Below the pieces are notes generated by a model. It made no database searches, was not told the DNA's origin, and saw nothing but the letters and a program-made list of their open reading frames with translations. This document shows, piece by piece, positions 1-40,588 of a stretch of 40,588 nt of DNA. Position 1 is the stretch's first letter. The number at the start of each line of letters is the position of its first letter. Source of the DNA: a virus; the IMG/VR virus record IMGVR_UViG_3300030104_002699, positions 1-40,588 of that record; one strand, written 5' to 3'. The position numbers and the translations under genes are program-made.

Positions 1-649
1 GACCTTGTTTACTTCTTGTTGACAGATCAGCGAGCTGGCGCCGGTGGATTGCTTGGTATGGACAGAGACAATGATTATTTAGTAGACAAAAATGATTTAG
101 TAAAAACGTCTCGATTCCTTCAAACTCAGGGATTATTTTTCAATGGCCCAATTGTTGAACGTACCAATCTAAGACAATTTATCAGCGACACCGCCCCATA
201 TTTCTTGTGCAATTTTATTATTTCTGATGGCAGGTTCTCGTTAAAACCTGCTGTCCCTACCTTTACTGGCGGAGCAATTGATACTGGCGCTGTTCAGGTT
301 GACCAATTATTTACGTCAGGGAACATAATAGAAGACTCATACAAATTAGAGTACCTTGGAGCGGAAGAAAGGCGAGCGTTCAAGGCTGTTGTGCGTTACA
401 GGCAAGAGCGCAAGAACAAACTACCTGAGGAACAAGTTGTTGAAGTAAGAAATGTAGACGACACCGGCGACTTTGATTCACCTGGTGTAAGCACCCCGCC
501 CACAGAGCAGTTTGATTTAACTCAATTTTGCACGTCGGAAGATCATGCTGTTAAGGTTGCCAAATATTTCTTGGCTCTTCGGGCTTATGTAACTCATACG
601 ATTAGTTTTTCGACTACAGCCGAAGGGTTAAGCATTCAAGCTGGGTCTT
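1..649 (+). repeat. Left copy of diverged terminal overlap (partner 39922-40588)
   Basis: Base 1 aligns with 39922, and base 649 aligns with the last base of the window. The copies share long identical stretches but differ at many third codon positions. The right copy has an extra 18 bp (6 codons), so the offset changes from 39921 to 39939 near base 289. The homology reaches both extreme ends of the window. That is what a circular genome assembled from two strain variants would give; a tandem duplication is less likely. Confidence 0.9.
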
Positions 650-1029
650 ACATTAAGGTCATGACTGAATCAAGTCCTTACAGTGCTGCCAACACTGGAA
701 CGGTCAATAGCTCAGGCACTGTTACCAGCGTTGTCGACATGCCTGATGGTTTGTACAATATTACTTATTTTAAAGTGGGTGACGTCGATATTAACAGCGG
801 TGAAATGGACGTAGCCAACGGCGCTGTTGAAAACTCAGTCTTCCATAATATTGTGTTTACAGTGCAAGACACTAAAATTTCTGAAAACATATACATCGTT
901 GAACAGCTTACTTTTTCGCAAGACGGGATTGTTGATATTGTCGCTTCAGAACATCCCTGCAATCCTGACGGCAGCAGTAAAATCGCTACTGCTGTCGCCA
1001 GTGACACAGGGTTTAAAATTACGTCATGA
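1..1029 (+). CDS. Tail-tip / central tail hub protein (J-like), C-terminal part, 5' truncated by the window edge
   Basis: The reading frame is open from base 1 and ends at the TGA at 1027-1029. The first ATG-like start inside it is not a real start, because the same protein segment occurs in the middle of the long frame that runs off the right end (39922 onward). The segment contains the conserved run with VDQLFTSGNIIEDS and LGAEERRAFKAVVRYR, found in large tail-tip proteins that organise the distal end of siphovirus tails and contact the receptor. Base 1 aligns with base 39922 in the same frame, so I infer this is the C-terminal 342 residues of the gene starting at 36154 in a circular genome. 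Its stop overlaps the next start (ATGA), which fits a continuing tail operon. Confidence 0.85.
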   Translation, partial: DLVYFLLTDQRAGAGGLLGMDRDNDYLVDKNDLVKTSRFLQTQGLFFNGPIVERTNLRQFISDTAPYFLCNFIISDGRFSLKPAVPTFTGGAIDTGAVQVDQLFTSGNIIEDSYKLEYLGAEERRAFKAVVRYRQERKNKLPEEQVVEVRNVDDTGDFDSPGVSTPPTEQFDLTQFCTSEDHAVKVAKYFLALRAYVTHTISFSTTAEGLSIQAGSYIKVMTESSPYSAANTGTVNSSGTVTSVVDMPDGLYNITYFKVGDVDINSGEMDVANGAVENSVFHNIVFTVQDTKISENIYIVEQLTFSQDGIVDIVASEHPCNPDGSSKIATAVASDTGFKITS

Positions 1030-1415
1030 CTGCTTTTCCGGCATTGGTGCCTACTAGCCGATCTTTTGAGGCTGGTGATTATCCGATCAAAACCTACAAG
1101 GCCCAAAACGGTGCTGAGCACCGCATCCTTTATGGCAGCAACCGCACGGGAATGAAGCTGTCTTTGTCCTACGCCAACATTTCAGACGCTAACGCTGAGC
1201 TGTTCCTTGACCACTATGACGCCATGAAAGGCACGTTCACCACGTTTGCTATTACGGCAGCAAGTTCCCTTGGTGGATGGGCAGGCGATACAACCACCAA
1301 TGCGCTTTCAGCCAGTGCGGCGTCTAACACGTATCGATATGAAGGCCCTCCACAGGTTGTGCAGGTGCGCCCTGGTATAAGCACTGTTACAGTGAATCTG
1401 ATTGGCGTGCTCTGA
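1026..1415 (+). CDS. Minor tail protein, unnamed
   Basis: This 129-aa protein starts at an ATG overlapping the J-like stop (ATGA) and ends one base into the next start, so it is translationally coupled on both sides. The middle (around residues 40-75, with SYANISDANAELFLDHYDAMKGTFTTF) resembles, from memory, small proteins found after the tail-tip gene in cyanophage genomes. No catalytic motif, signal peptide or membrane segment is visible. I infer a minor structural or tail-tip assembly role from its position between the J-like protein and two tail-tube-like proteins. The exact function is unknown. Confidence 0.8.
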   Translation: MTAFPALVPTSRSFEAGDYPIKTYKAQNGAEHRILYGSNRTGMKLSLSYANISDANAELFLDHYDAMKGTFTTFAITAASSLGGWAGDTTTNALSASAASNTYRYEGPPQVVQVRPGISTVTVNLIGVL

Positions 1416-1852
1416 TGGCGAAGGTCTACAGCGGCAGAGACGGCGTATTGCAGCTGTCTGGCACGACCCTCGCAAAGGTTGTCAGCTTTTCAGTGCAGTC
1501 AAATTTAGAGACACTGGAAACAACAGCATTAAACGAGCATATTCGCAGTTACTCACCAGGGGTGGTTGGCTATAGCGGTAGTGCAACTTTGTTGTATTAC
1601 AAAGATGCGGACGGCAACGTTAATACAACCAATCTGCTGAACAAGCTCTACAGGACTGATACAAATGGCGTTAGCAGCAGCGACACTGTTGAGCTGACGT
1701 TTCGATGGATTGACGGTGCAGACAACAATGACATTACATTGACTGCATATATTACTAGCGCAAGCATTGGCGCAGCAACTGGTGACATTGTTCGCGCTGA
1801 AATAAGTTTTCAAGGCACTGGAGAACTAAATACTGTCACAGTCGGAACATGA
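1415..1852 (+). CDS. Tail-tube-like protein, second paralogue
   Basis: This 145-aa protein has the same layout as the main tail tube protein at 31884-32306. An N-terminal strand (GRDGVLQLSG) is followed by a segment with ETTALNEHIRSYSPG and SGSATLLYY, matching ETTVHGSTFRSF and SGTGTIELVY in the tube protein, and it ends in an EISFQGTGEL strand. The fold inference is a tail-tube beta-sandwich that would form a hexameric ring. It lies after the tail-tip gene and before the fibre, not before the tape measure, so it may build a distal ring or fibre collar instead of the main tube. Its start overlaps the upstream stop and its stop overlaps the next start (ATGA). Confidence 0.75.
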   Translation: MAKVYSGRDGVLQLSGTTLAKVVSFSVQSNLETLETTALNEHIRSYSPGVVGYSGSATLLYYKDADGNVNTTNLLNKLYRTDTNGVSSSDTVELTFRWIDGADNNDITLTAYITSASIGAATGDIVRAEISFQGTGELNTVTVGT

Positions 1853-2871
1853 GCATTTATCTTGGAACGCATGGCAAGGTTGAACTGCGTCGAGAGTTTG
1901 ACGGGACAAGCCTTAGCTCGCTTGTAAATCCAAGCGATGTAAATGTTTCGCGTAAACGCTTAAGTTTTGATTTTAAGCGTGGTCAGCTAATTACAGGCGA
2001 TCAAGTTGAAATCACTAGCACCAACGGTGCTGCGCTTTCTTTTTTCAATAGCTATAGCAAGACAAGTATCAAGCGATTTATTAACGTTGACGCGCTTGGC
2101 GGAATCAGATTTTATACAACTTTTGCAAACGCTATTAATGGTGGAGCAGCAAACGCTGAAACATTGGCAGAGATAAGCACTCTTGCTGCTACAGCACTTG
2201 TCGCTGGGACTGTTTACCAAATTGTCACTGTAGGTAATTCCAACTTTACGTCAGTTGGGGCGGCAATTAACGCAGTAGGGACTGTTTTTACAGCTACAGG
2301 GGCTACTACAGGCACCGGGACAGTAGTAGCAGCGATTCCAATCAAGGTTGTTGTGCAAAACACTGACTATCGCGTAGTTGCACAGGTTAATGGCTTTGAA
2401 CTTAATACACAAAAAGAAGTTATTGATACGACTGTTTTGTCTGACGAATTTCGCAGTCAAATTAGCTCAATCATGTCTGGCTCGGGCAACATGAGTTGTT
2501 TCTGGGAATATACCGGTGAAACTGTCAAAGATGTCCCTCAGTATTTACTGCAGTTAATCCTTCGGACTAAAGTTGGCAGTCAATTTAGTGCAAGATTTTA
2601 TCTGAAATCAAATAACCACAATCCAAGCGGCATTGCGGCAAACGCTAACGATGAGATCTGGTACGAGTTTGAAGGCGTGCTTACTTCGTGTGCCTTGCAG
2701 TTCAGCCCGTCGTCAACAGTGCAATTCACTGCTGATTTTGTGACGACTGGTGAAATTAGGCTGAACGTGCAGCTTGAGAGCGTAGATGACCTGTTGCAGG
2801 AGGATAGCAGTACCTTACGCTTGGATCAGGACAGCGCAGCTAAGCTGTTGCTTGAAAGTTCCGACGTTTAA
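1849..2871 (+). CDS. Tail-tube-like protein, third paralogue, with an inserted 47-residue domain
   Basis: This 340-aa protein begins like its neighbour (YLGTHGKVELRR) and repeats the family signature later (IDTTVLSDEFRSQ, then SGSGNMSCFWEY, around residues 192-225). Between these lies a separate module (about residues 115-161, with VAGTVYQIVTVG and TATGATTGTGTVV) that recurs in the J-like protein at 39754-39894. The C-terminus carries leucine/acid repeats (LLQEDSSTLRLDQD, then LLLESSD) of a kind seen at the ends of several phage structural proteins. I infer a distal tail ring or fibre-attachment protein. It overlaps the upstream stop by 4 bases and is followed by the fibre gene. Confidence 0.7.
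   Translation: MSIYLGTHGKVELRREFDGTSLSSLVNPSDVNVSRKRLSFDFKRGQLITGDQVEITSTNGAALSFFNSYSKTSIKRFINVDALGGIRFYTTFANAINGGAANAETLAEISTLAATALVAGTVYQIVTVGNSNFTSVGAAINAVGTVFTATGATTGTGTVVAAIPIKVVVQNTDYRVVAQVNGFELNTQKEVIDTTVLSDEFRSQISSIMSGSGNMSCFWEYTGETVKDVPQYLLQLILRTKVGSQFSARFYLKSNNHNPSGIAANANDEIWYEFEGVLTSCALQFSPSSTVQFTADFVTTGEIRLNVQLESVDDLLQEDSSTLRLDQDSAAKLLLESSDV
2191..2331 (+). repeat. Inserted domain module, copy A (partner 39754-39894)
   Basis: This 141-bp stretch aligns without gaps to 39754-39894 at a constant offset of 37563. It encodes the same 47-residue module (VAGTVYQIVTVG, then NFTSVGAA, then TGTGTVV) inside two proteins that are otherwise unrelated. The nucleotide copies differ at many positions but clearly share ancestry. 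Confidence 0.85.
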
Positions 2872-2891
2872 GCCCTGGAGGCTAGTCACCA

Positions 2892-5800
2892 ATGGCCGAC
2901 CTAAAAATCAGCGAACTTGGCGCTTTAGCTGGTGGCGACTTGGTCGCTGCTGATGAGCTAGCCATTGTTGATGACTCCGCCAGTGAAACCAAAAAAATCA
3001 CGGTTTCAAACCTGATTGCAAATGGTGTCACGTTAATCAGTGACGACGCAATTCCTGGAGCCAAGATTTTATTTGGTGCGGGTGACATCGCCACAGCAGC
3101 CCTGGCTGATTCGGCGGTAACAGCAGCAAAAATTGCAAATGATGCGGTAACAGCAGCAAAAATTGCTGACAACGTTATTGTCAGTCTTGCGTCAACGTTG
3201 CCTACTTCTGGCTCTTATACAGGCCAGCTGGCTTTGGATACTGATGACAATAATGTGTATGTATGGAACGGAAGCGCATGGCTAAGCATTAAAGCGCCGG
3301 GTTCCGTTAATGCTTTTACCAATACAACGGCAGGCGTCATAAACATTTCAACAGCTGTTAGCGGTGGAACGGCAACGATTACAGCGTCAATTGACGATAC
3401 AACTTCTGCCGCACAATTTCTTGCAGGCCCTGTAGGCTCTGCCGGAACTGTTGGTTATCGCACGATTGATGGCGGTGACTTGCCTACAGCTACAACTACC
3501 TCAAAAGGTGGCGTAATTGTTAACGGCGGTGGACTAACTTTAAGTACAGACACGATTCAGATTGCCAACAGCGTCAGCGCAAGCAGCGTTAATCATCTTG
3601 TCCAATATGACGCGAATGGTCTGATTACTGCTGGCAGCACGATTGGATCTTCTGATCTTCCTGTCGCAACAAGTTCTGCTAAAGGCGCTGTATTTATTGG
3701 TTCAGGGGGAGGGCTAACTGTTAACGCAAGTGGCAACTTGTCTGTAGATAATGCTGTAACTAGCGGAACATATACCAAAGTCACTGTTACTGCAAAAGGT
3801 CTCGTTTCTGCAGGCGCCACTTTAACTGATGCAGACATTCCTGATCACTCAGCAGCAAAGTTAACATCTGGAACAATTAGCACTAGCCGCATTGCATCAG
3901 ACGCAATTACTGCTGCAAAATTAGCTGATCAATCAACCACAAAGTTTGGCGGTGCAGCAGGAAGCGACAACGTAACTATTTTTCCAAGCGGTGACTTTCA
4001 GGGTCAGTTCTTTTACGACGAGACAACTCAAGATCTGTATATTTACACCGGATCTGCATTCGTACCAATTACGGTGCTGTCTGGCAACCTTGTAAATGCT
4101 GGCGCGTATAACGCTAATACGAACCAGATGAGCAGCGTTACGTCTGCTGGCTCATCTGCTGGTTTTGCTGTTGGAAATGCCTTGCCGGCTCCATCAACAA
4201 CGAATTTAAACCATTACGCAGTTGTCGACACAAGCGGCACAGGATCTGGAGCGGCACCTGCTGTTGCGCTTGCACCACCTGACATGTTGCTGTCACAGGG
4301 TGTTGGCACTGAATACTCCCTGATTGATGTCTCAAATGCTATCGCTGGCCAGACTGCTGCAAACATTTCACTGATTGCAACAGGCGATATTGTCGCTACC
4401 AATGTTCAGTCTGGCATTACAGAACTAGACCAAGAAAAGCTGCCAAAAGCTGGTGGCACAATGACTGGCAATTTGAATCTTGGGACTAGCACCAATGTGG
4501 TGTTTGAAGGTTCATCAGCCGACGATTATGAGACAACTTTAACGGTCACCAACCCAACAGCTGATCGCACGATTACGCTGCCAAATGTCACCGGAACGGT
4601 CGTGACAACTGGCGACACTGGCAGTGTGACCAGCACGATGATTCTAGACGGAACCATTAATAACGGTGATATTAATGCCAGTGCTGAGATTGCAGTTAGC
4701 AAGCTTGCAAACGGTTCTGCGCGTCAACTGCTGCAGACTGATTCTGGTGGATCAGGCGTTGAATTTACGAGCAATGTAGATGTACCTGGAACGCTAGACG
4801 TAACGAATGCAGCAACGTTTGATTCAACAGTTGCTGTTACTGGCTTGCTTAGCGCCAATGGCAAGTTGGCGTATCCAGCGGGCTCAGCTTCTGCAGTCAG
4901 TTTGTATTCAGGATCTGATACTGATACTGGTATTTATTCGCCAGGGTCTGATCAGTTCGGGATTGCAACTGCTGGAACGTCACGCATTGTTATCGACAGC
5001 TCGGGACTTGTAAATGTCACAGGCGGAATCCAAGTAACAGAAAATGTAACTCCTACAGCTGGTAGCGGTATCGAAATATTTAAACCCACTAGCACTAGTG
5101 GACAGATTCAAGCATATAACAGAGGCTCAAGTGCTTGGATGGATTTAATCATTAAAGGCAATACTCAACAATTCCATGCAAATGGAAGTGAGCGCATGCG
5201 CATAGATTCATCTGGTCGTCTAATTGTAGGTCGCACTGCATCCGTTACTTCAGGATCTGCTGCTGATTCTGTTGTGCAAATTGTTGGGAAAAAAGGCAGC
5301 CCAACTGATCTTGGACAGCTAACTATTGCAAGAGGCAACTCTGCTTCTAATTTGACCAGTGGAGCAGAAATTGGTGAAATAATTTTTTCAGACAACGCTG
5401 GGGGCAATTTTGCACAAATTCAATGCAACACTGACGCAGCCTCAGGCACTGATGATTATCCAGGACGTTTGACGTTTCATACAACGGATAATGGTGCATC
5501 ATCGCCAACGGAGCGAGCGCGGCTCGATAGCTCTGGCAATCTTTTAATTAACACCACTTCTGTTATTGGACTTGGTAAGATTTCACATTCATTTTATGGA
5601 CAGACAGAGAATGGACTTGTTATTCAAAGCACTTGGAATGGCAATAACGCTTCCTATGTAGTAATTAAAAACCACTCTGGCACCAATATTGGAAGCATAT
5701 CGGCAACTACAACCGCTACATCTTTCAATGAAAGCTCAGATTATCGATTAAAAGAAAACGTTGTTAGCGTTACTGATGGCATTGTTCGAGTTAAACAGCT

Positions 5801-6050
5801 TCAGCCAAAACGTTTTAACTTCATCGCTGATGCTGATACAACGGTTGACGGCTTCCTTGCTCACGAAGCACAAACTGTTGTGCCTGAGGCAGTAACTGGA
5901 ACGAAGGACGAAGTTGATGGTGATGGCAATCCTGTCATCCAGCAAATGGATAGATCAAAACTGATTCCATTGTTAACCGCAGCACTACAAGAAGCAATTG
6001 CAAAAATTGAAACCTTAGAAACTAAAGTCGCAGCTCTTGAGGCTGGTTGA
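2892..6050 (+). CDS. Tail fibre with C-terminal self-cleaving intramolecular chaperone (peptidase S74)
   Basis: This 1052-aa protein starts at an ATG preceded by CTGGAGG about 8-10 bases upstream. The shaft is repetitive and rich in A, S, T and G, with tandem units such as DSAVTAAKIAND / DAVTAAKIADN near residues 73-97 and typical fibre segments (AGGTMTGNLNLG, DRTITLPNVTGTVV). The C-terminal about 105 residues match the S74 endosialidase-type chaperone: ESSDYRLKENV with Ser949 and Lys954 spaced as in the known Ser/Lys cleavage dyad, then a coiled-coil tail (LQEAIAKIETLETKVAALEAG). By family knowledge, the chaperone trimerises the fibre and cuts itself off near Ser949. It is the likely receptor-binding fibre and the largest complete gene here. 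Confidence 0.93.
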   Translation: MADLKISELGALAGGDLVAADELAIVDDSASETKKITVSNLIANGVTLISDDAIPGAKILFGAGDIATAALADSAVTAAKIANDAVTAAKIADNVIVSLASTLPTSGSYTGQLALDTDDNNVYVWNGSAWLSIKAPGSVNAFTNTTAGVINISTAVSGGTATITASIDDTTSAAQFLAGPVGSAGTVGYRTIDGGDLPTATTTSKGGVIVNGGGLTLSTDTIQIANSVSASSVNHLVQYDANGLITAGSTIGSSDLPVATSSAKGAVFIGSGGGLTVNASGNLSVDNAVTSGTYTKVTVTAKGLVSAGATLTDADIPDHSAAKLTSGTISTSRIASDAITAAKLADQSTTKFGGAAGSDNVTIFPSGDFQGQFFYDETTQDLYIYTGSAFVPITVLSGNLVNAGAYNANTNQMSSVTSAGSSAGFAVGNALPAPSTTNLNHYAVVDTSGTGSGAAPAVALAPPDMLLSQGVGTEYSLIDVSNAIAGQTAANISLIATGDIVATNVQSGITELDQEKLPKAGGTMTGNLNLGTSTNVVFEGSSADDYETTLTVTNPTADRTITLPNVTGTVVTTGDTGSVTSTMILDGTINNGDINASAEIAVSKLANGSARQLLQTDSGGSGVEFTSNVDVPGTLDVTNAATFDSTVAVTGLLSANGKLAYPAGSASAVSLYSGSDTDTGIYSPGSDQFGIATAGTSRIVIDSSGLVNVTGGIQVTENVTPTAGSGIEIFKPTSTSGQIQAYNRGSSAWMDLIIKGNTQQFHANGSERMRIDSSGRLIVGRTASVTSGSAADSVVQIVGKKGSPTDLGQLTIARGNSASNLTSGAEIGEIIFSDNAGGNFAQIQCNTDAASGTDDYPGRLTFHTTDNGASSPTERARLDSSGNLLINTTSVIGLGKISHSFYGQTENGLVIQSTWNGNNASYVVIKNHSGTNIGSISATTTATSFNESSDYRLKENVVSVTDGIVRVKQLQPKRFNFIADADTTVDGFLAHEAQTVVPEAVTGTKDEVDGDGNPVIQQMDRSKLIPLLTAALQEAIAKIETLETKVAALEAG

Positions 6051-6061
6051 CAGTAATCCGC

Positions 6062-6090
6062 CCCGTGGCAACGCGGGACTTTTGATTTAC
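6062..6090 (+). terminator. Possible weak terminator after the fibre gene
   Basis: CCCGTG and CGCGGG form a 6-bp stem (one T-G pair) closed by a GCAA tetraloop, followed by an interrupted T stretch (ACTTTTGATTT). It sits 12 bases after the fibre stop. The broken T-run suggests partial termination, which would lower expression of the next small genes. Confidence 0.45.
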
Positions 6091-6113
6091 ACTAATTCTG
6101 CATTCGTTTAACT

Positions 6114-6437
6114 ATGGCAAACACCTACGTCTGGAAAGTCGGTCAATGCGATCGCACCCTTGCTGATGGCATGATCAACACGCTTCACTACACAGTTAAT
6201 GCCACTGATGAAGATGGAACGTATTCCGTTGGAGCATATGGATCAGTTGGCCTTGAACCTGGAGAGGCTGACAAATTTATTGCTTATGACGACGTAACAG
6301 AAACGCAAGCTATTTCTTGGGCACAAGCCGCTATTGGTGGAGCGGACAAGGTTGCAGAGATATGTGCAGCATTAGATGCACAGCTTGTCGAAAAGAAAAC
6401 ACCAACCAAAGGTTCAGGCGTCCCCTGGAGCGCTTAA
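6114..6437 (+). CDS. Conserved hypothetical protein, 107 aa
   Basis: The protein begins MANTYVWKV and contains LHYTVNATDEDGTYSVGAYGSVGL. From memory, small proteins of this kind occur near fibre genes in marine phage genomes, but I cannot name a domain. It is acidic and soluble, with no signal peptide or membrane segment. Its TAA overlaps the start of the next gene (TAATG), so the two are probably co-translated. A virion-associated role is possible from position only. Confidence 0.75.
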   Translation: MANTYVWKVGQCDRTLADGMINTLHYTVNATDEDGTYSVGAYGSVGLEPGEADKFIAYDDVTETQAISWAQAAIGGADKVAEICAALDAQLVEKKTPTKGSGVPWSA

Positions 6438-6628
6438 TGCAGCGACCTGATCCAATGATCCCTTGCAAGCCTGGTGCGGAAAATGTCGAATCGATGTCTA
6501 ACCGCACCGCATGGCTAGAGGAGTTGTACTTTTTAGATGGCCGTGATCAAGCAGACCATCCTCAGCATGGTTTGTTTACTGGGTTGTCTGAAAAATATCA
6601 GAACCTTTCGTCAACAGACGGTTATTAA
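6437..6628 (+). CDS. Small conserved hypothetical protein, 63 aa
   Basis: It starts at the ATG overlapping the previous TAA. The same frame is open upstream, but the coupled ATG is the sensible start. The sequence has PMIPCKPGAENVES and TAWLEELYFLDGRDQADHPQHGLFTG, an aromatic, well-conserved-looking core with no recognised domain. Position between a fibre-adjacent gene and a beta-barrel-like protein gives no firm function. Confidence 0.7.
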   Translation: MQRPDPMIPCKPGAENVESMSNRTAWLEELYFLDGRDQADHPQHGLFTGLSEKYQNLSSTDGY

Positions 6629-6716
6629 TGGTCTGCCGACACAGTGACACACCCTCACAACTGGCACAGTGACAGTTCCAGTAATCTATCAACGGAAAAC
6701 GTTAACCCTCTTCCAA

Positions 6717-7076
6717 ATGATCAAGTCTTTGATTGTGAGTGGTGCCGTCGCTACAACAGCTGCGCTGGCATCTCCTGCAACCTTCGCCGGGAACCTATTT
6801 GTCAACCCGGAATACAACGCCGGATTTTCGGGCGCTGAGTTTATTGGCAGCACGCTAGAGGCTCACGTGGGTTTTCAAGAAGGTCCTTTTTACATTCAAG
6901 CTGGACCTGCTCTTTCCAATGACGGCTCTGATTCCGAATGGGGTTTCTCTGGCAAGACTGGCGTATCTGCTGCAGTAAGCAGCAAGCTTGACCTCTACAC
7001 CGAGGTTGGCTACGCAAAGTTTGAAGACGTTGATGCTGCCTATGCTCTCAAGCTTGGTGGCAAATACGCTTTCTGA
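6717..7076 (+). CDS. Secreted small beta-barrel-like (outer-membrane-porin-like) protein
   Basis: I chose the ATG at 6717, not the in-frame start at 6669, because it gives a clean Sec signal peptide: MIK, then a hydrophobic core (SLIVSGAVATTAALAS), then PATFA before the predicted cut at GN. The mature part of about 95 residues has alternating aromatic/small residues (EAHVGFQEGPFYIQAG, SKLDLYTEVGYAKF) and ends in a strand closing with a terminal phenylalanine (LKLGGKYAF), a hallmark of outer membrane beta-barrel proteins. Total length is 119 aa, too short for a full 8-strand barrel unless strands are very short, so it could oligomerise. It is the last gene before a strong terminator. The role in infection is unknown. 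Confidence 0.7.
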   Translation: MIKSLIVSGAVATTAALASPATFAGNLFVNPEYNAGFSGAEFIGSTLEAHVGFQEGPFYIQAGPALSNDGSDSEWGFSGKTGVSAAVSSKLDLYTEVGYAKFEDVDAAYALKLGGKYAF

Positions 7077-7103
7077 GCTAACTTATAATTGAGAGTGCTT
7101 TCG

Positions 7104-7139
7104 CCCCCTTCTGGTGCTCACACAGCAGAAGGGGGTTTT
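7104..7139 (+). terminator. Strong rho-independent terminator ending the late operon
   Basis: CCCCCTTCT at 7104-7112 pairs perfectly with AGAAGGGGG at 7127-7135 (9-bp GC-rich stem, 14-base loop), followed directly by TTTT. It lies 28 bases after the beta-barrel-like gene and closes the long plus-strand structural operon. Confidence 0.9.
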
Positions 7140-7149
7140 AAATGCCCAC

Positions 7150-7176
7150 AAGAAAACCCCGCCTAGGACGGGGTTC
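7150..7176 (-). terminator. Minus-strand terminator back to back with the late terminator
   Basis: ACCCCG at 7156-7161 pairs with CGGGGT at 7169-7174. On the minus strand the stem is followed by TTTTCTT, the layout of an intrinsic terminator reading leftward. It would stop transcripts from the 7473-7751 gene and from any minus-strand readthrough. The two terminators leave only about 15 bases between opposing transcription units. Confidence 0.75.
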
Positions 7177-7327
7177 TCAAGAGATGCTTACCAGAGTTGC
7201 TTTAACCACAACCAGCCTGCATCACAGCTAGTGGGGGTTCAAAACTGGCAACGCAGTGACGGACTCCCGACGCAGGGGTGGTCTGCTTGCGTATGGCTAG
7301 CATGGCATTGACTTCTGCCTTGGTCAA

Positions 7328-7555
7328 GTGCAAAAGGTATTCAACCTTCTTTCTGTCTTGTCTTTTGTGATGTCAGCAGGAATGCTTGGCAGTTCAGTCA
7401 TGCTGTATTCACGCCTTCCAGGCATGATCACTCGTTATGCAGAAGGCATTACTGGTGATGTTGCTGGAAAGGTTACTGAGATGATTCCTGAGCAGATTGA
7501 ACAGGCAATGCCAGAGTTGCCGACTGAGACTGGTCTACCGATTCCGTTTCCTTAA
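7328..7555 (+). CDS. Small membrane-anchored protein, 75 aa
   Basis: The start is GTG. The first 28 residues form a hydrophobic segment (VFNLLSVLSFVMSAGMLGSSVMLY) that is probably a signal anchor. The rest is an acidic, amphipathic stretch (GDVAGKVTEMIPEQIEQAMP) ending in a proline-rich tail (TGLPIPFP). It resembles, from memory, small cyanophage proteins next to the proline-rich MPEIP family, as here. Its last 83 bases overlap the minus-strand gene at 7473-7751. No Shine-Dalgarno is clear. Confidence 0.6.
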   Translation: MQKVFNLLSVLSFVMSAGMLGSSVMLYSRLPGMITRYAEGITGDVAGKVTEMIPEQIEQAMPELPTETGLPIPFP

Positions 7556-7751
7556 AAGAGTCAAGCCAGTCGCGTAACGCTTCTCCTGTTGGTGTCCCTT
7601 TAGGCCAACGGACAAATTTCAGCAGCGCCTTCGGATCAGTAAATAACCTACTTCTCTTGCCGCTAAGGCAGGTGTAAACGTAAGGCGGCCCTTCGCGTTG
7701 CTTGGTACGTTCAATCCAAAGCTCGCCTGCTGTAAACCGTTCAGACTTCAT
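7473..7751 (-). CDS. Hypothetical protein, 92 aa, divergent from the MPEIP gene
   Basis: The N-terminal 65 residues look like a compact basic domain (ERFTAGELWIERTKQREGPPYVY, SGKRSRLFTDPKALLKFVRWPKG), and the C-terminus is low-complexity S/Q/A. Its ATG lies in a shared CATG with the plus-strand ATG at 7750, so the two genes start on overlapping bases in opposite directions. The 3' part overlaps the plus-strand gene ending at 7555. No known domain is recognised; the aromatic and basic residues could suit nucleic acid binding, but that is a guess. Confidence 0.55.
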   Translation of the reverse strand: MKSERFTAGELWIERTKQREGPPYVYTCLSGKRSRLFTDPKALLKFVRWPKGTPTGEALRDWLDSFKETESVDQSQSATLALPVQSAQESSQ

Positions 7752-8508
7752 GCCAGAAATTCCTGAGATTGGTATTGGAGCGGTAAACGTGCCAGTTATT
7801 CCGGCTTGGCGGAGTATGCCGCCTCAAAGCATTCCAGTGGAACCGCCAGTCACTTTGCAGCTTGGCTTTCCGGTTATCCAAGTGCCTGGTTGCGTCGAGT
7901 CTCGTAATACACAGCCAGGCAACCAAAAGGCTTACGACAACGACCCGAAGGGCAATTTTGTGGTTTGCGATGGAACGATGCCTTCATTCAAGCCATTGGA
8001 TTTTTCACCAGCGTTGCAACCGCCTGAAGGTGTAAAACCACCAAAGTTAGATCCTGGAGAGGATAAGCCGAAAGAGACAGCCAAGACTCAATCGGCCGTA
8101 AACCCCCTGCCAGCTGCTGAATCTGGCATTCCTATATTACCGGAAGAATTGCCTTGTCCACCCCCTGATGCAATACCTGTAGGAGCAAAAAATAAATTAC
8201 AAACCGCTGTGATAACTGGCTATGAAATGGTTGACGGCAAATGCGAGCCACAATTAGAACTGCTACCCGTTCCAACAATTATTGGTAACTATTTACCTGG
8301 AGCGCCTGTTGTCATGACAACTGCGACGATTGCAGCAGTAGCAACAACCAGTGCCATCGTTGCAAAACCTTTAGGCGACTTTGTGCTCAAGGCAGTTAAA
8401 CCAATCGTAAAAAAGACGATCAAAAAAATCAAGGAAAAGCTAGGTAAGAAGGTGGTTATTGAGTCTGCTTTTGAGCGTCGGAAGGGTCAACGCGCTTTGC
8501 GGAAGTAG
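7750..8508 (+). CDS. Proline-rich membrane protein of the MPEIP type, 252 aa
   Basis: I chose the ATG at 7750 (MPEIPEIGIGAVNVPVIPAW) over the longer in-frame start because this N-terminus resembles proline-rich cyanophage proteins I recall. Residues 1-160 are rich in proline. A hydrophobic segment near residues 195-220 (VVMTTATIAAVATTSAIVA) is followed by a strongly basic amphipathic tail (KPIVKKTIKKIKEKLGKK). The layout suggests a membrane-associated virion or lysis-related protein. Its 3' end overlaps the convergent minus-strand gene by 53 bases. The function is unknown. Confidence 0.65.
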   Translation: MPEIPEIGIGAVNVPVIPAWRSMPPQSIPVEPPVTLQLGFPVIQVPGCVESRNTQPGNQKAYDNDPKGNFVVCDGTMPSFKPLDFSPALQPPEGVKPPKLDPGEDKPKETAKTQSAVNPLPAAESGIPILPEELPCPPPDAIPVGAKNKLQTAVITGYEMVDGKCEPQLELLPVPTIIGNYLPGAPVVMTTATIAAVATTSAIVAKPLGDFVLKAVKPIVKKTIKKIKEKLGKKVVIESAFERRKGQRALRK

Positions 8509-9163
8509 GAATTGAATGCGTGTGGGGCGGTATGACTCCAGGTGGATTGACCAAAACGACATCAGCACAAACGGAAACATAAGGCGAGTCAGGATGAAAC
8601 ATGACGCCTTCTTTCATAAGCTGTCCGCAATTTTTTAATCTTGCGATCTCGTGATTTAATCTTTTGTCGGCTAGTGCTGCATCTAATAATGCGACTTGTT
8701 TTTCTGCTGCTGCTCTACATGCCCTGACGTGTGAGCGGTCCAGCGGAATTGAAATCGTTGCTGTAATGCCGCCATTAATCGAAAAATTTGTCTTCTGGCC
8801 CGTTCTGACTGGTTTATAGAAAAGGATAGTGCCCGGATTATCGGGCCTGCCATCTGGGATGGCATTACCTTCCGAATCAAACGCGCCAACAATATCGATA
8901 GTGTCATAAACCGGATCTGCATAATATGATTCGTAAGGATCAGCCCAGCCAGTTGTTGTGCTGATAAATGGATTGATGTTTAGTGTTGCACCTTGACAGC
9001 TAATTCCACCGCCATATGTCCAAGACATGTTTCGGCTTGGCACTACTTGGACGGCCTGATTTGTAACACTTCCGCTGCTATTGGCTACTGGTGCGGCTGT
9101 ACTACTTACCTGCGCTTGCACTGGAGCAGAAAGCAGCAAAAGCGTTGCTAGGACTCGCTTCAT
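8456..9163 (-). CDS. Exported protein, 235 aa
   Basis: The protein has a clear Sec signal peptide (MKRVLATLLLLSAPVQA, cut before QVSS). The mature part includes NMSWTYGGGISCQGATLNINPF, five cysteines (CQG, CRAA, CGQ and CAD among them) and a helical stretch (AEKQVALLDAALADKRLNHEIARLKNCGQL) that may form a coiled coil. It resembles cyanophage exported proteins of unknown function. It is the last gene of a four-gene minus-strand unit with 4-base overlaps (ATGA with the gene before). Periplasmic, surface or virion location is inferred only from the signal peptide. Confidence 0.75.
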   Translation of the reverse strand: MKRVLATLLLLSAPVQAQVSSTAAPVANSSGSVTNQAVQVVPSRNMSWTYGGGISCQGATLNINPFISTTTGWADPYESYYADPVYDTIDIVGAFDSEGNAIPDGRPDNPGTILFYKPVRTGQKTNFSINGGITATISIPLDRSHVRACRAAAEKQVALLDAALADKRLNHEIARLKNCGQLMKEGVMFHPDSPYVSVCADVVLVNPPGVIPPHTHSIPTSAKRVDPSDAQKQTQ

Positions 9164-9591
9164 TGCGTAAATGTACTTGTTGTCTCCGTAAGAGATTCAA
9201 TGTCTGTTTCACGGTTAATCAATGTATGGTTAACAAGCCCTGGTCCCATTAAGGTTTCTACAAATTGAAAACTAGCTGCTTGATTTACGATGCGCCATTC
9301 TGGTTTTTCTGCCGGATTTAACCCGCGCCAAACACTAGCAATGCCATTGGCGGTGTTTGTGGTTGTGACTAAAGCCATGGGAGCAAGAGGCCCGTCTGGC
9401 TCTATGTTTGTTCCGCTTGCGCTGTACTCATAACCAGTCCTGTACTCGTAAGAGTTTATAACTTCAGTAACTTTTGTTTTTGTAGTTGTGCTTGAACTGA
9501 GTACCCCTTGCTGAAAGTTAGGAACAACCGGAACCGCCTTTACTGGAGCGGCAAAAAGAATCAGCGAAAAGATAAGCCAATACCAAAGCAT
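9160..9591 (-). CDS. Exported protein, 143 aa
   Basis: It has a Sec-type signal sequence (MLWYWLIFSLILFAAPVKA, cut before VPVV). The mature domain is beta-rich with tyrosines (EVINSYEYRTGYEYSASGTN) and ends in a serine/threonine-rich tail. There are no cysteines in the mature part and no catalytic motif that I recognise. It overlaps its neighbours on both sides (TAATG upstream, ATGA downstream), so it belongs to one operon with the other exported proteins. Confidence 0.72.
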   Translation of the reverse strand: MLWYWLIFSLILFAAPVKAVPVVPNFQQGVLSSSTTTKTKVTEVINSYEYRTGYEYSASGTNIEPDGPLAPMALVTTTNTANGIASVWRGLNPAEKPEWRIVNQAASFQFVETLMGPGLVNHTLINRETDIESLTETTSTFTQ

Positions 9592-10085
9592 TATTTAATC
9601 GTCAATTCCTGGATAAGTTGTGAAATAGCTTGAGTACCTGCTCCGCCTGCTGTTATCGACATTGCACCATCGGTCGCTAGGGTGCCAGCCAAAGTGGCTG
9701 CATGCCCTCCAGAAGTTGTCGTCGTATTTCCGAAAACAGGCAGTGCAGGAACTACTCCTGACGTGACTGTTGTTGAGAGGACTGCCGGGACATCATCCCC
9801 TTCTGTATAACTTTCGCTGTAACTAAAAGCATCACCAGCAGTGGTAATGCTGTAAGCGCCAGGAGTGTACCCGAGAGCAGTCCCGGAACTAAAAGCGGTA
9901 AACTTTGATGCAGTGTCCAAAGTAACGTTATTGCCAGATATAGCCAGCGAACTCGGTTGTCTGATTGCGACTGATCCCGCTCCATCAACTGACAAAGAAA
10001 CTGAAGATTGAATTTTATGGGTGATGTCTGCTTGCGCTGGAACGGCAAACAGTGTGATGCCTAATACCAGAGCTAAGCGTTTCAT
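9591..10085 (-). CDS. Exported protein, 164 aa
   Basis: A textbook signal peptide (MKRLALVLGITLFAVPAQA, cut before DITH) is followed by a glycine/serine/threonine-rich beta-strand domain (SVSLSVDGAGSVAIRQPSSLAISG, ending QAISQLIQELTIK). Composition suggests an extracellular or outer-membrane-associated beta protein. It is coupled to both neighbours by overlapping start/stop codons. No family is recognised with confidence. Confidence 0.72.
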   Translation of the reverse strand: MKRLALVLGITLFAVPAQADITHKIQSSVSLSVDGAGSVAIRQPSSLAISGNNVTLDTASKFTAFSSGTALGYTPGAYSITTAGDAFSYSESYTEGDDVPAVLSTTVTSGVVPALPVFGNTTTTSGGHAATLAGTLATDGAMSITAGGAGTQAISQLIQELTIK

Positions 10086-10345
10086 TTTGGCTTTGCCGTA
10101 GGTGTTTGTTCCTTAATTGTAGGCTCCTCCTTTTTCTTCCTGTTGTTGCCGACAGACAATCCAAAGGAAGCTGCTGTGCCGCTCAAGATACTGGCTGGAT
10201 AAGTTGGGTCTAGAGACTGCTTGAAAACGCCAAGGTAGTTGGCGGTCAGAATTGCCATTGCCCAGCCAAGCAACACAACCTTGATAACGTCGCCTAGACG
10301 GGAGTTGGATTCCTCCTGTTCTTGCTTTTCAGTGGTTTCTGCCAT
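10082..10345 (-). CDS. Small membrane protein, 87 aa, possible holin-like or spanin-like partner
   Basis: A charged N-terminus (MAETTEKQEQEESNSRLGD) precedes a hydrophobic segment (VIKVVLLGWAMAILTANYLG) and a second weakly hydrophobic stretch (SILSGTAASFGLSVG), then a basic tail (NNRKKKEEPTIK). Size and topology fit a holin, but no family is certain. It is the first gene of the minus-strand exported-protein unit and starts only 23 bp from the divergent start at 10369. Confidence 0.65.
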   Translation of the reverse strand: MAETTEKQEQEESNSRLGDVIKVVLLGWAMAILTANYLGVFKQSLDPTYPASILSGTAASFGLSVGNNRKKKEEPTIKEQTPTAKPK

Positions 10346-10368
10346 GATGAAGTAACGCTAGAGGTCGA

Positions 10369-10623
10369 ATGGTGGTTGAAATTTGGGCTGCTGTAGCTGG
10401 AGCAAGCGTTGGCGTTGCTTCTGCTGGTCTAACGGGAATCAGCCGTCAAAACCAGCAAGGGAGAGATTCCTTGGTGCGTTTAACTACGGCTGTCGATAAT
10501 TTAGCGAGCAGGATGGACATCCTTCACGCAGACATCAGGACAAGAGACCAAGAAATTTTTGCCCGGCTTTCAATGCTGGAACAATCAGTCGCACGGCTTG
10601 AAGGTCACAGCAATCGCAACTAA
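10369..10623 (+). CDS. Small protein with N-terminal membrane segment and coiled coil; holin candidate
   Basis: The ATG has AGAGG four bases upstream. Residues 3-24 are hydrophobic (VEIWAAVAGASVGVASAGLTG), followed by a charged helix with heptad spacing (LTTAVDNLASRMDILHADIR, then SMLEQSVARLEGH). Single-helix holins and membrane-anchored coiled-coil proteins both look like this. It lies just before a C39-like peptidase, which supports a lysis role by context. Confidence 0.65.
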   Translation: MVVEIWAAVAGASVGVASAGLTGISRQNQQGRDSLVRLTTAVDNLASRMDILHADIRTRDQEIFARLSMLEQSVARLEGHSNRN

Positions 10624-10657
10624 CGTTGTGACCACACGAAAGTTGTTTGGAGCAGCG

Positions 10658-11359
10658 ATGGGTCTTAGTTTGCTTCCATTCTTTCATTGGTTTCGTGGTA
10701 CGCCCCACCAGCTGGCTGCGATTAAGGAGCTTGAGGAGCGAATGCCTGAAGACCTTTTGGCGGAAGAAGACAACGCATGGTTCGATGCGTGGAAAGCAAG
10801 CGGAATTGACCAAGAAGTCTATATGCCTTACTTCAGTCAACTTGACAACAAAGTTGGAATACCTGCCCGACAATGTTTTACAAGCGCGTCGGCCATGGTT
10901 GCAGCTTTTTATAAAAAAGTTAAAACGGACGATGAATACAATGCTATTCGCATTAAGTATGGCGATACGACTTCAGTCAAAGCGCAAATACAGGCGCTAG
11001 AAAGCTTAGGCTTAAATGCAAGGTTTATAAAAAATGCAGATCGGGATATTATTGAAATAGAAATAGAATCGGGAAGACCTGTCATCGTGGGATGGCTAGA
11101 TAAAGGCCCAATCCATTCGCCAACATGTAATTCAGTTAGTTGCGGACATTATTCAGTTATATCTGGTTATAGCGGAAAAAATAGTGCAGATCCTGAGTGG
11201 ATAATGCAAGACCCGCGTGGTTTACCTGACATGCAAAATGGTGGCCATACAAATCCTTATATGGGACGTAATGTTCGAGTACGTCAGGCTGAGTTTGACG
11301 CTAGATGGCAGCCAGAAGGCAGCAACACCGGTTGGGCCATCTTGGTTGATGATCTATGA
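10658..11359 (+). CDS. C39-like cysteine peptidase; candidate endolysin
   Basis: I chose the ATG at 10658 (GGAG five bases upstream); a GTG at 10628 is the alternative and would lengthen the hydrophobic N-terminus. The protein has the C39/papain-like pattern: Cys73 in ARQCFTSASAMVAAFY, His164 in CGHYSVISGY, and Asp185 in MQDPRG. Family knowledge: such enzymes cut peptides, often peptidoglycan cross-links or leader peptides. N-terminal hydrophobic residues (GLSLLPFFHWF) may act as a signal anchor. No other endolysin is visible in the genome, and the gene follows a holin-like gene, so lysis is the best inference. Confidence 0.78.
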   Translation: MGLSLLPFFHWFRGTPHQLAAIKELEERMPEDLLAEEDNAWFDAWKASGIDQEVYMPYFSQLDNKVGIPARQCFTSASAMVAAFYKKVKTDDEYNAIRIKYGDTTSVKAQIQALESLGLNARFIKNADRDIIEIEIESGRPVIVGWLDKGPIHSPTCNSVSCGHYSVISGYSGKNSADPEWIMQDPRGLPDMQNGGHTNPYMGRNVRVRQAEFDARWQPEGSNTGWAILVDDL

Positions 11360-11568
11360 GCTGGTACGCAATTTGGAGTTACCTGACTGCGTTCTGGACA
11401 ATAGTCGTTGTTGGCTGTATGGACCCGTACAACTTTAAATACTGTGTGCAGGTGGATCAGTGGCTGTTTCCTGTTGTCGGTGACATCATGCGTGCAAGGG
11501 AGCCATACGCTTCTGAGCGCCTTTACCTGAAGTCACTGGAGCGTTCCAATGGACTGGATGATCGTTGA
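11356..11568 (+). CDS. Small membrane-anchored protein, 70 aa
   Basis: It starts at an ATG overlapping the peptidase stop (ATGA). An N-terminal hydrophobic segment (WYAIWSYLTAFWTIVVVGCM) with a cysteine at its end could be a signal anchor. The remainder is soluble and ends RSNGLDDR. Overlap with the peptidase gene suggests a linked job in lysis, for example as a holin or regulator. Confidence 0.65.
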   Translation: MSWYAIWSYLTAFWTIVVVGCMDPYNFKYCVQVDQWLFPVVGDIMRAREPYASERLYLKSLERSNGLDDR

Positions 11569-11755
11569 ACCAAGCTTGGAAGCAAGGTTGAGGCTTGAGT
11601 GCAGTTGCCGTGGAATTAAGGAAGGAACTGATTTAGCTCAGCTTCAAAACTTGTGCATAGCGCTTATGCAGCAGAATTTTTACCAAGGCCTGATGCTGCG
11701 TCAAGCCGTTAACCACATTGCATCAAAAGAACCCAGCTTGATGGCTGGTGGTTAA
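11549..11755 (+). CDS. Small helical protein, 68 aa; tentative NblA-like
   Basis: The ATG has GGAG seven bases upstream, inside the previous gene. The protein is mostly helical: EPSLEARLRLEC, then a polar linker (REIKEG-like), then LAQLQNLCIALMQQNFYQGLMLRQAV. The pattern of an LE-x-x-L-x-L helix, a short loop and an LL-rich helix ending in basic residues recalls NblA, the phycobilisome degradation adaptor. The match is loose and could be chance for a two-helix protein. If true, it would help dismantle the host light-harvesting antenna. Other options are an unknown small phage regulator. Confidence 0.7.
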   Translation: MDWMIVEPSLEARLRLECSCRGIKEGTDLAQLQNLCIALMQQNFYQGLMLRQAVNHIASKEPSLMAGG

Positions 11756-11793
11756 AATTTGGAAGTATTCCTTGATGAGGGGTGCGACAGAGT

Positions 11794-11813
11794 CTCCTGC
11801 AGCGGATCAGGAG
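11794..11813. other. Inverted repeat at a convergent gene junction
   Basis: CTCCTG (11794-11799) pairs with CAGGAG (11808-11813) across an 8-base loop, between the end of the plus-strand gene at 11755 and the end of the minus-strand gene at 11807. There is no T-run on either side, so it is not a convincing intrinsic terminator. Confidence 0.35.
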
Positions 11814-11977
11814 TGAGGGGCGTCAGGCGCGTGAGCCGGTTCTAGTCCGCAATTTTTTGTGCGAAGGCAATAGCTGAAAAACCATTGAGCATGCCATTCA
11901 TCAACAAAATAACGACGCATCCCTGCGTGGGAAACCAGCCACTGGCCATCTATGTGTTCAATGGTTGGTTCGTTCAT
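11807..11977 (-). CDS. Small hypothetical protein, 56 aa
   Basis: I chose the ATG giving MNEPTIEHIDGQWLVSHAG instead of the longer frame start at 12058. The first 40 residues are tryptophan- and aromatic-rich (QWLVSHAGMRRYFVDEWHAQWFFSYC) and look like a conserved small domain. There is no recognised family. It is the last gene of the long minus-strand early cluster. Confidence 0.6.
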   Translation of the reverse strand: MNEPTIEHIDGQWLVSHAGMRRYFVDEWHAQWFFSYCLRTKNCGLEPAHAPDAPHS

Positions 11978-12061
11978 TTGTTGAGGGCTTACACGAAGCG
12001 CAACACAGGTCAGCCAACCCTTGCAGCCGTTTCCGGTACTGCACGCATGATGCCTCAAAAA

Positions 12062-12379
12062 TCAAAATTCGTCGTCAGCCTCTTGTTTTTTGACTGGCAA
12101 AGTAAAATCAGACACGTTTAGCTGGAGGCTGTAACCCTTGCCTCCATCCTTGCGGTCATATTCTTTCAGCTTGCCCTGGCCACAGACTGTAATTTTGTCG
12201 CCTTTGTGCATGTACTGCATGACAGTGTCAGCCCGTTTGCCCCAAACTTGGCAGTTGATCCAAGTAGTTTCATCCTTACCAGTGCGTGTAGCGATGCTGA
12301 AATTGGCAACTTGTGAACTGTTTGTTTCCTTGAGTTCAGGGTCTTTGCCGATGTTGCCATGTGCGGTGATGTTGAGCAT
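12062..12379 (-). CDS. ssb: Single-stranded DNA-binding protein
   Basis: The 105-aa protein matches the OB-fold SSB pattern: LNITAHGNIGKDPEL at the N-terminus, VANFSIATRTGK, then TTWINCQVWGKRAD and YMHKGDKITVCGQGKL. The C-terminus is short and acidic (EADDEF), like the partner-binding tip of bacterial SSB. It is shorter than E. coli SSB because the linker is missing. It coats ssDNA during replication and recombination and lies with an annealing protein and a resolvase. The ATG overlaps the end of the upstream RHH gene. Confidence 0.9.
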   Translation of the reverse strand: MLNITAHGNIGKDPELKETNSSQVANFSIATRTGKDETTWINCQVWGKRADTVMQYMHKGDKITVCGQGKLKEYDRKDGGKGYSLQLNVSDFTLPVKKQEADDEF

Positions 12380-12540
12380 TACTGAAAAAATTTGTTGAGA
12401 ATAGTTTTAAGGGCTTGGTTTTGGTTGCAGTTGCGCGACGCCATAAAATCGCGCAACTTGTCGGCTAAATCGTCATCTAGCCGCACCTGAAAAAAGTTTT
12501 TGCGACGTTTGAGATCAGCGTCTGCTTGTGTCTGCGGCAT
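12379..12540 (-). CDS. Ribbon-helix-helix-like DNA-binding protein, 53 aa
   Basis: A basic N-terminal arm (ADLKRRK) leads into a beta strand (NFFQVRLDD) and two helices (DLADKLRDFMASRN, then QNQALKTILNKFF), the layout of Arc/CopG-type repressors that bind short palindromes as dimers. An upstream in-frame ATG at 12561 would add seven residues and overlap the previous gene; neither start has a clear Shine-Dalgarno. It is a candidate binder of the repeated TGGCATGCCA operator, but that is inference. Confidence 0.65.
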   Translation of the reverse strand: MPQTQADADLKRRKNFFQVRLDDDLADKLRDFMASRNCNQNQALKTILNKFFQ

Positions 12541-12544
12541 GGCA

Positions 12545-13183
12545 TTAGGCAGTGATTTCATTCATGGCATTATGCAGAAATGTGCGATGGGTGTAGGTTT
12601 GGATCTTATCTTTTACAGGTCCATCGGGATAGTTGAACTGCTTGCGGAACTTGGCGATCAGTTCTTTTTTGTGTTCTGGTATTAATTCCTTAATAACGCC
12701 ATGCAGCAGGTTTTTGTCTGCGTCATTCATTGGGTCATCAGGATTGGGTTCTGATGCTGGTGTTGCAGCCGCAGGCTTTGCTGACTCAGTTTTGCGAGCA
12801 GGACGGTTAACCTTTTTTTCTTCCTGTGGTTCTGCTTCAGCATCAGTATCCATATCAGCAACAATGCCTAGGATTGAGCAGATTGCGTAACGGCGTTGAT
12901 ACGTAACAGCCTTTCCCCATTCCTGCGTCTGGTTGCGGCCATCGCAGATCATCAACTGGCAAGAACTGCTGATAGTTTCACCACTGGTATGGTGCAGGGT
13001 CGTGATCAATGATTGGCCATCAAAAGTTTGCGTGATTGCAAGGTCATTGGCGTGCATTGGTGGCGTGACAGTAGACAGCACATTGGCAAGGTCTGCAAAT
13101 TTGCCGTAGTTAGCCCGTGCATTTTTGTCGATTTTATCGACAGCTTGATGGAAACCGATTAAGGCTTTTGTAAGTTCAGACAT
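12545..13183 (-). CDS. erf: ERF-family single-strand annealing recombinase
   Basis: I chose the start at 13183 (MSELTKALIGFHQAVDKIDKNA), which overlaps the RusA stop by 8 bases, over the longer frame start. Residues 1-120 fit the ERF core: ANYGKFADLANVLSTVTPPM, LITTLHHTSGETISS, then GKAVTYQRRYAICSILGI, the usual YxRRY-type segment before the acidic end. A charged, alanine-rich linker follows, then a C-terminal helical domain (about 160-212). It promotes annealing of complementary ssDNA with SSB, and sits with SSB, RusA and a PD-(D/E)XK nuclease as a recombination module. Confidence 0.88.
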   Translation of the reverse strand: MSELTKALIGFHQAVDKIDKNARANYGKFADLANVLSTVTPPMHANDLAITQTFDGQSLITTLHHTSGETISSSCQLMICDGRNQTQEWGKAVTYQRRYAICSILGIVADMDTDAEAEPQEEKKVNRPARKTESAKPAAATPASEPNPDDPMNDADKNLLHGVIKELIPEHKKELIAKFRKQFNYPDGPVKDKIQTYTHRTFLHNAMNEITA

Positions 13184-13622
13184 CAATAGTGGTGATGGTG
13201 ATGTGGACCCCTTGTGGTTCATTGCCGACTGCATATCGACGTTCAGCTTGAAGGCTGAAAACTTGGGAGTCATCGTCGTATGCAATGCCTGTTAGCGCGT
13301 CAAAAACGGCTCTACAAAGCTTGTCAAGGTCTCCAATGCGTGTAACGCAATGCTGTGGAGCATTTCCTTTAAGGTTGCCATTGGCGCGAAAGTGAGATTT
13401 GGGCCTAGCAAAAACAAAGGTCAACGCTAGCGACACTGGTAGTTTGGCATGCCATTGCGCAGGTTGCAACTTGTGGGCAGAAATTGAAATCACTGCTCTC
13501 CACGGGTTTACGGCGGCTGAGCTTTCCCCAAGGATTGCTCTTCCTTTGACGTAGCGGTGGACTTTTTTGCTGCCTTGTGGGGCTGGTTTTCCGGCGGCGA
13601 AGAAGCTGTAACTATTGGGCAC
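13176..13622 (-). CDS. rusA: RusA-type Holliday junction resolvase
   Basis: The 148-aa protein starts with the typical FFAAGKPAPQGSKK strand-loop and carries the acidic metal-binding residues of RusA: Asp98 and Asp100 in GDLDKLCRAVFDALTG, then Asp116-118 in AYDDDSQV. It would cut four-way DNA junctions during phage recombination or before packaging. Its 5' 115 bases overlap the preceding gene in another frame, and its 3' end overlaps the ERF start by 8 bases. Confidence 0.92.
   Translation of the reverse strand: MPNSYSFFAAGKPAPQGSKKVHRYVKGRAILGESSAAVNPWRAVISISAHKLQPAQWHAKLPVSLALTFVFARPKSHFRANGNLKGNAPQHCVTRIGDLDKLCRAVFDALTGIAYDDDSQVFSLQAERRYAVGNEPQGVHITITTIDV
13445..13454. promoter_or_regulatory. 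TGGCATGCCA palindrome inside rusA, possible internal minus-strand promoter
   Basis: The same 10-bp palindrome found at four promoters occurs here within the resolvase gene. On the minus strand it is flanked by TTGCAA at 13464-13469 and, 17 bases on, CAAACT. The -10 is poor, so this may be only an operator or a chance match inside coding sequence. It lies about 260 bases before the ERF start. Confidence 0.35.
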
Positions 13623-13759
13623 TGCTGCTTGTATGCGTGGTAAAACGCTTGTTCTAATGCAGTCAGTTTGGGATGTTTTTCATTTAATGCAGCCTTGGCC
13701 CTAGCTTTGGCTGCAGCAATGAAATCGTCTGTCAAAACGTTGCGAGACAGGCGAGCCAT
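13508..13759 (-). CDS. Small hypothetical protein overlapping rusA, 83 aa
   Basis: The N-terminal half is a regular helix-rich domain (MARLSRNVLTDDFIAAAKARAKAALNEKHPKLTALEQAFYHAY). The C-terminal third is low-complexity P/K/S/T and coincides with the 115-base overlap with rusA, so that part may be free to drift. The start directly abuts the previous gene. No family is recognised. Confidence 0.6.
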   Translation of the reverse strand: MARLSRNVLTDDFIAAAKARAKAALNEKHPKLTALEQAFYHAYKQQCPIVTASSPPENQPHKAAKKSTATSKEEQSLGKAQPP

Positions 13760-13963
13760 TTACTTCAACTTTTTGCATGCACGTTTCCAGCCTTGCTCGC
13801 AGTGATAAGCCTGCTGCTGGTCAAGCGTTGAAGTGATGGAATACCAGGCCGCTGCTCCAAACAACAGACAGGCGACAACAGTCACAATTGTGTTGACTTT
13901 TGTGCTTGCGCGTTCAGGGTCATAAAACCCAGAACTCAGCTTGTGATGCTCGTAGTTTTTCAT
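13760..13963 (-). CDS. Small single-span membrane protein, 67 aa
   Basis: A polar N-terminus (MKNYEHHKLSSGFYDPERAS) precedes a transmembrane helix (VNTIVTVVACLLFGAAAWYSI) and a basic C-terminal tail with two cysteines (HCEQGWKRACKKLK). It sits in the early cluster with no spacing to the next gene. It could act on the host envelope or superinfection, but the sequence gives no function. Confidence 0.65.
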   Translation of the reverse strand: MKNYEHHKLSSGFYDPERASTKVNTIVTVVACLLFGAAAWYSITSTLDQQQAYHCEQGWKRACKKLK

Positions 13964-13966
13964 TGA

Positions 13967-14452
13967 TTAGCGGCGAGTTTTTGGTGGACGGCCCCGGCGG
14001 GGCTTGGAAACTTGTATTTGCTGGGCTTTGTACTTTTCTTTTGCCTTTTCTCTTGCTTGCCGCAAAAGCTCACAGGCTTGGTGGTTTTCCTCCAGTTCTT
14101 TGTACTTAGCCTGAGCTTCAACTACTTGTACACACCGAGCTACAATTGATTCCTGAATCATTTCTTGCGCTTGGTGGTGACGCCAAAACCACGTTTCAGA
14201 GTCTTGGTTGGTGTACTCCTTAAGCAGTTTTTCATGTTCTTCCGTGACATCTTCTTGTCTAAACTGGGCATCTATAGTGGCGTCAAATGCAGCCATCAAT
14301 GAAGCGACTTTGCGGGCTTCCATGATGACTTTGCGGTCTGCTTCGCGGATGCTTTCAAACCGTTTGCGATGTGCAGCAAGTGCCTCAACGACCTCAGGTT
14401 GCGTTTCTACAAAACGGTTTTGAGCGATGTAATCAGTTGGTTGCGTTGTCAT
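13967..14452 (-). CDS. Coiled-coil protein with AT-hook-like tail, 161 aa
   Basis: I chose the start MTTQPTDYIAQNRF at 14452, which overlaps the upstream stop by 20 bases. Most of the protein is charged helix with heptad character (HRKRFESIREADRKVIMEARKVASL; AQAKYKELEENHQACELL). It ends KPRRGRPPKTRR, an AT-hook-like motif for minor-groove DNA binding. I infer a DNA-associated protein. No enzymatic motif is visible. Confidence 0.65.
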   Translation of the reverse strand: MTTQPTDYIAQNRFVETQPEVVEALAAHRKRFESIREADRKVIMEARKVASLMAAFDATIDAQFRQEDVTEEHEKLLKEYTNQDSETWFWRHHQAQEMIQESIVARCVQVVEAQAKYKELEENHQACELLRQAREKAKEKYKAQQIQVSKPRRGRPPKTRR

Positions 14453-14681
14453 GGTAATTGCGGAAGTGTTCTTTAAAAGCATCTGGCCTGGAGCTGTACG
14501 CCTGCAAGGCTTTTCCCAGCAGGTCAGCTTCTAAAAACCCCAAGGAATGGCGAAAAGGTTCTGGGCCATTGCCTTCGCCTATGAGTGCAAGGAACTTGCC
14601 CCAAGTGCTTTCAACTTCATTGTCTTGCCAGTCAGCGAGGCGATCCATGTGATACAAAGCCTCTTGGTAGTTCATTAACAT
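14433..14681 (-). CDS. Small hypothetical protein, 82 aa
   Basis: The protein is acidic and helical (YQEALYHMDRLADWQDNEVESTWGKF, HSLGFLEADLLGKALQAY). A second ATG two codons in (MNYQEAL) is an equal start candidate. No domain is recognised. It overlaps the AT-hook protein gene by 20 bases, so the two are likely co-translated. Confidence 0.6.
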   Translation of the reverse strand: MLMNYQEALYHMDRLADWQDNEVESTWGKFLALIGEGNGPEPFRHSLGFLEADLLGKALQAYSSRPDAFKEHFRNYHDNATN

Positions 14682-14685
14682 AGTT

Positions 14686-14877
14686 TCAATAAATTGGTTG
14701 ATGGCGTTGGTGAAACAGGTCAGTAAGTTTCAAATCTAAAAGTGCGATTTGGTTGGCCCGACTGCCTGGCTCTGGTATCAGGTCTGTGTCAGGCAGTTGG
14801 TTGCGAGCTTGTCTTGCCAACTCGTAAAGAAGGTCAAGCTCAGATCCATTGAAAACAACTGTGTAGTCAGGTTTCAT
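14686..14877 (-). CDS. Small hypothetical protein, 63 aa
   Basis: A compact helical protein (NGSELDLLYELARQARNQLP, ANQIALLDLKLTDLFHQRH) whose ATG overlaps the stop of the upstream gene (ATGA). No known family. Its place among short, tightly packed early genes suggests a host-takeover accessory role, by context only. Confidence 0.6.
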   Translation of the reverse strand: MKPDYTVVFNGSELDLLYELARQARNQLPDTDLIPEPGSRANQIALLDLKLTDLFHQRHQPIY

Positions 14878-15071
14878 TTGGCGTTTAGTTTTTGCTTGAC
14901 GAGTTTGCCGATCATGTTGCGGTACTTGCCAACAGCTTTGCGGTGGGTAGTCATTGCTGCCATGTCGTTGGCAGCAATAGCGTGGCTGTAAGCAGTTTGT
15001 GCGTCATCAAGGAAAACCTTGATGTTGTCAATTTGTTGTTGGATGGTCATTGGCTTGTGTGTGGAAGGCAT
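14874..15071 (-). CDS. Small hypothetical protein, 65 aa, first gene after a regulated promoter
   Basis: The ATG at 15071 lies about 10 bases after the expected transcription start of the promoter at 15089-15117. A later ATG (MTIQQQIDN) is an alternative start. The protein is helical and ends in a basic stretch (GKYRNMIGKLVKQKLNAK). No domain is recognised. Confidence 0.6.
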   Translation of the reverse strand: MPSTHKPMTIQQQIDNIKVFLDDAQTAYSHAIAANDMAAMTTHRKAVGKYRNMIGKLVKQKLNAK

Positions 15072-15088
15072 CCCTGCCCGTTGAACAT

Positions 15089-15117
15089 ATTATGGCATGC
15101 CATTATCTGGTTGACAA
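15089..15117 (-). promoter_or_regulatory. Sigma70-like promoter with TGGCATGCCA operator
   Basis: On the minus strand: TTGTCA (15112-15117), a 17-base spacer, CATAAT (15089-15094). The palindrome TGGCATGCCA (15093-15102) fills the end of the spacer and the first bases of the -10, so a bound protein would block RNA polymerase. It overlaps the last codons of the upstream gene and drives the 14874-15071 gene and those beyond. Confidence 0.75.
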
Positions 15118-15722
15118 GCCCACAACTTTCCGGATTTGACTGCATCCCACATAACCTCATTGATTAGGTCAGAAACTTGCACGCCTTTAAGTTCTGCTGC
15201 AACTCGTAAAATCACCATTAAACCTTGATCGGTTTTGCCTTGTAGGCGTGCTGTGCTTTTTGTCAGCAACAAGCCCGGATTGTCACCTTGCTGGAAAAAT
15301 GCGGTGATTTGATCTGGCTGGTTTGAAGCTGTGATTTTGCCATCTTCAAAAACATCCAGCGGCGAACGTAGTTCTGTTTTGGCAACTTGCAGTGCCTGCC
15401 AGCTCATCAAACCTTCTGCAGTTTTTTTATCAAAAGGTTCTTGCTTTTCAAGAGGAAGGGCAGCGCCAGACCATTGAACTGTATCTTCGTGACGTATGTC
15501 CGTGACCATTACCCAAAGGCAAAGGCCAGATTTAGTCAAAACGTCATTAGGAATTTGTGTGAGTTGTTTGATGTTTTCGTCAGGTGCTCCTGGAGGTCCA
15601 GGGAATACGCGTACTTTTTCAGTGCGGCCTTGGTTGACGACAATCCCATACAAATGTGGGCTTTTGTTGTTGGGTTGGGCTTCTGTGATGTGGACTTTGA
15701 CTTCTTGTTTTGTTAGGTCCAA
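15090..15722 (-). CDS. Hypothetical protein, about 210 aa
   Basis: The frame opens with a TTG at 15761, but that lies upstream of the -10 box of the promoter at 15747-15775, so I prefer the TTG at 15722 (LDLTKQEVKVHITEAQ), preceded by AAGG. The protein has a beta-rich N-terminal half (HLYGIVVNQGRTEKVRVFPGPP) and a helical C-terminal segment (ILRVAAELKGVQVSDLINEVMWDAVKSGKLW). No catalytic motif or family is recognised. Its start is uncertain by up to 13 residues. Confidence 0.65.
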   Translation of the reverse strand: MDLTKQEVKVHITEAQPNNKSPHLYGIVVNQGRTEKVRVFPGPPGAPDENIKQLTQIPNDVLTKSGLCLWVMVTDIRHEDTVQWSGAALPLEKQEPFDKKTAEGLMSWQALQVAKTELRSPLDVFEDGKITASNQPDQITAFFQQGDNPGLLLTKSTARLQGKTDQGLMVILRVAAELKGVQVSDLINEVMWDAVKSGKLWACQPDNGMP

Positions 15723-15746
15723 TGCCTTGTGTGTGATGGCTTGTGA

Positions 15747-15775
15747 AGCATGGCATGCCAATTACTTGCGTGCAA
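15747..15775 (-). promoter_or_regulatory. Sigma70-like promoter with TGGCATGCCA operator
   Basis: On the minus strand: TTGCAC (15770-15775), 17-base spacer, CATGCT (15747-15752). TGGCATGCCA (15751-15760) has the same offset from the -10 as in the other promoters. The -10 is weak (CATGCT), so activity may be low. It would drive the gene ending at 15090. Confidence 0.55.
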
Positions 15776-15953
15776 CCCTAGGTATGATTTTTTCTTTGCG
15801 CTTGGCGCTGCCTTTTGCGCGTTTCTTGCCATGTTGCGCATACCTTAAGCGGCTTGCTTCAGCTGCGGCTTGAACAGATTCAGCCCTGCCTGGCGGCTCA
15901 CCTGCCCCACCATTTGCAGGGTCAAGCAATTTTGCCCAGTCCATGCGCGCCAT
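15762..15953 (-). CDS. Small basic hypothetical protein, 63 aa
   Basis: I chose the ATG at 15953, coupled to the nuclease stop (TGATG). The N-terminus (ARMDWAKLLDPANGGAGEPPGR) is followed by a helix and a strongly basic tail (HGKKRAKGSAKRKEKIIPRVARK), suited to nucleic acid binding. No family is recognised. Coupling suggests it works with the PD-(D/E)XK nuclease. Confidence 0.55.
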   Translation of the reverse strand: MARMDWAKLLDPANGGAGEPPGRAESVQAAAEASRLRYAQHGKKRAKGSAKRKEKIIPRVARK

Positions 15954-16510
15954 CACCAATCTTCCAGTTCAAATTGATATCGATCCCAACTGTCTAGCCA
16001 CAGTTCAATACACTCATCAGGGTTTTGCCGGATGATACGGCATTCTTTTGGCCCAGACACAACTGTCACGCATTTATCAACATGCAAGGCAGGATGGTGG
16101 TCTATAAGCATGGCTAAATATGCTCCGAGTTGATCAGTGGCAGGTTCGCGGTTTCGTGCCCTGCTTTTGCTGCTAACAGTCTTTAAGTCGCCCAAAATGA
16201 TTTCACCTGTTGATGACTGCAGCAGAAAGTCAAACGAGCCGCCCATAGACTTCCTGGGATCGCACAGCCTGTATTCCGTTGCAATCGTCTTTGCATTCTT
16301 AAATAGCTCGCAATCCAGTATTGGGTCAATCCAGTCTGTCCAGCGTTCAGCGAACTCAATTGGCTCACCTTTCAGGTAGTTCTCTAGTGCGTTGTGGGCT
16401 TGTTCGCCCCGTGCTGCCCATCCGTTAGGGCCATCCTTGTATCTCATGATGTTGGCCAGCGCATCAGTGGAAAGCTTTGCTCCCACGACACCTGTAACAG
16501 TCCTGGCCAA
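15953..16510 (-). CDS. PD-(D/E)XK nuclease (Cas4/RecB-like phage exonuclease)
   Basis: From the TTG at 16510 the protein is 185 aa. The fold's motifs are in order: Asp94 in GGSFDFLL, Asp108-Leu-Lys110 in ILGDLKT, and Gln127 in QLGAYLAMLIDHH; Glu79 (ATEYR) may also bind metal. Such enzymes resect DNA ends and pair with annealing proteins such as the ERF here. Upstream, the same frame is open and encodes FFPEWHKYKYRAEW, which looks like native N-terminus, but no ATG/GTG occurs before a stop. The real start may be a rare codon (CTG near 16552), or there is a frame error in the A-rich run at about 16565-16582. Confidence 0.82.
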   Translation of the reverse strand: MARTVTGVVGAKLSTDALANIMRYKDGPNGWAARGEQAHNALENYLKGEPIEFAERWTDWIDPILDCELFKNAKTIATEYRLCDPRKSMGGSFDFLLQSSTGEIILGDLKTVSSKSRARNREPATDQLGAYLAMLIDHHPALHVDKCVTVVSGPKECRIIRQNPDECIELWLDSWDRYQFELEDW

Positions 16511-16586
16511 CCACTCAGCTCTGTACTTGTACTTGTGCCATTCAGGGAAAAATGACAGGTCTTTGATTTCTTTGATTTTTCGGGGT

Positions 16587-16615
16587 TGTCAGGCGGGTTC
16601 ATTTTGGGCACAATT
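16587..16615 (+). promoter_or_regulatory. Sigma70-like promoter for the replication genes
   Basis: TTGTCA (16587-16592), 17-base spacer, CACAAT (16610-16615). The transcript would start near 16622, so the TTG at 16615 cannot be the start of the next gene, which points to the GTG at 16639. Unlike the other promoters here it has no TGGCATGCCA palindrome, so it may be constitutive or the earliest to fire. Confidence 0.65.
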
Positions 16616-16638
16616 TGCCAGCAAAGCAACCCTGCAAC

Positions 16639-16803
16639 GTGCCCGAACTGGACCTTTTCGCCAACACCAAAGTCCTTATTGACCCAAGGGTTATCGCTGA
16701 GCTAGATCGCAAAAAACCTATAGGCGTCAGCCGCACTGGTTGGGTCAACCTCCTGTTGCAAAAAGCCATAGCCTCAGAACCTGAGCCCTTAGCTCGTGAT
16801 TGA
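16639..16803 (+). CDS. Small ribbon-helix-helix-like DNA-binding protein, 54 aa
   Basis: The GTG start is chosen because the longer TTG start lies inside the promoter's -10 box. The sequence has a strand (NTKVLIDPR), a helix (VIAELDRKKPIG) and a second helix (RTGWVNLLLQKAIAS), close to the beta-alpha-alpha layout of RHH repressors. It is the first gene of the rightward early operon, a usual place for a regulator. It could bind the palindromic operators. It overlaps the next gene by 8 bases. Confidence 0.6.
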   Translation: MPELDLFANTKVLIDPRVIAELDRKKPIGVSRTGWVNLLLQKAIASEPEPLARD

Positions 16804-17176
16804 CTACGAAAAGGAGCATCAGGCATGGATGCTTTTGCAGTGGCAACCGTGGTCACTGCCAAATGAGTTTGACGAAGACCTGGCAGAAAAGGGTTACTAC
16901 ACAGACCTGCAGCGCAAACGGTCAGACCAAGCTTTAGATGACTGGGATGCTCAACATCCTGAAAAAAACAGCCCCGAACTAACAGCTTTCAAAGAGCTTG
17001 AACGGCAGAGGGTTTACGGACAACGCACATGGTTCTCGCCCTCCAAGGCCAAAGATGGGTTCTACACACAACGCCTCAAGCAACGACAAGACCGCGGACC
17101 CAAGCCTTCAGGATTCGCTGGAGCAAGTCGCACAGCTAAAAAGCGCAGCCGTAAAAGTCGTTGGCGCAACGAATGA
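16796..17176 (+). CDS. Hypothetical protein, 126 aa, overlapping the helicase gene
   Basis: Start is GTG, overlapping the previous gene's end. The protein is rich in W, Q and acidic residues at the N-terminus (HQAWMLLQWQPWSLPNEFDEDLAEKGYY) and strongly basic at the C-terminus (TAKKRSRKSRWRNE). The last 122 bases also encode the N-terminus of the helicase in another frame. No family is recognised; partnership with the helicase (for example loader) is only a guess from position. Confidence 0.6.
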   Translation: MIDYEKEHQAWMLLQWQPWSLPNEFDEDLAEKGYYTDLQRKRSDQALDDWDAQHPEKNSPELTAFKELERQRVYGQRTWFSPSKAKDGFYTQRLKQRQDRGPKPSGFAGASRTAKKRSRKSRWRNE

Positions 17177-18767
17177 TTCTGTTGACCGTTTGTTCATGCT
17201 GCGAAACCAAGCTGAAGAGCTTGGTTTTGCCATTAGCAAATCAGAAGCAGCCCATTACCTTGCTCAGGCCACTGGGCGCAACGTTGGCATCCCTGAACCA
17301 AAGCAAGGTGGACAGAAGCTTGATGTTTCGCCTGTTCCTTGGTTGTGGGAAGGGGTCATCATGCGTGGACGTCAAAACTTAGTGGTGGCACCGCCAAAGG
17401 TGGGTAAGTCAGCCCTGATGACAGCGATGGCAGCTGCTGCGTTGCGTGGTGAAGCTGAGTTCCTTGGCATTCCAATCCACGGACAGGTCAACAAGCTGAT
17501 CATTGTTGGCACGGACCAAAACGTATCTGACTGGTGGGTGCTGTTTGAACGTGAGGGCCTTGGCACCCAAGGCGTTGATAAAAACGGCGAGTGTTTCCAC
17601 GAGCTGGCGGAAGGAGTCATCCTTTGGAGCCTTGAGGATGCAGTGCAGCTCAACGACAATGGCCTTGACGCTATTGCGGCTATGGCGTCCAAGCACCCAG
17701 GTTCACTGGTTTTAGTGGACACATATCACGCTTGTGTTGGCCAGCTTGGGATTGAAGAAGCCAGCAGCGATTTTGATATACCAGCCCGAAAGCTTGAAGT
17801 CGTGCTGTCTGGTACCAGAAGTACCACTGTTTTGGTCCACCACACCAATAAATCGGTGTCTGGCGGCAATGCCATCACAGCTAGCAGGGGGAGCAACAGC
17901 CTTGCAGGTGCTGTCAGTTGGTCTGTGCTGCTCAACTGGCTGAAGGTGCCTGTTGAAGGCCAGATGCAAACCGATCACCGGATTGCTGTGAAACCAATGG
18001 GCAGAAGCAAGGCCACAAACTTGGTGGTTGAATTGACTGACGACGGTTGGGTAAGCCATGGCGACGGTGACGACGCCATTGCAGCTGAAGCCCGTGCGCA
18101 GGTTGAGGAAACGCTGCAAGGCCGTCAGGAATCGGTTTATGACCACTGCTGCCAGCTGTGGGAAAACAAGGTGCATACAACAGCTGCTGAGGTCGGCAGC
18201 CACTGCAACATCAACAGACAAAAAGCATTGCGCACGCTCAAGGCATTGTGCTCAAAAGGGTTGATTGCCCAAGACGGTGAACTTCCACCTGACACTGCTG
18301 GCAGGCCTGCTGCTTTGTATCGCCCTGTATTTGACACCCCAATTGACCCATCCAAAAAAAGCGGGGGTCAAAAGGCTCAAACGTGTCAAATTCAAGAATC
18401 ACCATCTGATGAGCAAGGGCCTAGGGGTCAAAGGGGTCAAATACCTCCTGTATTGGGATCTGATGCCTCGCGCGCACATATAAAAAAGGATTTGACACAT
18501 AAAACACACTTGACCCCCGTTGACGGCGGAGGGGTGCCTGAAGGTGTCTTATTGCCGGTGCCTGTTGGCACGCATGTTGAGCGATTTATTGACGACTCTT
18601 GGAAGAACGGCTGGCTTGTGCGTGATGGGTCCAACCCCAACCGAATGGTGATTGCAAGGCTGGGCAACGAAATGGTGACCATGAGCAATCAGCGTTGGGG
18701 CGTTGACATCCGTGAAAACAAGGGCAGCGTCTTTGCTGCACCAGCAACAGAAGATGATGAATGGTGA
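17055..18767 (+). CDS. RepA/DnaB-like AAA ATPase, replicative helicase candidate
   Basis: From the ATG at 17055 the protein is 570 aa; an earlier start at 16998 would deepen the overlap with the upstream gene. It has a RecA-type ATPase core: Walker A APPKVGKSALM (Lys118), Walker B SLVLVDTYHA (Asp222), then VLVHHTNKS with a His-His sensor-like pair. A winged-helix-like segment follows (VHTTAAEVGSHCNINRQKAL), then a disordered linker and a small C-terminal beta domain (NGWLVRDGSNPNRM). Plasmid RepA-type hexameric helicases share this core. No primase or polymerase is visible, so it probably recruits the host replisome. Confidence 0.82.
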   Translation: MGSTHNASSNDKTADPSLQDSLEQVAQLKSAAVKVVGATNDSVDRLFMLRNQAEELGFAISKSEAAHYLAQATGRNVGIPEPKQGGQKLDVSPVPWLWEGVIMRGRQNLVVAPPKVGKSALMTAMAAAALRGEAEFLGIPIHGQVNKLIIVGTDQNVSDWWVLFEREGLGTQGVDKNGECFHELAEGVILWSLEDAVQLNDNGLDAIAAMASKHPGSLVLVDTYHACVGQLGIEEASSDFDIPARKLEVVLSGTRSTTVLVHHTNKSVSGGNAITASRGSNSLAGAVSWSVLLNWLKVPVEGQMQTDHRIAVKPMGRSKATNLVVELTDDGWVSHGDGDDAIAAEARAQVEETLQGRQESVYDHCCQLWENKVHTTAAEVGSHCNINRQKALRTLKALCSKGLIAQDGELPPDTAGRPAALYRPVFDTPIDPSKKSGGQKAQTCQIQESPSDEQGPRGQRGQIPPVLGSDASRAHIKKDLTHKTHLTPVDGGGVPEGVLLPVPVGTHVERFIDDSWKNGWLVRDGSNPNRMVIARLGNEMVTMSNQRWGVDIRENKGSVFAAPATEDDEW

Positions 18768-18800
18768 TGGCTTGCCATTTGCGTAATGGCATGCCATGAT
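18767..18800 (+). promoter_or_regulatory. Promoter with two spaced palindromic operators
   Basis: TTGCCA (18772-18777), 17-base spacer, CATGAT (18795-18800). Operator O1 ATGGCTTGCCAT (18767-18778) covers the -35, and O2 ATGGCATGCCAT (18786-18797) covers the spacer end and -10. The operator centres are 19 bp apart, almost two helical turns, as for cooperative binding on one face. The same arrangement recurs at 19168-19201. It drives the 18829 gene. Confidence 0.8.
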
Positions 18801-18813
18801 CTAATCAAGTTCA

Positions 18814-18828
18814 GCCGAGAGGCCACAC
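18814..18828 (+). promoter_or_regulatory. Leader hairpin with GAGA loop before the 18829 gene
   Basis: GCC-GAGA-GGC at 18814-18823, followed by CACAC and the ATG. The GAGAGG also serves as a Shine-Dalgarno-like sequence, so part of the ribosome site is inside the stem. Similar elements precede the next two genes. Confidence 0.5.
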
Positions 18829-19158
18829 ATGACCACTACAACTTTTCAAACTGATCGCTTTGAAGTTGGGCAAATCGTTTGCTCCAGCTATGGGTACGAC
18901 ATGACCCTTGTGCAGTTTTACATCGTTGATCGCATGACTAAAGCCAGCGTTTGGCTGCGTCCTGTTGAGTGCCGCGTGTTTGGTGATGATGGGCGCGGTG
19001 AAGGTCGCGCTATCCCAAACACTGGATGGCAAGCGCCTGACAATGCAGTGTTCCGCAAGCGCATCCACGAAACTGACGGCAAGCAATGGTTGAGCGACTC
19101 AATCAAATACTTCCGTATCTGGAATGGCAAGCCTGAGTACTACAACAGCTGGGATTGA
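18829..19158 (+). CDS. Hypothetical protein, 109 aa
   Basis: The ATG follows GAGAGG by 7 bases. The protein looks like a compact beta-rich domain (FEVGQIVCSSYGYDMTLVQFYIVDRM, ASVWLRPVECRVFGDD), and ends with a tyrosine-rich segment (IKYFRIWNGKPEYYNSWD). No known family. It has its own regulated promoter and leader hairpin, so it is probably an early, dose-controlled gene. Confidence 0.75.
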   Translation: MTTTTFQTDRFEVGQIVCSSYGYDMTLVQFYIVDRMTKASVWLRPVECRVFGDDGRGEGRAIPNTGWQAPDNAVFRKRIHETDGKQWLSDSIKYFRIWNGKPEYYNSWD

Positions 19159-19167
19159 TGCCAGCCA

Positions 19168-19201
19168 ATGGCTTGCCATCTGCATGGTGGCATGCCATAA
19201 T
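19168..19201 (+). promoter_or_regulatory. Second promoter with paired operators
   Basis: TTGCCA (19173-19178), 17-base spacer, CATAAT (19196-19201). O1 ATGGCTTGCCAT (19168-19179) and O2 TGGCATGCCAT (19188-19198) have centres 19 bp apart, exactly as at 18767-18800. The -10 (CATAAT) is closer to consensus than in the first copy, so it should be stronger. Confidence 0.82.
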
Positions 19202-19209
19202 CAATTCAA

Positions 19210-19221
19210 GGGCGAGAGCCC
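19210..19221 (+). promoter_or_regulatory. Leader hairpin with GAGA loop before the 19237 gene
   Basis: GGGC-GAGA-GCCC, a perfect 4-bp stem with a GNRA loop, followed by ACCACAC. The stem differs in sequence from the hairpins at 18814 and 19403 while pairing is kept. Confidence 0.5.
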
Positions 19222-19236
19222 ACCACACGCAAGCTC

Positions 19237-19389
19237 ATGCATAACGACACCATTCAAGCCTTGCAGCAACTCGCTCAAGCACTCATTGCCAATCCTGCAG
19301 ATTTAGACGCGCTTCAGGTTTATGGCGAACTGCCTGATCATTTGGCAGATGCGCTACACGACTTCACTGATGACCACATGGGCGCTTAA
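19237..19389 (+). CDS. Small acidic protein, 50 aa
   Basis: ATG to TAA gives a helical, acidic peptide: HNDTIQALQQLAQALIANPAD, then LQVYGELPDHLADALHDF and a DDHMGA end. It is led by its own promoter and hairpin and has clear coding character, though short. No family is recognised. Confidence 0.6.
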   Translation: MHNDTIQALQQLAQALIANPADLDALQVYGELPDHLADALHDFTDDHMGA

Positions 19390-19402
19390 GTCCTTTTCAC
19401 GC

Positions 19403-19420
19403 ACCGAGAGGTACACACAC
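19403..19420 (+). promoter_or_regulatory. Leader hairpin with GAGA loop before the 19421 gene
   Basis: ACC-GAGA-GGT (19403-19412), then ACACACAC and the ATG. It lies within the operon without a new promoter, so it acts, if at all, after transcription. Confidence 0.45.
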
Positions 19421-19609
19421 ATGAAAAACAAAATCACCACACTCGCTGAGCACTGCATCGACCCTGCTGTTGGTGCTGATAAAGCTTGGGATGTAGTTCA
19501 TGAATGGCTCCACATGCACGGCCTTGAAATCACCGCTGAATACGAAGAGGCATTGCACAATGAAATATATAACTTGCTTGGCCGCTCAGAACTTGTATCA
19601 ATAGACTGA
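19421..19609 (+). CDS. Small acidic hypothetical protein, 62 aa
   Basis: I chose the ATG at 19421, directly after the leader element, not the earlier in-frame start. The protein is helical (LAEHCIDPAVGADKAWDVVHEWLHMHGLEI, AEYEEALHNEIYNLLGRS) and acidic. No known family. It belongs to the operon begun at 19173-19201. Confidence 0.65.
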   Translation: MKNKITTLAEHCIDPAVGADKAWDVVHEWLHMHGLEITAEYEEALHNEIYNLLGRSELVSID

Positions 19610-19628
19610 TCAGTCGTCGGGGAGCCTG

Positions 19629-19733
19629 ATGCCTGTTTCCCCCAGCAGGCTGAAAGCTATACAACACCTGTGTTGGCAGGAAAGGCAAGGCGCATGTGTG
19701 TTGCGATCCATCCCCCGACAACAACAACACTGA
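19629..19733 (+). CDS. Possible 34-aa peptide with strong ribosome-binding site
   Basis: GGGGAG lies four bases before the ATG, one of the best Shine-Dalgarno sites here. The peptide starts MPVSPSRLKAIQHLCWQE and is basic. Its stop is 8 bases before the next start, fitting a leader peptide or coupled small gene. The same DNA can form two competing stems (AGCCTG with CAGGCT, GGGGA with TCCCC), so it may be a regulatory leader instead. Confidence 0.35.
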   Translation: MPVSPSRLKAIQHLCWQERQGACVLRSIPRQQQH

Positions 19734-19741
19734 TTACTTCC

Positions 19742-20044
19742 ATGACTAAACGCCTCTATGGCGAAAAGCTGCTAAAAAAATTTGTTTCTATGAAAAAAGA
19801 ACGTAAAGCCAAAGTAGTCCTTTCCTGTGGCTACAAAACAAGCCACAACTCCAGCGGGCGCACGTTGCCTAACTACGAAGCTTTCTACGCTGCACTTTTT
19901 GAAGCAAAAAAAGAACAAGATGCCAAAGACCAGCCATTTGGCCTCTGTGGCCATCAGAATCAAAATGAACGTAAAGCCATTGCAGCTCATGCCCAGCGAC
20001 TCCGAGCCCTCTATGCCAAATCCAAGGATTCGCAGCTTGAGTGA
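19742..20044 (+). CDS. Protein with cyAbrB-like N-terminal motif, 100 aa
   Basis: From the ATG at 19742 the first 60 residues follow the pattern I recall for the cyanobacterial AbrB-like N-terminal domain: YGEKLLKKF, then KVVLSCGY (AbrB-like: ACGYVS), then a glycine-containing loop and AFYAALFEAK (AbrB-like: AFYEALLEAKG). The C-terminal 40 residues are charged and helical (NERKAIAAHAQRLRALYAKS). The DNA-binding AbrB C-terminal domain is absent, so it may interfere with host cyAbrB regulators by dimerising with them. This is inference; the motif match is moderate. Confidence 0.65.
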   Translation: MTKRLYGEKLLKKFVSMKKERKAKVVLSCGYKTSHNSSGRTLPNYEAFYAALFEAKKEQDAKDQPFGLCGHQNQNERKAIAAHAQRLRALYAKSKDSQLE

Positions 20045-20161
20045 TGGTGCTGTTCAAATCACTATTGGCAATATCAAGGGAATTGCAAAATCTCATCTTT
20101 CAGTAAATTCAAAATTGCGTGTCTTTCGGCTACTCTGGAAAGCAAATCCTGAAAACTGGAA

Positions 20162-20755
20162 GTGACAACCGCATCAGACAAAATCGTTTTACGCCACACT
20201 GAAACTCTCAAACCATACGAAAACAATCCAAGGCAACATTCAGAAGCACAGCTTGATCGTCTTGTCCGATCAATTAAGGAGTTTGGTTTTACAAATCCAA
20301 TCCTGATTGACGATGACTGCAATGTGATCGCAGGTCATGGTCGTTTGTTGGCTGCTGAATTGATGGGTTTGCCTAGGGTTCCGACCATCACTCTTGGCCA
20401 CCTTACAGCTGATCAGCGTCGTGCCTACGTCATTGCTGACAACCAACTGGCACTCAACAGCACTTGGGATGACGACGTGCTGCAGTCAGAACTTCAAGCC
20501 CTAGGTGAAGCTGGCTATGACCTGACCCTTTTGGGTTGGGGTGATGACCTTCCTACTTTTGGTGAGGATATTGACCTGTCGGCTTTAGACGACTTGGAAG
20601 ATGACCCAACTGCAGAGCTGGCTGATGGCGTCATGAAGGCCATTCAGATTGAGTTCCGACCTGAAGACTATGAAGAAGCCAAGGCATTGGTGGATGCAGC
20701 CCGCAAACGTGGCGACTACGTGGGCATGAAGCTGATTGAGGCTTTAGCTGTTTGA
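20162..20755 (+). CDS. ParB/Srx-like domain protein, 197 aa
   Basis: The GTG start is used. The ParB-like core is clear: LKPYENNPRQH, then LDRLVRSIKEFGFTNPILID, and the nucleotide-binding/catalytic AGHGRLLAAELMGL, followed by TADQRRAYVIADNQLA. A C-terminal acidic linker and a small helical domain follow (EDYEEAKALVDAARKRGDY). ParB-like proteins of this type often neighbour DNA modification genes in phages. The stop overlaps the glycosyltransferase start (TGATG), so it is part of a three-gene modification cassette. Biochemical role (nuclease, CTPase or DNA-binding) is not settled by sequence. Confidence 0.85.
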   Translation: MTTASDKIVLRHTETLKPYENNPRQHSEAQLDRLVRSIKEFGFTNPILIDDDCNVIAGHGRLLAAELMGLPRVPTITLGHLTADQRRAYVIADNQLALNSTWDDDVLQSELQALGEAGYDLTLLGWGDDLPTFGEDIDLSALDDLEDDPTAELADGVMKAIQIEFRPEDYEEAKALVDAARKRGDYVGMKLIEALAV

Positions 20756-21495
20756 TGCACGTTGCAATCCCCACCAAGGGCAGGCCGTCCACAACCACTT
20801 GCAAGCTCCTTGGTGACATTCCTTTCACCCACTTTGTAGAGCCTCAGGACATGGCTGCTTACAAGGCGGCTGGCGTGCCCAATCTCCAGGTCATTCCCGA
20901 CAACGATAAGGGCATCACCTTTGTTCGGAACTACATCCTTGATTGGGGCCATGTTCAAGGCCACAAGTGGTTGTGGATCATGGATGATGACGTCAGTGGG
21001 TTTGGCGTTGCCAAGGCGGGCAAAACCATCAAGGGCGATCACAACGTCCTTAAGCAGTTTCATGAAGCTGTTGAGCAGTTCAAGTTCCCCGTCAACGGCC
21101 TGAACTACTGCCAATACGCTTGGTCCTACAGCACCAAGAAGCAACGGTTCGCCATCAATAAGCGACCGCCTGAAGTTTGTGCCCTGCTCTATCTCCCAAA
21201 AATCCATTGGCGTTACCGCCCTGACCGCAAGGAAGATCGTGACTTCACGATGCTTGCCATCAAGCACTCAGATGGCGTCATCGTTGATTTGCATGCGTGG
21301 TTCAACTGTCCAGGCGTTGGCACCAATGCAGGCGGCTTGCAGCACCTTTATCAACAAAAGCGTGATGCCGTATGGGCCCAACGCTTGGTCAGTGACTGGG
21401 CTCCCTTTGCCAAGCTCATCAAAAAAAAGGACCGGGTAGACGCAAAGCTCGACATCTCTGGTTACGCCAAACACATGAAGCGCATTGTTCGATGA
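20755..21495 (+). CDS. TET-associated glycosyltransferase (TAGT-like), 246 aa
   Basis: The ATG at 20755 is coupled to the ParB-like stop. It starts with the nucleotide-sugar strand HVAIPTKGRPSTT and has the GT-A metal motif Asp77-Asp79 in WIMDDDVSGFG, then conserved-looking segments (YAWSYSTKK, EDRDFTMLAIKHSDG, FNCPGVGTNAGGL). This matches the family known from computational work (Iyer, Aravind and colleagues) as glycosyltransferases paired with TET/JBP oxygenases in phages. It would add a sugar to hydroxymethyl bases in phage DNA. Its stop overlaps the dioxygenase start by 4 bases. Confidence 0.82.
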   Translation: MHVAIPTKGRPSTTTCKLLGDIPFTHFVEPQDMAAYKAAGVPNLQVIPDNDKGITFVRNYILDWGHVQGHKWLWIMDDDVSGFGVAKAGKTIKGDHNVLKQFHEAVEQFKFPVNGLNYCQYAWSYSTKKQRFAINKRPPEVCALLYLPKIHWRYRPDRKEDRDFTMLAIKHSDGVIVDLHAWFNCPGVGTNAGGLQHLYQQKRDAVWAQRLVSDWAPFAKLIKKKDRVDAKLDISGYAKHMKRIVR

Positions 21496-22301
21496 AGCCT
21501 TTACCTCTTCCAGTTCTCACCCTGCACAGGAAGACGCCCAATCTCAAGATTGGGGACACCTGCCCAACGCTGCAGCCCAACGTCACAGAGTCCTGCATCC
21601 TTGCTGATCCTGACGGCACTCAGGTCGGCCTGTTCCTCAAGCAACTGCCTGATGACTTGAGGAATCTGGTCAACATTGCTGACCACGAGGTCAACTCAAC
21701 CAGGGTGCCCAAAACGATGATGGACCGTAAGCGTCCATTGCCACCCGGGCCTGACGGGAAGAAGCGTTATTTAGTCATCTCGCAGTACTCAGCCATCCTT
21801 GGCAGCGTGCCGCCAAAGCCACATATGCGACGGGCATATGGCTCACGATCTTCTGTCCACAGCAGCAAGACATCAGGGACCTTTGTCAAAGCTATGCACA
21901 AAACAGGCATCATCGCCTACCAACTGATTCAAGAACTTGCTCCTGACGTTGCTAAATTGCATAGCGCCAAGGTGCAAGCGCGTGTGCCTGACAAATGGCG
22001 TTTCGCCAAACATTTCAGCAGCACGATCAGCAACTGCAATATCTCAGCACCTATTCACCAAGATCACGCCAACGTTAAAGGCGCTGTCAACATCATCATC
22101 ACCAAGCGCCGCAACAGCACTGGCGGGAACTTGCACGTTCCTGACTATGACGCCACTTTTGACCAAACAGATGGTTCGATGCTTGTCTATCCAGCATGGA
22201 GGAACTGCCATGGTGTAACGCCAATAGTTCCCACACACCAAGGCGGTTACCGGAACTCACATGTCTGGTACGCCTTGGATTCGTTTGCATCGTTAGGCTG
22301 A
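21492..22301 (+). CDS. TET/JBP-type 2-oxoglutarate, Fe(II)-dependent DNA dioxygenase, 269 aa
   Basis: The double-stranded beta-helix residues are present and in order: His189 and Asp191 in PIHQDHANVKGAVNII, distal His240 in RNCHGVTPI, and Arg254 in GGYRNSHVWYAL for 2-oxoglutarate. The N-terminal 180 residues include the helical segment GTFVKAMHKTGIIAYQLIQEL. TET/JBP enzymes hydroxylate the methyl group of 5-methylcytosine or thymine. With the coupled glycosyltransferase this would give a glycosylated hydroxymethyl base. No DNA methyltransferase gene is present in the genome, so the substrate is open: thymine (as in JBP) or host-made 5-methylcytosine. It ends 4 bases before terminase small subunit. 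Confidence 0.82.
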   Translation: MKPLPLPVLTLHRKTPNLKIGDTCPTLQPNVTESCILADPDGTQVGLFLKQLPDDLRNLVNIADHEVNSTRVPKTMMDRKRPLPPGPDGKKRYLVISQYSAILGSVPPKPHMRRAYGSRSSVHSSKTSGTFVKAMHKTGIIAYQLIQELAPDVAKLHSAKVQARVPDKWRFAKHFSSTISNCNISAPIHQDHANVKGAVNIIITKRRNSTGGNLHVPDYDATFDQTDGSMLVYPAWRNCHGVTPIVPTHQGGYRNSHVWYALDSFASLG

Positions 22302-22305
22302 AACC

Positions 22306-22632
22306 ATGGACAAAAACGGACGCTGCACAAAAGCCGAAAAGCAATTCCGGACAGCAAGGTTTGCCCGGATGATTGCCAATGGGGCAACACGTTCGGACCT
22401 TTTGCAATACGCCGCAAGCGAATGGGGGTTGAAGCAAAGGCAAAGTGATGAATATATTGCCCTAGCCACAAAGCGGCTTGAGGAAGATTTCAACCTAGAT
22501 CGCCAAGCTTTTGCCGCAATACTTTTGTCCCAATTGAACGTTGTCCACAAGAAAGGCATGGAGCAGTCCAATCTCCAAGCTGTGTTGGGCTGCATCAACA
22601 CCGCTGCCAAAATCGCCAAGCTGTATGACTAA
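22306..22632 (+). CDS. terS: Terminase small subunit
   Basis: The 108-aa helical protein has a helix-turn-helix-like N-terminal half (KQFRTARFARMIANGATRSDLLQYAASEWGLKQRQSDEYI) and a C-terminal helix (LQAVLGCINTAAKIAKLY), usual for small terminases that recognise the packaging site. Its TAA overlaps the large subunit start (TAATG). It follows the base modification genes by 4 bases, so packaging and modification are probably co-expressed. Confidence 0.82.
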   Translation: MDKNGRCTKAEKQFRTARFARMIANGATRSDLLQYAASEWGLKQRQSDEYIALATKRLEEDFNLDRQAFAAILLSQLNVVHKKGMEQSNLQAVLGCINTAAKIAKLYD

Positions 22633-23981
22633 TGGGTGTTTTGTCCACGATTGCGAGCGGCAACATCCTTCAACGTCTTGGAGCTGAAGACAGCCAAATT
22701 GATGTTCAAAAGCTGTTGCAGCAGGTGAAAACAGACCTGCATCCGGGCCAACTTGCTTTTGTCGAGGATGAACAAACTGAGATCATTGGTTTATCTGCTG
22801 GCTATGGGGCTGGGAAAACCCGTGCGTTAGCAGCAAAAGCTTTGCACCTTGCAGCAGCAAACCAAGGGTTCATTGGTTGCGTGATGGAGCCAACCGGTCC
22901 TTTGGTGCGGGATATCTGGCAAAATGACTTTGAAGGGTTCCTCGAGGCGTATGAAGTGCCTTACACCCACAGGGCTTCACCGCTGCCTGAGTACACCTTG
23001 CATTTGCCAGGCGGTGATACAAAAATTCTGTGTCGTAGTTTTGAAAATTGGTCAAGAATTATTGGCTTGAACTTGGCTTTTGTCCTTGCTGATGAGATTG
23101 ACACTGTCAACCCAAGTGTTTGCTCAAGAGCATTCCCAAAAATTCTTGGTCGTTTGCGTTCAGGCAACGTTAGGCAGTTTGCAGCGGCATCAACCCCTGA
23201 AGGCTTTCGTTGGATGTGGCAAACCTTTGGCACAGATGAGGCGAAACAACGCAATGACCGTAAATTGATTAGGATGCGTTCGGCAGACAATCCCCATCTG
23301 CCTCAAGACTTCATTGAAAGGCTGCAAGCCAACTATGACCCAAGCCTGTTGCAGGCTTACTTAGAAGGTCATTTTTGCAACCTTACAACTGGTCAGGTTT
23401 ATGACCGGTTTGACAGAGCAAAGCACGTCACAACCGATATTCCAGATGTCAGCGACGAACCTTTAAGAATCGGAGTTGACTTTAATATCGGCAATATGTC
23501 AGCTGTTATCGGTGTTCGTCTTGAAAACAAACTTTTCCTGATTGATGAGATCAGTGGCGCACATGACACTGATGCCATGGCACAACAAATCCAGCAACGT
23601 GCTGAAGGACGTAAGGTATATGTCTACCCTGACGCATCAGGCGGAAATAGAAGCACGAATGCCAGCAGGACTGACATACAGATCCTAGAGACGTATGGGT
23701 TTAGCAATCAATCACCGAAAGCAAATCCTCCCGTACGTGATCGGGTGGCTTCTGTTCAAGCTTTGCTGGAAAACGGGAAAGGAGAGGTGAGACTGCAAGT
23801 GTCGGCCAACTGCAAGCGAACCATTGAATGCTTGGAGCTGCAGAGTTACACAGAAGCTGGTGACCCAGATAAAGATGCTGGTTACGATCACATGAATGAT
23901 GCGCTTGGTTACTTGATCTATAGAGATTTCTCGATGCTGAATGCGCGTGCTGGTAGAGGCACTGGCATTAGGCTTTACTAA
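22632..23981 (+). CDS. terL: Terminase large subunit
   Basis: A 449-aa packaging motor. Walker A SAGYGAGKT (Lys62), Walker B AFVLADEID (Asp154, Glu155), and the RNase H-like nuclease acids Asp283 in RIGVDFNIG, Asp334 in VYPDASGG and Asp423 in YDHMNDALGYL are all visible. It translocates DNA into the procapsid and cuts concatemers. Length is normal for the family. The gene gives the best anchor for phylogeny and for packaging mode. Confidence 0.96.
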   Translation: MGVLSTIASGNILQRLGAEDSQIDVQKLLQQVKTDLHPGQLAFVEDEQTEIIGLSAGYGAGKTRALAAKALHLAAANQGFIGCVMEPTGPLVRDIWQNDFEGFLEAYEVPYTHRASPLPEYTLHLPGGDTKILCRSFENWSRIIGLNLAFVLADEIDTVNPSVCSRAFPKILGRLRSGNVRQFAAASTPEGFRWMWQTFGTDEAKQRNDRKLIRMRSADNPHLPQDFIERLQANYDPSLLQAYLEGHFCNLTTGQVYDRFDRAKHVTTDIPDVSDEPLRIGVDFNIGNMSAVIGVRLENKLFLIDEISGAHDTDAMAQQIQQRAEGRKVYVYPDASGGNRSTNASRTDIQILETYGFSNQSPKANPPVRDRVASVQALLENGKGEVRLQVSANCKRTIECLELQSYTEAGDPDKDAGYDHMNDALGYLIYRDFSMLNARAGRGTGIRLY

Positions 23982-24007
23982 ACTGCAAGCACTAGGCGGG
24001 TCTGGCT

Positions 24008-25444
24008 GTGTATTCGGGTTTTTCTGGGCGGCAACGCATTGGCAACGTCACTCAGGTCAATGACCCCAATACGTCATGGGTCAACATGGAACCCCACTGG
24101 GGTTTGATTGAAACGCTGCTTGGCGGAACGTACAAGATCAGAAAAGGCCATCGTAAGTTTTTGCCGCAAGAGCCCAGAGAGCTTGATGAGGCTTACGACA
24201 ACAGGTTGCAGCGGTCAGTCCTTGCACCGTATTACATCAGGTTGGAACGCATGTTGGCTGGGATGCTGACGCGTAAACCTGTGCGCCTTGACGATGTTTC
24301 AGACGTAATCCGTGAGCAACTGTTTGACGTTGATTTGCAGGGAAATGATCTGCAGACGTGGTTGTTTCAGGCAAGCAGAATTTGCATTCGATATGGGCAC
24401 GTGGGCGTCCTCGTAGATGCTCCGGCTTCTGGCGAAAATGGAAGACCATATTATGTAAGTTATACGCCAAGAGATATTTTAGGTTGGCGGACAGAATTAA
24501 AAGATGGCAAGCAAGAGCTGACGCAACTTAGGCTGCAGGAAAAGATTGTTGTGCCTTATGGCTTTTATGGTGAAAAGCAAGTCGAGCAAGTCAGAGTTCT
24601 TACCCCTGGCGCTTTTGAGATTCACCAAAAAGATCAGCAAGGCGACTTTAAAGTCGTTGAGGAAGGCCGCACAAGCCTGAGTGAGATTCCGTTTAGTGTC
24701 GCTTATTCAAACCGCATGGGAGTGCTGGAGTCGATTCCACCGCTTGCTGACATTGCTGAGTTAAACCTGCAGCACTATCAAGTGCAGTCTGACCTGAGTA
24801 ATCAGCTGCACATTAGTGCTGTCCCGATGCTGGCGATCTTTGGTTTTCCGCAGTCAGCAGAAGAGATCAGCGCAGGTCCAGGAGAAGCATTGGCATTACC
24901 AGAAGGAGCGTCTGCCCAGTACATCGAACCGGCAGGCAACAGCTATGACGCTCAGTTCCGCAGGCTTGAGCAGATTGCGTCACAGATCAACGAATTAGGT
25001 TTGGCTGCTGTGCTTGGTTCCAAACTGGTTGGTGAAACGGCAGAGGCTAAGCGCATTGATCGCAGCCAGGGTGACAGCACGATGATGGTTGTGGCGCAGC
25101 AGATGCAAGACATGATCGACAACTGCTTGCGGTTCCATGCTGAATATATGCAGGAGCCAAACGCTGGCAGCAGTTTGGTGAACCGTGATTTCATGGGAAC
25201 AAGGCTTGAGCCTTTGGAGATTCAAGCGTTGTTGCAGCTTTACACCGCTGGCACGATTACACAGGAAACACTGTTGCTGCAGCTTGAAGCTGGCGAAGTG
25301 CTTGGTGATGACTTTGACGTTGAAAACGAGTTAGAAGCCACGCAAAACGGTGGGTTGATAGAGATGAACACGCCAGAGCCAACCCCTCAACCAGCAGAAG
25401 AAAGCACGATGCCAGAAGCGGAGGGTGTCGAGGATGCTGAATAA
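24008..25444 (+). CDS. Portal protein (DUF4055-like), 478 aa
   Basis: Start is GTG at 24008 (no clear Shine-Dalgarno). Segments such as VLAPYYIRLERMLAGMLTRKPV, FQASRICIRYGHVGVLVDAP and YTPRDILGWR fit the portal family that forms the dodecameric DNA channel at the capsid vertex. The C-terminus is acidic and proline-rich. It is followed by head morphogenesis genes in canonical order. Its TAA overlaps the next ATG. Confidence 0.92.
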   Translation: MYSGFSGRQRIGNVTQVNDPNTSWVNMEPHWGLIETLLGGTYKIRKGHRKFLPQEPRELDEAYDNRLQRSVLAPYYIRLERMLAGMLTRKPVRLDDVSDVIREQLFDVDLQGNDLQTWLFQASRICIRYGHVGVLVDAPASGENGRPYYVSYTPRDILGWRTELKDGKQELTQLRLQEKIVVPYGFYGEKQVEQVRVLTPGAFEIHQKDQQGDFKVVEEGRTSLSEIPFSVAYSNRMGVLESIPPLADIAELNLQHYQVQSDLSNQLHISAVPMLAIFGFPQSAEEISAGPGEALALPEGASAQYIEPAGNSYDAQFRRLEQIASQINELGLAAVLGSKLVGETAEAKRIDRSQGDSTMMVVAQQMQDMIDNCLRFHAEYMQEPNAGSSLVNRDFMGTRLEPLEIQALLQLYTAGTITQETLLLQLEAGEVLGDDFDVENELEATQNGGLIEMNTPEPTPQPAEESTMPEAEGVEDAE

Positions 25445-25722
25445 TGAGTTGGCTAGACAAGCTGCAGAGGCCGCGGCCACCACGCAAGCAGGTTCTTTAC
25501 TTTGCTCAAGATGAGCTAAATAGCCAGTATTTTGCGGTTGTCAGATTCACTTGGTTTTGTGATGGCAAACTCTGCGGAGTTACGGAAATGGCTTTTCACA
25601 ACTACGATGTGAACGTCATCGAGCAGCTAACTGTTGCTGTTGGCACTGCGTTGCGTGATGGGGCAGACGTATCGACTTTGTGTATTGCACCAGCTGACGA
25701 GCTAGGCCTTGAGCCAACATGA
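25444..25722 (+). CDS. Hypothetical head-region protein, 92 aa
   Basis: It starts MSWLDKLQRPRPPRKQVLYFAQDEL, then has a beta-rich core (YFAVVRFTWFCDGKLCGVTEMAFHNY) and an ALRDGADVSTLCIAP segment. No family is recognised. It is coupled to both the portal (TAATG) and the Mu F-like gene (ATGA), so a role in head assembly is likely by context. Confidence 0.7.
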   Translation: MSWLDKLQRPRPPRKQVLYFAQDELNSQYFAVVRFTWFCDGKLCGVTEMAFHNYDVNVIEQLTVAVGTALRDGADVSTLCIAPADELGLEPT

Positions 25723-26945
25723 CGACACCAGCTGCGCTATATCGAAATGCGGTTGATCTAAACCGTTTTAGCAACAGCGTTGCAAAGCGCATTGCTGTCA
25801 CTTACAACGATTTGATCCTGGAAGCTGTTGATAGGTTGCGTGGTATCGATGAGTTGTCAGCACCGGCCAAGGCAGCAAGGCTGCGTGTGATTCTAGCTCA
25901 ACTTAAAGAATCGTTAGAAGGATGGGCTGGAGCTAGCACTGCACTTGCTGTTGAGGAGCTGCAGGGTTTGGCTGTTTTGCAGTCTGAGTTTGTTGAGGAG
26001 CAGCTGCGTAAGGCATTACCGCTTGAGCTGCGTGACCAGATTCGTAGCATTCAAATCAGTCCGCAGTTTGCTCAATCTGTTGCGACAGTTGATCCAACAG
26101 CAATCAATGTTGTTTCGCTGAGCGATGACTTGCAGGCTGCGGTGACTGGAGCACCTGCAACGTTTCAGCTGACCGCAACGCAAGGAACAGCAATAACGCT
26201 GCCAAACGGGAAAGTGTTGAACAAGTCGTTTCGCGGTCTTGCTGAGTCGCAAGCTGACCTATTCGCCAAGACTGTGAGGAATGGTTTGTTAACTGGTGAA
26301 TCAACAGACAAGATTGCACGACGATTAAAAGGACGCTTGCAGTTTGGAGATTTTGGCCCTTTATCACGAGGGCAAGTTCGCGCAGCAGGTTTGTCAATGA
26401 AACAACTTGCCCAAGCTGGCGGAGAGCTTACCTCGGTTGCAAACCATCAGGTAATGACGTTGGTGCGTACAAGCGTAAATCAAGTTGCGAATACAGCAGC
26501 AATGCAGGTTTACGAGGCAAATCAAGACGTAAGTAAAAAATATCGTTATACCGCAGTTTTAGACACTAGAACATCTGCAATTTGCCGCGCTCTTGATGGC
26601 CAAGAATTTGAATACGGGAAAGGTCCAGTCCCGCCTCAACATTTTAATTGCAGGTCAACGGAAGTTCCAATTATTGATTACGAGGGCTTACGCATCCCGC
26701 CGCCAAAACCTGGGAAGCGGCGTAGCAAAGATGGCTTAGTGCCTGCGGATCAAAGCTATGGTCAATGGCTGCACAATCAAAGCAAGGAGACTAAGGCTGA
26801 CGTTCTTGGCCCTGAGAAGGTCCCGTACTTCAATCGTTTAGCCAGAAAGTACGGCCCAGCAGACGCTATCCGCAAATTTGTTAGAGAGGACGGATCAGAG
26901 CTAACCTTGGAGCAGCTTCGCCGTCGTTATGGCTCTCCCAGCTAA
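25719..26945 (+). CDS. Mu F-like / SPP1 gp7-like head morphogenesis protein, 408 aa
   Basis: The C-terminal domain has the family signature: LVRTSVNQVANTAAMQVYEAN, KKYRYTAVLDTRTSAICRALDGQEF, and a Pro-Pro-x-His-x-x-Cys-Arg-Ser (PPQHFNCRSTEVPI) segment. The N-terminal 150 residues are helical. Members are minor head proteins ejected with or attached to the portal. Length is typical. Confidence 0.9.
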   Translation: MTTPAALYRNAVDLNRFSNSVAKRIAVTYNDLILEAVDRLRGIDELSAPAKAARLRVILAQLKESLEGWAGASTALAVEELQGLAVLQSEFVEEQLRKALPLELRDQIRSIQISPQFAQSVATVDPTAINVVSLSDDLQAAVTGAPATFQLTATQGTAITLPNGKVLNKSFRGLAESQADLFAKTVRNGLLTGESTDKIARRLKGRLQFGDFGPLSRGQVRAAGLSMKQLAQAGGELTSVANHQVMTLVRTSVNQVANTAAMQVYEANQDVSKKYRYTAVLDTRTSAICRALDGQEFEYGKGPVPPQHFNCRSTEVPIIDYEGLRIPPPKPGKRRSKDGLVPADQSYGQWLHNQSKETKADVLGPEKVPYFNRLARKYGPADAIRKFVREDGSELTLEQLRRRYGSPS

Positions 26946-27054
26946 GTACAAGTTCAAGGTGCAACAGGAAGAGGCTGCACCGTCTTGTCCACCGCGTAAG
27001 CCTGCTGCAAAGAGCAAGGCTGCTAAAACAGATGAGCAAAAGGGAGACGCCTGA
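26929..27054 (+). CDS. Small lysine-rich protein, 41 aa
   Basis: ATG overlaps the end of the Mu F-like gene by 17 bases; TGA overlaps the next ATG. The peptide (MALPAKYKFKVQQEEAAPSC, then a K/A-rich tail) is basic and probably disordered. It is one of four consecutive small basic genes in the head region. Capsid-internal or DNA-binding role is inferred. Confidence 0.55.
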   Translation: MALPAKYKFKVQQEEAAPSCPPRKPAAKSKAAKTDEQKGDA

Positions 27055-27134
27055 TGCCCAAAGGCGCTGGAACTTACGGCTCAAAAGTTGGCCGTCCACC
27101 TAAAAAGAAAAAGAAAGGAGGCAAAAAGAAATGA
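27054..27134 (+). CDS. Very small basic protein with AT-hook-like motif, 26 aa
   Basis: TGATG start coupling and ATGA stop coupling frame this tiny gene. The sequence has GSKVGRPPKKKKKGG, an AT-hook-like core in a lysine-rich peptide. Similar short GRPKKK peptides occur beside head genes of other phages, from memory. It could help condense packaged DNA. Confidence 0.55.
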   Translation: MPKGAGTYGSKVGRPPKKKKKGGKKK

Positions 27135-27364
27135 GAAAAGGTTCACGCGTCAGCTGGGTGTATGACGGCGTTCGCACCTATGGGAAAGTGACTGCTCTCA
27201 AGGGAGAAGGCGCTTTTACTGTCAAAGGACCATCAGGTGGCACAATCACGCGACGTGGCACAAAAGCTGATCCAGTCATTGCAATCAAATCAGAGAGCAC
27301 TGGCAACGCAGTTTTGAAAACCCGTTCGCAACTCCGTGCTGCCCCCAAGGGCAAGAAAAAGTGA
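27131..27364 (+). CDS. Small protein with DUF2945/Tudor-like (hypervirulence-associated) domain, 77 aa
   Basis: The pattern RKGSRVSWVYDGVRTYGKV, then GGTITRRGTKADPVIAIK, then NAVLKTRSQL matches the small beta-barrel family HVA1/DUF2945 (K/G-SWV, G-V, I-R-GT-DP, VLK-x-S-L). A basic tail follows (AAPKGKKK). In phages it is found next to head genes. Function unknown; a DNA or protein binding Tudor-like role is plausible. Confidence 0.78.
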   Translation: MRKGSRVSWVYDGVRTYGKVTALKGEGAFTVKGPSGGTITRRGTKADPVIAIKSESTGNAVLKTRSQLRAAPKGKKK

Positions 27365-27642
27365 CAATCAAGCGTGGCGGCCATACGTTTCAAGGTTTTG
27401 ACAAGCCGATTCGCACGCCAAACCATTCAAGCGGTAAAAGCCACGCTGTTGTCGTCAAAGTTGGCGATAAACCGAAGCTCATTCGGTTTGGTCAGCAGGG
27501 CGCTAAAACGAAACCTCCGCGCAAAGGCGAGAGTGCTGCGGATAAAGCTAAACGCAAGTCATTTAAAGCTCGCCATGCAAAAAATATCGCGAAAGGCAAA
27601 ACATCTGCCGCATTTTGGTCGTCAAAGGTAAGGTGGTCTTGA
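27361..27642 (+). CDS. Small basic structural-type protein, 93 aa
   Basis: GTG start overlapping the previous stop. The sequence has KPKLIRFGQQGAKTKPP, then KRKSFKARHAKNIAKGKTSAAFWSSKVRW, a basic segment seen, from memory, in small phage head-region proteins. It is strongly basic overall. I infer capsid or DNA association. Confidence 0.75.
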   Translation: MTIKRGGHTFQGFDKPIRTPNHSSGKSHAVVVKVGDKPKLIRFGQQGAKTKPPRKGESAADKAKRKSFKARHAKNIAKGKTSAAFWSSKVRWS

Positions 27643-27663
27643 AACCTAGCCTGTGGCTAATTC

Positions 27664-28341
27664 ATGTCCGAAGATCAAACTGCTCCTGTGGAGCAATCAA
27701 TCGAGCCCAACAAAGACAAAGAAGAACTTGAAGCAATGAGGCGAAAAAATGCCGAGTTGCTGGATGAGTACAAAAAAGCAGTAGCCAAAGCAAAGGCTGT
27801 TCCCGATGGCGTTGACATTCAGGAGCTACTGGACTTCAAAGCTAAGGCGGAACAAGCAGACCTGGAAAAACAGGGCAAGTACACCGAAGCAAGACAGGCT
27901 TTGGAGCAGCAGTTCCGTGAGGCGACATCGGAAAAGGACAAGCGCATTGCAGAGCTAGAAGCTCGGGTACGTGAACTTGAGTTAATTGCGCCTGCAAACA
28001 CTGCGTTGGCTGATGTCGTGCATGATCCAAGCATTGTGTTCAAAGCTGATTTGCTGAAGCCAGATCAGATTGAACGCGAGGCTGATGGCACTGTTGTTGT
28101 TGTCAACGGCTATGAGCGCAAGCCGATTGGCGAATGGGCCAAGTCATTGCCGAGCTACATGCAGAAAGCACCAAAACCGCAAGGCAGTGGCGCACCTTCT
28201 GGGCGCAGCTATGCAGGAGACATTCCTGCAGGGACAAAAAACCCGTTTGCCAAAGAAACTTACAACCTGACTGAGCAGTCTCGGCTGTTTAGAACAGATC
28301 GGGAGATGTACGAGAGGTTGAAAACTGCGGCAAACCGTTAG
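27664..28341 (+). CDS. Capsid scaffolding protein, 225 aa
   Basis: Highly charged coiled-coil N-terminal half (KEELEAMRRKNAELLDEYKK, KDKRIAELEARVRELELIAP) and a flexible proline/glycine-rich C-terminal part (APKPQGSGAPSGRSYAGD) placed directly before the capsid gene. This is the usual form and position of scaffolds that guide capsid assembly and then leave. A short motif PSIVFKADLLKPDQIE also recurs in such proteins. Confidence 0.82.
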   Translation: MSEDQTAPVEQSIEPNKDKEELEAMRRKNAELLDEYKKAVAKAKAVPDGVDIQELLDFKAKAEQADLEKQGKYTEARQALEQQFREATSEKDKRIAELEARVRELELIAPANTALADVVHDPSIVFKADLLKPDQIEREADGTVVVVNGYERKPIGEWAKSLPSYMQKAPKPQGSGAPSGRSYAGDIPAGTKNPFAKETYNLTEQSRLFRTDREMYERLKTAANR

Positions 28342-28420
28342 TATGTGCAACAAGGCAAAGCTGTGCTGCGCTTTTAGGGCTGTGCCCACACCGTAAACAT
28401 CTTTTTTTTGAGGATCTGTC
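28342..28420 (+). promoter_or_regulatory. Leader of the capsid gene with two small hairpins and a T8 run
   Basis: AAAGC (28357-28361) pairs with GCTTT (28370-28374), and GGGC (28377-28380) with GCCC (28384-28387). Eight T residues follow at 28402-28409, then GAGG as Shine-Dalgarno, 7 bases before the ATG. The T-run is too far from the stems for a normal terminator. It may be a processing or stability element that raises capsid expression over the scaffold. Confidence 0.4.
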
Positions 28421-29440
28421 ATGGCGACTCTTCGCTCTGACATCATCATCCCTGAAATCTTCACTCCATACTTGGTAGAGGAGACCACTAAGCGTGATGC
28501 CTTTTTGGCTAGCGGTGTGGTGCAGCCAATGGCGGAGCTGAATGCTTCAGAAGATGGTGGTGACTTCATTAACGTCCCTTTCTACGCCGCAAACCTAAAT
28601 TCAACCTTTGAACGGTTGACAGACAGCACTTCGCTGACTCCAGGCAAAATCACCGCTGACAAGCAACGTGCCGCTGTAGTCCACAGAGGCAACGCGTTTG
28701 AATCGCGTGATTTATCAGCAATGGCGGCTGGTTCTGATCCAATGGCTGCCATTGGTCAAAAACTTGCCTCTTACATTGCGAATGAGCGCCAGAAAGACTT
28801 GCTGTCTTGCTGCGCAGGCATTTTTGGCGCTGTTGGTGACACCACCGGTGCTGCTTTTGCTGGGCTTGCAGTAGATGGCGCGTCTGGAGACACACCAACC
28901 GAGCTTGGGCCGCGTCAGATTGTTAAAGCTAAATCACTTTTGGGTGACCAAGGTGAAAAGCTGTCAACAATCGTTGTGCATCCTTCCGTTTACTACTCGT
29001 TGATGGAACGTCGAGCAATCGACTTCATTTACGATAACAACGGACAGCCTGATACTTCCGCTGATTCTGGTTCTACTGCTCCTGCATTTGGCAGTGTGCA
29101 GGTTCCAACTTTTATGGGCCTAAGGGTCATTATTAGTTCGGATGTGCAGACAGCTGGGTCTGGTTCTTCTACTGAGTATGCAAGTTATTTGTTTACGCCT
29201 GGAGCCTTTGGTTCTGGCGAGCAAATGGCACTTAGGACAGAGCGAGATAGAGATATTTTAGCGAAATCCGACGCACTTTCTTTCGACCTTCATTACGTCT
29301 ATCATCCGATGGGCACAAGGTTCGCTGAAGTTGCTAACCCGACTCCTGCTCAACTTGCAACAGTTGGAAACTGGACGAAGGTTTACGAGACCAACAACCT
29401 TGGGATCGCTCGGATTACTTCCACATCTAACCTTGACTGA
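28421..29440 (+). CDS. Major capsid protein, 339 aa
   Basis: Position after the scaffold and the sequence (SDIIIPEIFTPYLVEETTKRDAF, GDFINVPFYAANL, KLASYIANERQKDLL, TIVVHPSVYYSLMERRAIDF) fit the HK97-fold capsid proteins of phages with separate scaffolds. It has a good GAGG ribosome site. Length about 340 aa is normal for a fold without a fused delta domain. It forms the icosahedral shell. Confidence 0.93.
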   Translation: MATLRSDIIIPEIFTPYLVEETTKRDAFLASGVVQPMAELNASEDGGDFINVPFYAANLNSTFERLTDSTSLTPGKITADKQRAAVVHRGNAFESRDLSAMAAGSDPMAAIGQKLASYIANERQKDLLSCCAGIFGAVGDTTGAAFAGLAVDGASGDTPTELGPRQIVKAKSLLGDQGEKLSTIVVHPSVYYSLMERRAIDFIYDNNGQPDTSADSGSTAPAFGSVQVPTFMGLRVIISSDVQTAGSGSSTEYASYLFTPGAFGSGEQMALRTERDRDILAKSDALSFDLHYVYHPMGTRFAEVANPTPAQLATVGNWTKVYETNNLGIARITSTSNLD

Positions 29441-29455
29441 CGGAGGTAACTAACC

Positions 29456-29818
29456 ATGTCATCCATTTTTGAGGTAACAGCTGGTAGTGCTGTTGGGCCT
29501 ACCACTGGTGGCACTGTTACGCAGGCCACCAATAAAGGAACTGCCGTGACTCTAAACACAGAGTCTGGTCAGATCACCATGGCAGGCGCTGAGCTTGCTG
29601 GTGCTGCTGAAGTCAGTTTCACGGTCAACAACGACAGGGTTACTGCTACTGACGTAGTTGTAGTGAACCACAGTTCTGCCGGCACTGCTGGCAGTTACAT
29701 CGTTCAAGCCAACAGCATTGCTGCTGGTTCGTTCAAAATCACTGTGGCCAACGTTGGTTCGACTGCAAGTGAAGCCATCGTGCTGAGCTTTGTTCTTCTC
29801 AAAGGCGCAAGCTCCTGA
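29456..29818 (+). CDS. Probable capsid decoration protein, 120 aa
   Basis: GGAGG lies 7-11 bases before the ATG. The sequence is rich in G, A, T, S and V and beta-stranded (GQITMAGAELAGAAEVSFTVNN, VTATDVVVVNHSSAGTAGSYIVQ), an immunoglobulin-like look. Its place directly after the capsid gene and short size fit a decoration protein. The call is from position and composition, not a named family. Confidence 0.65.
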   Translation: MSSIFEVTAGSAVGPTTGGTVTQATNKGTAVTLNTESGQITMAGAELAGAAEVSFTVNNDRVTATDVVVVNHSSAGTAGSYIVQANSIAAGSFKITVANVGSTASEAIVLSFVLLKGASS

Positions 29819-29988
29819 TGGGTTTATTCGCCTTTAGGCGGATGAAGGAACGTGAGGCTGCTGCACAAGCGGCAGTCTCTAGTTCTGAAAAGCCTGCCCA
29901 GAAAACTTCTACTGTGACGCCTGATGGCAGTAACAATCGACGCAACAGCGGGAGGCGCAAACGCCAACAGCTACATAACATTGACTGA
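29818..29988 (+). CDS. Small basic protein overlapping the neck gene, 56 aa
   Basis: TGATG coupling to the gene before. The peptide starts MGLFAFRRMKEREAAAQAA and ends in a basic segment (NRRNSGRRKRQQLHNID). Its last 65 bases also encode the N-terminus of the next gene in another frame. Similar MGLF-x-FRR peptides before neck genes are known to me from cyanophages. Function unknown. Confidence 0.6.
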   Translation: MGLFAFRRMKEREAAAQAAVSSSEKPAQKTSTVTPDGSNNRRNSGRRKRQQLHNID

Positions 29989-30484
29989 AGCCGACACTTT
30001 TGTGGAGGCGATGATCAGTAGTTCTGATGTATCAAAGTGGACTACTGGCAACGATGACACGCGCAATCGTGCTTTGGCTGCTGCTGCAGAAAGGCTTGAT
30101 CGCGAAAGATTTTTAGGTGCTCGCGCAACAGATACGCAAGCAAGGCAATGGCCGCGTACTGGTGTGAGAAAGCCTGACACGTACGTCAATACTTATGCCA
30201 CGGGCTTTCCGTTTCGGATTTCTGAGGATTATTTCACTGATACAGAAATTCCTGATCAAATTAAACGTGCTCAGATTGAGCTAGCCGTTTATCTGAAAAA
30301 CAACGTTGACGGCATAAGCCTTGGCGGCTTGGAAGATTTTAAGAGCGTCAAGATTGGCAGCCTTCAGGTAACACCCGACAAGACCGGAGCTATTGGCGCT
30401 GATCGTGTGCCACCAATGTTTGAAAGGTACTTGACAGGTCTTAGAATCAGTGGACCAGGCAACATCGCAATCAAACGGAGCTGA
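29924..30484 (+). CDS. Head-tail connector / neck protein (DnaT-like_2 family), 186 aa
   Basis: It starts MAVTIDATAGGANANSYITLTEAD and has RALAAAAERLDRERFLGARA, QWPRTGVRKPD and IPDQIKRAQIELAVYLKNN, the pattern of the adaptor family annotated as DnaT-like ssDNA-binding protein but acting as gp6-like adaptor beneath the portal. The name DnaT-like should not be taken as a replication function. Confidence 0.8.
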   Translation: MAVTIDATAGGANANSYITLTEADTFVEAMISSSDVSKWTTGNDDTRNRALAAAAERLDRERFLGARATDTQARQWPRTGVRKPDTYVNTYATGFPFRISEDYFTDTEIPDQIKRAQIELAVYLKNNVDGISLGGLEDFKSVKIGSLQVTPDKTGAIGADRVPPMFERYLTGLRISGPGNIAIKRS

Positions 30485-30486
30485 TC

Positions 30487-30741
30487 ATGGGTTACGGATC
30501 TGGATTTGAGCCCACAAAGGCAACGATCATCACCGACACAGCAACTCACACTGCCAAGTTTGTGAAGCTGATGGCGCTTGAGGATTCTGTGATCCATACG
30601 TTGATAGCAGAAGGAATTGACGAAAACCTTGCTGGAGGCGATGCCACTGCGATCAACTTCAATACGTCCTCTTGCATTGAGGGTCTTGTGATCACATCGG
30701 TCAGGCTGACTTCTGGCACTGTCATTGGATACATTGCCTGA
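30487..30741 (+). CDS. Hypothetical neck-region protein, 84 aa
   Basis: The protein (VKLMALEDSVIHTLIAEGID, CIEGLVITSVRLTSGTVIGYIA) is small and beta-rich at its C-terminus, with conserved-looking small residues. It lies between the adaptor and the head closure gene and is coupled downstream by TGATG. A virion role is inferred from position. Confidence 0.65.
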   Translation: MGYGSGFEPTKATIITDTATHTAKFVKLMALEDSVIHTLIAEGIDENLAGGDATAINFNTSSCIEGLVITSVRLTSGTVIGYIA

Positions 30742-31097
30742 TGGGACTTGCTCAGTCGCTGGTTAATGCTGCAAGCAAAGTCGTCGGCAAGCTTGGCGGT
30801 GACGTGACAATTCGTTTTGTTACAGCTGGCAGCTACAACACCACGACTGGCGTGGTTGCTGAATCTGTCAGCGACACGGAAGTTAAGGGTGTGCTTGAGG
30901 TTGTGAATGTTCGCGAAGTGAATGAGCTGATTCAAGCTGGTGACAAGCGTTTAATTGTCAGCGTTGCAGATTTGCCGGCAGCACCTGAAACCAAGGATCG
31001 CGTTGTTGTCGAAGGTGTAGTGCATCAGATTATTCGTGTTGTGACTCAAGAGCAGGACAACACGGCGATCACTCATGAACTCATTTTGAGGGTGTAA
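30741..31097 (+). CDS. Head closure / stopper protein, 118 aa
   Basis: A compact beta-barrel-like protein: GGDVTIRFVTAGSYNTTTGVV, VKGVLEVVNVREVNELIQAGDKRLIVSV, then DRVVVEGVVHQIIRVVTQEQ. This matches the fold and position of gp16/FII-like stoppers, which close the head channel and receive the tail. The sequence identity to named families cannot be checked here. Confidence 0.75.
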   Translation: MGLAQSLVNAASKVVGKLGGDVTIRFVTAGSYNTTTGVVAESVSDTEVKGVLEVVNVREVNELIQAGDKRLIVSVADLPAAPETKDRVVVEGVVHQIIRVVTQEQDNTAITHELILRV

Positions 31098-31099
31098 CG

Positions 31100-31456
31100 A
31101 TGGCACGTCAGATCAAGTTAAATCAAATTGGCAATCACATGCAAGATCAAGTTTTTACACTTGTTCGCGCAACAACTCTTGAATGGGAAGCTCGGGTAAA
31201 GGTGCAAACACCTGTCGATACAGGGCGATTGCGCGGAGCTTGGCAAAGCAACGTGCAGGGATTTGTTGGAGAGGTCACAAACAATGTTGAGTATGCAGAG
31301 CCTGTTTGCTATGGCACTAGTGCATCCTTGCCTCCGTCATGGGGCGGTAGATATAGAACCAAGCAAGGAACAGTCCCTGGCTTCCCTGAAATAATTGGAA
31401 AAGAATTAGAAGGTTGGTCGCAAAGTGAGTATCAACGAATTTTGAGGCGAACCTGA
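31100..31456 (+). CDS. HK97 gp10-like tail completion/neck protein, 118 aa
   Basis: The family signature is visible: VQTPVDTGRLRGAWQS, VGEVTNNVEYAEPVCYGT, and the basic C-terminus RTKQGTVPGFPEIIGKELEG. It acts at the head-tail joining step. The stop overlaps the next start (TGATG). Confidence 0.85.
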   Translation: MARQIKLNQIGNHMQDQVFTLVRATTLEWEARVKVQTPVDTGRLRGAWQSNVQGFVGEVTNNVEYAEPVCYGTSASLPPSWGGRYRTKQGTVPGFPEIIGKELEGWSQSEYQRILRRT

Positions 31457-31881
31457 TGGCAGCTGCGGACCTCAACACCATTCGATCGGTATTGGAAGGC
31501 AGGCTTGCAACTGAGCTTGCTAGCAGCCCTGTAATTCCAGTTGTGTTTCACAACATGGCCTATGAGCCAACGCCTGACAGCTCATGGGTGCAATGCCTTG
31601 TCAGCTTTGGTGCTAGCCAGTATTTAGGCCAAGGCTTGACAACTAATTCCCAGAATCGAATGGTCGGCTTAATGACCATCAACGTTTTCAGTGCATTAGG
31701 CGTAGGCCCTGGAGCTAATTACGTTATCGCCAAGAGGATTCGCGACCTATACAATAGGGTCATCGTGTCGGGGGTTTACTTCGACGCTCCAATTGGTCCA
31801 GAGGTTTTAGCTTCGGCTTCTCCTGAGGGCTTTCTGCAAACTCAGGTCCGTGTGACCTTTGAATTCATCGAGGAACTCTGA
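31456..31881 (+). CDS. Tail terminator protein, 141 aa
   Basis: Helix at the N-terminus (NTIRSVLEGRLATELASSP), then beta strands (WVQCLVSFGASQYLGQGLTTN, MVGLMTINVFSALGVG) and a helix (NYVIAKRIRDLYNRVI), ending in a beta strand (QTQVRVTFEFIEEL). This order is that of tail terminators (gpU-like) that cap the tube at the head end. The place immediately before the tube gene supports it. Confidence 0.78.
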   Translation: MAAADLNTIRSVLEGRLATELASSPVIPVVFHNMAYEPTPDSSWVQCLVSFGASQYLGQGLTTNSQNRMVGLMTINVFSALGVGPGANYVIAKRIRDLYNRVIVSGVYFDAPIGPEVLASASPEGFLQTQVRVTFEFIEEL

Positions 31882-31883
31882 CC

Positions 31884-32306
31884 ATGGCCACCATTCGCGG
31901 AGAACAAGGCGCAGTCCAGTTTGAAACTGGCAGTGGCAGCCTTGCAACTGTTGTCGGAACTCGCAGCTGGAGCCTGTCAACTACAAAAGAAACTTATGAA
32001 ACCACGGTTCATGGCTCAACCTTTCGTTCTTTTGTTGGCGGCTTAGTTTCGGGCACTGGCACTATTGAATTGGTGTATGACCCTGACGCAACTGGTCAAG
32101 CTGGCTTGATTGAGGATGTCGTCAAAGTAAATGACGCAACTGATGCCAGCTTTGAGTTGTTTACGACAGGGACAACGTCAGGTACTGATAGCGTTGCCTT
32201 TGCTGGAATTATTACCGACATGGAGATCACTTCTACTGTTGGTGAGCTAGTGGTTGTTTCGTGCAACTTCCAGACCTCCGGTACTATCACTTCCAACCTG
32301 GAGTGA
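31884..32306 (+). CDS. Major tail tube protein, 140 aa
   Basis: A beta-sandwich protein with ETTVHGSTFRSFVGGLVSGTG and SVAFAGIITDMEITSTVGELVV, placed between terminator and chaperones where siphoviruses keep the tube gene. It shares the ETT-x(6-9)-RS-x(6)-SG-S/T-G signature with the two proteins at 1415-2871. It stacks as hexameric rings to form the tail. Confidence 0.85.
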   Translation: MATIRGEQGAVQFETGSGSLATVVGTRSWSLSTTKETYETTVHGSTFRSFVGGLVSGTGTIELVYDPDATGQAGLIEDVVKVNDATDASFELFTTGTTSGTDSVAFAGIITDMEITSTVGELVVVSCNFQTSGTITSNLE

Positions 32307-32314
32307 TGGGGCTA

Positions 32315-32339
32315 TAGTTTGAGTGATACGTTCAAACTA
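32315..32339 (+). promoter_or_regulatory. Hairpin between tail tube and chaperone genes
   Basis: TAGTTTGA (32315-32322) pairs perfectly with TCAAACTA (32332-32339) across a 9-base loop. There is no T-run. It lies where expression must fall from the abundant tube protein to the scarce chaperones, so it may be an attenuator or a 3' stabilising stem for the tube message. Confidence 0.5.
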
Positions 32340-32343
32340 CTGA

Positions 32344-32700
32344 ATGACTGCTAACAGTCGCACTGTTGATTTGCTGGTTGAGGCTTTCGACCTCAACCAG
32401 CGTCGTAAGTTCGAGTTAAAAAATGCAGACGGCGGAGTTGTCGTCGATTTGTATTTCAAGCCAATCACACGCGCAGATAGGAAAAAGGCGCAAAGTTTGG
32501 CTGGAACAGATGAAGCCTTAGACATCAGCACGCAGATGCTGTGTCAGATGGCAGAGCTTGAGGATGGAACAAAAGCATTTGCGCCTGCTGACGCACCAAA
32601 GCTACAGCGCCAGCTGCCTGAGTCTGTCTTGAATGATGTTGAGCTGTTTCTGTTTGGCCTAAATCAAGAGGTTGACCTAGAAGAAGCAAAAAACGACTGA
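32344..32700 (+). CDS. Tail assembly chaperone, short (G-like) form, 118 aa
   Basis: Zero-frame product ending at the TGA at 32698-32700. The protein (ELKNADGGVVVDLYFKPITRADRKKAQSL, TQMLCQMAELEDGTKAF) is typical of G-like chaperones that coat the tape measure. Near its end it carries the heptamer A AAA AAC (32688-32694), in the right frame for -1 slippage, leading to the longer product. Confidence 0.9.
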   Translation: MTANSRTVDLLVEAFDLNQRRKFELKNADGGVVVDLYFKPITRADRKKAQSLAGTDEALDISTQMLCQMAELEDGTKAFAPADAPKLQRQLPESVLNDVELFLFGLNQEVDLEEAKND

Positions 32701-32876
32701 AGCAGGACAGTTGGCTCAACTTTGAGTTTTTTCTGGCCTGCGAACTAGGTATGACGGTAAGCAGGCTTCGCACGGAGTTAACCGATGCGGAGCTTGCTTA
32801 TTTTGCTGCGTACTATCAAGCAAAAGGCGAAAGAGAAGAGAGGGCAAGAGATCGCGCAAAGCAGCGTCGGCGGTAG
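32344..32876 (+). CDS. Tail assembly chaperone, long (GT-like) form by programmed -1 frameshift, 177 aa
   Basis: At A AAA AAC (zero-frame codons GCA AAA AAC) a -1 slip reads on from CGA at 32694 through 60 further codons to TAG at 32874-32876. The extension (LKQDSWLNFEFFLACELGM, LTDAELAYFAAYYQAKGER, then a basic tail RARDRAKQRRR) looks like a real T-like domain and has no suitable start of its own near the junction. The lambda gpG/gpGT pair works this way; the slippery sequence and layout are directly visible here, the use in vivo is inferred. Confidence 0.9.
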
Positions 32877-32899
32877 CATGTGTTTAATGCAGAGTTGCA

Positions 32900-35410
32900 A
32901 TGGCTGAATCAAATATCAAGCTGAGGGTTGACGCTAGACAGGCTGAGCAGTCGTTGCGCCGCATCAACTCGTTAGTTGGCAAACTTGGTTTAGCCCTAGG
33001 AGCAGTTGATATTGGGCGAAGAGTTTTCAAAGGGTTCACTGAGGCCAATAATGCTGCAGCGGCTGTTAGCACACTTGGCGTTAATGCCGACAAGCTAAAA
33101 AAACAGCTTTTAAGTTTGTCAGCAGAGCAAAAGGGGCTTACCAGTCAGACTGAGCTGCTTGCCGCGTCATATGACGTCGCTTCCGCTGGATTTAATTCAG
33201 CAGCTCAAGCAACAGATGTTCTTCGTGCAGCTTCGTTAGGTGCTGTTGGCGGATTGTCTGATTTGAACACCGTTGCAAATGCAACCACTTCTGTCCTCAA
33301 TGCATATGGGCTCGAATCAAGCAAAGCGCAAAAACTTGTAGACGGCTTTATACAAACGCAAAACGACGGTAAAATTATTGTTGCTCAGTATGCCAGCCAG
33401 ATCGGTCGTGTCGCTCCTACGGCAGCAGCAGCAGGCGTAGGTATTGACGAATTAAACGCGGCAATTTCTGCCGTAACAGCTACAGGTGTTCCTGTTGAGT
33501 CAACTTTTGCAGGGATTCGTCAAGTAATTGCTAATGTTATTAAGCCATCAAAAGAAGCGTCTGACCGTGCAGCAGAACTAGGGATTGAATTTAGTACAGC
33601 CGCAATCCGCACTAAAGGATTTGGCGGTTTTCTTGAAGACCTGATTAAAAAAACAGGGGGGAGTGAAGTTGAGCTATCAAAGCTGTTTGGCAGCGTTGAA
33701 GCCTTGACGGCGTTGATGCCACTGATTAATGACGATTTAGAAAAATTCAACAACTCCCTAGAGAATCAAAAAAATGCGTTTGGAGTAGCAAAGAAAGCTG
33801 CTGACACGATGGGCGGTACTGTAAGCGGTCAACTGAAAGCGTTAGTAAACAACGCAGGGAACCTAGCTCGAACTTTAGATGAAGGATTAGGACCAGCAAT
33901 ACAAGATACACTTAAACCGTTAAATCAATTTCTTGCACAATCTGTTCAACTTTTTACAAAAATTCCCCCAGAAGTTATTAAATTTACGGCAAAAACAGTT
34001 GCTTTAACTGCTGCAGCAGTGACTTTACGAAAGGTGATGCTGCTTACTTTTTTAGCAAAATTGCCAAGGCTTTTGACAGTTGTTCGTGGAAAAATGGTTT
34101 TAATCCGATTAGCAACGTTAAAGTTGAAAGCGGCGATGATTGGGTTGAAAGCCGCGCTTCCATTTGGAGTTGCTCTTATTGCTGTTGATCTTCTTGTAGG
34201 AAAAATATTAGAGGCGAAACAAGCGCAGGAAGATTACAACGAGTCTGTTAGACAGTCAGGCAGGGTGGCGACTGAAGCGGCAATTAAAGAGCTTGATGCG
34301 CGGGAAAAGGTTTTAAAAGTAAAACAAGCTGAGCTGCAAGGTTTAGGCGGCCATGCAGGTGCAGTGCAAAGAAGGCAAGTCAATAAAGAATTGCGTGTTT
34401 TGAGCAATCAACGTTCGGGTCTTTTCAATCGTCTTTTCCAAATTTCTACTAACGAGGCAGGGCAAGCGTTTGCTGAACCTTCTGCTAAACCCCTTGAGAT
34501 TCCAGTACCAGTAGTTACTGATCCAGGCAGTGCAGGCGGAAAAGGCAAAACCGATCTTGAAAGACAGCAAGAAGCTGCTGCTGACCTTCTCAAAAATCTT
34601 AAAGAGCGCACAAAGCTCGCGACTGCAATAACTTCAGACGAGCAAAGAATGTTGCAGCTTAGAATTGATCAGGCAAACGTTGAAGAGGATTTTTCGTTAT
34701 TGTCAACTGAAATACAAAACGACTTAAAAGAGCAGCTTGAAGTATTATTTGCTCAAGAAAATGTCACGAAAGCTTTAAAAGACGCAGCGGCAGATCGAGC
34801 AAAGAAAGAAGAAGAAATTGCAGAGGCAGCTGCAGAGCAAGCAAAGAAACTAGAGGAGCTGTACCAAAGAGTTGGCACCGCCATTGAGAATGGAATTGTC
34901 AATGGAATCATGAGTGCCATTGACGGCACAAAAAGCCTGCAGGAAAGCCTTGCAAGCGTGCTTAGGGACGTTGGCTCATTATTCCTTCAGTTTGGAGTAC
35001 GCACGGGTCTCAATGCAATAAACCCTTCTGTTTTTTCCATGGCAGAAGGAGGATACGTTTCAGGTCCAACCAATGCTTTGATTGGTGAAGGCGGAGAACC
35101 TGAATACGTCATCCCTGAATCAAAGATGCGTGAAAGCATGTCACGCTATTCACGCGGCAGTCGCGGCAGTTCTGTCATCCCAGAAGTAGGGGGTTCTGGA
35201 ACGTCAAGCGGAGGTGGTGGACTTGCTGTTGCCGCTCCAATTGATGTGCGTTACACCGTTGAAAGGATTAACAGCGTTGATTACGTAACTGCTGATCAGT
35301 TCCAGGCTGGGATGCAGCAGGCTGCAACGCAAGGTGCTAAACAAGGTGAACAGCAAACACTGAAGCGTTTACAGATGAGTGGTAGCACCCGCAGGAGGAT
35401 TGGGATATGA
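32900..35410 (+). CDS. Tape measure protein, 836 aa
   Basis: The N-terminal 260 residues match the tape measure core (LRVDARQAEQSLRRINSLVGKLG, ASYDVASAGFNSAAQATDVL, VAPTAAAAGVGIDELNAAIS, VESTFAGIRQVIANVIKPS). A hydrophobic region lies near residues 365-435, a coiled-coil part near 555-660, and the C-terminus has the usual GGYVSGPTNALIGEGGEPEYVIPE motif. Using the known rule of about 0.15 nm per residue, the tail would be about 125 nm. It sets tail length and is ejected during infection. Confidence 0.95.
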   Translation: MAESNIKLRVDARQAEQSLRRINSLVGKLGLALGAVDIGRRVFKGFTEANNAAAAVSTLGVNADKLKKQLLSLSAEQKGLTSQTELLAASYDVASAGFNSAAQATDVLRAASLGAVGGLSDLNTVANATTSVLNAYGLESSKAQKLVDGFIQTQNDGKIIVAQYASQIGRVAPTAAAAGVGIDELNAAISAVTATGVPVESTFAGIRQVIANVIKPSKEASDRAAELGIEFSTAAIRTKGFGGFLEDLIKKTGGSEVELSKLFGSVEALTALMPLINDDLEKFNNSLENQKNAFGVAKKAADTMGGTVSGQLKALVNNAGNLARTLDEGLGPAIQDTLKPLNQFLAQSVQLFTKIPPEVIKFTAKTVALTAAAVTLRKVMLLTFLAKLPRLLTVVRGKMVLIRLATLKLKAAMIGLKAALPFGVALIAVDLLVGKILEAKQAQEDYNESVRQSGRVATEAAIKELDAREKVLKVKQAELQGLGGHAGAVQRRQVNKELRVLSNQRSGLFNRLFQISTNEAGQAFAEPSAKPLEIPVPVVTDPGSAGGKGKTDLERQQEAAADLLKNLKERTKLATAITSDEQRMLQLRIDQANVEEDFSLLSTEIQNDLKEQLEVLFAQENVTKALKDAAADRAKKEEEIAEAAAEQAKKLEELYQRVGTAIENGIVNGIMSAIDGTKSLQESLASVLRDVGSLFLQFGVRTGLNAINPSVFSMAEGGYVSGPTNALIGEGGEPEYVIPESKMRESMSRYSRGSRGSSVIPEVGGSGTSSGGGGLAVAAPIDVRYTVERINSVDYVTADQFQAGMQQAATQGAKQGEQQTLKRLQMSGSTRRRIGI

Positions 35411-35907
35411 GCGAAGAAATTAAAGGGAGCCGATACGCCCTAGGCCATGCGGTAAGGATTAAAACAATTGGTGACTCTGGCTTAAACATTCAGTTTAAGT
35501 TTCAGAACTTTTTTATCAATAAAGAAATGACTTTTGACAATGATCAGTATACATTTGTGCCTTTTGGTTTTTCTGGAGTTACTGTTAATCGTACAGGAGA
35601 TGGCTTGGAAGCAACTTTGGTTTTTCCAAACAATAATCTGACGCGCGGTTGGGCTGTAAATGCAATCAACGATCACTATGTCATGGAAGTAGATGTTTTG
35701 ATTGTTGATTCAGATTCGCAAACTGGTCCGCACACTCGTGTCCACGGTTATATCGGTCAAGTGGTTGGCGGCAATTGGGACAATGTATCCCTAAAGCTAC
35801 AGCTCAGCTCAGTTTTAGACGCCGTTGGAACGGATGTTCCAAGACGATCCTTGACGCGCAATCTAGTCGGCAATCTGCCTACATCTAACAATGTCCGACT
35901 GCAGTGA
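35407..35907 (+). CDS. Minor tail protein, L-like, 166 aa
   Basis: The ATG overlaps the tape measure stop (ATGA). The sequence is beta-rich with short turns (NIQFKFQNFFINKEMTFDNDQYTFVPF, HYVMEVDVLIVDSDSQTG, THRVHGYIGQVVGGNWDN-like), and ends RRSLTRNLVGNLPTSNNVRLQ. Position after the tape measure and before the NlpC/P60 gene matches L in lambda-type tail-tip clusters. No iron-sulfur cysteines are visible, unlike lambda gpL. Confidence 0.7.
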   Translation: MSEEIKGSRYALGHAVRIKTIGDSGLNIQFKFQNFFINKEMTFDNDQYTFVPFGFSGVTVNRTGDGLEATLVFPNNNLTRGWAVNAINDHYVMEVDVLIVDSDSQTGPHTRVHGYIGQVVGGNWDNVSLKLQLSSVLDAVGTDVPRRSLTRNLVGNLPTSNNVRLQ

Positions 35908-36259
35908 TCTGATTGGAATGCCGTATCGGCTTGGTGCTGACGGCAGTGACGGTCATATTGATTGCATACACCTCTGCTATCAAGCCCTGGAGCGCATGGG
36001 TATTGATGCACCACCGTTTAAGCAGAGCTGGTATCAGGCAAGCAAGTGGGAAGTGTGCCGGGATCTGATGCGGTGGGGTTTGCGAGTTGAAAAGCCTGCG
36101 TATGATGGGGACATTCTGCTGTTGCCGGAAAAATCTTGGACTTTCGCAGTGACATGGCAAACGGGAATTTTGTACGTGCAGCCAAGAACGGAAAAGGTTC
36201 AGTGGTCTTCGGTCCGACTGTTTACGACGTTCCACTGCTTCCGTTCGAGAAACAGTTAA
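35891..36259 (+). CDS. NlpC/P60-like tail-tip protein (K-like), 122 aa
   Basis: The N-terminus has SDLIGMPYRLGADGSDGHIDCIHLCYQAL, the NlpC/P60 nucleophile Asp-Cys motif at about Cys24. The position that normally holds the catalytic histidine (before the FAV strand) reads KSWTFAVTW, with no histidine, so activity may be lost or rely on another residue. Such proteins cut peptidoglycan during DNA entry or act as tail-tip assembly proteases. It overlaps the L-like gene by 17 bases and the J-like gene by 106 bases. Confidence 0.75.
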   Translation: MSDCSDLIGMPYRLGADGSDGHIDCIHLCYQALERMGIDAPPFKQSWYQASKWEVCRDLMRWGLRVEKPAYDGDILLLPEKSWTFAVTWQTGILYVQPRTEKVQWSSVRLFTTFHCFRSRNS

Positions 36260-39200
36260 TTGCGACAATTGGAGTAACTGAGGAGGAATATCAAAGGTTT
36301 ACAGCTGAAGCAAAACGCCGAGGAGTAATAAGGCCAGCAGCGTATGACCATATTCCTGATATTCAGAATGCGATTCTTGGGTCTGGTGCTGCAATTGCTT
36401 CAGCGTATTTAACAACGACCGCAGCAAAAAGCGCGACTACTGTAATCCTTACCAATCTTGCGATTGGTTTAGTTCTTAGTGGTGTCTCTTATCTGCTAAC
36501 GCCAAAACCCAAAATGCCTGGCGCTAAAGGCGGTGGTGTTGTTGATCTTGGCAGTGTTGCAGGAGCAAATCGTTTTACGCCATCACGCGGCTTTGAAACG
36601 ATTGCAGAGCTAGCAGATTATGCCGCGCCTGTTCCCCTTATTTTTGGTCTTTACAAAGACAACATTGGCGGGATGTTGACGACGCCAAAGCTTGTTTGGT
36701 CTCGCATGTTCAGTCATGGAACAATGCAACGAGCCAAGCTGATGTTTGTTGTTGGTGAGCAAGGCGTTGGTAGCGCAGGTATCCAGCCGCCTGACCTCAA
36801 GGGCATTTTTCTTGGCAATAATGCGCTTGATGCTGTATTCAATGATTACTTTGCGTTTTATTGGCGCGCAGACAGCAGCAGCACATTCCGTATCCGTGGA
36901 AGTGACAAAAGGTACGGCACAAGAGGGAAGCCGCATAGGGGCGATCCTGATGCATTAGAAGACAATAATGATGACGCTTTTAATTTTCCGTTGTCTGAAT
37001 ATGACCAGGAGGCTTCAGAAATTTTTTGCCATGCTTACACCCCTTCAAATAGCGCACAATTTGGGGTTTATGGATCGATTGCTAATGGCACAAGCTATCG
37101 AGTCAACTATCAGTTGATTTCAATTCCCAAAAACGACGATGACAGGGCAGTTGCAATAAGGATGCTGGAACGCATCAAAATCGTTGGAGATTCTGGCGTC
37201 GAAATTGATGGCAAAATTTTGCAAGAGGAAGAAGAGGAGGAAGGAGTTAAAGGAGCAGGAAGAATGCCTGGCGACGCTGACAGGGAGCGCTTGATTGAAA
37301 TATATAAGAAAGGAAAACATGACGGCGCAGGCAGAAATTACAGCCCGAGGATGGGAATCATTAAATACACCAAAGAAGCAGACGTTGCCGTAGAAAATGC
37401 TGGCACAGTCACGGGAGAGGATGATGATCAACACAGGCTGCAAATAGCCAGCATTGCCGTAGGCGATCAAGTAGAGTTTTTAATTAGCGACTCTTCAATT
37501 GATCCAGACTTCTATATAAAAAACAAAGCAGGCCAAGGCGCAACTGTTGACGACATCAATTCAACGGTTGAATCGTTTCAAATTGAAGCTGATTCGACAA
37601 TGCAGCTAGGAGAGCATTTTGAAATAGGTGGGTGCATCTGGAAAGTGATCACAAGAAACCGACCAACTTTTGAGCCAGGGAAAAATGATCAGATAATAAC
37701 TCTTGAATGCGTCGACGTTTCAACTTCTATCAATAAAAACATAGGCATTGTGAGCAACTCTTTAGTAGTCACCCCTACTAGTCAATTTATTGGTGATAGT
37801 GGCATTGGCACTAAAAGCAGAGGCATTGGCGAAGCGTTCTTCCCTTTGACTCAAGTGGAGATTGCAACGATTAAAAATAATCGACCAGCGGTTTCGACTG
37901 AAATTGGACTTAAAAGCACCGTGTTTCAGCGATTAAACGGGCTTTGCAATTTTCAAAGCTTGCCTTCGCCGGAAAGTCTTCGTGAGTCAGAAAAAGACAG
38001 AATACAAATGACTAGTGGGACAATTTCAACGAGTGTCTTGCGCTCTTCTATGTTTAGAGTTTTTCTGCGAGACATAAGCCTTGATTCTAAGTTTAATCCG
38101 TTGCCACAAATCTTTGTGGTGCAGGGGGTAAAGCCAACAGCTCAGTACAATTACATTAGGTTTACGCTTGATAGAGCTGTTGAACTGGAGTACAAATTTG
38201 TGCCTGTTTCCGGTTCGGAAATTAAAGATTTAAGCGATGAACAAAAATTTATTGTGCTGTCTCAATTAAATTCAACAGGTCAAGCCGTAGATGGTTCGCA
38301 TGGTTTTTTTGAGTTTGAGGCAGACGTTTCAGATGCGATAGGACTAGTAAGAGTTCATGTTTCTGGCCAGGAGGTTACTGGCCCAGATATTTTTAAACTC
38401 AACAAAGAATTTACCAGAGGACTGACGGAAGTCAAAGGAAACAATATTCCGCTAAAACCAGAAACTGTAGTTTATAGAACAAACAGGCCCGAGCCTGAAT
38501 TTGATACGGTCGTGACAACAAACAGCAAGTTAAAAAGAAAAGAAAACATTGCAAATGACGGAATTACTGAGGCAAAGCTGGCAGCTTTCTTTTATACAAT
38601 TGCAGGAACTGCAGACGTCGAGGGAGTAGCAGTTGGCGAGGAAAGACATTTTGAAAGTGTGGAATACATTAATGGATCTAAAAAAAACTGGCTTCATGTA
38701 AAATGGCGTTTGGAAAAAATTAAGCTTACTGAGGCACTACTGGAGTGGGTAGACGGCCAAAATCATTTCTGGAGATTTCCGCAAGATGCTGACAGCGATT
38801 CTAAAGGCGACAAAATAACAGTTTTAGGAAGTGGCGGAGGCTTCTACGGTGGTCAAGAAATAGAAATAAAAAGAGGCAGCCAAGCAACAAATGTCATCAG
38901 TGGTCAAGCCGCTTATCCAAGCACGAATCCTTTTGTTAACAATCATCCTGACAGCACAAAGCCTGATGACGAAAATCCTGTAGATTTATTATTCTCAGGG
39001 TGTGTATTTTCAGTCAAAAACGTAACCGAAAACGTAATACTAGGTGATAGAAATCAGGCTTGGCGATATGAGGTGTTTGGGAGCACTGACGGTTTTGAGC
39101 CTGGAGACTCAGATCCCAATGATGAAAACGCCAACTTTGACGGAGACTTAAGCGATGAAGTAGTGATGCCAGCAGTCACCAAGGATGGTAAGTCGATTAA

Positions 39201-40588
39201 AGTCAGCCTAAAGGCTCATTGCAAAGAGTTTTTGACGCCTGGCAAAGATCCGCGCCCAATCGTTGGCCAGTATAAGGGTTGGGGAAATCCCATAGTAACA
39301 ATTATTGATGACGCAGATACCACAACAGGTTGGGAGGTAGGCGAACAATTTGGCATATTTAGAAGACCCTCAGCAGGCAATCCATTCCAGACAGTTTATG
39401 ATCGTATTGGGCAAATATTTGAAATTACAAAAGTTAAAATTCAAGAAGCTGAAATCGTTAGAGATGCTGAATTGTTTTTTGCCGAGCAAACGCAAGTTTC
39501 AGATATTAGTTTCTACCGTAGTTTTGTCGATAAATCAAACAGCACGTCTCCTGAGCATGAAATTGTGTACGTAAATGAGGCGCAACTTAACGACAGCCCA
39601 GCCAATATGTTTGAGTTGACCATCGCTGGTCTTTCCTTAAAAGCAAGCCGCAACTTCACTGCGCTTGATCAGATGCGCTGCTGGCTCGGTAGCGGATTGC
39701 CTGTGGAACGTTTGCATCCGAAGCTAGGGACTGCCTATGTAAATACAGTTGCCACAGCACTTGTCGCTGGAACTGTCTATCAAATTGTCACCGTAGGCAC
39801 TTCTGACTTTACGTTGGCTGGAGCGGCATCAAATACAGAAGGAACTGTTTTCACCGCCACAGAGGCTGCTACAGGAACCGGAACAGTTGTTTCGACGATC
39901 GGGCCAAGCAATCTGTTTACTGACCTTGTTTACTTCTTGTTGACAGATCAGCGAGCTGGCGCCGGTGGATTGCTTGGTATGGACAGAGACAATGATTACT
40001 TAGTAGACAAGAATGATCTAGTGGAGACGTCCAAATTTCTAGTTACTCAGAAATTGTTTTTTAACGGTCCAATCGTTGAACGCACCAACCTCAGACAATT
40101 CATCAGCGACACCGCTCCATATTTCTTGTGCAATTTTATTATTTCTGATGGCAAGTTTTCCCTTAAGCCCGCCGTTCCAGTCAATGACGATGGCACTATA
40201 AAAAGTGGTTTACCAGAGAATCCACAGGCTGTTCAGGTTGACCAGTTATTTACGTCAGGGAATATAATAGAAGACTCTTACAAATTAGAGTACCTTGGAG
40301 CGGAAGAGAGGCGAGCGTTCAAGGCTGTTGTGCGTTACAGGCAAGAGCGCAAGAACAAATTACCTGAGGAGCAAGTTGTTGAAGTAAGAAATGTAGACGG
40401 CACCGGCGACTTTGATTCTCTTGGTGTAAGTTCTCCGCCCACAGAGCAGTTTGATTTAACTCAATTCTGCACGTCTGAAGATCATGCTGTTAAGGTTGCT
40501 AAGTATTTCTTGGCTCTTCGGGCCTACGTAACTCACACAATTAGTTTTTCGACTACAGCCGAAGGGTTAAGCATTCAAGCTGGGTCTT
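36154..40588 (+). CDS. Tail-tip / central tail hub protein (J-like), N-terminal part, runs off the window
   Basis: From the ATG at 36154 the frame stays open to the last base (1478 codons); I read through it and saw no stop. The N-terminus has FEKQLIATIGVTEEEYQRFTAE and PAAYDHIPDI, then a hydrophobic stretch (residues about 72-115), then a long multi-domain body with an RL/YR-rich hub region (FGLYKDNIGGM). The 47-residue module repeated at 2191-2331 is inserted near residues 1201-1247, just before SNLFTDLVYFLLTD. It would form the distal tail hub and host recognition structure. It overlaps the NlpC/P60 gene by 106 bases. In a circular genome it continues into 1-1029. Confidence 0.88.
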   Translation, partial: MANGNFVRAAKNGKGSVVFGPTVYDVPLLPFEKQLIATIGVTEEEYQRFTAEAKRRGVIRPAAYDHIPDIQNAILGSGAAIASAYLTTTAAKSATTVILTNLAIGLVLSGVSYLLTPKPKMPGAKGGGVVDLGSVAGANRFTPSRGFETIAELADYAAPVPLIFGLYKDNIGGMLTTPKLVWSRMFSHGTMQRAKLMFVVGEQGVGSAGIQPPDLKGIFLGNNALDAVFNDYFAFYWRADSSSTFRIRGSDKRYGTRGKPHRGDPDALEDNNDDAFNFPLSEYDQEASEIFCHAYTPSNSAQFGVYGSIANGTSYRVNYQLISIPKNDDDRAVAIRMLERIKIVGDSGVEIDGKILQEEEEEEGVKGAGRMPGDADRERLIEIYKKGKHDGAGRNYSPRMGIIKYTKEADVAVENAGTVTGEDDDQHRLQIASIAVGDQVEFLISDSSIDPDFYIKNKAGQGATVDDINSTVESFQIEADSTMQLGEHFEIGGCIWKVITRNRPTFEPGKNDQIITLECVDVSTSINKNIGIVSNSLVVTPTSQFIGDSGIGTKSRGIGEAFFPLTQVEIATIKNNRPAVSTEIGLKSTVFQRLNGLCNFQSLPSPESLRESEKDRIQMTSGTISTSVLRSSMFRVFLRDISLDSKFNPLPQIFVVQGVKPTAQYNYIRFTLDRAVELEYKFVPVSGSEIKDLSDEQKFIVLSQLNSTGQAVDGSHGFFEFEADVSDAIGLVRVHVSGQEVTGPDIFKLNKEFTRGLTEVKGNNIPLKPETVVYRTNRPEPEFDTVVTTNSKLKRKENIANDGITEAKLAAFFYTIAGTADVEGVAVGEERHFESVEYINGSKKNWLHVKWRLEKIKLTEALLEWVDGQNHFWRFPQDADSDSKGDKITVLGSGGGFYGGQEIEIKRGSQATNVISGQAAYPSTNPFVNNHPDSTKPDDENPVDLLFSGCVFSVKNVTENVILGDRNQAWRYEVFGSTDGFEPGDSDPNDENANFDGDLSDEVVMPAVTKDGKSIKVSLKAHCKEFLTPGKDPRPIVGQYKGWGNPIVTIIDDADTTTGWEVGEQFGIFRRPSAGNPFQTVYDRIGQIFEITKVKIQEAEIVRDAELFFAEQTQVSDISFYRSFVDKSNSTSPEHEIVYVNEAQLNDSPANMFELTIAGLSLKASRNFTALDQMRCWLGSGLPVERLHPKLGTAYVNTVATALVAGTVYQIVTVGTSDFTLAGAASNTEGTVFTATEAATGTGTVVSTIGPSNLFTDLVYFLLTDQRAGAGGLLGMDRDNDYLVDKNDLVETSKFLVTQKLFFNGPIVERTNLRQFISDTAPYFLCNFIISDGKFSLKPAVPVNDDGTIKSGLPENPQAVQVDQLFTSGNIIEDSYKLEYLGAEERRAFKAVVRYRQERKNKLPEEQVVEVRNVDGTGDFDSLGVSSPPTEQFDLTQFCTSEDHAVKVAKYFLALRAYVTHTISFSTTAEGLSIQAGS
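39754..39894 (+). repeat. Inserted domain module, copy B (partner 2191-2331)
   Basis: Gap-free partner of 2191-2331. It encodes VAGTVYQIVTVG, then DFTLAGAA, then TATEAATGTGTVV within the J-like protein, between RLHPKLGTA and PSNLFTDL. The flanks look like a continuous ancestral sequence interrupted by the module. Confidence 0.85.
39922..40588 (+). repeat. Right copy of diverged terminal overlap (partner 1-649)
   Basis: Same content and frame as the left end, with an extra six codons (around 40190-40227, in the segment with VNDDGTIKSGLPENPQ) and scattered mostly silent changes. Copy-specific amino acid changes cluster in residues next to the indel, which may be a variable surface loop. Confidence 0.9.

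Follow-up and report, generated by a model that had tools for sequence, protein, structure and literature searches.

The window analysed here, the whole 40,588-nucleotide stretch of IMG/VR record IMGVR_UViG_3300030104_002699, encodes on its minus strand a single-strand DNA-binding protein (SSB; 12062-12379; Pfam PF00436, E 9e-21), a 60-residue predicted ribbon-helix-helix (RHH) protein, RHH2 (12379-12561), an ERF ssDNA-annealing protein (12545-13285; PF04404, E 5.6e-15) and the Holliday junction resolvase RusA (13176-13622; PF05866, E 1.8e-14). A second RHH-like protein on the plus strand, RHH1 (16615-16803), was recognised by motif and had no family match. RHH1 and the helicase are preceded by the promoter-like sequence TTGTCA-N17-CACAAT (16586-16614, plus), which is conserved in relatives and lacks the palindrome described below; no GNRA hairpin was seen in this leader when it was read by eye.

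The palindrome TGGCATGCCA occurs in five exact copies in the window against an expectation of 0.09, derived from 100 shuffles that preserved dinucleotide content and all fell short of five copies, in agreement with the initial annotation, which had judged the repetition unlikely to be due to chance. That annotation counted four copies and missed a fifth inside rusA (13445-13454). The window contains 34 palindromic 10-mers of 30 kinds, five of them being TGGCATGCCA, and no second conspicuous 10-bp palindrome was found there. As the count with two mismatches is ordinary (35 versus 29.6 expected in the window), only the exact palindrome is special.

Each of the five copies is preceded at 15 bases by TTG, and a hexamer resembling a -10 box stands at the 17-base spacing. 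The four promoters proposed in the initial annotation were present as described, coordinates and 17-base spacers included; in each, the palindrome begins 15 bases past the leading T of the -35, and its far side overlaps the -10. On the minus strand, TTGTCA-N17-CATAAT (15089-15117; operator 15093-15102) lies upstream of a gene group beginning at 14874-15071 and has orthologous sites in relatives L124, L125, L130, L132 and L143. Also on this strand, TTGCAC-N17-CATGCT (15747-15775; operator 15751-15760) lies upstream of frame 15090-15761, the true start of which is probably inside the frame. On the plus strand, TTGCCA-N17-CATGAT (18772-18800; operator 18787-18796) precedes 18829-19158, and TTGCCA-N17-CATAAT follows at 19173-19201 (operator 19188-19197). 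The description of all four -10 boxes as CATAAT-like needs correction for the weak CATGCT, which matches only TATAAT at three of six positions; the counterparts of this promoter in L035, L020 and L167 have CATGAT. The copy in rusA has the same geometry, within TTGCAA-N17-CAAACT (13441-13469, minus), again with a weak -10. A generic sigma-70 scan of 8000-24000 recovered three of the four proposed promoters but no excess of promoters (12 versus 15.6 expected), and the promoter call therefore depends on conservation in relatives. The sequence TGGCTTGCCA was considered as a second, upstream operator overlapping the -35 (18768 and 19169); it is real in the window's own group and not conserved elsewhere, and was therefore taken mainly as -35.

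An equal density of the palindrome outside promoters in relatives, named in the initial annotation as a finding that would speak against an operator, was not observed. Among 72 loci retrieved through helicase homology alone, 111 of 140 unique contexts of TGGYATRCCA lay in promoters when the -10 matched at four or more of six positions, compared with 2.3% of random positions; at three of six, the figures were 132 of 140 and 7.5%. The palindrome slides inside the spacer in relatives: among 72 non-redundant promoter-operators, 55 have the geometry of the window and 17 carry the palindrome elsewhere in the spacer. TGGYATRCCA was absent from all five isolates without RHH2, and no operator was found in S-CBS1; S-CBS3, in which RHH2 is present, has two copies, both in promoters. 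Of 30 loci that carry RHH2 and extend far enough upstream, five had no strict operator promoter, namely three loci of G type (below), with CGCG sites in looser promoters, together with L232 and L233, and L235 has one operator and no RHH2. In this group of marine phages, kin to viruses that infect photosynthetic bacteria, a single short palindrome marks the promoters of replication genes. When palindromes were sought de novo in other relatives, TTGTACACAA in L218 was the only one outside the TGG-NNNN-CCA form that recurred.

The initial annotation had named the RHH proteins as candidate binders; RHH2 tracks the operator and RHH1 does not. RHH2 has a predicted DNA-contacting strand of the form F-X-V-R-L (here F24-Q25-V26-R27-L28), and residue X varies with the centre of the operator: Q goes with YATR, H with CAGG, G or S with CGCG and N mostly with YCGR. 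At promoter sites of loci with RHH2, grouped by RHH2 surroundings so that a contig retrieved in both orientations may count twice (e.g. L229 and L236), YATR versus any other centre was found 139 versus 10 times for the Q type and once versus seven times for non-Q types. The window's own pieces (L001-L004) were dropped from these counts and from the helicase-tree and stem analyses. On the helicase tree, three independent departures from Q were seen. The operator is TGGCAGGCCA in L142, of H type, and TGGCGCGCCA in the S and G types, and centres in the N types are mostly CG; the non-Q sample is small, comprising one contig of H type, one of S, four of N and seven of G. Judged by covariation, the specificity of this candidate phage-encoded regulator matches the operator, the exception being L239, an N-type contig that carries TGGCATACCA. 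Through these co-changes, nature offers swap experiments on how RHH proteins recognise DNA, which has mostly been studied through mutants.

The assignment of RHH2 to the RHH proteins is made at the level of profiles. Its alignment profile matched RHH proteins of known structure, best SvtR (2kel, E 8.6e-4), followed by a CopG-type protein (9kkd, E 0.0036) and AmrZ (E 0.095). Two of 14 homologues matched Pfam Arc and two of 14 RHH_1; the window's RHH2 by itself gave no significant Pfam RHH match, and a weak match (E 0.0067) to phrog_582, an Arc-like family. A single-chain fold model of moderate confidence (pLDDT 72) placed helices at 30-43 and 47-59 after the stretch 22-29, added a further helix at the N-terminus and showed no strand in the monomer; 17 of its 20 Foldseek matches were RHH proteins judged by name, every one with E above 2. 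A short contiguous palindrome and covariation with a strand residue would agree with an RHH dimer that sets an antiparallel sheet in the major groove.

Downstream of most operator promoters, near the transcript 5' end, the RNA can fold into a small hairpin whose loop is of GNRA type, a feature absent from the initial annotation. In the window these are GGGCA(GGGA)TGCCT (15066-15079, minus), the short GCC(GAGA)GGC (18814-18823, plus), extended in L143 to the 4-bp GCCG(GAGA)CGGC, and GGGC(GAGA)GCCC (19210-19221, plus); none was seen after the promoter at 15747-15775. Such a hairpin, with a stem of at least four pairs, was present in 41 of 72 non-redundant leaders, and the stems show compensatory changes (L170-L183, chance genome matches, were left out here too), loop type and pairing being kept while stem letters vary. 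A known RNA family was not recognised, as no Rfam family reached its gathering score in the window. The 5' stem-loops of the ompA type stabilise mRNA, and the boxB hairpin of lambda has a GNRA-like loop; the leader hairpin is, like both, a small stem-loop near the transcript 5' end, and differs from both in keeping loop type and pairing over stem letters. It would most likely shield message 5' ends. That it is instead a nut/boxB-like antitermination site or a translation-control site is plausible, with a chance somewhat short of even: a GNRA-type loop directly downstream of the promoter resembles boxB, some loops have five bases (GACGA), and the start codon is often 2-20 bases past the hairpin, as at translational operators, but the stem sequence is free and terminator-like sites are not in excess in 8000-24000. 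A coupling of operator and hairpin poses a new question on phage mRNA. The basic 65-residue product of 15762-15959 was noted as only a lead for an N-like arginine-rich protein.

Taken together, TGGCATGCCA is likely to be the operator of an RHH2 dimer that represses replication and recombination promoters, with the hairpin as a separate RNA-level device, and the comparison of relatives supports the initial proposal of an operator, here for a phage-encoded regulator of these genes. The 60-residue protein probably lands on the palindrome: the two-stranded sheet of the dimer would enter one major groove, residue 25 (Q here) would read the central base pairs and the near-constant R27 the TGG/CCA arms. 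A bound dimer would lie over the spacer and reach onto the upstream side of the -10, so that RNA polymerase would be blocked at replication and recombination promoters on both strands. From the position of the sites we infer repression at operator promoters; binding, early timing of the genes, autoregulation and hairpin function are likewise inferred from sequence.

It is unlikely that RHH2 binds the palindrome but activates, both activates and represses (the latter at high level) or organises DNA. In its favour, the -35 at operator promoters, TTGC, is short of consensus, and there are precedents in AmrZ and H. pylori NikR, described as both activating and repressing (PMC3325190), and in AvtR, described as stimulating at low concentration (PMC5569661). 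Against it, the spacers are 17 bases long and the sites fall either within them or on the -10 itself, so that a dimer bound there should keep polymerase out, and a site that slides in the spacer is ill-suited to a fixed activator contact. Still less probable is binding of the operator by RHH1, with another role for RHH2. RHH1 lies between divergent operons, a classical position for a regulator, it is kept in most relatives, and its own promoter has no operator. However, its segment in L229 (N type) is identical to that of Q-type contigs with other operators, the records of L072 and L027 have operators and RHH2 with no RHH1 match, and S-CBS1 and L203 have RHH1 while lacking both RHH2 and the operator; RHH1 is disfavoured, as it does not co-vary with the operator. 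A core promoter consensus of the host RNA polymerase or a host regulator site, to which the fixed offset in the window and a TG ahead of the -10, compatible with an extended -10, could point, was rejected as extremely improbable, since the palindrome is phage-specific and slides in the spacer, its centre co-varies with a protein of the phage, cyanophage isolates that have a related terminase and no RHH2 lack it, and a scan of 84,980 prokaryote genomes for TTG-N12-TGGCATGCCATAAT gave 14 single matches in unrelated taxa, none cyanobacterial by title.

The preferred reading, repression by RHH2, has precedents. Arc and Mnt of phage P22 are phage RHH repressors that act at phage promoters, described at the immI region. 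RHH2 would resemble them as a phage RHH repressor, a likeness echoed by the phrog_582 match; the same operator at four or more promoters and one intragenic site of a single genome is unlike the arrangement at immI. SvtR and AvtR are RHH regulators of archaeal viruses, and SvtR represses its own promoter, as described in PMC5569661. RHH2 is likewise small and virus-encoded and would have several sites in the genome of its own virus, whereas the sites described there are longer imperfect repeats with proposed polymerisation along the DNA, and those here are short perfect palindromes at bacterial-type promoters. In the account of AmrZ from Pseudomonas (PMC3325190), the RHH sheet lies in the major groove, Lys18, Val20 and Arg22 contact bases and half sites are GGC. 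These three residues have aligned positions in RHH2, residue X aligning with Val20; AmrZ differs as a bacterial regulator with other sites and partners.

In the open-access literature no description of an operator for marine cyanosiphoviruses was found. Judged by title, no paper containing the palindrome string dealt with phages of bacteria, none on cyanophages, repressors and RHH proteins dealt with a phage regulator, and nothing relevant turned up on GNRA leaders or on coevolution. A wider picture, tentative and on balance doubtful, is that a marine siphophage clade uses the RHH operator and the 5' GNRA hairpin as a two-layer switch, in which discrete operator specificity types would be set by one residue of the 60-residue repressor, a RusA residue would be constrained and the hairpin would tag messages for stability or antitermination. 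If so, operator types would form a natural RHH recognition code and possibly superinfection-immunity types. Regulator, operator and promoter set are now testable for a mostly uncultured phage group.

The intragenic operator lies upstream of ERF, RHH2 and SSB, and because of this position RHH2 may limit its own synthesis through it by negative feedback; it is absent from several Q phages (S-CBS3, L072 and L192). An operator kept within rusA, at which the amino acid differs by operator type, is a clean example of regulatory constraint on a coding sequence. In the window the codons TGG CAT GCC A encode W-H-A, and in relatives W-H-A, W-Y-A or W-R-A tracks the operator class, W-R-A occurring only in S and G phages.

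The palindrome TGGCATGCCA occurs five times in the window, an IMG/VR virus record of 40,588 bases, at 13445, 15093, 15751, 18787 and 19188, against 0.09 copies expected, and none of 100 shuffles of the window reached five. The initial annotation had placed it at a fixed offset over the -10 box of four promoters (15089-15117 and 15747-15775, minus strand; 18772-18800 and 19173-19201, plus strand), and these were recovered exactly as described, save for a weak -10 (CATGCT) at 15747-15775. The fifth copy, within the Holliday junction resolvase gene rusA (13176-13622, minus strand), has the same promoter geometry and a likewise weak -10. A sequence with one mismatch to the putative operator, TGGCTTGCCA, overlaps the -35 of two of these promoters (18768-18777 and 19169-19178), 19 bases upstream of their operators, and is conserved only among close relatives. 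The promoter of the helicase and of RHH1 (16615-16803, plus strand), one of the window's two ribbon-helix-helix-like proteins, lies at 16586-16614 (plus strand); it is conserved across relatives and lacks the palindrome. In the window it carries an imperfect GGCA-N5-TGCC repeat where the operator would sit, which may be a weak autoregulatory site.

A scan of 2.9 million viral contigs returned at least 119 stretches matching TTG-N12-TGGCATGCCAT and 51 matching TTGC-N11-TGGCATGCCATAAT; among the loci compared, each one with at least two such promoters carries homologues of window genes. The corresponding pattern gave 14 single matches, in unrelated taxa, in 84,980 prokaryote genomes. To avoid selection on the motif, 72 loci were fetched by helicase homology alone. 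Among 140 unique contexts of TGGYATRCCA in these loci, 111 were promoter contexts with a -10 of at least 4/6 and 132 with 3/6, compared with 2.3% and 7.5% at random positions. The association of palindrome and promoter is neither chance nor a host element. The window geometry is shared by 55 of 72 non-redundant promoter-operators; in the other 17 the palindrome lies elsewhere between -35 and -10, such as right after TTGCGT (locus L113), right before TATATT (L067) or mid-spacer (L027). Because relatives keep the letters of the palindrome and not its place in the spacer, it is read here as an operator rather than a promoter consensus.

Homologues of RHH1 and of the second such protein, RHH2 (12379-12561, minus strand, 60 aa), were gathered and compared with the operators of the same contigs. 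The predicted DNA-contacting strand of RHH2 is F-X-V-R-L, where X is residue 25 in the window protein; 107 of 124 RHH2-bearing loci (some from one contig) carry Q there, 10 carry G, 5 N, 1 H and 1 S. At promoter sites with a strict -10, the central four bases were CATG or CATA/TATG in 139 cases and other in 10 for Q phages, versus 1 and 7 for non-Q phages (Fisher p 4e-7, kinship between loci ignored). Apart from one N-type locus, the alternative operators agree inside each RHH2 type. The H type (L142) has TGGCAGGCCA at several promoters; the S type (L223) and the G contigs have TGGCGCGCCA, spotted in the latter only once the rusA site had pointed to it; and in N contigs the centre is mostly CG (TGGCCGGCCA, TGGTCGGCCA, TGGACGACCA), the exception being L239 with TGGCATACCA. 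L205, with TGGTCGACCA, is similar to the N contig of L195, yet has no RHH2 within its 5 kb. Since a helicase tree of 41 loci puts H beside L141 (Q) and N beside L230 (Q), and joins G with S in a single clade, there are three independent departures from Q, each with a new operator centre.

An RHH2 profile search found SvtR and, weakly, AmrZ. In the AmrZ alignment X falls on Val20 and R on Arg22, both described as base contacts in the AmrZ paper (PMC3325190), whose authors state that a neutral hydrophilic residue is usual at the Val20 position. In the RHH2 group the residue is Q, N, S, G or H. The operator arms TGG/CCA are constant while the centre varies, as would follow from a fixed R27 and a variable X. 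The RHH2 fold model is of moderate certainty only. RHH2 is probably the operator-binding protein and, if it binds, probably a repressor.

RHH1 as the reader of the operator fails the same covariation test: in the N contig L229 its segment is identical to that of Q contigs. Whole records of L072 and L027 hold RHH2 with four and five operators, respectively, and that of L282 RHH2 with one, all without an RHH1 match; in that of L203, RHH1 is present and both RHH2 and the operator are absent, and isolate S-CBS1 has RHH1 only, with no operator. Both proteins, together with two operator promoters, occur in isolate S-CBS3, and the whole record of L235 has one operator without either protein. TGGYATRCCA is absent from the isolates without RHH2 (KBS-S-2A, S-H1, MED4-117 and MED4-184). 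When the 35 helicase-bearing loci with 5.5 kb or more of upstream sequence were compared, RHH2 and a strict operator promoter occurred together in 25, RHH2 alone in 5, the operator alone in 1 and neither in 4. Separately, in L218, a relative by helicase that lacks RHH2, TTGTACACAA forms two tandem palindromes within a promoter-like stretch (2803-2823), which may serve another regulator as its operator.

Q phages spell the rusA operator with the codons TGG-CAT-GCC (W-H-A) or TGG-TAT-GCC (W-Y-A), S and G phages with TGG-CGC-GCC (W-R-A); L047 has W-H-T. The H/Y choice does not always match the promoter C/T, as L191 and L189 combine W-H-A with TGGTATGCCA promoters, but the H and Y forms both belong to the YATR class. 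The site is missing in S-CBS3, L072, L142, L192 and L229, where W-D, W-N or W-A is found. Because the genes for ERF (a ssDNA-annealing protein), RHH2 and SSB (single-strand DNA-binding protein) lie downstream of the rusA copy, RHH2 bound there would limit its own synthesis, and such autoregulation is judged moderately likely in the window phage.

Downstream of the -10, 41 of 72 non-redundant leaders carry a hairpin with a GNRA tetraloop and four or more stem pairs, versus 0.68 expected from mononucleotide shuffles. When the sole criterion for picking leaders was a GAGA within positions 10-34, which 45 of 105 had, flanking pairs 1-4 were formed in 39, 39, 41 and 32 of them, against permutation means of 28.4, 24.2, 23.5 and 25.5; the fifth pair showed no excess (7 vs 6.8). 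As stems vary widely (GGGG/CCCC, GCGG/CCGC, GCCG/CGGC, AGCG/CGCT, GAAG/CTTC), structure and not sequence is conserved, and the hairpin is very probably a conserved RNA structure. It sits a few bases past the likely start, often with a start codon close behind. No four-pair GNRA hairpin follows the rusA copies. In isolates lacking RHH2, promoters followed by such hairpins barely exceed expectation, if at all (0-1 vs 0.15-0.25 expected), and S-CBS3 has none by the same count. A role in stability or 5'-end protection is tentatively favoured; an antitermination (boxB-like) or translation-control role is nearly as likely. In leaders of TGGTATGCCA-type promoters (e.g. L194 5844, L190 12344), ACACCTCA or CAACACCTCA follows the hairpin; these resemble the 16S rRNA 3' end itself, not its complement.

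The closest isolates by terminase (72-76% identity) are the Synechococcus and Prochlorococcus siphoviruses S-H1, KBS-S-2A, MED4-117, MED4-184 and P-HS2, and by helicase S-CBS3 (39%) and S-CBS1 (32%); because these are picocyanobacterial phages, the host is probably a picocyanobacterium. An RNA polymerase sigma factor is annotated in S-CBS1 (L169), S-CBS3 (L168) and KBS-S-2A (L296). In the window, a plus-strand gene group (20162-22301) resembles a DNA hypermodification set. It encodes a ParB-like domain protein (20162-20755), a glycosyltransferase of the TAGT type (20752-21495; Pfam E 8e-13) and an oxygenase resembling Tet/JBP (21492-22301), whose match has E 6.5e-8 but falls below the Pfam cut-off; no DNA methyltransferase domain was found among the scanned window proteins. 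The gene at 15762-15959 (minus strand) encodes a 65-residue protein without a family match, whose C-terminal half is very basic and which could be an RNA-binding protein.

Follow-up and report, generated by a model that had tools for sequence, protein, structure and literature searches.

Several described DNA modification systems resemble parts of the locus analyzed here. Phage systems combining a C5-methyltransferase, a TET dioxygenase and a glycosyltransferase have been reported (Burke et al., 2021, via PMC12730594); 5-methylcytosine (5mC) is first made there by the phage C5-methyltransferase, and phage TET enzymes reportedly act on cytosine. In actinophages such as Rhodococcus phage Tonitrus (PMC11955845) and Gordonia phage CaiB (PMC9302106), overlapping ParB-like and TET genes are found in that order upstream of terminase, followed by genes for an amino acid:DNA transferase, a P-loop kinase and a FAD enzyme. 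Tonitrus has no C5-methyltransferase; a possible thymidine-hypermodification system has been described in this phage (PMC11955845). In T-even phages, whose modification is cytosine-based with the hydroxymethyl group made at the nucleotide level and not by TET, glycosyltransferases replace each other at one place (PMC13390438); the T4 beta-glucosyltransferase site is syntenic with a TET-associated glycosyltransferase (TAGT, PF20691) gene of the T6-like Durham phages (PMC13390438; PMC13216743). Finally, the base J pathway of kinetoplastids relies on a JBP hydroxylase and a glucosyltransferase, with thymine hydroxylation followed by glycosylation.

In this study, a 40,588-nucleotide stretch of DNA from a marine cyanobacterial virus (IMG/VR record IMGVR_UViG_3300030104_002699; hereafter the window) was analyzed. 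It encodes, head to tail, a ParB-like protein, a TAGT glycosyltransferase of the same PF20691 family as the T-even enzyme, a TET/JBP dioxygenase, a probable small terminase subunit and the large subunit, with the following features:

20162..20755, plus strand: ParB-like protein with ParB/sulfiredoxin-fold N-terminal domain (PF02195, 27.5 bits; phrog_620, 8e-47)
20755..21495, plus strand: TAGT glycosyltransferase, filling the exchangeable capping slot (PF20691, 8e-13; under purifying selection)
20757..21506, plus strand: exchangeable slot, without DNA similarity to loci L003 or L009 (blastn of the window against both)
20983..20991, plus strand: DDD motif of TAGT at residues 78-80, numbering from TTG 20752 (invariant, 11 homologues)
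21492..22301, plus strand: TET/JBP 2-oxoglutarate/Fe(II) dioxygenase, 269 aa (PF12851, 6.5e-8; phrog_6059, 4e-67)
22056..22064, plus strand: HxD iron-binding motif of TET, H189-Q-D191 (H and D invariant, 41 homologues)
22209..22211, plus strand: H240 of TET, distal iron ligand (invariant)
22251..22253, plus strand: R254 of TET, 2-oxoglutarate-binding arginine (invariant)
22275..22277, plus strand: L262 of TET, at the alignment position of a TET2 and NgTet1 histidine (Leu or Met in 41/41 phage TETs)
22306..22632, plus strand: probable small terminase subunit, 108 aa (by position; phrog_34910, function unknown)
22632..23981, plus strand: large terminase subunit (PF03237, PF17289, phrog_2)

The ORF coordinates bear out the initial annotation of a three-gene cassette, with overlaps of 1 base between the ParB-like and TAGT genes (TGATG) and 4 bases between TAGT and TET (ATGA); the TAGT gene starts at ATG 20755, with an alternative in-frame TTG at 20752. 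Terminase had been placed 4 bases after TET. The gene found there is that of the probable small subunit, named by position since its PHROG is of unknown function, and the large subunit follows. The genome had also been called circular, which its ends do not demonstrate: the last 667 and the first 649 bases (39921-40588 and 1-649) form an inexact end overlap of about 650 bases with 86% identity. The genome looks essentially complete, and two strains may have been joined at its ends during assembly. An ORF at 36136-40587 extends past the right contig end.

The four iron- and 2-oxoglutarate-binding residues proposed initially, His189, Asp191, His240 and Arg254, are exact in the window TET and were invariant in an alignment of 41 divergent TETs. 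The Tet_JBP Pfam score fell narrowly under the curated cut-off (32.4 versus 34.9 bits; E 6.5e-8), a result compatible with a dioxygenase that targets RNA, a free nucleotide or protein instead of DNA bases. However, the 26 best PDB matches of the AlphaFold model (pLDDT 93.6) were all DNA TET/CMD1 enzymes (TET2, CcTet, CMD1 or NgTet1; best E 5e-12), and DNA-modification families are represented among the neighboring genes (PF20691 here, PF18724 in relatives). A profile search of the PDB with the window TET returned TET2 (E 1.2e-3) and NgTet1 (E 0.01). Since both fold and residues agree with the family, the protein is regarded as a divergent member despite the missed threshold. Membership in a non-DNA 2OG-oxygenase family had been considered from the outset; the best structural matches lie in the DNA TET fold family, and a non-DNA target appears highly improbable. 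These results support the assignment of a TET-family DNA dioxygenase with predicted activity on a 5-methylpyrimidine. Values of dN/dS between 0.02 and 0.10 for TET and TAGT indicated strong purifying selection, which together with conservation in at least 80 contigs argues that the cassette is more than a chance arrangement. A DNA-modifying role of the cassette as a whole is very likely.

Close relatives of the cassette TET were detected in 171 IMG/VR stretches, 80 of which were kept. A ParB-like gene was present upstream of TET at every testable locus, meaning those with enough sequence (117/117; 58/58 among close relatives and 59/59 in the distant clade). This count is not circular, because the loci were picked by TET alone, independent of ParB (TET-selected loci); the counts do not represent independent events either, because many contigs are near-copies. 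The ParB_N score of the window protein was 27.5 against a cut-off of 26.3. The ParB-like protein is a constant partner of TET, with a probable role in binding or selecting DNA. Two tandem ParB-like genes precede TET in some distant-clade loci (L093, L095, L135 and others).

The cassette is also carried by the cultured Prochlorococcus phages MED4-117 and MED4-184/P-HS2 (the P-HS2 record, MT490303, agrees with MED4-184 in length and match), whose TETs are 65% identical to that of the window. A gene named "DNA methylase" in MED4-184 and MED4-117 was considered as a methyltransferase and rejected; it is ParB-like, with no methyltransferase domain detected by Pfam, and a PHROG made up of ParB-methyltransferase fusions is the probable origin of the name. 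In L082 (15790-17914), L083 (18662-20786) and PHROG 6059, TET is named queuine tRNA-ribosyltransferase and the ParB-like protein DNA methylase, both of which look like propagated misannotations. If the proposed reading is right, the names of the TET family and its ParB partner would need correction in some records.

The glycosyltransferase assignment was supported by family profile and motif: the PF20691 score was 49.2 bits against a cut-off of 27.5, and the DDD motif noted at the start was invariant among the 11 homologues. The TAGT model, examined for a GT-A fold, was too low in confidence (pLDDT 62.8) to support firm conclusions and gave no structural match under E 0.001; its best matches were nucleotide-sugar enzymes and a GT2-type enzyme. 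In some actinophage-like cassettes, a PIG-L type deacetylase gene was observed after a TAGT-like gene (L087, 8903-9493; also L134 and L089), which hints that the sugar in those cassettes is an N-acetylated amino sugar.

The initial annotation missed that the middle gene is exchangeable. In cyanophages the position between ParB and TET is occupied in the window and 17 other loci by TAGT type 1, in 27 by a second TAGT-profile subfamily (TAGT type 2, as in L003) and in 28 by an FkbM-type methyltransferase (as in P-HS2); in a few loci it is empty, with ParB directly adjoining TET. No BLAST similarity was detected among the three groups of cyanophage slot genes. The exchange is precise to the gene: the window and L009 share 95.2% identity up to where ParB ends and 93.9% from TET codon 6 onward, with no DNA similarity in between by blastn. 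Compared with L003 and L009 together, the flanks of the window slot are 90-95% identical upstream and 94% identical downstream. The same pattern was observed for other slot states in the pairs L036/L035, L045/L039 and L068/L072. On the TET tree, at least seven changes of slot state are needed, where the minimum would be three. The TAGT genes shared by the window and L002 differ with a dS of 0.16 versus 0.46 for the adjacent TETs, which suggests that TAGT moved separately from TET. The FkbM gene also adjoins TET in two distant-clade loci (L090 and L118) with differing gene order, and this supports it as a true member of the cassette.

The cassette might modify DNA as a packaging or regulation mark and not as protection from defence. 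Its position is in keeping with such a mark, as the large terminase gene lies downstream of ParB-TET in 31/31 cyanophage loci and 44/51 distant-clade loci; repeated exchange of the capping enzyme among similar phages is more readily explained by an arms race than by an invariant packaging signal, and we regard the packaging mark as unlikely. The exchange is also the basis for a tentative model, to which we give not quite even weight, in which ParB-TET is a constant thymine-oxidizing pair with a plug-in capping slot for either of two glycosyltransferase subfamilies, an O-methyltransferase or no capping gene, providing one phage group with several DNA coats.

It had been claimed that the genome has no cytosine-5 methyltransferase, and an HMM search of the whole record agreed: no match to PF00145, PF01555 or PF00303 was found in the entire window record. 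Other window ORFs tested had no match to a methyltransferase family in PHROGs or Pfam. Loss of a methyltransferase that relatives retain in the same cassette had been raised as a possibility; PF00145 was absent from all 41 cyanophage-clade records searched, many of them fragments and several near full length (the window and 40 related records, MED4-184 and MED4-117 included), which sets these phages apart from the systems of Burke et al. (2021, via PMC12730594). No PF01555 match was found in 18 records. Hydroxymethylation at the nucleotide level was rejected as a route, there being no PF00303 match among 23 records. FkbM was likewise rejected as the likely maker of 5mC: its match is to PF05050 rather than PF00145, and it is swapped with glycosyltransferases.

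The distant clade differs in this respect. A C5-methyltransferase is present in 10/51 of its records; in five of them (L120, L140, L118, L108 and L135) it is encoded some 1.4-5.5 kb upstream of ParB-TET, so a cytosine route may exist in this clade. The matches in L108 and L118 are partial and close to a contig end. These five relatives, the many small window genes without a family and the C5-methyltransferase of published phage TET systems (via PMC12730594) would agree with a phage enzyme of unrecognized type that makes 5mC or another pyrimidine derivative, that is, a disguised methyltransferase-TET-glycosyltransferase system. Given the 0/41 count in the cyanophage clade, we consider this distinctly unlikely; FkbM, the only recognized methyltransferase of the cassette, cannot supply the substrate for all cassette forms because it is exchanged with glycosyltransferases.

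The initial annotation had left two routes side by side, direct oxidation of thymine as in JBP and use of 5mC made by the host. In the second, TET would oxidize host 5mC and TAGT would glycosylate the resulting 5-hydroxymethylcytosine. The TET family mostly acts on 5mC, and C5-methyltransferases were found in 33/200 Cyanobiaceae genomes (candidate hosts) and, in a second count, in 7/35. Most candidate hosts are thus without one. MED4, the host of the cultured relatives, has no C5-methyltransferase above the cut-off (one 14-bit match lies below), yet its phages keep TET; moreover, if the host methylates few sites, little of the phage DNA would become modified by this route. MED4 was recognized as genome G210 from a published primer, located at C1:1457455 versus position 1,457,449 in PMC7852597. 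Host-made 5mC is accordingly disfavored as the substrate, and we rate it very unlikely, whereas the JBP-like oxidation of thymine is favored.

Three observations favor thymine, none of them proof: the enzymes with which distant TETs are coupled, the scarcity of host 5mC, and a difference in the predicted substrate contacts. The distant TETs (21-28% identical to the window TET) are coupled to PF18724 amino acid:DNA transferases, PF18751 P-loop kinases and FAD enzymes. No PF00303 hydroxymethylase was detected in Tonitrus (L084), Reprobate (L085), L104, L105 or L152, so that TET is the sole recognized source of the hydroxymethyl group in those records. Where TET2 and NgTet1 have a histidine that contacts 5mC (H1904 and H297), each of the 41 aligned phage TETs has Leu or Met; this difference is suggestive only. 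N194 of the window TET is common to TET2 and does not discriminate between substrates, and dinucleotide composition was uninformative on the substrate base. Counting against thymine, the T6 relative of TAGT acts on glucosylated 5-hydroxymethylcytosine (PMC13216743), and the phage TETs of Burke et al. (2021) reportedly target cytosine. On balance, oxidation of thymine to 5-hydroxymethyluracil, followed by capping before packaging, is rather likely.

We infer the thymine substrate, the identity of the cap, the role of ParB, the order of events and the protection from gene content, knowledge of the families and gene neighborhood. The cassette would carry out post-replicative DNA hypermodification. 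TET, with Fe(II) and 2-oxoglutarate, would hydroxylate the 5-methyl group of thymine in replicated phage DNA to yield 5-hydroxymethyluracil, with the ParB-like protein probably binding or selecting the DNA. The slot enzyme would then cap the hydroxyl. In the window, TAGT would add a sugar to give a base-J-like product, and in sister phages the second TAGT subfamily would perhaps add another sugar, while the FkbM-type methyltransferase would give 5-methoxymethyluracil. To our knowledge, the latter does not occur as a natural DNA base. Because terminase is encoded immediately downstream, capping probably precedes packaging. Swapping the slot gene would alter the chemical coat of the DNA and therefore, presumably, its recognition by host nucleases or glycosylases, with escape from restriction or modification-dependent defences as the presumed outcome.

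The proposed logic is that of the base J pathway, but TAGT is a phage family and the window TET has no recognized J-binding domain: its 269 aa are filled by the dioxygenase fold, and PDB profile searches returned no JBP1 J-binding domain. We know of no counterpart in the base J pathway for the ParB partner or the exchangeable cap. The actinophage cassettes share the gene order and differ in a TET only about 25% identical and in carrying a series of further enzymes instead of one exchangeable capping gene; no kinase or amino acid:DNA transferase gene was seen in the window cassette, although both occur with ParB-TET in distant relatives. The initial view of a little-described route therefore holds in part. 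ParB-TET cassettes are common in actinophages and one has already been described (PMC11955845). As far as the literature was checked, three things are new: the existence of a cyanophage form, its occurrence in cultured Prochlorococcus phages under apparently erroneous names, and the replacement of the capping enzyme through one gene. Some of this may already have been foreseen by earlier authors.

If the proposed reading is correct, marine cyanophages would need no methyltransferase to make base-J-like DNA, starting directly from thymine, and the finishing group would be changed by a one-gene swap between near-identical phages. The cassette is present in two cultured phages that infect Prochlorococcus MED4, so the base composition of their DNA is directly measurable. 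The cyanophages would further offer naturally occurring combinations of TETs with various capping enzymes, which are possible tools to write modified DNA, and a route to asking how the DNA chemistry of marine phages follows the defences of their hosts.
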